NCBI RefSeq assembly: GCF_045679555.1
Contig: NC_092087.1
Coordinates: forward strand, 84,241,129-84,305,128
Direction: 5' to 3'
Source: Salvelinus alpinus
Taxonomy: Eukaryota; Chordata; Actinopteri; Salmoniformes; Salmonidae
DNA: 64,000 nt
The position numbers and the translations under genes are program-made. The stretch's first letter is position 1, and each line of letters begins with the position of its first letter. Below the pieces are notes generated by a model. The model saw only the letters and a program-made list of their open reading frames with translations. It was not told the origin of the DNA and made no database searches. Shown one piece after another: positions 1 to 64,000 of the stretch.

Positions 1-279
1 TCTTGGTGCTTTAGCCCTGAGGGCATCCATTTTAAGCTGATCTCGGCCCAGAACGGGGACTTCCCGCGTTGGGGCGACTACGAGGACAAACGGGATCTGA
101 ATTATATTCGGGACCTGATCCGGACGGGGGGTTGGTTCGATGGATCGGTGCAGGAGTACCCCCCCTCGGACCCCAAAGAGCACATGTACGCCCCAAAGTA
201 TATGTTGGAGAATTATGAGAAGTACCTGTACCTTCTGGAGAACCCGTATGTCAAACATGATAAAATGATTGAGGAGTAA
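1..279 (+). CDS. Terminal coding exon of an unrecognised gene (5' part outside the window)
   Basis: An open frame runs from base 1 for 92 codons to a TAA at 277-279. The translation is rich in Tyr, Asp, Glu and Trp (SWCFSPEGIHFKL at its start, HDKMIEE at its end) and has no repeat character, unlike most other ORFs here. Codon usage favours C or G at third positions, as expected of a real exon. It shows no membrane segment, no cysteine cluster and no motif I can assign to a family. The upstream splice acceptor lies outside the window, so the phase is inferred only from the absence of stops. It could also be a processed copy. I do not propose a function. Confidence 0.6.
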   Translation, partial: SWCFSPEGIHFKLISAQNGDFPRWGDYEDKRDLNYIRDLIRTGGWFDGSVQEYPPSDPKEHMYAPKYMLENYEKYLYLLENPYVKHDKMIEE

Positions 280-848
280 CGAATTCGGGGGGTTAGAGAA
301 TTGAAGGAAGTGAATGGGTAAGGAAGGAGGGCCCCTGGGACTCACAAGGGGGAGGGACATGGAAACAAAACTATCACTCTTCATGGGTGAAGGATACAGA
401 CAGAAGGAAAACCTTAGCACTGATGTGGAAGGGTACAGAAGGAAGGAAAACACTGACGTTGGAAGGATACCTAACGCAAGCTCCAAAAAGTCCTTATTTT
501 TTGGGTAAAAGGGAACATTGGAACCACTTTGGGGGGAAATGACCACTGACTACTGACAAAATAGTCCTCCCTAGAAACGCGCTCTATATCAACCTCTGAA
601 CCTCACCTACTACTTTCCTAGTTCTGACTGACAGACAGGCCTTTATGCTGGGTTGGTACGGTGGGGGCAGAGGGACAAAACAGGCGAATCGCAAACCTGT
701 GGAAAAAGGAAGCAAAAGATGACATTTTTTGTTTCTGTTGATGTTTACTTCATCATATCGTCATAGCGACACAGACACTCCCTCGTCCCGTCGCGGAAAT
801 CTCACTCACTGTTGGATACCTTCCTGTTGTGTCTTTAGTGACCCCCTG
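280..848. other. Sequence downstream of the first gene, probably 3' UTR and intergenic
   Basis: No coding potential is evident; the 64-codon ORF at 314-508 is low complexity and unsupported. No AATAAA signal was found close to the stop codon. An imperfect short repeat of an aaggatacagaaggaa type lies at 389-470. Confidence 0.3.
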
Positions 849-1315
849 CTAACACACACACACACTTTCTCCTCTCATCATATGTGAGTTAGATATAGTG
901 CAGTCTACAGTGTATTGCTTTCCTATGGTTAATATTTTGGCTTGCTTGCAAATGAACTGACAAGAGAAAAAGCCTGAATCGTTGTAGAAACTCTCGGTTA
1001 ACTTTACACACATGGAATGGGACTTCTGCATCTGTTGCTGCAAACCACTAACACTCTGTGAGGTGTGCGTGTGTGTGTGTGTTTATGTGTTAATCTGTGT
1101 GCATGCGCGCACGTGTGCACTGGGGTGTGCGATCCTGAAAGGTCAGAACACAATATGTGGGTGACAGTCCTCCTCTGTAGACAGACAGACAGACAGCTCG
1201 GAATGAATGATGAAGTGATGTCGTCTTCATAGCCTTTTGTACAGCACAGCAGGAGGTGTATTGTTGTTCTATGTGGCCTATAAAGACAAAGATTTAAACA
1301 AAAATACTGGTTGAC

Positions 1316-2055
1316 TCTCTCTCTCGTCCTCTCTTTTGGTTTCTCTCCCTTGCCTTCTCTATTACATCCTTCTCTCTCCGTCTCCCTCCCCTCTGTCCCT
1401 CTCTCTTTCTCTCTCTTGCTAAGGTCCGGTAAAAAAAAGGTCACTTGATTGCTCGAGCAGAAATGTGCCGCCCACGTTGCCATGGTAACGAGAGAGAGGG
1501 GGAGGAAGGAGTGGAGGAAAGGGAGGAGAGGGAAGAGAGAAAGGGGGTGATGAGGGAGGAGGGTGAGCTGCGTTCAAGGTAGGTCACTGAGTCTTTAGAG
1601 AGAAAGGGAAGAAAATCTACAGCAACACTGTGTGTGTGTGTTCCCTTTTTTTATCCTCAGGAGAATGTAACTTAACTAAATGTAGTTTACTCCCCTGGCT
1701 CGTTTATCTCCCTTCTTTCTCTCTCTGGCTCTCTCTCTCCCTCTCCTTTCCTTCTCCCTCTTTTTCACTCTCCCTCCTCTCTTTCACTCTCCCTCCCACT
1801 CTTCCTTCTCTCTCCCTCTCTCTCTCTCTTCCTTCTCTTTCTGTGTCTCTCTGTATCTCATTCATTCTCTCTCTTACTCCCTCCCCTCTTCCTTTTCTCT
1901 CCCTCTCTCTCTCTCTTCCTTCTCTTTCTTTGTGTCTCTCTGTATCTCATTCATTCTCTCTCTTACTCCCTCTCCCGCTTCCTCCTCTCTCTCTCTCTCT
2001 TTACCCTGCTTCCTTCTCTCTCTCTCTTGCCCCTGCTTCCTCCTATCTCCCTACA
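1316..2055. repeat. CT-rich low-complexity tract
   Basis: Pyrimidine-rich sequence with many CTCTCT runs at 1316-1415 and 1680-2055, including a locally duplicated block (1797-1890 and 1885-1975) that reads like tctccctctctctctctc followed by ttctctttctgtgtctc. A purine-rich stretch at 1480-1610 separates them. ORFs here encode only Ser/Leu/Pro repeats and are not genes. Confidence 0.8.
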
Positions 2056-2287
2056 GTCCCGATTGCATAGACAGATCATGGTGCTTGATCATGCAGACTC
2101 TTGACTAGGCTGACTAGAGCCCAGCCCTCTCTCGCTCTCTCTGATGTTACGGTGGTGATGCCCTGCCTCTGCAATAGACGGAACCCTTGTGGTAAACAGA
2201 ACACTGAGGCATGGTGGGCATTTTGACGATGTCATATCCTAGTCCGAGACAGAGATAAAGAATGATTGATTTTAGTGAGATAGGATG

Positions 2288-2356
2288 TGTCTCAAATGGC
2301 ATCCTATTCCCTACATAGTGCACTATGGGACCTGGTCAAAAGTAGTGCACTATATA
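2288..2356. repeat. Left half of a palindromic fish repeat, split by a Tc1 element
   Basis: The sequence contains aaatggcatcctattccct and agtagtgcactatata, the two arms of a short hairpin repeat that recurs in this window (19430, 19664, 19910, 27370, 36755, 58690, 63845). The outer right arm (ggaataggat) reappears at 3981-3990, just after the Tc1 element. Confidence 0.6.
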
Positions 2357-3976
<1,620 letters not shown>

Positions 3977-4210
3977 CATGGAATAGGATTATTATATATT
4001 TTTTTACCTTTATTTAACTAGGAAAGTCCGCTAAGAACAAATTCTTATATACAATGACGGCCTACCCCGGCCTCCCAGAACCCGGACGACGCTGGGACAA
4101 TTGTGCCCCACCCTATGGGACTCCCGATCACGTCCAGTTATGATACAGCCCGGGATCAAAGCAGGGTCTGCAGTGATGCCTCTAGCACTGAGACTGCCAC
4201 TCGGGACCCC
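3977..4210 (-). repeat. Salmonid tRNA-derived SINE (partial, diverged)
   Basis: The segment carries tttacctttatttaacta, aagaacaaattcttatat, acaatgacggcctac and the core cggacgacgctgggacaa, all also present in the copy at 39417. Read on the minus strand it runs from a degraded tRNA-like head (near 4150-4200) to the A/T-rich tail at 4005. The first bases (3977-3992) are the leftover arm of the hairpin repeat split by the Tc1 element. Confidence 0.75.
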
Positions 4211-4632
4211 ACCCCCTATTTGGAACGCAGTCATACATTCCAGGAAATATACTGTGAGTTTGGTTACAACCTCAGATTCAAACAAATAAATTAGCAAAGA
4301 TAATACAATATCTACTGTACCAGGAAGGATTTGAACCCTGAATCTGGATCTGTCGGTTTTCCATATCTCCCAAATTCTCTTCGGTCATCAAGGGGAAGTA
4401 GAATGAGAATGGCCATTTTACTGCAGGCTCTGTTCCAATCTGGCCCTCGTACCATCATGGTCACCTAATCATCCCCAGCTTCCAATTGGCTCATTTGTCC
4501 ACCCTCCTATCCCCTGTAACTATTCCCCAGGTCGTTTTTGTAAATGAGAACGTGTTAACAGTCAACTTGACTATAAATAAATCAAGAATAAAGAGAGAAC
4601 CTGGACCTAACAGCACAGCTGTGACAAAACTA
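4211..4632. other. Unassigned sequence between the SINE and the satellite
   Basis: No gene or convincing repeat structure was seen. The segment ctttgtaaatgagaacgtgtt near 4535-4560 resembles the generic tail of fish LINE or SINE elements. ORFs are short and unsupported. Confidence 0.3.
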
Positions 4633-4779
4633 ACACACCACCTCTATCTAACTGGTGTAGTGTGGTGTGGGATGATAACACCACCTCTATATAACTGGTC
4701 TAGTGTAGTGTGGGATGATAACACCACCTCTATATAACTGGTCTAGTGTAGTGTGGGATGATAACACCACCTCTATATA
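4633..4779. repeat. 43-bp satellite array, left part
   Basis: These are the first three to four copies of the unit that begins ctatataactggtctagtgt and ends gataacaccacct, before the array is interrupted by a Tc1 element at 4780. The first copy is slightly diverged (ctaactggtgtagtgtggtg). Confidence 0.9.
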
Positions 4780-6385
4780 CAGTGGGGAGAACAAGTATTT
4801 GATACACTGCCGATTTTGCAGGTTTTCCTACTTACAAAGCATGTAGAGGTCTGTAATTTTTATCATAGGTACACTTCAACTGTGAGAGACGGAATCTAAA
4901 ACAAAAATCCAGAAAATCACATTGTATGATTTTTAAGTAATTCCTTTGCATTTTATTGCATGACATAAGTATTTGATACATCAGAAAAGCAGAACTTAAT
5001 ATTTGGTACAGAAACCTTTGTTTGCAATTACAGAGATCATACGTTTCCTGTAGTTCTTGACCAGGTTTCCACACACTGCAGCAGGGATTTTGGCCCACTC
5101 CTCCATACAGACGTTCTCCAGATCCTTCAGGTTTCGGGGCTGTCGCTGGGCAATACGTAATTTCAGCTCCCTCCAAAGATTTTCTATTGGATTCAGGTCT
5201 GGAGACTGGCTAGACCACTCCAGGACCTTGAGATGCTTCTTACGGAGCCACTCCTTAGTTGCCCTGGCTGTGTGTTTCGGGTCGTTGTCATGCTGGAAGA
5301 CCCAGCCACGACCCATCTTCAATGCTCTTACTGAGGGAAGGAGGTTGTTGGCCAAGATCTCGCGATACATGGCCCCATCCATCCTCCCCTCAATACGGTG
5401 CAGTCGTCCTGTCCCCTTTGCAGAAAAGCAGCCCCAAAGAATGATGTTTCCACCTCCATGCTTCACGTTTGGGATGGGTTCTTGGGGTTGTACTCATCCT
5501 TCTTCTTCCTCCAAACACAGCGAGTGGAGTTTAGACCAAAAAGCTCTATTTTTGTCTCATCAGACCACATGACCTTCTCCCATTCCTCCTCTGGATCATC
5601 CAGATGGTCATTGGCAAACTTCAGACGGGCCTGGACATGCGCTGGCTTGAGCAGGGGGACCTTGCGTGCGCTGCAGGATTTTAATCCATGACGGCGTAGT
5701 GTGTTACTAATGGTTTTCTTTGAGACTGTGGTCCCAGCTCTCTTCAGGTCATTGACCAGGTCCTGCCGTGTAGTTCTGGGCTGATCCCTCACCATCCTCA
5801 TGATCATTGATGCCCCACGAGGTGATATCTTGCATGGAGCCCCAGACCGAGGGTGATTGACCGTCATCTTGAACTTCTTCCATTTTCTAATAATTGCGCC
5901 AACAGTTGTTGCCTTCTCACCAAGCTGCTTGCCTATTGTCCCGTAGCCCATCCCAGCCTTGTGCAGGTCTACAATTTTATCCCTGATGTCCTTACACAGC
6001 TCTCTGGTCTTGGCCATTGTGGAGAGGTTGGAGTCTGTTTGATTGAGCGTGTGGACAGGTGTCTTTTATACAGGTAACGAGTTCAAACAGGTGCAGTTAA
6101 TACAGGTAATGAGTGGAGAACAGGAGGGCTTCTTAAAGAAAAACTAACAGGTCTGTGAGAGCCGGAATTCTTACTGGTTGGTAGGTGATCAAATACTTAT
6201 GTCAAGCAATAAAATGCAAATTAATTACTTAAAAATCATACAATGTGATTTTCTGGATTTTTGTTTTAGATTCCGTCTCTCACAGTTGAAGTGTACCTAT
6301 GATAAAAATTACAGACCTCTACATGCTTTGTAAGTAGGAAAACCTGCAAAATCGGCAGTGTATCAAATACTTGTTCTCCCCACTG
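4780..6385 (-). mobile_element. Tc1/mariner element inserted in the 43-bp satellite
   Basis: The ends are perfect inverted repeats starting cagtggggagaacaagtatt, with terminal inverted repeats of roughly 200 bp and an inner direct repeat (ataagtatttgataca near 4966), an IR/DR structure. TA flanks the element on both sides (4778-4779 and 6386-6387). Removing the element and one TA restores an unbroken satellite unit (ctctatataactggtc), so the insertion is precise and younger than the array. The element is 1606 bp and its transposase is nearly intact. Confidence 0.95.
4996..6017 (-). pseudogene. Tc1 transposase with a single frameshift
   Basis: The minus-strand reading starts at ATG 6015-6017 ([20 protein letters not shown]) and is open to 5463 (184 residues). 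The remainder, from about 5470 to the stop at 4996, is open in another frame. The first part holds the helix-turn-helix DNA-binding region and the first catalytic Asp ([13 protein letters not shown], near residue 150). The second holds [19 protein letters not shown] (second Asp) and [11 protein letters not shown] (catalytic Glu). Both parts together give about 340 residues, the normal Tc1 length. One small indel near 5470-5485, where the family usually reads NPKNTIP, is the only visible lesion. Confidence 0.9.
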
Positions 6386-9300
6386 TAACTGGTCTAGTGT
6401 AGTGTGGGATGATAACACCACCTCTATATAACTGGTCTAGTGTAGTGTGGGATGATAACACCACCTCTATATAACTGGTCTAGTGTAGTGTGGGATGATA
6501 ACACCACCTCTATATAACTGGTCTAGTGTAGTGTGGGATGATAGCACCACCTCTATCTAACTGGTCTAGTGTAGTGTGGGATGATAGCACCACCTCTATC
6601 TAACTGGTCTAGTGTAGTGTGGGATGATAGCACCACCTCTATCTAACTGGTCTAGTATAGTGTGGGATGATAACACCACCTCTATATAACTGGTCTAGTG
6701 TAGTGTGGGATGATAACACCACCTCTATATAACTGGTCTAGTGTAGTGTGGGATGATAACACCACCTCTATATAACTGGTCTAGTGTAGTGTGGGATGAT
6801 AGCACAACCTCTATCTAACTGGTCTAGTGTAGTGTGGGATGATAGCACCACCTCTATCTAACTGGTCTAGTATAGTGTGGGATGATAACACCACCTCTAT
6901 ATAACTGGTCTAGTGTAGTGTGGGATGATAGCACCACCTCTATCTAACTGGTCTAATGTAGTGTGGGATGATAACACCACCTCTATATAACTGGTCTAGT
7001 GTAGGATGATAACACCACCTCTATATAACTGGTCTAGTGTAGTGTGGGATGATAGCACCACCTCTACCTAACTGGTCTAGTGTAGTGTGGGATGATAACA
7101 CCACCTCTATATAACTGGTCTAGTGTAGTGTGGGATGATAACACCACCTCTATATAACTGGTCTAGTGTAGTGTGGGATGATAACACCACCTCTATATAA
7201 CTGGTCTAGTGTAGTGTGGGATGATAACACCACCTCTATATAACTGGTCTAGTGTAGTGTGGGATGATAACACCACCTCTATATAACTGGTCTAGTGTAG
7301 TGTGGGATGATAACACCACCTCTATCTAACTGGTCTAGTGTAGTGTGGGATGATAGCACCACCTCTATATAACTGGTCTAGTGTAGTGTGGGATGATAGC
7401 ACCACCTCTATCTAACTGGTCTAGTGTAGTGTGGGATGATAACACCACCTCTATCTAACTGGTCTAGTGTAGTGTAGGATGATAACACCACCTCTATATA
7501 ACTGGTCTAGTGTAGTGTGGGATGATAACACCACCTCTACCTAACTGGTCTAGTGTAGTGTGGGATGATAACACCACCTCTATATAACTGGTCTAGTGTA
7601 GTGTGGGATGATAACACCATCTCTATATAACTGGTCTAGTGTAGTGTGGGATGATAACACGACCTCTATATAACTGGTCTAGTGTAGTGTGGGATGATAA
7701 CACCACCTCTACCTAACTGGTGTAGTGTGGGATGATAACACCACCTCTACCTAACTGGTCTAGTGTAGTGTGGGATGATAACACCACCTCTATATAACTG
7801 GTCTAGTGTAGTGTGGGATGATAACACCACCTCTACCTAACTGGTCTAGTGTAGTGTGGGATTATAACACCACCTCTATCTAACTGGTCTAGTGTAGTGT
7901 GGGATGATAACACCACCTCTATCTAACTGGTCTAGTGTAGTGTGGGATTATAACACCACCTCTATCTAACTGGTCTAGTGTAGTGTGGGATGATTACACC
8001 ACCTCTACCTAACTGGTCTAGTGTAGTGTGGGATGATAACACCACCTCTACCTAACTGGTCTAGTGTAGTGTGGGATGATTACACCACCTCTATATAACT
8101 GGTCTAGTGTAGTGTGGGATGATAGCACCACCTCTATATAACTGGTCTAGTGTAGTGTGGGATGATAACACCACCTCTATATAACTGGTCTAGTTTAGTG
8201 TGGGATGATAACACCACCTCTATATAACTGGTCTAGTGTAGTGTGGGATGATAACACCACCTCTATATAACTGGTCTAGTGTAGTGTGGGATGATAACAC
8301 CACCTCTATATAACTGGTCTAGTGTAGTGTGGGATGATAGCACAACCTCTATCTAACTGGTCTAGTGTAGTGTGGGATGATAGCACCACCTCTATCTAAC
8401 TGGTCTAGTATAGTGTGGGATGATAACACCACCTCTATATAACTGGTCTAGTGTAGTGTGGGATGATAGCACCACCTCTATCTAACTGGTCTAATGTAGT
8501 GTGGGATGATAACACCACCTCTATATAACTGGTCTAGTGTAGGATGATAACACCACCTCTATATAACTGGTCTAGTGTAGTGTGGGATGATAGCACCACC
8601 TCTACCTAACTGGTCTAGTGTAGTGTGGGATGATAACACCACCTCTATATAACTGGTCTAGTGTAGTGTGGGATGATAACACCACCTCTATATAACTGGT
8701 CTAGTGTAGTGTGGGATGATAACACCACCTCTATATAACTGGTCTAGTGTAGTGTGGGATGATAACACCACCTCTATATAACTGGTCTAGTGTAGTGTGG
8801 GATGATAACACCACCTCTATATAACTGGTCTAGTGTAGTGTGGGATGATAACACCACCTCTATCTAACTGGTCTAGTGTAGTGTGGGATGATAGCACCAC
8901 CTCTATATAACTGGTCTAGTGTAGTGTGGGATGATAGCACCACCTCTATCTAACTGGTCTAGTGTAGTGTGGGATGATAACACCACCTCTATCTAACTGG
9001 TCTAGTGTAGTGTAGGATGATAACACCACCTCTATATAACTGGTCTAGTGTAGTGTGGGATGATAACACCACCTCTACCTAACTGGTCTAGTGTAGTGTG
9101 GGATGATAACACCACCTCTATATAACTGGTCTAGTGTAGTGTGGGATGATAACACCATCTCTATATAACTGGTCTAGTGTAGTGTGGGATGATAACACGA
9201 CCTCTATATAACTGGTCTAGTGTAGTGTGGGATGATAACACCACCTCTACCTAACTGGTGTAGTGTGGGATGATAACACCACCTCTACCTAACTGGTCTA

Positions 9301-12300
9301 GTGTAGTGTGGGATGATAACACCACCTCTATATAACTGGTCTAGTGTAGTGTGGGATGATAACACCACCTCTACCTAACTGGTCTAGTGTAGTGTGGGAT
9401 TATAACACCACCTCTATCTAACTGGTCTAGTGTAGTGTGGGATGATAACACCACCTCTATCTAACTGGTCTAGTGTAGTGTGGGATTATAACACCACCTC
9501 TATCTAACTGGTCTAGTGTAGTGTGGGATGATTACACCACCTCTACCTAACTGGTCTAGTGTAGTGTGGGATGATAACACCACCTCTACCTAACTGGTCT
9601 AGTGTAGTGTGGGATGATTACACCACCTCTATATAACTGGTCTAGTGTAGTGTGGGATGATAGCACCACCTCTATATAACTGGTCTAGTGTAGTGTGGGA
9701 TGATAACACCACCTCTATATAACTGGTCTAGTTTAGTGTGGGATGATAACACCACCTCTATATAACTGGTCTAGTGTAGTGTGGGATGATAACACCACCT
9801 CTATATAACTGGTCTAGTGTAGTGTGGGATGATAACACCACCTCTATATAACTGGTCTAGTGTAGTGTGGGATGATAGCACAACCTCTATCTAACTGGTC
9901 TAGTGTAGTGTGGGATGATAGCACCACCTCTATCTAACTGGTCTAGTATAGTGTGGGATGATAACACCACCTCTATATAACTGGTCTAGTGTAGTGTGGG
10001 ATGATAGCACCACCTCTATCTAACTGGTCTAATGTAGTGTGGGATGATAACACCACCTCTATATAACTGGTCTAGTGTGGGATGATAACACCACCTCTAT
10101 ATAACTGGTCTAGTGTAGGATGATAACACCACCTCTATATAACTGGTCTAGTGTAGTGTGGGATGATAACACCACCTCTATATAACTGGTCTAGTGTAGT
10201 GTGGGATGATAACACCACCTCTATATAACTGGTCTAGTGTAGTGTGGGATGATAACACCACCTCTATATAACTGGTCTAGTGTAGTGTGGGATGATAACA
10301 CCACCTCTATATAACTGGTGTAGTGTAGTGTGGGATGATAACACCACCTCTATATAACTGGTCTAGTGTAGTGTGGGATGATAACACCGCCTCTATATAA
10401 CTGGTCTAGTGTAGTGTGGGATGATAACACCACCTCTATATAACTGGTCTAGTGTAGTGTGGGATGATAACACCACCTCTATATAACTGGTCTAGTGTAG
10501 TGTGGGATGATAACACCACCTCTATATAACTGGTCTAGTGTAGTGTGGGATGATAACACCACCTCTATATAACTGGTCTAGTGTAGTGTGGGATGATAAC
10601 ACCACCTCTATCTAACTGGTCTAGTGTAGTGTGGGATGATAGCACCACCTCTATATAACTGGTCTAGTGTAGTGTGGGATGATAGCACCACCTCTATCTA
10701 ACTGGTCTAGTGTAGTGTGGGATTATAACACCACCTCTATCTAACTGGTCTAGTGTAGTGTAGGATGATAACACCACCTCTATATAACTGGTCTAGTGTA
10801 GTGTGGGATGATAACACCACCTCTATATAACTGGTCTAGTGTAGTGTGGGATGATAACACCACCTCTACCTAACTGGTCTAGTGTAGTGTGGGATGATAA
10901 CACCACCTCTATATAACTGGTCTAGTGTAGTGTGGGATGGTAACACCACCTCTACCTAACTGGTCTAGTGTAGTGTGGGATGATAACACCACCTCTATCT
11001 AACTGGTCTAGTGTAGTGTGGGATGATAACACCACCTCTATCTAACTGGTCTAGTGTAGTGTGGGATGATAACACCACCTCTACCTAACTGGTCTAGTGT
11101 AGTGTGGGATTATAACACCACCTCTATCTAACTGGTCTAGTGTAGTGTGGGATGATAACACCACCTCTATCTAACTGGTCTAGTGTAGTGTGGGATTATA
11201 ACACCACCTCTATCTAACTGGTCTAGTGTAGTGTGGGATGATTACACCACCTCTACCTAACTGGTCTAGTGTAGTGTGGGATGATAACACCACCTCTACC
11301 TAACTGGTCTAGTGTAGTGTGGGATGATTACACCACCTCTATATAACTGGTCTAGTGTAGTGTGGGATGATAGCACCACCTCTATATAACTGGTCTAGTG
11401 TAGTGTGGGATGATAACACCACCTCTATATAACTGGTCTAGTTTAGTGTGGGATGATAACACCACCTCTATATAACTGGTCTAGTGTAGTGTGGGATGAT
11501 AACACCACCTCTATATAACTGGTCTAGTGTAGTGTGGGATGATAACACCACCTCTATATAACTGGTCTAGTGTAGTGTGGGATGATAGCACAACCTCTAT
11601 CTAACTGGTCTAGTGTAGTGTGGGATGATAGCACCACCTCTATCTAACTGGTCTAGTATAGTGTGGGATGATAACACCACCTCTATATAACTGGTCTAGT
11701 GTAGTGTGGGATGATAGCACCACCTCTATCTAACTGGTCTAATGTAGTGTGGGATGATAACACCACCTCTATATAACTGGTCTAGTGTGGGATGATAACA
11801 CCACCTCTATATAACTGGTCTAGTGTAGGATGATAACACCACCTCTATATAACTGGTCTAGTGTAGTGTGGGATGATAACACCACCTCTATATAACTGGT
11901 CTAGTGTAGTGTGGGATGATAACACCACCTCTATATAACTGGTCTAGTGTAGTGTGGGATGATAACACCACCTCTATATAACTGGTCTAGTGTAGTGTGG
12001 GATGATAACACCACCTCTATATAACTGGTGTAGTGTAGTGTGGGATGATAACACCACCTCTATATAACTGGTCTAGTGTAGTGTGGGATGATAACACCGC
12101 CTCTATATAACTGGTCTAGTGTAGTGTGGGATGATAACACCACCTCTATATAACTGGTCTAGTGTAGTGTGGGATGATAACACCACCTCTATATAACTGG
12201 TCTAGTGTAGTGTGGGATGATAACACCACCTCTATATAACTGGTCTAGTGTAGTGTGGGATGATAACACCACCTCTATATAACTGGTCTAGTGTAGTGTG

Positions 12301-15300
12301 GGATGATAACACCACCTCTATCTAACTGGTCTAGTGTAGTGTGGGATGATAGCACCACCTCTATATAACTGGTCTAGTGTAGTGTGGGATGATAGCACCA
12401 CCTCTATCTAACTGGTCTAGTGTAGTGTGGGATTATAACACCACCTCTATCTAACTGGTCTAGTGTAGTGTAGGATGATAACACCACCTCTATATAACTG
12501 GTCTAGTGTAGTGTGGGATGATAACACCACCTCTATATAACTGGTCTAGTGTAGTGTGGGATGATAACACCACCTCTACCTAACTGGTCTAGTGTAGTGT
12601 GGGATGATAACACCACCTCTATATAACTGGTCTAGTGTAGTGTGGGATGGTAACACCACCTCTACCTAACTGGTCTAGTGTAGTGTGGGATGATAACACC
12701 ACCTCTATCTAACTGGTCTAGTGTAGTGTGGGATGATAACACCACCTCTATCTAACTGGTCTCGTGTAGTGTGGGATGATAACACCACCTCTATATAACT
12801 GGTCTAGTGTAGTGTGGGATGATAACACCACCTCTACCTAACTGGTCTAGTGTAGTGTGGGATGATAACACCACCTCTATCTAACTGGTCTAGTGTAGTG
12901 TGGGATGATAACACCACCTCTATATAACTGGTCTAGTGTAGTGTGGGATGATAACACCATCTCTATATAACTGGTCTAGTGTAGTGTGGGATGATAACAC
13001 GACCTCTATATAACTGGTCTAGTGTAGTGTGGGATGATAACACCACCTCTACCTAACTGGTGTAGTGTGGGATGATGACACCACCTCTACCTAACTGGTC
13101 TAGTGTAGTGTGGGATGATAACACCACCTCTATATAACTGGTCTAGTGTAGTGTGGGATGATAACACCACCTCTATATAACTGGTCTAGTGTAGTGTGGG
13201 ATGATAACACCACCTCTATATAACTGGTCTAGTGTAGTGTAGGATGATAACACCACCTCTATATAACTGGTCTAGTGTAGTGTGGGATGATAGCACCACC
13301 TCTATATAACTGGTCTAGTGTAGTGTGGGATGATAACACCACCTCTATATAACTGGTCTAGTGTAGTGTAGGATGATAACACCACCTCTATCTAACTGGT
13401 CTAGTGTAGTGTGGGATGATAACACCACCTCTATCTAACTGGTCTAGTGTAGTGTGGGATTATAACACCACCTCTATCTAACTGGTCTAGTGTAGTGTGG
13501 GATGATTACACCACCTCTACCTAACTGGTCTAGTGTAGTGTGGGATGATAACACCACCTCTACCTAACTGGTCTAGTGTAGTGTGGGATGATTACACCAC
13601 CTCTATATAACTGGTCTAGTGTAGTGTGGGATGATAGCACCACCTCTATATAACTGGTCTAGTGTAGTGTGGGATGATAACACCACCTCTATATAACTGG
13701 TCTGGTCTAGTGTGGGATGATAACACCACCTCTATATAACTGGTCTAGTGTAGTGTGGGATGATAACACCACCTCTATATAACTGGTCTAGTGTAGTGTG
13801 GGATGATAACACCACCTCTATATAACTGGTCTAGTGTAGTGTGGGATGATAACACCACCTCTATCTAACTGGTCTAGTGTAGTGTGGGATGATAACACCA
13901 CCTCTATATAACTGGTCTAGTGTAGTGTGGGATGATAACACCACCTCTATCTAACTGGTGTAGTGTAGTGTGGGATGATAACACCACCTCTATCTAACTG
14001 GTCTAGTGTAGTGTGGGATGATAACACCACCTCTATATAACTGGTCTAGTGTAGTGTGGGATGATAACACCACCTCTATATAACTGGTTTAGTGTAGTGT
14101 GGGATGATTACACAATCTCTTTATAACTAGTCTAGTGTAGTGTGGGATGATAACACCACCTCTATCTAACTGGTCTAGTGTGGGATGATAACACCACCTC
14201 TATATAACTGGTCTAGTGTAGTGTGGGATGATAACACCACCTCTATCTAACTGGTCTAGTGTAGTGTGGGATGATAACACCACCTCTATCTAACTGGTCT
14301 AGTGTAGTGTGGGATGATAGCACCACCTCTATCTAACTGGTCTAGTGTAGTGTGGGATGATAACACCACCTCTATATAACTGGTCTAGTGTAGTGTGGGA
14401 TGATAACACCACCTCTATATAACTGGTCTAGTGTAGTGTGGGATGATAACACCACCTCTACCTAACTGGTCTAGTGTAGTGTGGGATGATAACTCCACCT
14501 CTATCTAACTGGTCTAGTGTAGTGTAGGATGATAACACCACCTCTATATAACTGGTCTAGTGTAGTGTGGGATGATAACACCACTATCTAACTGGTGTAG
14601 TGTGGGATGATAGCACCACCTCTATATAACTGGTCTAGTGTAGTGTGGGATGATAACACCACCTCTATATAACTGGTGTAGTGTAGTGTGGGATGATAAC
14701 ACCACCTCTATCTAACTGGTCTAGTGTAGTGTGGGATGATAACACCACCTCTATCTAACTGGTCTAGTGTAGTGTGGGATGATAACACCACCTCTATCTA
14801 ACTGGTCTAGTGTAGTGTAGGATGATAACACCACAGCTACCTAACTGGTCTAGTGTAGTGTGGGATGATAACACCACCTCTATATAACTGGTCTAGTGTA
14901 GTGTGGGATGATAACACCACCTCTATCTAACTGGTCTAGTGTAGTGTGGGATGATAACACCACCTCTATATAACTGGTCTAGTGTAGTGTAGGATGATAA
15001 CACCACCTCTATATAACTGGTCTAGTGTAGTGTAGGATGATAACACCACCTCTACCTAACTGGTCTAGTGTAGTGTGGGATGATAACACCACCTCTATAT
15101 AACTGGTCTAGTGTAGTGTAGGATGATAACACCACCTCTACCTAACTGGTCTAGTGTAGTGTGGGATGATAACACCACCTCTATATAACTGGTCTAGTGT
15201 AGTGTGGGATGATAACACCACCTCTACCTAACTGGTCTAGTGTAGTGTGGGATGATTACACCACCTCTATATAACTGGTCTAGTGTAGTGTGGGATGATA

Positions 15301-18300
15301 GCACCACCTCTATATAACTGGTCTAGTGTAGTGTGGGATGATAACACCACCTCTATATAACTGGTCTGGTCTAGTGTGGGATGATAACACCACCTCTATA
15401 TAACTGGTCTAGTGTAGTGTGGGATGATAACACCACCTCTATATAACTGGTCTAGTGTAGTGTGGGATGATAACACCACCTCTATATAACTGGTCTAGTG
15501 TAGTGTGGGATGATAACACCACCTCTATCTAACTGGTCTAGTGTAGTGTGGGATGATAACACCACCTCTATATAACTGGTCTAGTGTAGTGTGGGATGAT
15601 AACACCACCTCTATCTAACTGGTGTAGTGTAGTGTGGGATGATAACACCACCTCTATCTAACTGGTCTAGTGTAGTGTGGGATGATAACACCACCTCTAT
15701 ATAACTGGTCTAGTGTAGTGTGGGATGATAACACCACCTCTATATAACTGGTGTAGTGTAGTGTGGGATGATAACACCACCTCTATATAACTGGTGTAGT
15801 GTAGTGTGGGATGATAGCACCACCTCTATATAACTGGTTTAGTGTAGTGTGGGATGATTACACAATCTCTTTATAACTAGTCTAGTGTAGTGTGGGATGA
15901 TAACACCACCTCTATCTAACTGGTCTAGTGTGGGATGATAACACCACCTCTATATAACTGGTCTAGTGTAGTGTGGGATGATAACACCACCTCTATCTAA
16001 CTGGTCTAGTGTAGTGTGGGATGATAACACCACCTCTATCTAACTGGTCTAGTGTAGTGTGGGATGATAGCACCACCTCTATCTAACTGGTCTAGTGTAG
16101 TGTGGGATGATAACACCACCTCTATATAACTGGTCTAGTGTAGTGTGGGATGATAACACCACCTCTATATAACTGGTCTAGTGTAGTGTGGGATGATAAC
16201 ACCACCTCTACCTAACTGGTCTAGTGTAGTGTGGGATGATAACTCCACCTCTATCTAACTGGTCTAGTGTAGTGTAGGATGATAACACCACCTCTATATA
16301 ACTGGTCTAGTGTAGTGTGGGATGATAACACCACTATCTAACTGGTGTAGTGTGGGATGATAGCACCACCTCTATATAACTGGTCTAGTGTAGTGTGGGA
16401 TGATAACACCACCTCTATATAACTGGTGTAGTGTAGTGTGGGATGATAACACCACCTCTATCTAACTGGTCTAGTGTAGTGTGGGATGATAACACCACCT
16501 CTATCTAACTGGTCTAGTGTAGTGTGGGATGATAACACCACCTCTATCTAACTGGTCTAGTGTAGTGTAGGATGATAACACCACCTCTACCTAACTGGTC
16601 TAGTGTAGTGTGGGATGATAACACCACCTCTATCTAACTGGGCTAGTGTAGTGTGGGATGATAACACCACCTCTATATAACTGGTCTAGTGTAGTGTGGG
16701 ATGATAACACCACCTCTATATAACTGGTCTAGTGTAGTGTGGGATGATAGCACCACCTCTACCTAGCTGGGCTAGTGTAGTGTGGGATGATAACACCACC
16801 TCTATATAACTGGTCTAGTGTAGTGTGGGATGATAACACCACCTCTATCTAACTGATCTACTGTAGTGTGGGATGATAACACCACCTCTATCTAACTGGT
16901 CTAGTGTAGTGTGGGATGATTACACCACCTCTATATAACTGGTCTAGTGTAGTGTGGGATGATAACACCACCTCTATCTAACTGGTCTAGTGTAGTGTGG
17001 GATGATAACACCACCTCTATATAACTGGTCTAGTGTAGTGTAGGATGATAACACCACCTCTATATAACTGATCTAGTGTAGTGTGGGATGATAACACCAC
17101 CTCTATATAACTGGTCTAGTGTAGTGTGGGATGATAACACCACCTCTATATAACTGGTCTAGTGTAGTGTGGGATGATTACACCACCTCTATATAACTGG
17201 GCTAGTGTAGTGTGGGATGATAACACCACCTCTATCTAACTGGTCTAGTGTAGTGTGGGATGATTACACCACCTCTATATAACTGGTCTAGTGTAGTGTG
17301 GGATGATAACACCACCTCTATCTAACTGGTCTAGTGTAGTGTGGGATGATAACACCACCTCTATATAACTGGTCTAGTGTAGTGTGGGATGATAACACCA
17401 CCTCTATCTAACTGGTCTAGTGTAGTGTGGGATGATAACACCACCTCTATATAACTGGTCTAGTGTAGTGTGGGATGATAACACCACCTCTATCTAACTG
17501 GTCTAGTGTAGTTTGGGATGATAGCACCACCTCTATATAACTGGTCTAGTGTAGTGTGGGATGATAACACCACCTCTATCTAACTGGTCTAGTGTAGTGT
17601 GGGATGATAGCACAACCTCTATCTAACTGGTCTAGTGTAGTGTGGGATGATAGCACCACCTCTATATAACTGGTCTAGTGTAGTGTGGGATGATAACACC
17701 ACCTCTATATAACTGGTCTAGTGTAGTGTGGAATGATAGCACCACCTCTATATAACTGGTCTAGTGTGGGATGATAACACCACCTCTATATAACTGGTCT
17801 AGTGTAGTGTGGGATGATAACACCACCTCTATATAACTGGTCTAGTGTAGTGTGGGATGATAACACCACCTCTATCTAACTGGTCTAGTGTAGTGTGGGA
17901 TGATAGCACCACCTCTATCTAACTGGTCTAGTGTGGGATGATAACACCACCTCTATATAACTGGTCTAGTGTAGTGTGGGCTGATAACACCACCTCTATA
18001 TAACTGGTCTAGTGTAGTGTGGGATGATAACACCACCTCTATATAACTGGTGTAGTGTAGTGTGGGATGATAACACCACCTCTATATAACTGGTCTAGTG
18101 TAGTGTGGGATGATAACACCACCTCTATATAACTGGTCTAGTGTAGTGTGGGATGATAACACCACCTCTATATAACTGGTCTAGTGTGGGATGATAACAC
18201 CACCTCTATCTAACTGGTCTAGTGTAGTGTGGGATGATTACACCACCTCTATATAACTGGTCTAGTGTAGTGTGGGATGATAACACCACCTCTATATAAC

Positions 18301-18320
18301 TGGTGTAATGTAGTGTGTGT
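6386..18320. repeat. Large 43-bp satellite array
   Basis: About 11.9 kb of head-to-tail copies of a 43-bp unit containing ggtctagtgtagtgtgggat and gataacaccacct. Variants alternate ctatataact, ctatctaact and ctacctaact, and ataac or atagc. Short units lacking 5 or 10 bp (ggtctagtgtaggatg, ggtctagtgtgggatg) occur at regular places and mark higher-order repeats: 1538 bp (markers at 6801, 8339 and 9877), 1710 bp (9877 and 11587) and 1750 bp (14111 and 15861). With the part left of the Tc1 element the array has about 280 units. It contains no ORF above 60 codons. Confidence 0.97.
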
Positions 18321-18850
18321 GGTGGGGTGGTTAGCCACTAGTGCAGAAGGAAAGTGTGACTCTCTATATTCATTCTCATCCCCGTCGTGATGGACTTGGG
18401 TTAGCTCAGCCCTCAGACTCCCTGTCTGGGGCTGGTTCTGCACATCTGGTTTCAAGTGTGTGTGTATGTATGTTTTGGTTTGTGTCTGTGCGAGCGTGTA
18501 CATGTGTGTGAATGAGTCATTGCCAGATAAGGTGTCTGTCTGGACTGTGTTACTTCATAGGGTTTTTATTATACCCTGTATCGTCATGTTGAAGGTTGTC
18601 CTCAGACATCCAGAAATTCAAATCCCTGGGTTTTCTGAGATAGCAGTCTGCCGGAGTCTGCCCATGTCAACAGTAGTGCACTACATAGGTCAGAGGGTGC
18701 TATTTGGGATACACCTCTAGTCAGGTGGGAGTCAGATGAAGGAGAGAGAGGGAGGAATGGAGGGAGAGGTCTGGGCTACAGGGGGTCAGTCACAATGGTT
18801 CTTTATTTCTTCCTTCCCTCTCTTTCCAAAAGGTCATCGTCTTTTTTGTT
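18321..18850. other. Low-repeat spacer after the satellite
   Basis: Mostly unique sequence with a small GT stretch (18456-18510). A fragment of the common hairpin repeat (agtagtgcactacataggtc) lies at 18671-18715. No gene is supported. Confidence 0.4.
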
Positions 18851-18854
18851 TCAG

Positions 18855-19075
18855 TTTCATGCGGAATGTCCCCTCTCTCTCCCTCCCCCCTCCTTCCCCT
18901 CTCTCTCCCTCCCCCCTCCTTCCGCCCTCTCTCTCTCCCCCCTTCCCACCCTTACACTCTCTCTCTCTCCCCCAATCCCCCCTTCCCACCCTTCCCCTCT
19001 CTCTCTCTCCCCTTCCCACCCTTACACTCTCTCTCTCTCCCCCAATCCCCTCTTCCTCCCTCTCTCTCTCTCTCT
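18855..19075. repeat. CT/CCCTCT-rich tract with internal duplication
   Basis: A pyrimidine tract with repeated blocks of ccttcccacccttacactct (18940-18960 and 19010-19030), each followed by ctctctctcccccaatcccc. The ORFs on both strands are low complexity. Confidence 0.85.
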
Positions 19076-19424
19076 CCTATCCCTGGATTCTTGTCATAGT
19101 GATGGTGTGGTCTCTGTTGTGGCAGCCATTGTTGCTGTTTGTGCTAAGGCGAAAATCCATCCAATTACTCCTCTGTTGTCTTATGTAAACAGAGAAGAGA
19201 GCGGGAGAGAGAACGAGAGAATATTTCAGCTCTGAGGAGAGATAGGCGTGCGACCATGCAGTTAAATCTGAGGTATGAGTCCAAGAGTGTGTTTGCTTGT
19301 GTGTGCGTGCGTGAGTACGTGTGCTTCACATGACGCATTGGAAAATGGCTCTAGTATCATACTATGGGCCCTACGTCTAAGCCTGCGTCATCACTGGTAC
19401 ATGTGTATTACGCTGCTGGGCTTT

Positions 19425-20005
19425 AACCTTCAGCCCAAATGGCACCCTATTCCCTAGATAGGATAGGGCACTTCTTTTGACCAGGGCCCGTAGGGAATAG
19501 GATAGGATGCAGACATAAAAACATGACCTACCTAGCTACCTTATCTTATTCAAACATTGACCTCAGCCTAATATTGTTTGTGTATTATCCACCATTTAAT
19601 GGACTAGTGGTTTAAACAGTAGATATATCCATTAGTGCATCAGGCATATTGTCCTCACCTCAAATGCACCCTATTCCCTATGCCGTGTACTACTTTTGAC
19701 TAGAACCCTATTCGCCCTGGTCATAAATAATGCACTGTATAGAGAAAAGCAGGCCATTTGGGACTCAGAGATCATATCTGGTTTGGGATGACTGGAGATG
19801 TAATGGGTACCTATCCTTCAATGAAATATATTATTTCATATCTGTCCGATGACAGGGTTTGGGTAATGTCCAAAAAGCTTTGAGGAATATCAGCCGTATG
19901 TCTGTCTGCGTCCCAAGTTAGCACCCTAGTCCCCTGTATACCCTATGGGCCCTGGTCAGAAGTAGTGCAATTTGAAGGGAATAGGGTGTCATTTGGAACA
20001 CTCAT
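19425..20005. repeat. Cluster of short palindromic fish repeats
   Basis: Three copies of the hairpin with arms like caccctattccct and agggaatagggtg lie at about 19430-19510, 19664-19765 and 19905-20005. They have centres such as ttttgaccagggccc and diverged arms. Each can fold back on itself. The family recurs elsewhere in the window. Confidence 0.7.
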
Positions 20006-20194
20006 GCTGTCTCTGGAGCTCATATTCATATCACAGACGGTTTATATCAGGACAGACTGTTGGCTTGAAGGAGGAGAGGAAGAGAAGGAAGGATAGAGGG
20101 ATAGAGAGAGAGGGTAGAACCAAGAGGCCATATGCTGTGTCACCACAGATCAAAGTGTCGACATTGGAGAATCAGAGCGACAGATGGACTCTGT

Positions 20195-20294
<100 letters not shown>

Positions 20295-20452
20295 ACCTGG
20301 CCGTTGATCACATGCCCTTAGTAGTGAGCTGGAGTATAGTGTGTGTGTGTGTGTTTAACCCTATAACCTTAATTCCACCTGTGCTTGGCTGCTCACTCAC
20401 TCAACCGTCCCTTAGACACAGAGTCCTTAGTGCCAGAGCTGCTGGACTGAAA

Positions 20453-20590
20453 CAGAGAGAGAGAGATTGAGGGAGGAATGGAGAGAGAGAGATCAAAGGA
20501 GAGAGAAGGGGGGGTGGAGAGAGAGGAGAAAGAGGAGGAGAGAGAAGGGGGGTGGAGAGAGAGGAGAAAGAGGAGGAGAGAGCGAGTCTC
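20453..20590. repeat. GA-rich tract with 36-bp duplication
   Basis: Purine-rich sequence in which gagagaaggggggtggaga and agaggagaaagaggaggag occur twice (about 20500-20540 and 20540-20580). Confidence 0.75.
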
Positions 20591-20629
20591 CAGGCAGTAA
20601 GGGTCACCACATCCGAAAACAGAGTGAAA

Positions 20630-21695
20630 AAGGAGAGCGAGAGAGAGAGAGAAACAGGGGTATAAGAGAGAGAGAGAGAAACAGGGATATAAGAGAGAGA
20701 GAAACAGGGATATAAGAGAGAGATAAACAGGGATATAAGAGAGAGAGAAACAGGGATATAAGAGAGAGAGAGAAACAGGGATATAAGAGAGAGAGAAACA
20801 GGGATATAAGAGAGAGAGAAACAGGGATATAAGAGAGAGAGAAACAGGGATATAAGAGAGAGAGAAACAGGGATATAAGAGAGAGAGAAACAGGGATATA
20901 AGAGAGAGAGAAACAGGGATATAAGAGAGAGAGAAACAGGGATATAAGAGAGAGAGAGAAACAGGGATATAAGAGAGAGAGAGAAACAGGGATATAAGAG
21001 AGAGAGAAACAGGGATATAAGAGAGAGAGAGAAACAGGGATATAAGAGAGAGAGAAACAGGGATATAAGAGAGAGAGAAACAGGGATATAAGAGAGAGAG
21101 AAACAGGGATATAAGAGAGAGAGAGAAACAGGGATATAAGAGAGAGAAACAGGGATATAAGAGAGAGAGAAACAGGGATATAAGAGAGAGAGAAACAGGG
21201 ATATAAGAGAGAGAGAAACAGGGATATAAGAGAGAGAGAGAAACAGGGATATAAGAGAGAGAGAAACAGGGATATAAGAGAGAGAGAAACAGGGATATAA
21301 GAGAGAGAGAAACAGGGATATAAGAGAGAGAGAGAGAAACAGGGATATAAGAGAGAGAGAGAAACAGGGATATAAGAGAGAGAGAAACAGGGATATAAGA
21401 GAGAGAGAGAGAAACAGGGATATAAGAGAGAGAGAGAAACAGGGATATAAGAGAGAGAGAGAAACAGGGATATAAGAGAGAGAGAAACAGGGATATAAGA
21501 GAGAGAGAGAAACAGGGATATAAGAGAGAGAGAAACAGGGATATAAGAGAGAGAGAGAGAAACAGGGATATAAGAGAGAGATAAACAGGGATATAAGAGA
21601 GAGAGAGAAACAGGGATATAAGAGAGAGAGAAACAGGGATATAAGAGAGAGATAAACAGGGATATAAGAGAGAGAAACAGGGATATAAGAGAAGG
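20630..21695. repeat. Minisatellite of about 22 bp, purine-rich
   Basis: About 47 tandem copies of gagaaacagggatataagag with a variable number of GA dinucleotides per unit, so the period varies between about 18 and 26 bp. The long minus-strand ORF (373 codons of a YIPVSLSL repeat) arises from the unit and is not a gene. Confidence 0.95.
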
Positions 21696-21825
21696 CAGAA
21701 ACTTGTTCATAACAAACATGGACATTGTTCTATTGACACAGTGTGCAACTCAAGACATGATTTTTGTATTCTATTTTGTTATGCACGTACTTTCAAGTGA
21801 AACTCATTCATCTTGTTGTTCATTT

Positions 21826-22499
21826 AGCTGGGAGAAGGCTGAGAGGGCGGTGTTCATTGAGCTGGGAGAAGGCTGAGAGGGCGGTGTTCATTGAGCTGGG
21901 AGAAGGCTGAGAGGGCGGTGTTCATTGAGCTGAGAGAAGGCTGAGAGGGCGGTGTTCATTGAGCTGAGAGAAGGCTGAGAGGGCGGTGTTCATTGAGCTG
22001 GGAGAAGGCTGAGAGGGCGGTGTTCATTGAGCTGAGAGAAGGCTGAGAGGGCGGTGTTCATTGAGCTGAGAGAAGGCTGAGAGGGCGGTGTTCATTGAGC
22101 TGGGAGAAGGCTGAGAGGGCGGTGTTCATTGAGCTGAGAGAAGGCTGAGAGGGCGGTGTTCATTGAGCTGGGAGAAGGCTGAGAGGGCGGTGTTCATTGA
22201 GCTGAGAGAAGGCTGAGAGGGCGGTGTTCATTGAGCTGGGAGAAGGCTGAGAGGGCGGTGTTCATTGAGCTGGGAGAAGGCTGAGAGGGCGGTGATCATT
22301 GAGCTGGGAGAAGGCTGAGAGGGCGGTGTTCATTGAGCTGGGAGAAGGCTGAGAGGGCGGTGATCATTGAGCTGGGAGAAGGCTGAGAGGGCGGTGTTGA
22401 TTGAGCTGGGAGAAGGCTGAGAGGGCAGTGTTCATTGAGCTGGGAGAAGGCTGAGAGGGCAGTGATCATTGAGCTGGGAGAAGGCTGAGAGGGCGGTGT
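21826..22499. repeat. 34-bp minisatellite
   Basis: About 20 tandem copies of a unit containing attgagctgggagaaggctg and agagggcggtg. Two main variants (gctgggag and gctgagag) alternate irregularly, and a few copies carry gatcatt or gcagtg near the right end. Confidence 0.95.
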
Positions 22500-23142
<643 letters not shown>

Positions 23143-23399
23143 ACTGTCCTCTCTATTCTCTGTTAGGCCTTGAAGGCTCTCCATTGTACACAGAAGCCAT
23201 TTCTCTGTCACTCTGAACCAGAGTAGACATACTGTACACCACACACACACATGCTCACGAATGCACACACACCCACACACAGAAATACACACACACACAC
23301 ACCAACCCAACCGCACTCTCTTGTCTCTGGTACCAAAGCCGTACTGGCATCAACACATTTCCTTTCTCTGTTTTTACCCTCTCTTCTATGTATATTATG

Positions 23400-23475
23400 C
23401 CCTTCCTTCCTTCTTTCCTTTCTTCTCTCCTTCCTTTCTTTCCTTCCTTCCTTCTATCCTTCCTTCCTTCCTTTC
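23400..23475. repeat. CTTC/CTTT tetranucleotide-rich tract
   Basis: Runs of ccttccttccttctttcc type. No other structure. Confidence 0.85.
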
Positions 23476-23671
23476 TCTTTGCATAAGATGGTCAAAGATG
23501 TCAAATAATAAAATAGATGTTTTCTGTTTTAAAACATAAGGTTTTTTTGCATGCTGAATTACAGATCAGACGGTGCTTGGTTTCTGTCTGTGAAACAATG
23601 AAACACTTTATTAATGTTACTGGGGGATGTGGTTTGTTTTGTATGGCTGTTACAGTAATACTTTGTTTGTT

Positions 23672-23820
23672 TGGGTGATGGTATAGAAGTTAGCGATGGC
23701 TGGGCTAATTTGGCTAGCCATTGTTGCCTTGATAATGGTATAGAAGTTAGCGATGGCGAGGCTAATTTGACTAGCCATTAATTGTTGTTTTGATCATGGG
23801 GATAAAGTTAGCAATGGCAA
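23672..23820. repeat. Imperfect tandem triplication of about 60-65 bp
   Basis: The segments ggtatagaagttagcgatgg (23680 and 23738) and the diverged gggataaagttagcaatgg (23799) recur, the first two followed by ctaatttggctagccatt or a close variant. Confidence 0.75.
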
Positions 23821-24005
23821 AACAGGGTTTAATTTTATACCGCTAACTCACTCTGGACTCTCTGTCTGTGGCCACTGGACCGAGCCTATAGCCTATGGAA
23901 ACCCAGCCAGACAGTGGTCGGGATTAAGTCCGAAAGCACGCTGTCGGGAACGCATGTTTTGATTGAATCCCGAGCTTAGTGTGTACAGGGAGATGGAGTA
24001 AGGCA

Positions 24006-24149
24006 GGGATTCAATCAGAAACAACGCTGTAGTGCGATGGACATTTAAAAGTCATTTCTGATTGAGCCGACAACTGCAGCCTTTACGGTAACATTGCCTT
24101 TACAACTTTAAGAGCTACATTGTCTACTAGCGTGATGGGATTGAATCCC
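24006..24149. repeat. Palindromic non-autonomous repeat (hairpin)
   Basis: The ends are inverted: gggattcaatc at 24006 and ggattgaatccc at 24138-24149. The interior (ctgattgagccgacaactgc) is of a type found repeatedly in salmonid DNA. An upstream diverged partial copy (gattgaatcccgagc) lies near 23961. Confidence 0.55.
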
Positions 24150-24238
24150 GTGTGACCTGCTTTACAGCCATGCTGTGCTGTCACACAGGAACCACCAGGT
24201 GGCGTACTCTTCCTCTGTGAACAGAAGCTCTAGTGAGA

Positions 24239-24340
<102 letters not shown>

Positions 24341-24717
24341 GGGGATACTTTCTTTACAGAAGCTAAATTGTTGTCCCATCAACTGCTTGTCTAATCCCCA
24401 CTGACTGGCTTAGAAAGAGGGAGGGATGTTGCCTATACAAACCCACTCACACACACACACACACACACACATGTGTACACACACACAAACACACACGCAC
24501 AAACTTGATCTGTCCAGTTCCGTCCATCTTGCCCTTGAGAGAGTCAAGGCCAAACCCTACTGGGGGACAAGAGATAGGGGTGGAGCCACGCACACACACA
24601 CACACACACTGTTCCGCCACCTTGGCACCAGACCGCCATGCTGCTGCCACCCGATCTCTACTGGGTCCCAGGAGGACTCTAGTGTCTGGTGTGTGTGTCT
24701 ATGTGTGTGTGTGTCTA

Positions 24718-24874
<157 letters not shown>

Positions 24875-25059
24875 ACGTGCGCATGCCTGCATGTATGCTT
24901 GTGTGTGTGTGCCAACCAGCCCCTCTCCAGTGTCTGTAGGAAATTAACCCACTGGGGTCCATTGCCAGATTTGACTAATCACACACACATCCCGTCTGGG
25001 TTGTCAGATTTCAGACTTTTATCTTTGCTGGTCTGCCTTTTCTGTCTTTTAATAAAAGG

Positions 25060-25385
25060 TCACTGATTGGCTGTAACTCCTCTGTGGTGGGACAAGGTGC
25101 TTCTGATTGGCTGTAACTACTCTGTGGTGGGACAAGGTGCTTCTGATTGGCTGTAACTACTCTGTGGTGGGACAAGGTGCTTCTGATTGGCTGTAACTAC
25201 TCTGTGTTGGGACAAAGTGCTTCTGATTGGCTGTAACTACTCTGTGGTGGGACAAGGTGCTTCTGATTGGCTGTAACTACTCTGTGGTGGGACAAGGTGC
25301 TTCTGATTGGCTGTAACTACTCTGTGGTGGGACAAAGTGCTTCTGATTGGCTGTAACTACTCTGTGGTGGGAAAAGTTTAGCTTC
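25060..25385. repeat. 40-bp minisatellite
   Basis: Eight tandem copies of a 40-bp unit, ctgattggctgtaactactc followed by tgtggtgggacaaggtgctt, with few substitutions. ATTGG on this strand is an inverted CCAAT box motif, so each unit carries one; that may be coincidental. Confidence 0.95.
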
Positions 25386-25749
25386 TGATTGTTAGAATGG
25401 ATTGTTAGTTTAAATGATTTAAGGCAGTCAAGCTAATGAAATGATCCTAATGAGAAACCAATGTTACATGTTTCAACTGTATTCCCAGTTTCCTCCTAAA
25501 GTGGTGGAATTTGCCCCCCGCCCCACACACACACATCCTGAGGGACAAAGAAAGATGGTGACATATTGTACACATCTACATCCCCTTGCACTGAGTTTAT
25601 TTACATTGAATTGTTTATGTCAGTTTGGGGATTTCTTCAGATTTTTATTTTGTAATTGTTTATTATTTTGTGTTTGTTTGTTGTTGTTTTATTAATCACA
25701 GAAGAGGGTTGGATGTTCCTGTCATCTGAACAGCCTCTCTGTGACACTG

Positions 25750-25869
<120 letters not shown>

Positions 25870-25870
<1 letters not shown>

Positions 25871-26669
25871 GCGTGTGAGTGGCGTTCCGTGGCTCGGTGT
25901 TCTGCTAAACCAATCGTCATCAGTCCAAGCAGCATGTGTGTACTGTGTCTGTTAACCGTGTTCCGGGTTGTGTTCATTAGGCACAAAACGTATGAAACAG
26001 GGCGGGAATATTTGGACCTAGTCCAATCAGAAACTCTTATTTTCATTCTCCGTTACTCAATGTTTTAAAACATTTCCTGTTGAGGATCGTAATGAACATG
26101 ACCCAGACCTCCCTCTGTTCAGCAGCTTAACAGGGTGAAATGAAGACGGAAGGATGGAAAGAATGAAAAGAAAAGATCTTCATTTTCTTTTTTTATGTAA
26201 TTTTTTCTTCTCCGTGGGGTCTTATTACAAAGAAGAGTGTACATTTCTAAGTTAATTTTTGAAAAATAAAATGTTTGTTCTTCTGTAGATGAATGGCTGT
26301 ATGTTAACCTTGAACTAAAAGTAATGAATTCTATGACAAAGAAATATAATAAATTAATTTTCAATTTGTATCACTTTATGTCTCTTTATGTATGATGTTG
26401 CATTTTTACAGTACTTTACATCGGCCTAGTCAGACGGTCATATATTCATGCTCTGGGCTAATGTTTCCCCTAGGTACATATCCAGGATCAGCTTCCCCTC
26501 CCCCAACCCTGCCCTTAACCATTAGTGGGGGAAATGCAAAACTGACCCAAGATCAGCATCTAGGTGCCACTTCACCCTACTCCTACATTCATATCTGTTC
26601 ATATATTTCACTAGAGGGCAGTGATGGAACAAACATCATATGATCATGACGTTGTGGCAGCAGTGGCCC
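25870..26669. other. Spacer with one hairpin-like repeat
   Basis: No gene is supported. The segment at 26470-26585 (atccaggatcagcttcccct ... cccaagatcagcatctagg) resembles a widespread fish repeat with self-complementary arms; related short pieces occur at 55738-55760 and 62807-62835. Confidence 0.4.
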
Positions 26670-26677
26670 CACTAACC

Positions 26678-26798
26678 GGTCATGACTAGAAGGGATGCAG
26701 CTTTTGTCAAATGAACGTCAGACGTGACGTTTCGCAGCAGGTTAGGAGAACTTTTGACGTTCATTTGACAAAAACCGTATCCCTTCTAGCCGTGACCA
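26678..26798. mobile_element. MITE-like hairpin element with 8-bp target duplication
   Basis: Two inverted arms of 43 bp (26678-26720 and 26755-26797) match at 38 of 43 positions; their core is agaagggatgcagcttttgt and its complement. A 34-bp loop separates them. The octamer cactaacc flanks the element at 26670-26677 and 26799-26806. An 8-bp duplication fits hAT-type transposition, but no transposase is present and the terminal bases do not prove the superfamily. Confidence 0.7.
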
Positions 26799-26829
26799 CA
26801 CTAACCCTGGTGCTGGAAAGCTACAGGTG

Positions 26830-26958
26830 GTGCAAGCTTTTGTTCCAGCCCAGCACTAACAAGCCTGATTCAAATAATCAACTTATCATGATCTTCGGTG
26901 TGGACCATGATTAGTTGAATCAGGTGTGTTAGAGCCGAGCTGGAACCAAATCCTGCAC
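26830..26958. repeat. Palindromic fish repeat (hairpin, about 129 bp)
   Basis: Outer arms gtgcaagcttttgttccagc and gagctggaaccaaatcctgcac are roughly complementary, as are the inner arms cctgattcaaataatca and tgattagttgaatcagg. Partial copies of the left arm occur at 27085-27120, 57033-57060 and 57153-57185, the last two inside the c1qtnf1 gene. Confidence 0.65.
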
Positions 26959-27369
26959 AGCCAGTATCTCCGCTGTCAATCATTTCAAAGGCTGCTCTTG
27001 AAATGTCTGTGGGTAAATGTTTCTACAAGAAACTGGAAAACCTGACAAACACATGTTAGATCAGTCAACTCCAATCAGATGTGCAGTGCTTTGTTCCAGC
27101 CCAGCTCTAACACACATCTGGTTGAAGCTGACCCGTTGACTGACCTAGTTAGAGCAGGGCTGTGTGGTATTGCTGTTAAAGACTGGAGTTGGGTAACCAA
27201 ATATGTTGGTGTGACAGTTTGGACCACAGCACTTTTGTAAAGGACTTTCAGCGGTAAGGAGTTGCTATATAACTGTCCCTGGCTTCAGGACTGTGTCCAG
27301 TAAGGTTTGGCCAGGCACTGTGGACAAAGGCGGGGACCAGGCTAGACCAAAACCACAGAGGGTGAGTCC

Positions 27370-27472
27370 TAAACAGGCACCCTATTCCCTATATAGTGCA
27401 CTTTTGACCAGAGCCCTATGGGCCCTTGTCAACAGTAGTGAACTATATAGGGAATAGGGTGCAACTTGGGAC
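27370..27472. repeat. Palindromic fish repeat, well-preserved copy
   Basis: The arms caccctattccctatatagt and actatatagggaatagggtg are near-perfect inverted repeats around a centre reading gagccctatgggccc. This is the best copy of the family in the window. Confidence 0.8.
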
Positions 27473-27676
27473 CTAGGAATGTTATGATATCAAGGCGGCC
27501 ATTTTACATGAAAAACAACTATAGTCCTGTGACTCCTGGAGGAAGTACTTAAGGACCGATGCAGATATCTTGGGGTTGAAAGTTAAAGCGTAACAGTAAC
27601 ACGTAGTTGTGATTGTGAGTGCTGTAGCCTCAAACAAGTCCGTCAAATGATTGAGTGAATTATAGTAATGATGTTG

Positions 27677-28876
27677 ATGTGAACATACTGTCGGTTGGAG
27701 CCTGGATGCTCCCATCATGGTGTTGTGAACATACTGTCGGTTAGAGCCTGGATGCTCCCATCATGGGGTTGTGAACATACTGTCGGTTGGAGCCTGGATG
27801 CTCCCATCATGGTGTTGTGAACATACTGTCGGTTGGAGCCTGGATGCTCCCATCATGGTGTGGTGAACATACTGTCGGTTGGAGCCTGGATGCTCCCATC
27901 ATGGTGTTGTGAACATACTGTCGGTTGGTGCCTGGATGCTCCCATCATGGTGTTGTGAACATACTGTCGGTTAGAGCCTGGATGCTCCCATCATGGTGTT
28001 GTGAACATACTGTCGGTTAGAGCCTGGATGCTCCCATCATGGTGTTGTGAACATACTGTCGGTTGGAGCCTGGATGCTCCCATCATGGTGTTGTGAACAT
28101 ACTGTCGGTTGGAGCCTGGATGCTCCCATCATGGTGTTGTGAACATACTGTCGGTTGGTGCCTGGATGCTCCCATCATGGTGTTGTGAACATACTGTCGG
28201 TTGGAGCCTGGATGCTCCCATCATGGTGTTGTGAACATACTGTTGGTTGGTGCCTGGATGCTCCCATCATGGTGTTGTGAACATACTGTCGGTTGGAGCC
28301 TGGATGCTCCCATCATGGTGTTGTGAACATACTGTCGGTTGGAGCCTGGATGCTCCCATCATGGTGTTGTGAACATACTGTCGGTTAGAGCCTGGATGCT
28401 CCCATCATGTTGTTGTGAACATACTGTCGGTTGGTGCCTGGATGCTCCCATCATGGTGTTGTGAACATACTGTCGGTTGGTGCCTGGATGCTCCCATCAT
28501 GGTGTTGTGAACATACTGTCGGTTGGAGCCTGGATGCTCCCATCATGGTGTGGTGAACATACTGTCGGTTGGAGCCTGGATGCTCCCATCATGTTGATGT
28601 GAACATACTGTCGGTTGGAGCCTGGATGCTCCCATCATGGGGTTGTGAACATACTGTCGGTTGGAGCCTGGATGCTCCCATCATGGTGTTGTGAACATAC
28701 TGTCGGTTGGAGCCTGGATGCTCCCATCATGGTGTTGTGAACATACTGTCGGTTGGAGCCTGGATGCTCCCATCATGTTGTTGTGAACATACTGTCGGTT
28801 GGAGCCTGGATGCTCCCATCATGGTGTTGTGAACATACTGTCGGTTGGAGCCTGGATGCTCCCATCATAGTGTGGT
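27677..28876. repeat. 46-bp minisatellite
   Basis: About 26 tandem copies of a 46-bp unit reading tgttgtgaacatactgtcgg, then ttggagcctggatgctccca, then tcatgg. The piece gagcctggatgctc is a small palindrome, so every copy could form a short hairpin. Variant positions (ttggag/ttagag/ttggtg) are scattered over the array. Confidence 0.96.
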
Positions 28877-29039
28877 GAAGCTGATTGAGATGTACAGGCT
28901 GTATTGGGCACCGAGCCCATCCCCCCTCACTCTCTTTCTCTCTCTGTCTGTGTAATCTCAATCTGCCTGCTCTGCTACTACTCATCTCCCTGTTTTAATT
29001 AGCCTCTCTCTCTGCAGTCTGCACTCATTCTGTACAGAG

Positions 29040-29077
29040 GATCTCTCTCTCTGCAGTCTGCACTCATTCTGTACAGA

Positions 29078-29130
<53 letters not shown>
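29040..29130. repeat. (CT)n microsatellite at the 3' end of a LINE
   Basis: Uninterrupted CT run of about 50 bp at 29081-29130, abutting the AATTC pentanucleotide tail of the neighbouring retrotransposon. A 45-bp duplication (gtctgcactcattctgtaca) precedes it. Confidence 0.9.
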
Positions 29131-29136
<6 letters not shown>

Positions 29137-29382
29137 ATTCAATTCAATTCAAGGGGCTTTATTGGCATGGGAAACATGTGTTAACATTGCCAAAGCAAGT
29201 GAGGTAGATATTATACAAAAGTGAAATAAACAATACAAATTAACAGTAAACATTACACATACAGAAGTTTCAAAACAATAAAGACATTACAAATGTTATA
29301 TTATATATATACAGTGTTGTAACAATGTACAAATGGTTAAAGCACACAAGTTAAAATAAATAAGCATAAATATGGGTTGTAT

Positions 29383-31764
29383 TTACAATGGTGTTTGTTC
29401 TTCACTGGTTGCCCTTTTCTTGTGGCAACAGGTCACAAATCTTGCTGCTGTGATGGCACACTGTGGAATTTCTCCCAGTAGATATGGGAGTTTATCAAAA
29501 TTGGATTTGTTTTCAAATTCTTTGTGGATCTGTGTAATCTGAGGGAAATATGTCTCTCTAATATGGTCATACATTGGGCAGGAGGTTAGAAAGTGCAGCT
29601 CAGTTTCCACCTCATTTTGTGGGCAGTGTGCACATAGCCTGTCTTCTCTTGAGAGCCATGTCTGCCTACGGCGGCCTTTCTCAATAGCAAGGCTATGCTC
29701 ACTGAGTCTGTACATAGTCAAAGCTTTCCTTAAGTTTGGGTCAGTCACAGTGGTCAGGTATTCTGCCACTGTGTACTCTCTGTTTAGGGCCAAATAGCAT
29801 TCTAGTTTGCTCTGTTTTTTTGTTAATTCTTTCCAATGTGTCAAGTAATTATCTTTTTGTTTTCTCATGATTTGGTTGGGTCTAATTGTGCTGTTGTCCT
29901 GGGGCTCTGTGGGGTGTGTTTGTGTTTGTGAACAGAGCCCTAGGACCAGCTTGCTTAGGGGACTCTTCTCCAGGTTCATCTCTCTGTAGGTGATGGCTTT
30001 GTTATGGAAGGTTTGGGAATCGCTTCCTTTTAGGTGGTTGTAGAATTTAACGGCTCTTTTCTGGATTTTGATAATTAGTGGGTATCGGCCTAATTCTGCT
30101 CTGCATGCATTATTTGGTGTTCTACGTTGTACACGGAGGATATTTTTGCAGAATTCTGCATGCAGAGTCTCAATTTGGTGTTTGTCCCATTTTGTGAAAT
30201 CTTGGTTGGTGAGCGGACCCCAGACCTCACAACCATAAAGGGCAATGGGCTCTATGACTGATTCAAGTATTTTTAGCCAGATCCTAATTGGTATGTTGAA
30301 ATTTATGTTCCTTTTGATGGCATAGAAGGCCCTTCTTGCCTTGTCTCTCAGATCGTTCACAGCTTTGTGGAAGTTACCTGTGGTGCTGATGTTTAGGCCG
30401 AGGTATGTATAGTTTTTTGTGTGCTCTAGGGCAACGGTGTCTAGATGGAATTTGTGGTCCTGGTGACTGGACCTTTTTTGGAACACCATTATTTTGGTCT
30501 TACTGAGATTTACTGTCAGGGCCCAGGTCTGACAGAATCTGTGCAGAAGATCTAGGTGCTGCTGTAGGCCCTCCTTGGTTGGTGACAGAAGCACCAGATC
30601 ATCAGCAAACAGTAGACATTTGACTTCGGATTCTAGTAGGGTGAGACCGGGTGCTGCAGACTGTTCTAGTGCCCGCGCCAATTCGTTGATATATATGTTG
30701 AAGAGGGTGGGGCTTAAGCTGCATCCCTGTCTCACCCCACGACCCTGTGTGAAGAAATGTGTGTGTTTTTTGCCAATTTTAACCGCACACTTGTTGTTTG
30801 TGTACATGGATTTTATAATGTCGTATGTTTTACCCCCAACACCACTTTCCATCAATTTGTATAGCAGACCCTCATGCCAAATTGAGTCGAAGGCTTTTTT
30901 GAAATCAACAAAGCATGAGAAGACTTTGCCTTTGTTTTGGTTTGTTTGGTTGTCAATTAGGGTGTGTAGGGTGAATACATGGTCTGTTGTACGGTAATTT
31001 GGTAAAAAGCCAATTTGACATTTGCTCAGTACATTGTTTTCATTGAGGAAATGTACGAGTCTGCTGTTAATGATAATGCAGAGGATTTTCCCAAGGTTAC
31101 TGTTGACGCATATTCCACGGTAGTTATTGGGGTCAAATTTGTCTCCACTTTTGTGGATTGGGGTGATCAGTCCTTGGTTCCAAATATTGGGGAAGATGCC
31201 AGAGCTAAGGACGATGTTAAAGAGTTTTAGTATAGCCAATTGGAATTTGTTGTCTGTATATTTGATCATTTCATTAAGGATACCATCAACACCACAGGCC
31301 TTTTTGGGTGGGAGGGTTTTTATTTTGTCCTGTAACTCATTCAAGGTAATTGGAGAATCCAATGGGTTCTGGTAGTCTTTAATAGTTGATTCTCGGATTT
31401 GTATTTGATCATGTATATGTTTTTGTTCTTTATTCTTTGTTATAGAGCCAAAAAGATTGGAGAAGTGGTTTACCCATACATCTCCATTTTGGATAGATAA
31501 TTCTTCGTGTTGTTGTTTGTTTAGTGTTTTCCAATTTTCCCAGAATTGGTTAGAGTCTATGGAGTCTTCAATTACATTGAGCTGATTTCTGACGTGCTGT
31601 TCCTTCTTTTTCCGTAGTGTATTTCTGTATTGTTTTAGTGATTCGCCATAGTGAAGGCGTAGACTCAGGTTTTCCGGGTCTCTATGTTTTTGGTTGGACA
31701 GGTTCCTCAATTTATTTCTTAGATTTTTGCATTCTTTATCAAACCATTTGTCATTGTTGTTCAT
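29383..31764 (-). CDS. LINE reverse transcriptase region (793 codons)
   Basis: The open frame starts at MNNNDKWFDKECKNLRNKL and has no internal stop. Reverse transcriptase motifs appear in order: FVDFKKAFDS (block A, about residues 285-294), GRGVRQGCSLSPTLFNIYIN (about 342-361) and the catalytic LLFADDLVLLS (FADD near 386-389). A C-terminal Cys-His cluster, CAHC ... ELHFLTSC with MYDHIR, lies near residues 710-736. An uninterrupted frame of this length suggests a fairly recent insertion. The product would copy the element's RNA at a nicked target. Upstream sequence belongs to the same polyprotein but is in another frame, so this is probably the downstream part of a frameshifted ORF2. Confidence 0.9.
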   Translation of the reverse strand: MNNNDKWFDKECKNLRNKLRNLSNQKHRDPENLSLRLHYGESLKQYRNTLRKKKEQHVRNQLNVIEDSIDSNQFWENWKTLNKQQHEELSIQNGDVWVNHFSNLFGSITKNKEQKHIHDQIQIRESTIKDYQNPLDSPITLNELQDKIKTLPPKKACGVDGILNEMIKYTDNKFQLAILKLFNIVLSSGIFPNIWNQGLITPIHKSGDKFDPNNYRGICVNSNLGKILCIIINSRLVHFLNENNVLSKCQIGFLPNYRTTDHVFTLHTLIDNQTNQNKGKVFSCFVDFKKAFDSIWHEGLLYKLMESGVGGKTYDIIKSMYTNNKCAVKIGKKHTHFFTQGRGVRQGCSLSPTLFNIYINELARALEQSAAPGLTLLESEVKCLLFADDLVLLSPTKEGLQQHLDLLHRFCQTWALTVNLSKTKIMVFQKRSSHQDHKFHLDTVALEHTKNYTYLGLNISTTGNFHKAVNDLRDKARRAFYAIKRNINFNIPIRIWLKILESVIEPIALYGCEVWGPLTNQDFTKWDKHQIETLHAEFCKNILRVQRRTPNNACRAELGRYPLIIKIQKRAVKFYNHLKGSDSQTFHNKAITYREMNLEKSPLSKLVLGLCSQTQTHPTEPQDNSTIRPNQIMRKQKDNYLTHWKELTKKQSKLECYLALNREYTVAEYLTTVTDPNLRKALTMYRLSEHSLAIEKGRRRQTWLSREDRLCAHCPQNEVETELHFLTSCPMYDHIRETYFPQITQIHKEFENKSNFDKLPYLLGEIPQCAITAARFVTCCHKKRATSEEQTPL

Positions 31765-31777
31765 TTTCTTCGGTTTT

Positions 31778-32857
31778 CTATTTGAGATTTTTTAGATTTG
31801 ATAGGGAAGCTGAGAGGTCAAATATACTGTTAAGATTTTCTACTGCCAAGTTTACACCTTCACTATTGCAGTGGAACATTTTACCCAGGAAGTTGTCTAA
31901 AAGGGATTGAATTTGCTGTTGCCTAATTGTTTTTTGGTAGGTTTCCAAACTGCATTCCTTCCATCTATAGCATTTCTTAATGTTACTCAGTTCCTTTGGC
32001 TTTGATGCCTCATGATTGAGTATTGCTCTGTTCAAGTAGACTGTGATTTTGCTGTGGTCTGATAGGGGTGTCAGTGGGCTGACTGTGAACGCTCTGAGAG
32101 ACTCTGGGTTGAGGTCAGTGATAAAGTAGTCTACAGTGCTACTGCCAAGAGATGAGCTATAGGTGTACCTACCATAGGAGTCCCCTCGAAGCCTACCATT
32201 GACTATGTACATACCCAGCGTGCGACAGAGCTGCAGGAGTTGTGACCCGTTTTTGTTGGTTATGTTGTCATAGTTGTGCCTAGGGGGGCATATGGGGGAG
32301 AGAATGCTGTCACCTGCAGGCAGGTGTTTGTCCCCCTGTGTGCTGAGGGTGTCAGGTTCTTGTCCAGTTCTGGCATTTAGGTCGCCACAGACTAATACAT
32401 GTCCCTGGGCCTGGAAATGATTGATTTCCCCCTCCAGGATGGAGAAGCTGTCTTTATTAAAGTATGGGGATTCTAGTGGGGGGATATAGGTAGCACACAG
32501 GAGGACATTTTTCTCTGTTAAGATAATTTCCTTTTGAATTTCTAGCCAAATGTAAAATGTTCCTGTTTTGATTAATTTAATGGAGTGAGTTAGGTCTGCT
32601 CTATACCAAATTAGCATTCCCCCTGAGTCCCTTCCCTGTTTCACACCTGGTAGTTTGGTGGATGGGACTACCAGCTCTCTGTAACCTAGAGGGCAACCAG
32701 TGGGTCCGTCTCCGCTATACCATGTTTCTTGCAGGATGACAATGTCTGCATTACCGATTTCTTTGGTGAAGTCCGTGTTCCTGCTCTTTAGGCCAAAGGC
32801 AGATGACCTCAGGCCTTGGATATTCCAGGATGATATAGTGAAGGCTTTTTGTTCCAT
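31778..32857 (-). CDS. LINE AP-endonuclease domain (359 codons)
   Basis: The reading starts at MEQKAFTISSWNIQGL (ATG at 32855-32857) and stops with TAG at 31778. Exo-endo-phosphatase motifs are visible: SSWNIQGL, VILQETW (catalytic Glu), GDLNAR and LSDHSKI near the C-terminal part. The domain would nick target DNA for priming. The stop falls 14 bases before the reverse transcriptase ATG, which lies in another frame. A six-A run (ctaaaaaatc, minus strand) just before the stop is a plausible site of a small indel that split one ORF2. The open frame continues upstream to 33049, but the ATG at 32857 matches the family's usual start. Confidence 0.85.
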   Translation of the reverse strand: MEQKAFTISSWNIQGLRSSAFGLKSRNTDFTKEIGNADIVILQETWYSGDGPTGCPLGYRELVVPSTKLPGVKQGRDSGGMLIWYRADLTHSIKLIKTGTFYIWLEIQKEIILTEKNVLLCATYIPPLESPYFNKDSFSILEGEINHFQAQGHVLVCGDLNARTGQEPDTLSTQGDKHLPAGDSILSPICPPRHNYDNITNKNGSQLLQLCRTLGMYIVNGRLRGDSYGRYTYSSSLGSSTVDYFITDLNPESLRAFTVSPLTPLSDHSKITVYLNRAILNHEASKPKELSNIKKCYRWKECSLETYQKTIRQQQIQSLLDNFLGKMFHCNSEGVNLAVENLNSIFDLSASLSNLKNLK

Positions 32858-32892
32858 AAAGTGTCCAATGTTGTTGGCCGTGTGGTTTGGCC

Positions 32893-33348
32893 TCAGGCCA
32901 GTAAGTGTGAGCAGAGCCTGCTGAGCATCTGGTACATGCCGTTGGCTTGGGCGAGTGTAAGAGTGGGGGTTGGGCCTGTTTGCCCGCTCACTACCTGGGC
33001 GTATGTGTGACTTCCATGTTGATCCTCTCTTTGCAGGGGTGGGGTGCATGGGGTGGGCAGGAGTGGCATAGGTCTGATCTGAGGGGGCCTAAATGGGGTG
33101 TGGGCATGGTTGATGTGGGGGGGTGTTGATTGGTTGGGGTGGGGGTGTGGATGTGTCTGGGGGTGCTGTGGTCTGGATGTAAGTCCTCTTGGCGTGGGTC
33201 CTCTATGTGTAGGTCCACGGGGGGGTCCTGCAGGTCTTGGAGGGTGTCTCGCTGGTCTGGGTGGGGTGTTCTCAATCTCTCTCCTTCTCACTCTCTTTCC
33301 CTCATCTCTCTCTCCTGTTCCGTCTTGCAGTGAGTGCACACTGTGCAA
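32893..33348 (-). CDS. ORF1-like proline-rich leader ORF of the LINE (tentative)
   Basis: This is a 151-codon ORF rich in Pro, His, Arg and Thr, ending 35 bases before the endonuclease ATG. The segment HTYAQVVSGQ near its end resembles a short motif common in ORF1 of fish LINEs. No zinc knuckle or coiled coil is visible. It may be a truncated ORF1 or a chance ORF in a GC-rich leader. Confidence 0.45.
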   Translation of the reverse strand: MHSVHSLQDGTGERDEGKRVRRREIENTPPRPARHPPRPAGPPRGPTHRGPTPRGLTSRPQHPQTHPHPHPNQSTPPHINHAHTPFRPPQIRPMPLLPTPCTPPLQREDQHGSHTYAQVVSGQTGPTPTLTLAQANGMYQMLSRLCSHLLA

Positions 33349-33594
33349 ACTGACTCTCTCTTTCTATTGTATGCTCAATTAAATGTCTATATCAGGGATG
33401 TATTATTTTGCATATGTGTCTAACCCACTCAGAGACTAACCCTTCATGAGGATTGTTATGTAAGTCCATGGGAGTGACTGAGGGATGTTTGTGGGATGAC
33501 TGATTGAAAAGTGTTATAAGGTGTCATAACTAACAACAGAGCCAGAAACAGATCTGGCACTGAAACTATATGGACGACAGGGCCATCGTGTTGC

Positions 33595-33932
<338 letters not shown>

Positions 33933-34121
33933 GTAAGAGTATCTACAGAGAGGAAGAGGCAGTGAAAGACAGGATGTGGGTTTAACCTTCTGCAGTAGAG
34001 TGGTGAGAGAGAAGCTGGAAGAAAGGGTTGTGAGAGAGTGGGAGGAAAGAGAGAGAGAACAGAAGAAAGTAGCTCGAGAGACTTAGAACCAGTGTTAGGC
34101 TGCTTTTGCTGGGGGGTGGTT

Positions 34122-34313
<192 letters not shown>

Positions 34314-34630
34314 TGAGTCATTATTCAGCCTATATAGAGTACTAAGCTAGAAGTGGGTCATAGGAATATCCTTCAGCAGTTAGTCTGTGAGGAGAAGAGG
34401 AGTACGGAAACAAGTGAACTGTTTGTTACATAAAGCAATAACCAAATGTCTGCTACTGTAGCTTCTACACACACACACACACACAGACAGACAGTCCCTA
34501 ATCTCAACCCACGCCAACCCAGGATCCCAGCAGTACAGTATTAATATCCACCAGATGCACACTACACTCACAAGATCAGACTGGCACCTTCCATCAGGCT
34601 CTCCATCCTGTTCCCTTCAACTGGACACAT

Positions 34631-34799
<169 letters not shown>

Positions 34800-34964
34800 A
34801 GTATCTTCAGCAACATCTACTTCTTTCCCAGTGCACAGTATGAACCCTGAGACCATCACTAATACGCCAGCTGGCTCGCTAGTCACTACCCCTCCTTCAT
34901 CCCTTCATCTCTCCCTCCATCTCTCACCAGAATCACTGCCAAACACAACTACAGTTAAATCACT

Positions 34965-36335
34965 GAGAGAGACAGAGAGAGACAGAGACAGAGAGAGAGA
35001 GTTGAGGAGTGAAGGGAGAGAAAGACAGGGAGAGAAGTTGAGGAGTGATGGGAGAGAAAGACAGGGAGAGAAGTTGAGGAGTGAAGGGAGAGAAAGACAA
35101 GGAGAGAAGTTGAGGAGTGATGGGAGAGAAAGACAGGGAGAGAAGTTGAGGAGTGAAGGGAGAGAAAGACAGGGAGAGAAGTTAAGGAGTGATGGGAGAG
35201 AAAGACAGGGAGAGAAGTTGAGGAGTGATGGGAGAGAAAGACAGGGAGAGAAGTTGAGGAGTGATGGGAGAGAAAGACAGGGAGAGAAGTTGAGGAGTGA
35301 TGGGAGAGAAAGACAGGGAGAGAAGTTGAGGAGTGATGGGAGAGAAAGACAGGGAGAGAAGTTGAGGAGTGAAGGGAGAGAAAGACAGGGAGAGAAGTTG
35401 AGGAGTGATGGGAGAGAAAGACAGGGAGAGAAGTTGAGGAGTGATGGGAGATAGAGAGAAAGACAGGGAGATAATTAAGTTGAGGAGTGAAGGGAGAGAA
35501 AGACAGGGAGAGCAGTTGAGGAGTGATGGGAGAGAAAGACAGGGAGATACGTTGAGGAGTGAAGGGAGAGAAAGACAGGGAGAGAAGTTGAGGAGTGATG
35601 GGAGAGAAAGACAGGGAGAGAAGTTGAGGAGTGATGGGAGAGAAAGACAGGGAGAGAAGTTGAGGAGTGAAGGGAGAGAAAGACAGGGAGAGAAGTTGAG
35701 GAGTGATGGGAGAGAAAGACAGGGAGAGAAGTTGAGGAGTGAAGGGAGAGAAAGACAGGGAGAGAAGTTGAGGAGTGATGGGAGAGAAAGACAGGGAGAG
35801 AAGTTGAGGAGTGATGGGAGAGAAAGACAGGGAGAGAAGTTGAGGAGTGATGGGAGAGAAAGACAGGGAGAGAAGTTGAGGAGTGATGGGAGAGAAAGAC
35901 AGGGAGAGAAGTTGAGGAGTGATGGGAGAGAAAGACAGGGAGAGAAGTTGAGGAGTGATGGGAGAGAAAGACAGGGAGAGAAGTTGAGGAGTGATGGGAG
36001 AGAAAGACAGGGAGATAAGTTGAGGAGTGATGGGAGAGAAAGACAGGGAGAGAAGTTGAGGAGTGATGGGAGAGAAAGACAGGGAGAGAAGTTGAGGAGT
36101 GATGGGAGAGAAAGACAGGGAGAGAAGTTGAGGTGTGAAGGGAGAGAAAGACAGGGAGAGAAGTTGAGGAGTGATGGGAGAGAAAGACAGGGAGAGAAGT
36201 TGAGGAGTGATGGGAGATAGAGAGAAAGACAGGGAGATAATTAAGTTGAGGAGTGAAGGGAGAGAAAGACAGGGAGAGAAGTTGAGGAGTGATGGGAGAT
36301 AGAGAGAAAGACAGGGAGATAATTAAGTTGAGGGT
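34965..36335. repeat. 36-bp purine-rich minisatellite
   Basis: About 37 copies of a 36-bp unit reading agagaaagacagggagagaa, then gttgaggagtgatggg. Because 36 is divisible by three, the plus strand stays open over long stretches (ORFs at 34636-35454 and 35441-36220 of a GRERQGEKLRSD repeat). Longer units with an extra gataattaa occur at 35450, 36215 and 36300 and break the frame. No splice signals, initiation context or non-repeat coding flank supports a gene. Confidence 0.95.
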
Positions 36336-36949
36336 TGACAGAAAGGGAATGAAAAAGAGATGGAATGGAAAGAAATGAAAATAAGACAAGAAAAACCTGA
36401 GGAGAAGAGGAAGATGGAGAAAAATACAGAGAGAGAGAGAGTGAGAGAGTTGTTAAAGAAAAGAGAAGAAAATATATGCAAAAGGTCAAGAAATTAGATG
36501 ATGAGTCATTTCAACATGACACAAGGCTACTTTTAGCCAATCACAGCCCAACATTACGTAAAAAGAACTCCTGACACATTTTCTGACCTCAAAATCTCTG
36601 CCAACAGTTAAAATAATGAACAAATTACTATCAGCCGTAATTTAAAAAGTAACTGACAGCAGATATGTTAAATAAAATAAATATGAATGTAAATACACAT
36701 TAAGGAACACAGACATTATGTCAAATAGTCCAACTGGACGGCAGTGTCTCGGTCTAAAGTAGTGCACTATGGAATAGGGTGCCATTTGGAACACACTTGG
36801 TTCTATGTTCTGATGAATGTCATAAAGATTCATAGCTGTCTCATAAATGGAAAGTTACTGCTGACCAGGGGATGTAAAACCTTTAGTTTGCGTTCTGTCA
36901 GGGCCTGATTATATTTTTGTCTGCAGTGTGTGTGTCCACCTGCGTTTGT

Positions 36950-36983
<34 letters not shown>

Positions 36984-37388
36984 CCACCTGCGTTTGTGTG
37001 TGTGTGTGACTCGTAGCCCTTTCCTGAAGTCAAATGACCAAATGATCCTCTAGTGGCCTGATGGGTGGAATGTTATTCATATTTTTTATAATTTCATAAT
37101 GAATAAACTTGTTTTTTTTAACCCCGAAAATCCGGTGTTTCTATGTGAAACAGTTGCGTTATATTACAGTCTTCCGTGATGTATATAAAGTATAATATTG
37201 GGATGCAAACTCAAAATGAAATACATTTAAAATACATGTAATTGTTTAAATACTTAAGTACAAATGAAGGGATGGAGAAAGAGAAGAGAAGGATGACAGA
37301 GAGGATGAGAGGAGTCTTTGATGTGTTACCATGATTTATTACCAATTGTTTATCTCAAGTAAACAGCAGCTCTGTGTGTAAACAGCAG

Positions 37389-37419
<31 letters not shown>

Positions 37420-37426
37420 GTTCATT
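36336..37426. other. Spacer with small repeats
   Basis: It contains a partial hairpin repeat (agtagtgcactatggaatag at 36759-36785) and a GT patch whose unit (gtccacctgcgtttgt) occurs twice at 36933 and 36983. No gene is supported. Confidence 0.4.
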
Positions 37427-37815
37427 TGTAACGATCGTCGTAATGTGGAAGAGAGGAGGACCAAATCGCAGCGTGGTATGTATCCATATTTATTTGAATA
37501 CTCTTCAATACGAACAAAACAATAAACAGAACGAAACCAACGACGCTACAGTCCTGAACATGTGAACATAGAAAAAACAATGAACGCACGAACAGGAACA
37601 ATCACCCACAAAACAAACAGTGAAAACAGCCTACCTTAATATGGTTCCCAATCAGAGACAACGTAAAACACCTGCCTCTGATTGAGAACCATATCAGGCC
37701 AATAAGACACACCTAAACCAATGAAACACAAAACATAGAATATACCCACCCAGTTCACGTCCTGACCAACTAAACAAAGACTAAACAAAGGAAATATAAG
37801 GTCAGGAACGTGACA
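37427..37815. mobile_element. Solo LTR of a gypsy-like or TRIM-like element
   Basis: The segment begins tgtaacgatcgtcg and ends caggaacgtgaca, i.e. TG...CA ends, and is flanked by the 5-bp duplication tcatt (37422-37426 and 37816-37820). It resembles the LTRs at 39740 and 42907 in both ends and in the piece atggttcccaatcagagaca (versus atggctctcaatcagagaca), but is clearly a different subfamily. No internal region is present, so recombination between two LTRs is the likely origin. Confidence 0.85.
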
Positions 37816-38119
37816 TCATTGTTTAAATATTACAGTACAGGTCTCCTCTCCATCTCTACTCTGTAATATATCTCTCCTTCTTGTCGTTTAACTCCTCCCC
37901 CTTTCCTCCACATCCTCTCTCTCAGAAGCGTCTTTAAACATAAACACACACACACACACACACTCCTGACCCCTTTCCAAATCCAACATCTTGCTAATCG
38001 ACATCCCCCACTTTACAACATCTTCACCAGTGTTGTGGCTTCACAGATGTGGAGAAGAAGCCCAATACAACCTAACAGAACAGAGCTGGTCTGACAGTTC
38101 AACCACACAGTGTGGACCT

Positions 38120-38179
38120 CCGCCGCCACGCCAGAGGTCCACACCTACATCAACATGACCATACTCAAAGGTAAGGGAC

Positions 38180-38185
<6 letters not shown>
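38120..38185 (+). pseudogene. Displaced copy of the end of c1qtnf1 coding exon 1
   Basis: The last 52 bases of the exon that ends at 48985 and the first intron bases, donor site included, are repeated here: ccgccgccacgccagaggtc through catactcaaaggtaaggg acaacacaca, with no mismatch seen over about 62 bp before the shared CA run. The preserved reading encodes TPEVHTYINMTILK. Upstream sequence (to 38119) is unrelated to the real exon, so no signal peptide is present. It looks like a partial duplication, not a functional exon. Confidence 0.8.

Positions 38186-38268
<83 letters not shown>
38183..38268. repeat. (CA)n microsatellite
   Basis: CA run immediately after the displaced exon fragment, in the same position as the CA run following the true exon at 48995. 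Confidence 0.95.
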
Positions 38269-38271
<3 letters not shown>

Positions 38272-38283
38272 CTTGTACAGCTA

Positions 38284-38635
38284 ACCTTGTGGGGACATAC
38301 AATTCAGTCCCATTCAAAATCCTATTTTCCCTAACCCCTAACCCTAACCCCTAACCCTAATCCTAACCCGTACTCTTAACCTAACCCTAACCCTAACCTT
38401 AACCCTAACCCTAACCCAAAAACCTAAACTTTATCCTAACCCTACAACTAACCCTAGCTCCTAACCTTAATATTTAACTTAATTCTAACCCTAACACTAA
38501 TTCTAACCTTAACCCTAAACCCCCTAGAAATAGCATTTGACCTTGTGGGGACTAACAAAATGTCCCCAGTTGGTCAATTTTTACTTTGTTTACTATTCTT
38601 GTAGGGACTTCTGGTCCCCACAAGAATAGTTAAAC
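38284..38635. repeat. Fish repeat with degenerate telomere-like (CCCTAA)n core
   Basis: Flanking parts accttgtggggacatacaat (38284) and gaccttgtggggactaacaa (38540) surround about 190 bp of degenerate CCCTAA or CCTAAC units (38330-38525). A short hairpin, gggacttctggtccc, follows at 38606-38620. The same structure recurs in many fish genomes as an interspersed repeat, so it is not evidence of a chromosome end. Confidence 0.75.
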
Positions 38636-38639
38636 ACGT

Positions 38640-38771
<132 letters not shown>

Positions 38772-38877
38772 CCTAGCAGTCAAATCCACACTGTCATTAG
38801 TAAAGTCAGGATAGAGTGGTGACATAAGGTATAGCACTGACAAGCTGTCACTGGGGAAATAAAGGCTATCTTAGATA

Positions 38878-38883
38878 GCAGAG

Positions 38884-38946
<63 letters not shown>

Positions 38947-39330
38947 GAGGGAGAGAGAGAGAGAGATAAGAGGATGGGATAGAGAGGAGTGAGGGAAGAG
39001 AGAGAGGAGGGGGGGATGAGAGATAGAGAGAGAGCGAGAGAGAGGCAGGGGTAGAAAGAAACAGAGGGAGAGAGGAGTGAGGGAGAGAGAGAGATGAGAG
39101 GGAGGGATAGAGAGAGAGGTTAGAGAGAGAGGAGGGGGGATGAGAGATAGAGAGAGAGCGAGAGAGAGAGGCAGGGGTAGAAAGAAACAGAGGGAGAGAG
39201 GAGTGAGGGAGAGAGAGAGAGAGGGAGGGATAGAGAGGAGGGAGAGAGGAGTGAGGGAGAGAGAGAGAGAGGCAGGGGTAGAAAGAAACAGAGGGAGAGA
39301 GAGAGAGGAGTGAGGGAGACAGAGGTGAAA
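38878..39330. repeat. GA-rich tract with duplicated segments of about 120 bp
   Basis: A GA dinucleotide run (38880-38970) is followed by repeated blocks containing gaggcaggggtagaaagaaa (39040, 39168, 39269) and gaggggggatgagagataga (39007 and 39130). Confidence 0.9.
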
Positions 39331-39416
39331 GATGACAACACTGAATGAAAAATGATTCAGATCAACTTTAATGTGCTATTCTATGAAGACAGTTAATTTA
39401 TTTATTTATTCATCAT

Positions 39417-39739
39417 TTATTTATGTAACCTTTATTTCACTAGGCAAGTCAGTTAAGAACAAATTCTTATTTACAATGACGGCCTACACCCTGGCCAAAC
39501 CCGGACGACGCTGGGCCAACTGTGCACCGCCCTATGGGACTCCCAATCACGGCCGGTTGTGATACAGCCTGGAATATAGTTAGAACCAGGGTCTGTAGTG
39601 ACTCCTCTACCACTGAGATGCAGTGCCTCAGACCGCTGAACCAGGGTCTGTAGTGACTCCTCTACCACTGAGATGCAGTGCCTCAGACCGCTGAACCAGG
39701 GTCTGTAGTGACTCCTCTACCACTGAGATGCAGTGCCTC
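39417..39739 (-). repeat. Salmonid tRNA-derived SINE, left part, with expanded head
   Basis: On the minus strand this is a SINE whose tail (tttatgtaacctttatttca and aagaacaaattcttatttac) and core (cggacgacgctgggccaact) lie at 39417-39580. The tRNA-like head follows, with the B-box-like gaaccagggtc. The head is tandemly repeated with a period of 55 bp (gtctgtagtg at 39591, 39646 and 39701). The array continues at 43341 after the LTR element. Confidence 0.85.
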
Positions 39740-40173
39740 TGTCACGATCGTCCTGAGGATAATGAGTGGACCAAGGCGCAGCGTGTGAAAAATACATTCT
39801 CTTTTATTAGAGATGAGTGAAACACGAAAACGAACACTTAAAACAAAACTAAACAAAACAACAAACGACCGTGAAGCTACAAACGTAAGTGCAATACAAA
39901 AGCTACAAACGTTCTACATAGACAATTACCCACAAAACCCAATGCCTATGGCTGCCTTAAATATGGCTCTCAATCAGAGACAATGAACCACAGCTGCCTC
40001 TAATTGAGAACCAATCTAGGCAGCCATAGACATACAAACACCTAGACAAGACACTGACCCATTTAACATACAAAACCCCTAGACAATCCAAAAACACATA
40101 CATTCCCCATGTCACACCCTGACCTAACTAAAATAATAAAGAAAACAAAGATAACTAAGGCCAGGGCGTGACA
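39740..40173 (-). repeat. LTR (3' LTR in element orientation)
   Basis: Starts tgtcacgatcgtcctgagga and ends ccagggcgtgaca on the plus strand. It matches the other LTR except at about four positions, among them gacaagacactg versus gacaagtaactg. Confidence 0.93.
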
Positions 40174-40254
40174 GTACCCCCCCCCCCCCCCCCAAAGGTG
40201 CGGACTCCGGCCGCAAAACCTGACACAGAAGGGGAGGGTCAGGGGTGGGCCTTC

Positions 40255-42771
40255 TTATGGCGGCGGCTCGGGTGCGGGACGTGGCCCCCACTCCACCATT
40301 GTCAATACCCGCTTTGGTGGCTCTGGTAGATCCTGGCTGACTGGCGGCTCTTTAAGATCCTGGCTGGTTGGCGGCTCTGGCAGATCCTGGCTGACTGGCG
40401 GCTCTGGCAGATTCTGGCTGATTGGCGGCTCTGGCAGATCCTGGCTGATTGGCGGTTCTGGCAGATCCTGGCTGATTGGCGGCTCTGGCAGATCCTGGCT
40501 GACTGGCGGCTCTGGCAGATCCAGGCTGACTGGCGGCTCTGGCAGATCCTGGCTGACTGGCGGCTCTGGCAGATCCTGGCTGGCTGGCGGCTCTGGCAGA
40601 TCCTGGCTGATTGGCGGCTCTGGCAGATCCTGGCTGATTGGCGGTTCTGGCAGATCCTGGCTGATTGGCGGCTCTGGCAGATCCTGGCTGACTGGCGGCT
40701 CTGGCAGATCCTGGCTGACTGGCGGCTCTGGCAGATCCTGGCTGGCTGGCGGCTCTGGCTGGTCATGGCTGGATGACGGCTCTGGCCGATCCTGGCTGAT
40801 TGGCGGCTCTGGCAGATCATGGCTGGCTGACGGCTCTGGCTGGTCATGGCTGGCTGACGGCTCTGGCTGGTCATGGCTGGCTGACGGCTCTGGCAGATCA
40901 TGGCTGGCGGAAGGCTCTGGCTGCTCATGGCTGGCGGATGGCTCTGGCTGCTCATGGCTGGATGACGGCTCTGGCTGCTCATGGCTGGATGACGGCTCTG
41001 GCTGCTCATGGCTGGATGACGGCTCTGGCTGGTCATGGCTGGATGACGGCTCTGGCTGGTCATGGCTGGATGACGGCTCTGGCTGGTCATGGCTGGATGA
41101 CGGCTCTGGCTGGTCATGGCTGGATGACGGCTCTGGCTGCTCATGGCTGGATGACGGCTCTGGCTGGTCATGGCTGGATGACGGCTCTGGCTGGTCATGG
41201 CTGGATGACGGCTCTGGCTGGTCATGGCTGGATGACGGCTCTGGCTGGTCATGGCTGGATGACGGCTCTGGCTGGTCATGGCTGGATGACGGCTCTGGCT
41301 GGTCATGACTGGATGACGGCTCTGGCTGCTCATGGCTGGCTGGCGACTCTGGCTGCTCATGGCTGGCTGGCGACTCTGGCTGCTCATGGCTGGCTGGCGA
41401 CTCTGGCTGCTCATGGCTGGCTGGCGGCTCTGGCTGCTCATGGCTGGCTGACGGCTCTGGCTGCTCCTGTCTGGCGGAAGGCTCTGGCTGCTCCTGTCTG
41501 GCGGAAGGCTCTGGCTGCTCCTGTCTGGCGGAAGGCTCTGGCTGCTCCTGTCTGGCGGAAGGCTCTAGCGGCTCCTGTCTGGCGGACGGCTCTAGCGGCT
41601 CCTGTCTGGCGGACGGCTCTGAAGGCTTAGGACAGACGGGCGGCTTTGAAGGCTCAGGACAGACGGGCGGCTTTGAAGGCTCAGTACAGACGGGCGGCTT
41701 TGAAGGCTCAGGACAGACGGGCGGCTTTGAAGGCTCAGGACAGACGGGCGGCTTTGAAGGCTCAGGACAGACGGGCAGTTCAGGCGGCGCTTGGCAGACG
41801 AACAGCTCAGACGGCGTTGGGCAGACGGGCAGTTCAGGCGCCGCTGGGCAGACGGCAGACTCTGGCCGGCTGAGGCGCACTGTAGGCCTGGTGCGTGGTG
41901 CCGGAACTGGTGGTACCGGGCTGGGGACACGCACCTGAAGGCTAGTGCGGGGAGAAGGAACAGGGCATACTGGACCCTGGAGACGTACATTAGGCCTAGT
42001 GCGTGGTGCCGGCACTGGTGGTACCGGGCTGGGGACACGCATCTCAGGGCTAGTGCGGGGAGCAGCAACAGGACGCACAGGACTCTGGAGACGCACAGGA
42101 GGCTTGGTGCGTGGTGCCGGAACTGGTGGTACCGGGCTGGAGACACGCACCATAGGGCGAGTGCGTGGAGGAGGAACAGGGCTCTGGAGACACACTGGAA
42201 GCCTGGTGCGTGGTGTAGGCACTGGTGGTACTGGGCTGGGGCGGGGAGGTGGCGCCGGAAATACCGGACCGTGCAGGCATACTGGCTCCCTTGAGCACTG
42301 AGCCTGCCCAACCTTACCTGGTTGTATGCTCCCCGTAGCCCGACCAGTGCGGGGAGGTGGAATAACCCGCACTGGGCTGTGTAGGCGAACCGGGGACACC
42401 ATGCTTAAGGCTGGTGCCATGTATGCCGGCCCGAGGAGACGCACTGGAGGCCAGATGCATTGGGCCGGCTTCATGACATCCGGCTCAATACTCAATCTAG
42501 CCCTGCCAGTGCGGGGAGGTGGAATAACCTGCACCGGGCTATGCACACGTACAGGAGACACTGTGCGCTCTACCGCATAACACGGTGTCTGCCCGAACTT
42601 TCGCGCTCCACGCTCGGGGAGTTGGCGCAGGTCTCCTACCTGACTTCGCCACACTCCCTTGTAGCCCCCCCCCAAGAAATGTTTGGGTTTTACTCTCGGG
42701 CTTCCAGCCTTGCTTCCGTGCTGCCTCCTCATATCGCCTCCTCTCGGCTTTAGCTGCCTCCAGCTCTTCAT
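40255..42771 (-). CDS. Proline-rich repeat ORF inside the LTR element (838 codons)
   Basis: One stop-free frame starts at MKSWRQLKPRGG and ends EWGPRPAPEPPP. The C-terminal two-thirds consist of 9-residue (27-bp) repeats in successive blocks: EPSKPPVCP (about 41625-41770), QPEPSARQE (about 41440-41600), QPEPSSSHD and relatives (about 40760-41440) and LPEPPVSQD (about 40310-40760). The N-terminal third has longer degenerate Pro-Arg-Val units (SPVPPVPAPRT). No enzymatic domain is visible. The ORF shares the segment FLGGG with the upstream ORF at 42539-42964 across a C9 run (42665-42673), which suggests a single frame split by a homopolymer indel. Function unknown: a structural Gag-like role, or drift of a captured gene, are both guesses. 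Confidence 0.6.
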   Translation of the reverse strand: MKSWRQLKPRGGDMRRQHGSKAGSPRVKPKHFLGGGYKGVWRSQVGDLRQLPERGARKFGQTPCYAVERTVSPVRVHSPVQVIPPPRTGRARLSIEPDVMKPAQCIWPPVRLLGPAYMAPALSMVSPVRLHSPVRVIPPPRTGRATGSIQPGKVGQAQCSREPVCLHGPVFPAPPPRPSPVPPVPTPRTRLPVCLQSPVPPPRTRPMVRVSSPVPPVPAPRTKPPVRLQSPVRPVAAPRTSPEMRVPSPVPPVPAPRTRPNVRLQGPVCPVPSPRTSLQVRVPSPVPPVPAPRTRPTVRLSRPESAVCPAAPELPVCPTPSELFVCQAPPELPVCPEPSKPPVCPEPSKPPVCPEPSKPPVCTEPSKPPVCPEPSKPPVCPKPSEPSARQEPLEPSARQEPLEPSARQEQPEPSARQEQPEPSARQEQPEPSARQEQPEPSASHEQPEPPASHEQPESPASHEQPESPASHEQPESPASHEQPEPSSSHDQPEPSSSHDQPEPSSSHDQPEPSSSHDQPEPSSSHDQPEPSSSHDQPEPSSSHEQPEPSSSHDQPEPSSSHDQPEPSSSHDQPEPSSSHDQPEPSSSHEQPEPSSSHEQPEPSSSHEQPEPSASHEQPEPSASHDLPEPSASHDQPEPSASHDQPEPSASHDLPEPPISQDRPEPSSSHDQPEPPASQDLPEPPVSQDLPEPPVSQDLPEPPISQDLPEPPISQDLPEPPISQDLPEPPASQDLPEPPVSQDLPEPPVSLDLPEPPVSQDLPEPPISQDLPEPPISQDLPEPPISQNLPEPPVSQDLPEPPTSQDLKEPPVSQDLPEPPKRVLTMVEWGPRPAPEPPP

Positions 42772-42964
42772 GAGGGAGGCGATATTCTCCCAGTTGAGTC
42801 CAAGGTCCCTTACCTTCCAGTATCTCCTCCCAAGTCCAAGAATCCTTTATGCGCTGCTCCTGCTGCTGCTTAACACGCTGCTTGGTCCCGTTCTGGTGGG
42901 TAATTCTGTCACGATCGTCCTGAGGATAATGAGTGGACCAAGGCGCAGCGTGTGAAAAATACAT
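42674..42964 (-). CDS. Upstream part of the LTR-element ORF (charged segment)
   Basis: This minus-strand frame starts inside the 5' LTR (MYFSHAAPW) and runs into the internal region. Its residues include QRVKQQQEQRIKDSWTWEEI and HEELEAAKAERRRYEEAARK, which look like a short Trp-containing motif followed by a charged helix. At the C9 run near 42670 the likely coding continuation shifts to the 838-codon frame. Beyond 42665 this frame appears non-coding. The real start codon is uncertain, because the first codons lie in the LTR. Confidence 0.5.
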
Positions 42965-43340
42965 TCTCTTTTATTAGAGATGAGTGAAACACGAAAACGA
43001 ACACTTAAAACAAAACTAAACAAAACAACAAACGACCGTGAAGCTACAAACGTAAGTGCAATACAAAAGCTACAAACGTTCTACATAGACAATTACCCAC
43101 AAAACCCAATGCCTATGGCTGCCTTAAATATGGCTCTCAATCAGAGACAATGAACCACAGCTGCCTCTAATTGAGAACCAATCTAGGCAGCCATAGACAT
43201 ACAAACACCTAGACAAGTAACTGACCCATTTAACATACAAAACCCCTAGACAATCCAGAAACACATACATTCCCCATGTCACAACCTGACCTAACTAAAA
43301 TAATAAAGAAAACAAAGATAACTAAGGCCAGGGCGTGACA
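42907..43340 (-). repeat. LTR (5' LTR in element orientation)
   Basis: Same length (434 bp) and ends as the copy at 39740. In element orientation it begins tgtcacgccctggcc and would carry the promoter. Confidence 0.93.
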
Positions 43341-43575
43341 GCCTCAGACCGCTGAACCAGGGTCTGTAGTGACTCCTCTACCACTGAGATGCAGTGCCTC
43401 AGACCGCTGAACCAGGGTCTGTAGTGACTCCTCTAGCGCTGAGATGCAGTGCCTCAGACCGCTGAACCAGGGTCTGTAGTGACTCCTCTAGCGCTGAGAT
43501 GCAGTGCCTCAGACCGCTGAACCAGGGTCTGTAGTGACTCCTCTAGCGCTGAGATGCAGTGCCTCAGACCGCTCG
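43341..43575 (-). repeat. Right part of the SINE with expanded tRNA-like head
   Basis: Four further 55-bp units (gtctgtagtg at 43366, 43421, 43476 and 43531) are followed by cagaccgctcgggagc, the normal outer end of the SINE. A change from ctaccac to ctagcgc separates the outer units from the inner ones. Confidence 0.85.
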
Positions 43576-43619
43576 GGAGCCCTGAGTTAAAGAGGTAAAT
43601 GTTATAACTGGCACAAAAA

Positions 43620-44025
43620 TACGAACGCATAGACTCCAAGAGTCTACTTGGCAGACAGGGACGAAGAAGAAAGTGAAGAACATATGATAAAGAAGATGGT
43701 AAATGAGCTCTGATGGAGGTTTAGTGTACAGCTGAACTACTCTGACAGAGAGTAGTACACTGCAGACTTGTCTTAGTAGTGGATGTGTACTTTAGGGAGG
43801 GGTGGAGGGATGGAGGGAGGGAGTCATCGAGAGAGGAGAGAACGGGAGGATGAGTTATCATCAGCGAGGAGGGAGAGAAGACAGGGAGGGAGGTGGAGGC
43901 AAGCAATCTACGTTTAGGAGAGAGAGAGGCTGAGTAAAGTTTCTTACCCCGTTACAACATTTTCCTCGCGCACAGCTGGTCCTCAACACCAATACATTCG
44001 CGAGCATCGCCAGCAGGAACTCAAG
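43620..44025 (+). other. c1qtnf1: Likely promoter and non-coding exon 1 of c1qtnf1
   Basis: The last part (43930-44025) ends in aggaactcaag followed by gtaagt at 44026, a strong splice donor, and the next acceptor downstream on this strand that makes sense is at 48775. No ATG-led frame is needed, since coding starts in the next exon. Upstream (43790-43930) is purine-rich without a clear TATA box. The exon start is unknown. Confidence 0.5.
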
Positions 44026-45130
44026 GTAAGTGAATCAGGACTTTGTCAAATGGAAACTGTATAATGACATTGTTATATCTATTGCTGACAAGTCAACTAA
44101 TTGTTTCCATGAATGCACGCGGATGCAGAACACGTCTTTCTGCCGCTTGCTTCCCCATTGAATGTATTTTATTCCCCCGTTGGAAATAAGTTACTCGCAA
44201 CAGAAGCCAACTCAGCAGTGTTCTGTGCATTTGCGCCTGAATGGGAACTAGAATAATATTTTCGAAGATGCACGTTGCTACAAGTAGTTATTTTCTTCGG
44301 CTTTTTGTATAAGGATGTGTTCCATATAAATGTAAGCTGTGCGTCTGTAGACGTGGCTGCTATAATGAATCCATTCTGACAGAAAGACTACCGGGTACTG
44401 TAGGCGTTCTCTCTCTCTGGGTCAATTCTACAATGTTGACAGAATAACACATACAATGCACATACGAACAACATATTCAGTAGGCTATACAAATATTTGC
44501 ATACAACACGGTACATTTGCATTTGATGTAAAAAAAAATATATGTATATTATTTGTTGTCTTTTGAACTTGGCTGAACTGTAGCCTAAGTAGGCTATAGT
44601 CAAGCTACTGACCTATAACGTATTAAGTTATTTATAACTGATTACTTTAAAGTATGATGACAGATGCCAAAGACATTTAAAAGGTCAATCTGCGATTCCA
44701 ACAACAACAAAGCAGGGGCCCGGCCACTGTTTTGCAAAAACAGCTTTAAAAGAAATGTGTGGTGGATAATGAGATCTTGAACTATTGGGTTCTTCAATGA
44801 CTGACAGTCTCAATCACCTGGACTCATTTTCTCTCTCTGTTTCTAATACTGTAAAATAAAAATGTGAACTCTGTCAGTACTGTTATTTTGGTACTAGTGT
44901 TACTGTTGATCAATATTGGCACGCCATCGTGCCCAGCAGGGAATGATCAAACTGTAAAACGTAGGTTATCTCATAACTTCCCACAGAGGGAAACTAAAGC
45001 TTCCTCCCTTCTTTCTCGTCATCCTTTCATCCATCCATCATTCTCACCATTGATCCGTCTTTTTAAAGATTGTTAACATTCCAGGAGTTGTGTAAAACAC
45101 CAGGGATTTCCTCTTTGGCCCTATCGCTCT
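44026..45130. other. First part of c1qtnf1 intron 1, few repeats
   Basis: Mostly unique AT-rich sequence, with no coding potential that I can support. Confidence 0.35.
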
Positions 45131-45131
45131 G

Positions 45132-45290
<159 letters not shown>

Positions 45291-46317
45291 GTGCTTGCAC
45301 ACGGACACGCGCACGCACATACATACAGTAAATGCACATGCTTGCATGCACACATACTCCCCTACACACATACACACTCATCCATTCTCGCTCTCTCTCT
45401 CTCCCTTCCTCTAATCCATCCTCTACAGTGTTGTCCAACTCTAAACTCTCAACATGTGTCTCTCTCAACCCCCGAGCCAAACCCTTCTCTAAATACTGTG
45501 GACTCAAACTGGTCGTAAATGTCAGTAGTGAAATCCAAGTGGGTTTCTCACCTCTCCTCTCCTCAAGCAGGAAGTACCAGGTTTATTCAGGTAACGGTTT
45601 GTGATGCTACTTAGTGTTCATGTCTCACTGATACCTCCTGATGTGACCAGATCATTCAGACACCAAGGAAGTGAGAAAACTTAGCCTGCCTCTGATGTTC
45701 TCACTAGACGGCCAAGCTGCAAAGTCTATATTGTCTATATAGTAAAAAGGTATGGGAACAGGTTAGCAGTGTGGTTAGGGTTAGGTTTCAAATCAGATTT
45801 TAAGAAGATGAATTGTAGAGCTAGGCAAGGCTTCTGACTTTGCATCTTGACCAGACAGGGACAACTCTAATGTGGGCTGAGTTTACTATTAGAACCCATA
45901 ACTCTCTTACATGGACAATACGTTCTCCTATAAGCTTCAGTCTCGATTACTCCTGCAGTTCAGGGACTTCAAGATATTTAACCTGCTTTAGTTAAAGCCA
46001 AGGAACTCACTGGTACTGGAAAAATGCTTGTGAACTTTTTTATTTGATCAGATTAGAAGTTAAATGCACAAAGACTCAAGTATTTAGAGTTATGGAAAGC
46101 TGCGTCTCGTCTAGAATTAACCGGTCTCTTCTCTCTTTCTCTCTCTCTGACTCTCTGACTCTCTCACTCTCTCCCTTCCCCCCTTCTCTTTCCACCAACC
46201 CTGCTCCCTCTCTCTACCTCCCTGACCAATGATGTAACACACAAAGTGATTGGCTGTCTAGGACCTCCAGTGTGTCAACCCAGGCCTGATGCCAGAATCA
46301 AATTAGAGAGTGTGAGA

Positions 46318-46356
<39 letters not shown>

Positions 46357-46380
46357 TGAGTGAGTGAGTGAGTGAGTGAG
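46318..46380. repeat. GA and GAGT simple repeats bordering the 40-bp array
   Basis: A (GA)n run followed by gagtgagtgagtgagtgag leads directly into the minisatellite. Confidence 0.9.
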
Positions 46381-48455
46381 TACAGAGGGGATGTGGTAAT
46401 ACAGTGGTAATGTTTACATGTACAGAGTGGATGTGGTAATACGGTGGTAATGTTTACATGTACAGAGTGGATGTGGTAATATAGTGGTAATGTTTATATG
46501 TACAGAGGGGATGTGGTAATACGGTGGTAATGTTTACATGTACAGAGGGGATGTGGTAATACAGTGGTAATGTTTATAAGTACAGAGTGGATGTGGTAAT
46601 ACGGTGGTAATGTTTACATGTACAGAGTGGATGTGGTAATACGGTGGTAATGTTTACATGTACAGAGGGGATGTGGTAATACAGTGGTAATGTTTACATG
46701 TACAGAGTGGATGTGGTAATACGGTGGTAATGTTTACATGTACAGAGGGGATGTGGTAATACGGTGGTAATGTTTACATGTACAGAGTGGATGTGGTAAT
46801 ACAGTGGTAATGTTTACATGTACAGAGTGGATGTGGTAATACGGTGGTAATGTTTACATGTACAGAGGGGATGTGGTAATACAGTGGTAATGTTTACATG
46901 TACAGAGGGGATGTGGTAATACGGTGGTAATGTTTACATGTACAGAGTGGATGTGGTAATACAGTGGTAATGTTTACATGTACAGAGTGGATGTGGTAAT
47001 ACAGTGGTAATGTTTATATGCACAGAGTGGATGTGGTAATACGGTGGTAATGTTTACATGTACAGAGGGGATGTGGTAATACAGTGGTAATGTTTACATG
47101 TACAGAGTGGATGTGGTAATACAGTGGTAATGTTTACATGTACAGAGTGGATGTGGTAATACGGTGGTAATGTTTACATGTACAGAGTGGATGTGGTAAT
47201 ACAGTGGTAATGTTTATATGTACAGAGTGGATGTGGTAATACGGTGGTAATGTTTACATGTACAGAGGGGATGTGGTAATACAGTGGTAATGTTTACATG
47301 TACAGAGGGGATGTGGTAATACGGTGGTAATGTTTATATGTACAGAGTGGATGTGGTAATACGGTGGTAATGTTTACATGTACAGAGGGGATGTGGTAAT
47401 ACAGTGGTAATGTTTACATGTACAGAGTGGATGTGGTAATACAGTGGTAATGTTTACATGCACAGAGTGGATGTGGTAATACGGTGGTAATGTTTACATG
47501 TACAGAGGGGATGTGGTAATACAGTGGTAATGTTTACATGTACAGAGTGGATGTGGTAATACAGTGGTAATGTTTACATGTACAGAGTGGATGTGGTAAT
47601 ACAGTGGTAATGTTTATAAGTACAGAGTGGATGTGGTAATACTGTGGTAATGTTTACATGTACAGAGTGGATGTGGTAATACGGTGGTAATGTTTATATG
47701 TACAGAGTGGATGTGGTAATACAGTGGTAATGTTTATATGTACAGAGTGGATGTGGTAATACGGTGGTAATGTTTACATGTACAGAGGGGATGTGGTAAT
47801 ACGGTGGTAATGTTTACATGTACAGAGTGGATGTGGTAATACGGTGGTAATGTTTACATGTAGAGAGGGGATGAGGTAATACAGTGGTAATGTTTACATG
47901 TACAGAGTGGATGTGGTAATACGGTGGTAATGTTTACATGTACAGAGTGGATGTGGTAATACAGTGGTAATGTTTACACGTACAGAGTGGATGTGGTAAT
48001 ACAGTGGTAATGTTTACATGTACAGAGTGGATGTGGTAATACGGTGGTAATGTTTACATGTACAGAGTGGATGTGGTAATACGGTGGTAATGTTTATATG
48101 TACAGAGTGGATGTGGCAATACGGTGGTAATGTTTACATGTACAGAGTGGATGTGGTAATACAGTGGTAATGTTTACACGTACAGAGTGGATGTGGTAGT
48201 ATGGTGGTAATGTTTACATGTACAGAGTGGATGTGGTAATACGGTGGTAATGTTTACATGTACAGAGTGGATGTGGTAATACAGTGGTAATGTTTACATG
48301 TACAGAGTGGATGTGGTAATACGGTGGTAATGTTTACATGTACAGAGTGGATGTGGTAATAGGGTGGTAATGTTTACATGTACAGAGTGGATGTGGTAAT
48401 ACGGTGGTAATGTTTACATGTACAGAGGGGATGTGGTAATACGGTGGTAATGTTT
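46381..48455. repeat. 40-bp minisatellite in c1qtnf1 intron 1
   Basis: About 52 head-to-tail copies of tacagagtggatgtggtaat then acggtggtaatgtttacatg. Units differ only by substitutions (gagtgg/gagggg, acggtg/acagtg, tacatg/tatatg). The phase is unchanged from 46381 to 48421, i.e. 51 units of exactly 40 bp with no net insertion or deletion. Confidence 0.97.
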
Positions 48456-48504
48456 TGATGTTTAATACAGTGCAGGTGTGAGCATGAGCAGGTAGGTTGA
48501 GTGA

Positions 48505-48505
<1 letters not shown>

Positions 48506-48595
<90 letters not shown>
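48506..48595. repeat. (CA)n microsatellite
   Basis: CA run of about 90 bp in intron 1. Confidence 0.96.
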
Positions 48596-48599
<4 letters not shown>

Positions 48600-48786
48600 G
48601 AGAAGTGATCATGGCCCGTACATGAGCCAATACCAACACATCCAGCTGTCCCTGATCTCACTCATTACCTTACCTTCTCTCTCCCCACATCTCTCTCTCT
48701 CTCTCTCTCTTCTTCCCTCCCTCCCTCCCTATTTCCCTCCCTCCCTTTCGCTTTCCCTATCTCTCTCTCCCGCAGGTGTGGTCATC

Positions 48787-57530
<8,744 letters not shown>

Positions 57531-58680
57531 TCAGAGTGGAGGAAGAGGGGGAGGAAACTCTGTGTTGGATTTAGGTTGTTTTATCAAAGTTCAGTGATGG
57601 AAAAGGAGGAAAGAAGAGAGAGGGAACTTGCGCCGGTGTTGGATTTTTGATTTTGCTTGTGCCTATATAGCCCTCAGTGCTCACCAAATTCAAATGGAAT
57701 CTGGTTTGATTTTGGTTGTCCCTTTGCAGTGCCTTCAGTGCTCACCAAATGGAAACTCTGGGTTAGATTTTGTTTGTCCTTCCGTTGTGCCTAAAGCAGC
57801 CAATGATACAAATGACCTGCACACACGTTTTCCTCTGCCTTACGATGTATTCCTCTCAGGTACTTTGAATGGGGAGGATTGTGGGCAGTAATCAATGAGA
57901 TCGAGATCACTATGCAGTGTTGTGTAGTCCCAGTGAGAAAAATTGGTTGAAATTACGTAACTTTTTAACCTTTTCAACGTTTTTTCAACATATTCTTTTA
58001 CCAAAATGTATTTTCAATGTCTTTTCAGTGTCTTTTCAACATATTTTGCTCATAGGCTGGTTTTGGGACTAGACTTGAATGGACCCTGCATTGAACTGTT
58101 GCTATGGTGACCTCGAGGAAAGCTTTAAAAGTGGAAAAGGAGAAAATGCCAGCCATATCAAATGAAAATATAGAGATTGTTGAGTAAGTAATGCAAGATT
58201 GTATTGATATATATATATTAATAACTGTTATGTGTTTTTATAGAGATTTACTTTAAGCTGCAGAGCAGCTTGTAACATGTAAATATTTGTATAGATTTTT
58301 GTTACCTAAAACGTTTTGTCACTAGCCTGGGCGCCAGTTGGTCTTTGTTTTAGCTGAACTGTTAAGGTACTGTTGCTGAATGCAGTTTGAACAAGTTCTG
58401 CATCCAGGCTGGGCTTACCCTAACCCTCTACCACCAGAAACTGAAAATACCTAATTCCATTGTATCAAAACAACACATACTGTATCAGAAAAATACAAAC
58501 CAAACAATCATTTGTAAAACCCATTCTCAACCAGACCTTCTAGAACCAGTAATCCCCATTGTCAGTTGAACAGGTGAATTCTATCTTTCACCTAGAGGTT
58601 AAAGGTCAAACCCTGACCTCCTGACCCCTGCCTGTTTCCCACCGTTAGAGTATACAACCCCTCATTACTGTCAAGATTTG
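57531..58680 (+). other. Probable 3' UTR and downstream sequence of c1qtnf1
   Basis: No AATAAA was found in the first kilobase after the stop. A diverged duplication (cagtgctcaccaaattcaaa at 57676 and cagtgctcaccaaatggaaa at 57737) lies in the presumed UTR. The end of the transcript cannot be placed. Confidence 0.35.
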
Positions 58681-58689
58681 AATATGTCC

Positions 58690-58935
58690 TAGTAGTGCAA
58701 TACATGGGGAATAGGGTGCCAAAAGTAGTGCACTATATAGGGAATATAAGGCGTGTCCTAGTATGTCATAGTAGTGCACTGTGTAGGGAATATAAGGCGT
58801 GTCCTAGTATGTCATAGTAGTGCACTGTGTAGGGAATATAAGGTGTGTCCTAGTATGTCATAGTAGTGCACTGTGTAGGGAATATAAGGTGTGTCCTAGT
58901 ATGTCATAGTAGTGCACTGTGTAGGGAATATGGGT
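58690..58935. repeat. 46-bp tandem repeat grown from a hairpin repeat
   Basis: Four copies of gtgtagggaatataaggtgt then gtcctagtatgtcatagtag then tgcact follow a partial palindromic repeat (agtagtgcactatataggga at 58724). Confidence 0.85.
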
Positions 58936-59129
58936 GCAGTCTGGGATGATCAGTTGTGTCTGACAGCTCCAATGAAAAACCCAACTGAAAGCTGAAGAGA
59001 GGATAAACATCAACAACATGTGGTTTGGATGGTGATGGTTGAATTGGTTGCCAGATGGACGACCATATCTCTCCTATTACTGCTAATTCCCTCCTCAGTC
59101 CACAGGGACTGGGGCTAAACTGGAGATAG

Positions 59130-59300
59130 AGGAGAGACCAACTAGTGTATTAGGCCATGACTAGATAGCTATGTAGCCAATTAGAATAGGCTTTACTGGT
59201 GTAGTTCCCTAGGCAATAGCTCTGTAGCCAATTAGAAGAGACTTTAGTGGTGTAATTCCCTAGTCAATAGCTCTGTAGCCAATTTAATAGCGTACCATAG
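59130..59300. repeat. Imperfect duplication around ctgtagccaattagaa
   Basis: Three diverged copies of a roughly 60-bp piece (tatgtagccaattagaatag, tctgtagccaattagaagag, tctgtagccaatttaatag). Confidence 0.65.
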
Positions 59301-59576
59301 TGATGTACATCCTGTGGCTGTTGTACTGTAAGTACCTAGTTCCTGGATATCACTCAAAACCCAGAGCAGAAGTTGACACAGTTGGTTTGCTGTACCCAGG
59401 AGGCAGAACAGCATAAAGCCTTGTGGATTGGGTTATTAGTATTTCCCCTGTGCCCCAAAACACAGCCATTTATAACCTCGTTCAAACACTCGTTCTGTTT
59501 CCTACGCATCTCTACGAATGCAGATGCACTTTCAAGGAGTCCTCTGAGAGTTGTTGGTAGACGAGCTCTGTAAACC

Positions 59577-59660
59577 TAGCCTGGTCCAAGATCAGTTTGT
59601 GCTGTTTGGCATGACAATGACCATTGCAAGACAGTACAAACAGATCTGGAACCAGGCTAC
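59577..59660. repeat. Short palindromic repeat
   Basis: The arms tagcctggtccaagatcagt and agatctggaaccaggctac are inverted, with tttgtgctgt and acagtacaaa inside. This is an 84-bp hairpin of a type found dispersed in fish DNA. Confidence 0.7.
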
Positions 59661-60169
59661 AGTAAAAGTGAAAAGCAGCAGAACTCATGTTCCTTCCTAG
59701 ATGCATTTTATTAGTCCTATTAGGCGGTTGTGTAGTTCTCTTGTATTTAGCAGCACTTGGAGCCTTTTATACCATCATTAAAGACATGGACCCAGTTCAT
59801 AACAGGAACTACTCTATCTGAGCTAAACAGTAAAGTAGCTTTGAATCGCCCCACTATCCTATAAACGCCATGCTCTATAAAATGAGCCATAAAGTAAGTT
59901 GTGGTGTTATGTTACCTGTGAAATAGTGTTGATAAAACTCCTGCAGTTACTGCTGTTAGAGTTCAAGGTTTAGATGGGAGGGCGGCTGGGAGCAGTTGGT
60001 ATGACAGGCTATGACAGTTTATGACGTATGTTATATCATGCTCATGGCATGTTTACAAGACAGGTTTCTGGAGAAGGGTTCAAGCAGAGTGTTAGCGAGA
60101 TTTTTCAATGACATCAATGACGTCCGATTTCCCCCTGCGTCAAAGTAAGTCACAGCTTTCTCTCTAACA

Positions 60170-60409
60170 CCCTCGCTATCGCTCTCTCTCCTCTCTCTCT
60201 CCTCTCCCTCTCTCTCCTCTCTCCCTCTTGCTCTCTCTCCTCTCTCCCTCTCTCTCTCTTGCTCTTCCTCTCCCTCTCTTGCTCTCTCTCTCCATCTCTG
60301 TCTCTCTCTGTCTCTCTCCTTCTCCCTCAGTCCCTCTCTTGCTCTCTCTCTCCATCTCTCTCTCTTTCATCCTCTGGCCGTCCCTCTCTCTCTCTCTCAT
60401 CCTCCGTCC

Positions 60410-60462
<53 letters not shown>

Positions 60463-60480
60463 TCGGTCTCTCTTTGTCGG
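60170..60480. repeat. CT-rich tract
   Basis: Long pyrimidine run with duplicated pieces (tccctctcttgctctctctc at 60270 and 60330). Ser-Leu ORFs here are artefacts. Confidence 0.95.
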
Positions 60481-61167
60481 GGCTGTTTTTCTTTAAGTCA
60501 GTAACAGGAAGCTAATGACAACCAGACCTCTGACTGACCACACTACCCTGAGAGAAGGGGAAAGAGGGGGAGAAGAAGGAGACAGAGAGGGAGAGGAGAA
60601 TAGTAGAGAGAAAAGAAAAATAGGGGGTGAAAAGGGGTAGAAGGAGAGAGAATGAAGGAGGATGAGAGAAAGGGAAAAAAGGGTTAATGGAGACTGAAGA
60701 GACTGAATTCGCATGAGAGAGAAGGAGAGAGGGAAATAGAAAGATAGAAAGGGTAAGGCAGAACATCTCTGAGAATGTATCCCAGATGGGAGAGTGGGGT
60801 CACGACCCCTCAAGATAGGACATCTCAAAGATCGGCCCTTTCCAGTGTAAACTAACTAACTAATGTAAACATACAGTAGAGAACTGAGGAGGAGCTGCCG
60901 AGTCTCATGTAAATCAACGTTGTTTTTCCTGTGGGAACATTCTCTGGTCTAAAGTAAACCAGATATATGTAAATATGTGGTAATGATCCTCCTTTCAGAC
61001 ACAGTGTATTAGTAGGAGCTGCATGATAACAACGACTAACAGTAACAGCAGCACATCTTATTGTGTGGGAGGAGAACCTGGGGCTTTCTAAAGCTTCTCC
61101 CCCCTGAGGTTGAGGGGAGTGAAGCTTTCTTGGCTCGCCTTCTCTCTTTGTGTGTTTGGCGTGCCCA

Positions 61168-61330
<163 letters not shown>

Positions 61331-61417
61331 CTTTCTTGGCAGGCTTGTTGGATGTAGGGATTTTACCTACCGCGCTTAAGAGGCTGTTGCCAACACAAAC
61401 ACACACAGAGAGGGCCT

Positions 61418-61507
61418 GAAAGGAGAGAGAGAACGAGAGAGGGAATGAGAGAGAGAGAGAGACAGAGAGAGAGAGAGACAGAGAGAGAGACAGAGAGAGA
61501 GAGAGAA
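61418..61507. repeat. GA-rich tract
   Basis: GA dinucleotides with occasional gacagagaga. Confidence 0.9.
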
Positions 61508-61814
61508 AATAAAATAGAGGTTGAGTAATGGTATGCATGTATCAGGGACTTAATCACACAGGGTCAAAGGCAGGGGGTAACACAGCACTGGTTTCTACCT
61601 CCAACCTAGCTGTAGTGTTTGTCTATTCCCCTCACTGTGTTACACAGTATAAACCAGTTACAGTTTGTTAAAGGGAAAAGGCTGCCTACTCAGTGTATCA
61701 GAAGGATAGTTTGTAAAGCACAGCTGGCTGTTTTAATGAAAGCACCAGTTGTCAGTGTTCCAGGAGTGATACAGTTGCAGACATACACAGACCTTTAACA
61801 AGTTTCTCCACTAT

Positions 61815-61817
<3 letters not shown>

Positions 61818-61856
<39 letters not shown>

Positions 61857-62075
61857 ACTCACTCTCACTCTCACAATTCAATTCAAGGGGCTTTATTAGC
61901 ATGGGAGACATGTTTACATTGCCAAAGCAAGTAAAATGCATAAACAAAAGTGAAATTAACAATAAAAAGTGAACAGTAAATATTACACTCACAAATTCCA
62001 AAATAATCTCTCTCTTTTTCTCAATCCTCTCCCTCTTCTCTCTCTCTCTCCCTCTTCTCTCTCTCTCTCTCTGTT
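61818..62075 (-). mobile_element. 3'-end fragment of the same LINE family as 29131-33360, between CT tracts
   Basis: A CT run (61820-61850) is followed by aattcaattcaaggggcttt and attgccaaagcaagt (61875-62000), matching 29141-29290 apart from several substitutions. More CT-rich sequence follows from 62008. Only the last 130 bp or so of the LINE is present. Confidence 0.85.
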
Positions 62076-62109
62076 CCCTTGTAGAAGCTTTAATAGATAG
62101 AGTTAGAGT

Positions 62110-62200
62110 GATTTTTAGGGTGGCAGGTAGAGGTTAGAACGTTAGGCCGGTAACCAAAAGGTTGTTAGTTTGAATCTGTTGATCTGCCGTTGAGAGGCTC
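62110..62200 (+). repeat. HpaI-type SINE fragment (tRNA-Lys-like head)
   Basis: The piece gggtggcaggtagaggttag then gttaggccggtaaccaaaag then gttgttagtttgaatc has box A and box B-like segments of a tRNA-derived SINE. The body continues into a tandem repeat. Confidence 0.7.
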
Positions 62201-62575
62201 TCAACCCCAATCATGTCGGATCCCTGTCTGTAACCCCACTGTCTGAGAGAGTCTCAACCCCAATCATGTCGGATCCCTGTCTGTAACCCCACTGTCTGAG
62301 AGGCTCTCAACCCCAATCATGTCGGATCCCTGTCTGTAACCCCACTGTCTGAGAGGGTCTCAACCCCAATCATGTCGGATCCCTGTCTGTAACCCCACTG
62401 TCTGAGAGGGTCTCAACCCCAATCATGTCGGATCCCTGTCTGTAACCCCACTGTCTGAGAGGGTCTCAACCCCAATCATGTCGGATCCCTGTCTGTAACC
62501 CCACTGTCTGAGAGGGTCTCAACCCCAATCATGTCGGATCCCTGTCTGTAACCCCACTGTCTGAGAGGGTCTCAG
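62201..62575. repeat. 53-bp tandem repeat derived from the SINE body
   Basis: Seven copies of tcaaccccaatcatgtcgga then tccctgtctgtaaccccact then gtctgagagggtc, with starts at 62201, 62254, 62307, 62360, 62413, 62466 and 62519. They are nearly identical. Confidence 0.93.
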
Positions 62576-63520
62576 GAGGAGTGGGATAAGTAAGAAACAC
62601 ATTCCCACTGGCCACCACACTTGTACATGTGTGAAACAGGACCAATATAAGCGCCCCCTATTTGACATAATATTACATAGACTATTCTACCTAATGACTG
62701 GATAATGACTTGACTTGGTGATGTCAGCAGGGGACTAGTTCAAGAGGAGACGTTGTTGCATTGTCCTTCCTAATGATGATTACGGATAGGATTGGGTGAG
62801 GGAAAACTGATCCTAGATCTGTACCTAAGGGCGACTTCTATCTGGACTAAAACAGGGTCATAAACAAGAGGGAGTCGAGGAGCTTCTTAATGAATTTTGG
62901 GTAATTAGAATATAGGCACAATTAGGAATATAACTATTTAGATTTTTGATTGATTGATTGATTGATCAGACTAACGCTAGTAAACTTTTATAATCTCAAG
63001 GAATGATGTCAGTGAATTGGTGCTTAAAAAAACTAAATCGATGGGTGCTAAATTGTGTGTTTATAAGTACATGTGCTATTTGTTTTATACATGAATACTA
63101 TTGATGTTTATATTCTATACAGTATATTCTATAAGTTTTTGTGTATTAAAGACATTTTTTGAAAGAGTGAAGTTTGTTTTTACACTATGAGACAGAATGG
63201 CACACACACTATCACTCGCACATGCACACACACACACACATGCACAGACTGGCTCCAGCTATATAGCTGTAATTACAGACTAGGCCACCACAACTATCTC
63301 TGACCCCACCCAACGCTTTACTGAGGGGCACACACACACACACACAGCAGTGCCATACTGCAATACAGTGGCAATACCAGCCTGAGGTGTTCTCTCTCTC
63401 TCTAATAATACTCATCGTTATTAATTAATGAGTCCTGCAGCTCTTGTTTACCTCTTGTTATGGTGGTGTTTGTATATATGTGTGTGTGTGTCTGTGTATA
63501 TATGTGTGTGTCTGTGTGTG
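62576..63520. other. Spacer with few repeats
   Basis: Mostly unique. It contains an ATTAAA with a T/G-rich downstream stretch (63144-63182) that could be a polyadenylation site, but no transcript can be assigned. A (TTGA)n patch lies at 62948-62968. Confidence 0.3.
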
Positions 63521-63523
63521 TAT

Positions 63524-63680
63524 CAGTGGAGGCTGCTGAGGGGAATATGGTTCATAATAATGGTTGGAATGGAGTCAGTGGAATGGTATCAAACACATCA
63601 AACACCTGGTTTCCATGGTTTCCATAACATTCCATTGACTCCTTTATTATGAGCCGTCGTCCCCTCAACAGCCTCCACTG
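63524..63680. mobile_element. Palindromic MITE-like element
   Basis: The ends cagtggaggctgctgagggg and cccctcaacagcctccactg are inverted with one mismatch. The interior arms (ttcataataatggttggaat and tttattatgagccg) are also partly complementary. The target duplication is not clear. Confidence 0.75.
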
Positions 63681-63839
63681 GTGTATGTGTTTTCTGTCTA
63701 ATAGACTAGACTCTCTCTGGGTACCAGACCCAACAGTACTCAGAAACAAATCCCGTTCTAATTTAACACTCCAATGATACCCTTTCAGTTCTGCTGGTTT
63801 ATTAATGAAACCTCACGATGACTCCGACCCTCGTGGTTG

Positions 63840-63920
63840 GCGTTCCAAATGGTGCCCTATTCCCAATATAGTGCACTACTTTAAACCAGAGCCCAGAGGG
63901 AATAGGGTGCCAGTTAGGAT
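63840..63920. repeat. Palindromic fish repeat copy
   Basis: The arms aaatggtgccctattccc and gggaatagggtgccagtta are inverted around ccagagccc; same family as 27370. Confidence 0.7.
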
Positions 63921-64000
63921 TCCCTCATGTTCTGAAAGGTTTACAAGCTCTAATTTTCAATGAGGAACATCACGTAATTGAAAAGGAAACGGTGCAACTC

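Follow-up and report, generated by a model that had tools for sequence, protein, structure and literature searches.

A non-autonomous LTR element of Salvelinus alpinus with an apparent self-priming site and a reading frame that starts inside its LTR

The usual view of non-autonomous LTR elements is that their RNAs carry signals and nothing else. A locus within a 64,000-nucleotide stretch of Salvelinus alpinus NC_092087.1 (the window) was predicted to be such an element and to hold a proline-rich frame of over 800 codons, which raises the question of whether this frame encodes a protein of the element's own, a captured host gene, or nothing that matters.

Structure of the element and its family

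The sense strand of the element is the minus strand (Table 1). As predicted, it is bounded by two 434-bp LTRs about 99% alike, which align without gaps and are identical at 430 of 434 positions. The 5-bp target duplication was confirmed as GCCTC at both flanks, and the 17-bp polypurine run before the 3′ LTR is the G17 of TTT-G17-TAC, which sits immediately 5′ of that LTR. With two TG...CA-ended LTRs and a target duplication, the element is an LTR retrotransposon. Its two long frames gave no Pfam match at E up to 1, in agreement with the predicted lack of reverse transcriptase, protease and integrase, and no Gag domain was matched in Pfam.

Searching the source's own 2.37-Gb assembly with the element revealed a multicopy non-autonomous family, of which nine two-LTR copies were examined. 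Their interiors (1.8–2.7 kb) are built of the same parts, and 5-bp target duplications flank seven of them; the two that show none are L010, with another G run and TAC in front of it, and L020, whose LTR is truncated. The LTR identity, the target duplications and the two-LTR copies support the prediction of a young non-autonomous element. Exact-pattern searches of the genome detected 649 T-type and 1,082 C-type primer sites (1,731 altogether), and reversed-pattern controls gave 0 matches. With the queries used, no relatives were found in phages, plasmids, viral contigs, or bacterial and archaeal genomes. A solo LTR of another, related family also lies in the window, sharing the termini (CGTTACA at its end, vs CGTGACA in the studied element) and carrying GTGGGTGATT in place of GTGGGTAATT.

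Table 1. Positions of element features and of the neighbouring solo LTR in the window.
Feature	Positions	Strand	Basis or remark
5′ LTR, TGTCACG...CGTGACA	42907..43340	minus	434 bp, 430/434 identical to other LTR
3′ LTR	39740..40173	minus	434 bp; pairwise LTR comparison
Target-site duplication GCCTC, left copy	39735..39739		LTR flank
Target-site duplication GCCTC, right copy	43341..43345		LTR flank
TATA-like box TATTTAAG	43123..43130	minus	30 nt before predicted RNA start
Self-primer GTGGGTAATT at predicted RNA 5′ end (start of R)	43091..43100	minus	covaries with primer site
Poly(A) signal AATAAA	42970..42975	minus	sequence
ATG within LTR, start of charged frame	42962..42964	minus	in-frame ATG in 41/43 distinct junctions
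U5 stem, LTR-side arm ACACGCTGCGCCTTGGTCC	42935..42953	minus	stem tests
Primer-binding site AATTACCCAC	42896..42905	minus	complementary to 43091–43100
Hypervariable 6-nt spacer past primer site	42889..42894	minus	21 different spacers in 43 junctions
U5 stem, internal arm GGACCAAGCAGCGTGT	42873..42888	minus	stem tests
Charged N-terminal domain (77 codons), joined in frame to LTR-coded start	42674..42904	minus	
G9 run joining N-domain to proline-rich part	42665..42673	minus	5–15 long among 31 loci
Proline-rich region, 54/108-bp repeat part	41872..42241	minus	repeat analysis
27-bp repeat arrays, 9-residue units	40319..41855	minus	repeat analysis
Proline-rich stop-to-stop frame, 863 codons	40255..42846	minus	ORF list
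G17 run, candidate plus-strand polypurine primer	40177..40193	minus	putative role; then TAC and 3′ LTR
Related solo LTR, other family, AATGA on both sides	37427..37815	minus	65% identical over 314 columns

RNA start, primer site and U5 stem

The primer site is complementary to the predicted RNA 5′ end, which lies about 30 nt past the TATA-like box. Covariation was analysed in those 35 of the 43 junctions that have the exact R motif (four of the other eight have only about 240 nt of upstream sequence). A primer-site T was matched by A in the LTR in 25 junctions and a C by G in 8, with one wobble and one mismatch; the varying position is thus Watson-Crick paired with the predicted RNA start in 33 of 35, as in Tf1/sushi elements. 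A TATA-like motif starts 30 or 31 nt upstream of that start in 28 of the 35. Two lineages supply most of the evidence for primer-site covariation. An invariant extra C lies next to the primer site, and just beyond it the spacer differs so much that 21 sequences occur in 43 junctions; its length, read by eye in 200 listed places (100 per primer-site pattern), is 6 nt for one pattern and either 6 or 3 nt for the other.

Tf1-type self-priming reportedly involves a U5-IR stem. A first, cruder test, in which 80 nt of U5 were compared with 60-nt window pieces, was not significant: 541 of 3,258 pieces did as well or better, and with the solo LTR 416 of 3,258 did. Focused folding and covariation tests revealed a U5-IR-like stem of the Tf1/sushi kind around the primer site, with a mean of -29.6 kcal/mol over 43 junctions vs -17.9 (sd 3.8) for shuffles. 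Two of the nine pairs tested covary, the observed pairing being reached by 0 and 2 of 2,000 shuffles; pairs 1–5 and 7 hardly vary, and the ninth shows no covariation (653 of 2,000 shuffles).

Priming by a tRNA was rejected: a site complementary to a tRNA 3′ end would need to begin with TGG, which the primer site does not, and the window contains no tRNA gene. Self-priming by the U5 segment itself was dropped because that segment is a stem arm and not the predicted RNA end. Judging from the computed complementarity and covariation and the predicted RNA start, the element appears to show Tf1/sushi-like self-priming. It shares with the self-primed Ty3/gypsy elements of this group the U5-IR-like stem and a primer site complementary to the RNA 5′ end, the latter described for Tf1 (PMC7175516), but differs from them in lacking gag-pol and in its frame, which has its start codon in the LTR and continues across the primer site.

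Course and conservation of the frame

The proline-rich ORF was borne out as a stop-to-stop frame of 863 codons on the minus strand. In this copy the charged segment occupies a different frame (143 aa from stop to stop, 42970–42539, minus), whose start is not downstream of the LTR: it extends back to an ATG within the LTR and from there reads through the primer site into the charged domain. Of 43 junctions, 41 have this ATG in frame, 17–28 codons from the LTR end. The predicted frame change across the C9 run proved wrong: copy L013 has the same G9 run and continues in one frame, and the difference lies further on: in the 657-nt stretch after the run the window copy has 5 nt fewer than L013, so that its charged frame ends at codon 122. 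A net frameshift in this stretch occurs in 8 of 26 loci, and the G run preserves the frame in 15 of 31 (p 0.06 vs one third). Charged segment and proline-rich part form a single frame in two copies.

That the frame is kept open held only in part. The long frame is real, but other frames are also open over the repeat arrays (420 and 270 aa in the sense direction, 378 and 276 aa in antisense), and since the 27-bp repeats leave them open too, much of the open length is mechanical. End to end, the frame is open in two of the nine two-LTR copies and not in the other seven, which partly counts against the prediction. Individual insertions are expected to have broken frames even where the element is coding, so these copies do not settle the question.

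Comparison among copies gave an N-domain pN/pS of 0.41 over 29 loci, 20 of which came from a protein-similarity search, a sampling that lowers pN, and of 0.43 over nine representatives (bootstrap 0.33–0.58). The LTR-coded part is not clearly constrained, with 0.64 over 29 loci and 0.73 over representatives (bootstrap 0.48–1.15); the RNA stem overlaps conserved codons there. Synonymous variants were in excess in the N-domain (24 of 63, p 0.013) and in the proximal proline-rich part (87 of 217, p 0.0015), in one only of the strand's three frames. No third-position excess was seen in a 47-codon piece near the repeats, and stop-creating variants were not depleted in the 657-nt stretch (3 of 217 vs about 2% expected). 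In active lineages, selection has probably maintained the charged domain. The predicted unusual protein of the element's own is moderately supported, favoured by the in-frame LTR ATG, the N-domain pN/pS and the one-frame synonymous excess, with the broken copies counting against it.

Origin of the frame and its possible role

A captured host gene, as originally suggested, would accord with a protein that matches nothing in Pfam or the PDB; both were searched without a match using a three-member N-domain alignment. A structure predicted from the single sequence of the N-terminal 97 residues comprises helices (pLDDT 64, pTM 0.26) and is too poor for a fold search. However, 27 of 30 loci fetched from the best 150 N-domain matches have, by eye, the LTR-coded peptide directly upstream, no donor gene was seen among the 30, and the LTRs in which the frame starts differ considerably in sequence, which is unexpected for a captured gene; we consider capture very improbable. 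Derivation by internal deletion from an autonomous Ty3/gypsy element (of the Tf1/sushi V-clade or Gmr type), the charged domain being that element's Gag start, is more plausible, yet still doubtful. Self-priming is a Tf1/sushi trait (PMC6317226), and the LTR ends fit the published rGmr1 integrase motif TGTNANR...CGTNACA as well as the sushi motif (PMC3601003). The element differs from Gmr1-type fish Ty3/gypsy elements in having no pol, hence no integrase/RT order to compare. Against this derivation, there is no Pfam Gag match, and among the 150 best matches for each of two N-domain types no frame reached Gag-Pol size, the longest having 1,006 codons, bar one of 2,456 codons, which was rejected as an autonomous relative since it runs through N (an assembly gap). 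The search for an autonomous partner found none: of 36 Gag/integrase matches on C1–C2, drawn from the 150 best of each, not one falls in the 15 kb that follow any of the 167 exact primer sites on C1–C2.

It is also unlikely that the frame is a by-product in a self-priming non-autonomous element, held open by triplet-length repeats, the RNA stem and recombination with no protein that matters. The alternative open frames, the seven copies not open end to end, the toggling G run, the 47-codon piece and the undepleted stops would all suit such a by-product, but the position and phase of the LTR ATG, the spacer lengths among the listed places (6 or 3 nt), the N-domain pN/pS and a synonymous excess confined to one frame argue against it.

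We consider it probable that the locus is a young member of a high-copy family of self-priming, non-autonomous LTR retrotransposons, an element that is moved in trans and still encodes a protein. Transcription would start at GTGGGTAATT, and folding of the RNA would place the primer site in the loop of the U5 stem, where the RNA's own first ~10 nt could pair with it. A reverse transcriptase, presumably supplied in trans, would then cut off and extend this primer as in yeast Tf1, and copying into the capped primer end would account for the invariant C and the hypervariable spacer. Translation would run from the U5 ATG through the primer site into the charged domain of ~77 residues, the length-variable G run and the proline-rich repeat tail. 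The charged domain would most likely help the RNA that encodes it with particle assembly or packaging, as a minimal accessory Gag-like protein, a role we propose with low confidence.

TRIMs and LARDs are generally considered to have no coding capacity; the element resembles them in its LTRs, primer site, purine run and lack of pol, and differs in a long frame with signs of selection, though one often broken. TR-GAG elements of plants are likewise non-autonomous LTR elements with one protein gene, but no Gag domain was detected here. New relative to the original prediction are the covarying RNA end and primer site, together with a frame starting inside the LTR whose N-terminal domain shows a lowered pN/pS. 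More tentatively, the element may represent a vertebrate LTR superfamily without gag or pol that encodes its own otherwise unknown protein from an LTR ATG through the self-priming site and swaps N-terminal modules between families, a parasite of retroelements with a private accessory or packaging protein. If a superfamily with 1,731 exact-match primer sites in one genome retains a frame that spans LTR and primer site, this would demonstrate that a protein belonging to the parasite itself is under selection. Because RNA end and primer site covary, self-priming in a vertebrate would become testable from sequence and from the ends of cDNAs, and the hypervariable spacer could record in legible form how reverse transcriptase finishes at a capped primer.

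Structure, relatives and age of the element

Near-identical 434-bp LTRs, a 5-bp target duplication and a 17-bp purine run had been predicted for this element, and all were confirmed: the two LTRs of this copy agree at 430 of 434 positions, GCCTC stands at both flanks, and TTT-G17-TAC directly precedes the 3′ LTR. The insertion site is the interior of a 55-bp tandem array, which we take to resemble repeated pieces of a SINE. The two long frames of the element had no match in Pfam, Rfam gave no match across the window, and no tRNA gene was found in the window.

Features of the window
Feature	Position	Strand	Remarks
Whole element	43340 to 39740	minus	434-bp 5′ LTR + 2,733-bp interior + 434-bp 3′ LTR
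N-domain (charged N-terminal domain)	42674-42904	minus	77 codons
Hairpin in 5′ LTR	43109-43200		16-nt arms 94% complementary, plus inner stem; its 3′ half contains the TATA-like box
55-bp array around element	39583-39739 and 43341-43573		
Solo LTR, related family	37427-37815		AATGA at both flanks; GTGGGTGATT at predicted RNA start; hairpin similar to that of the 5′ LTR
LINE-like element	29386-33088	minus	802- and 436-aa stop-to-stop frames with an 11-nt overlap; reverse transcriptase PF00078 (E 2.4e-41), exonuclease/endonuclease PF03372 (E 4.6e-14)
Tc3-type transposase helix-turn-helix fragment	2872-3369	plus	PF01498, E 1e-10
43-bp unit array	6386-18317; also 4635-4779		~280 copies, 12 kb
Other long minisatellites (examples)	46380-48455; 27671-28879		40-bp unit; 46-bp unit

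A search of the whole genome (2.37 Gb, 928 contigs; window at C2:84241129-84305128) with the LTR gave 4,710 first-look candidates, of which 40 were scored; 40 of the 41 matches listed are 94-100% identical to it, and the remaining one is a short 77% piece. Twenty regions around LTR matches were fetched which, with the window added, provided nine copies with two recognisable LTRs and interiors of 1.8-2.7 kb built from a common set of parts. Seven of the nine have a 5-bp target duplication; of the other two, L010 has another G run and TAC upstream in a tandem-like arrangement; in L020 an LTR is truncated. Within-copy LTR divergence is only 0 to 2.55%, indicating that several copies are young, as the original prediction held for this one.

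The LTR ends fit the integrase motif of rGmr1 and also that of sushi, as given in PMC3601003, the element itself having no pol. In the literature searched, outside which most subscription journals lie, no salmonid or salmon LTR-element title or abstract start among those listed described the family, and its peptide and DNA strings occurred in no paper; it may well be catalogued as a repeat in Repbase or Dfam.

Primer site and predicted RNA start

The motif AAT[T/C]ACCCACC stands behind the LTR, with T (T-type) or C (C-type) at the varying place and G in one locus, L053. Further upstream, the LTR itself contains the complement, GTGGGT[A/G]ATT, at a distance of 162-275 nt from the LTR end. Forty-three distinct LTR/primer-site junctions were selected by an exact match to the primer-site pattern and a spacer of 6 nt, and 35 of them have the exact upstream motif; here the two sites covary, with T/A in 25, C/G in 8, a G-U wobble in L046, whose LTR resembles another family's, and a mismatch in L053 (Fisher p 5e-7 for the 34 junctions without L053, mainly two lineages). 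The eight uncounted junctions comprise four of T type, in which the motif is missing or changed, and four of the 12 of C type, for which the available upstream sequence was only ~240 nt. A looser primer-site pattern returned spacers of 6 nt only, and the first 100 places listed by each of two genome-wide searches allowing 3 to 9 nt, judged by eye, had 6 nt (C type) and 6 or 3 nt (T type).

GTGGGT[A/G]ATT is preceded, at 30 or 31 nt, by the start of a TATA-like box in 28 of the 35 junctions; seven C-type loci have no TATA-like motif as defined. This is the distance expected for an RNA start, and therefore the first ~10 nt of the RNA would match the primer site. The C-type sites were found by following a prediction from the corresponding GTGGGTGATT of the solo LTR. 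Around the primer site, U5 pairs with the sequence after the spacer; of nine stem pairs tested, covariation is present in two (0 and 2 of 2,000 shuffles) and absent from one, and the rest show hardly any variation. For Tf1, complementarity between the RNA 5′ end and the primer site has been described (PMC7175516), and a title in the reference list of that paper names a U5-IR-like stem as required. Judging from sequence, the element therefore has the two RNA features expected of self-priming, a U5 stem and a predicted RNA end complementary to the primer site. CCCAC is invariably followed by an extra C and then by hypervariable nucleotides, a pattern that would be expected if reverse transcriptase copies the primer up to its cap and adds untemplated bases.

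An autonomous partner supplying enzymes in trans was sought among the 150 best integrase and 150 best Gag matches. Of these, 36 are on contigs C1-C2, and none was found in the 15 kb that follow any of the 167 exact primer sites on the two contigs. The partner may have ranked below these matches, may be situated in another part of the genome, may have a different form of the primer site, or may have died out.

Reading frame and probable selection on its protein

The charged and proline-rich segments do lie in different frames in this copy, as predicted, but the shift is not at the C9 run, where it had been placed, since L013 has an identical G9 (sense strand) and stays in frame; over the 657 nt after the G run this copy has 5 nt fewer than L013, which accounts for the shift. 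In L013 and L010 a single frame leads from the LTR junction to a C-terminal VEWG.RPAPE motif and reaches its stop after 741 and 669 codons, respectively. They alone are open end to end among eight copies measured, this copy, L009, L011, L012, L014 and L020 being not open; in the ninth, L022, the primer site is gone and no frame spans the interior. Among 31 loci the G run is between 5 and 15 long, and in 15 of them its length keeps the frame. Among the 150 best N-domain matches, the frame is open for at least 400 codons in 58 and for fewer than 200 in 85. One of the 58, L059, was rejected: its frame, at 2,456 codons the longest of the family, crosses a gap in the assembly within the repeat array. 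The repeat units keep other frames open as well, so frame length alone is no evidence of function.

In 41 of the 43 junctions the frame can be followed upstream into the LTR as far as an ATG, which precedes the LTR end by 17 to 28 codons, despite strongly differing U5 between LTR families. For the N-domain, pN/pS was 0.41 with 29 loci and 0.43 with nine representatives (bootstrap 0.33-0.58), in a sample of which 20 of 29 loci derive from a protein-similarity search and from which 12 of the 41 ATG loci are left out, their frame being short of the G[WR]KP motif; in short loci either the available sequence does not extend to the motif or a stop codon precedes it. Over 28 loci, 24 of 63 N-domain variants are synonymous in this frame versus 12 and 18 of 63 in the others, and a stop lies inside 8 of the best 150 N-domain matches listed, judged by eye. 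The LTR-coded part alone has a pN/pS of 0.73 (bootstrap 0.48-1.15), not distinguishable from neutral, and the conserved codons for HAA.WS and TK.R share sequence with the RNA stem. From these comparisons we conclude, fairly confidently, that selection has acted on the N-domain as a protein.

In a 657-nt proximal stretch of the proline-rich tail, 87 of 217 variants are synonymous against ~30% expected (26 loci at different places; p 0.0015, p values being rough because variants are not independent); the other two frames of the sense strand, to whose three frames the comparison extends, have 56 of 215 and 47 of 204. No third-position excess was found in the 47-codon piece adjoining the repeats, and stop-creating variants are not depleted, their number (3 of 217) being roughly that expected. 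In both loci fetched for C-type primer sites, no stop interrupts the proline-rich frame in the 601 nt read behind the site; in one of the two, L073, one opposite-strand frame is open as well. With moderate confidence, then, the tail too has perhaps been under selection as protein.

Two N-domain types occur (9,906 and 3,554 first-look candidates); compared over a stretch that takes in the LTR-coded part common to both, they are 61% identical. L014, L019 and L020 carry one type and the rest the other in elements that are otherwise similar, and N-domain modules seem to have been exchanged between families.
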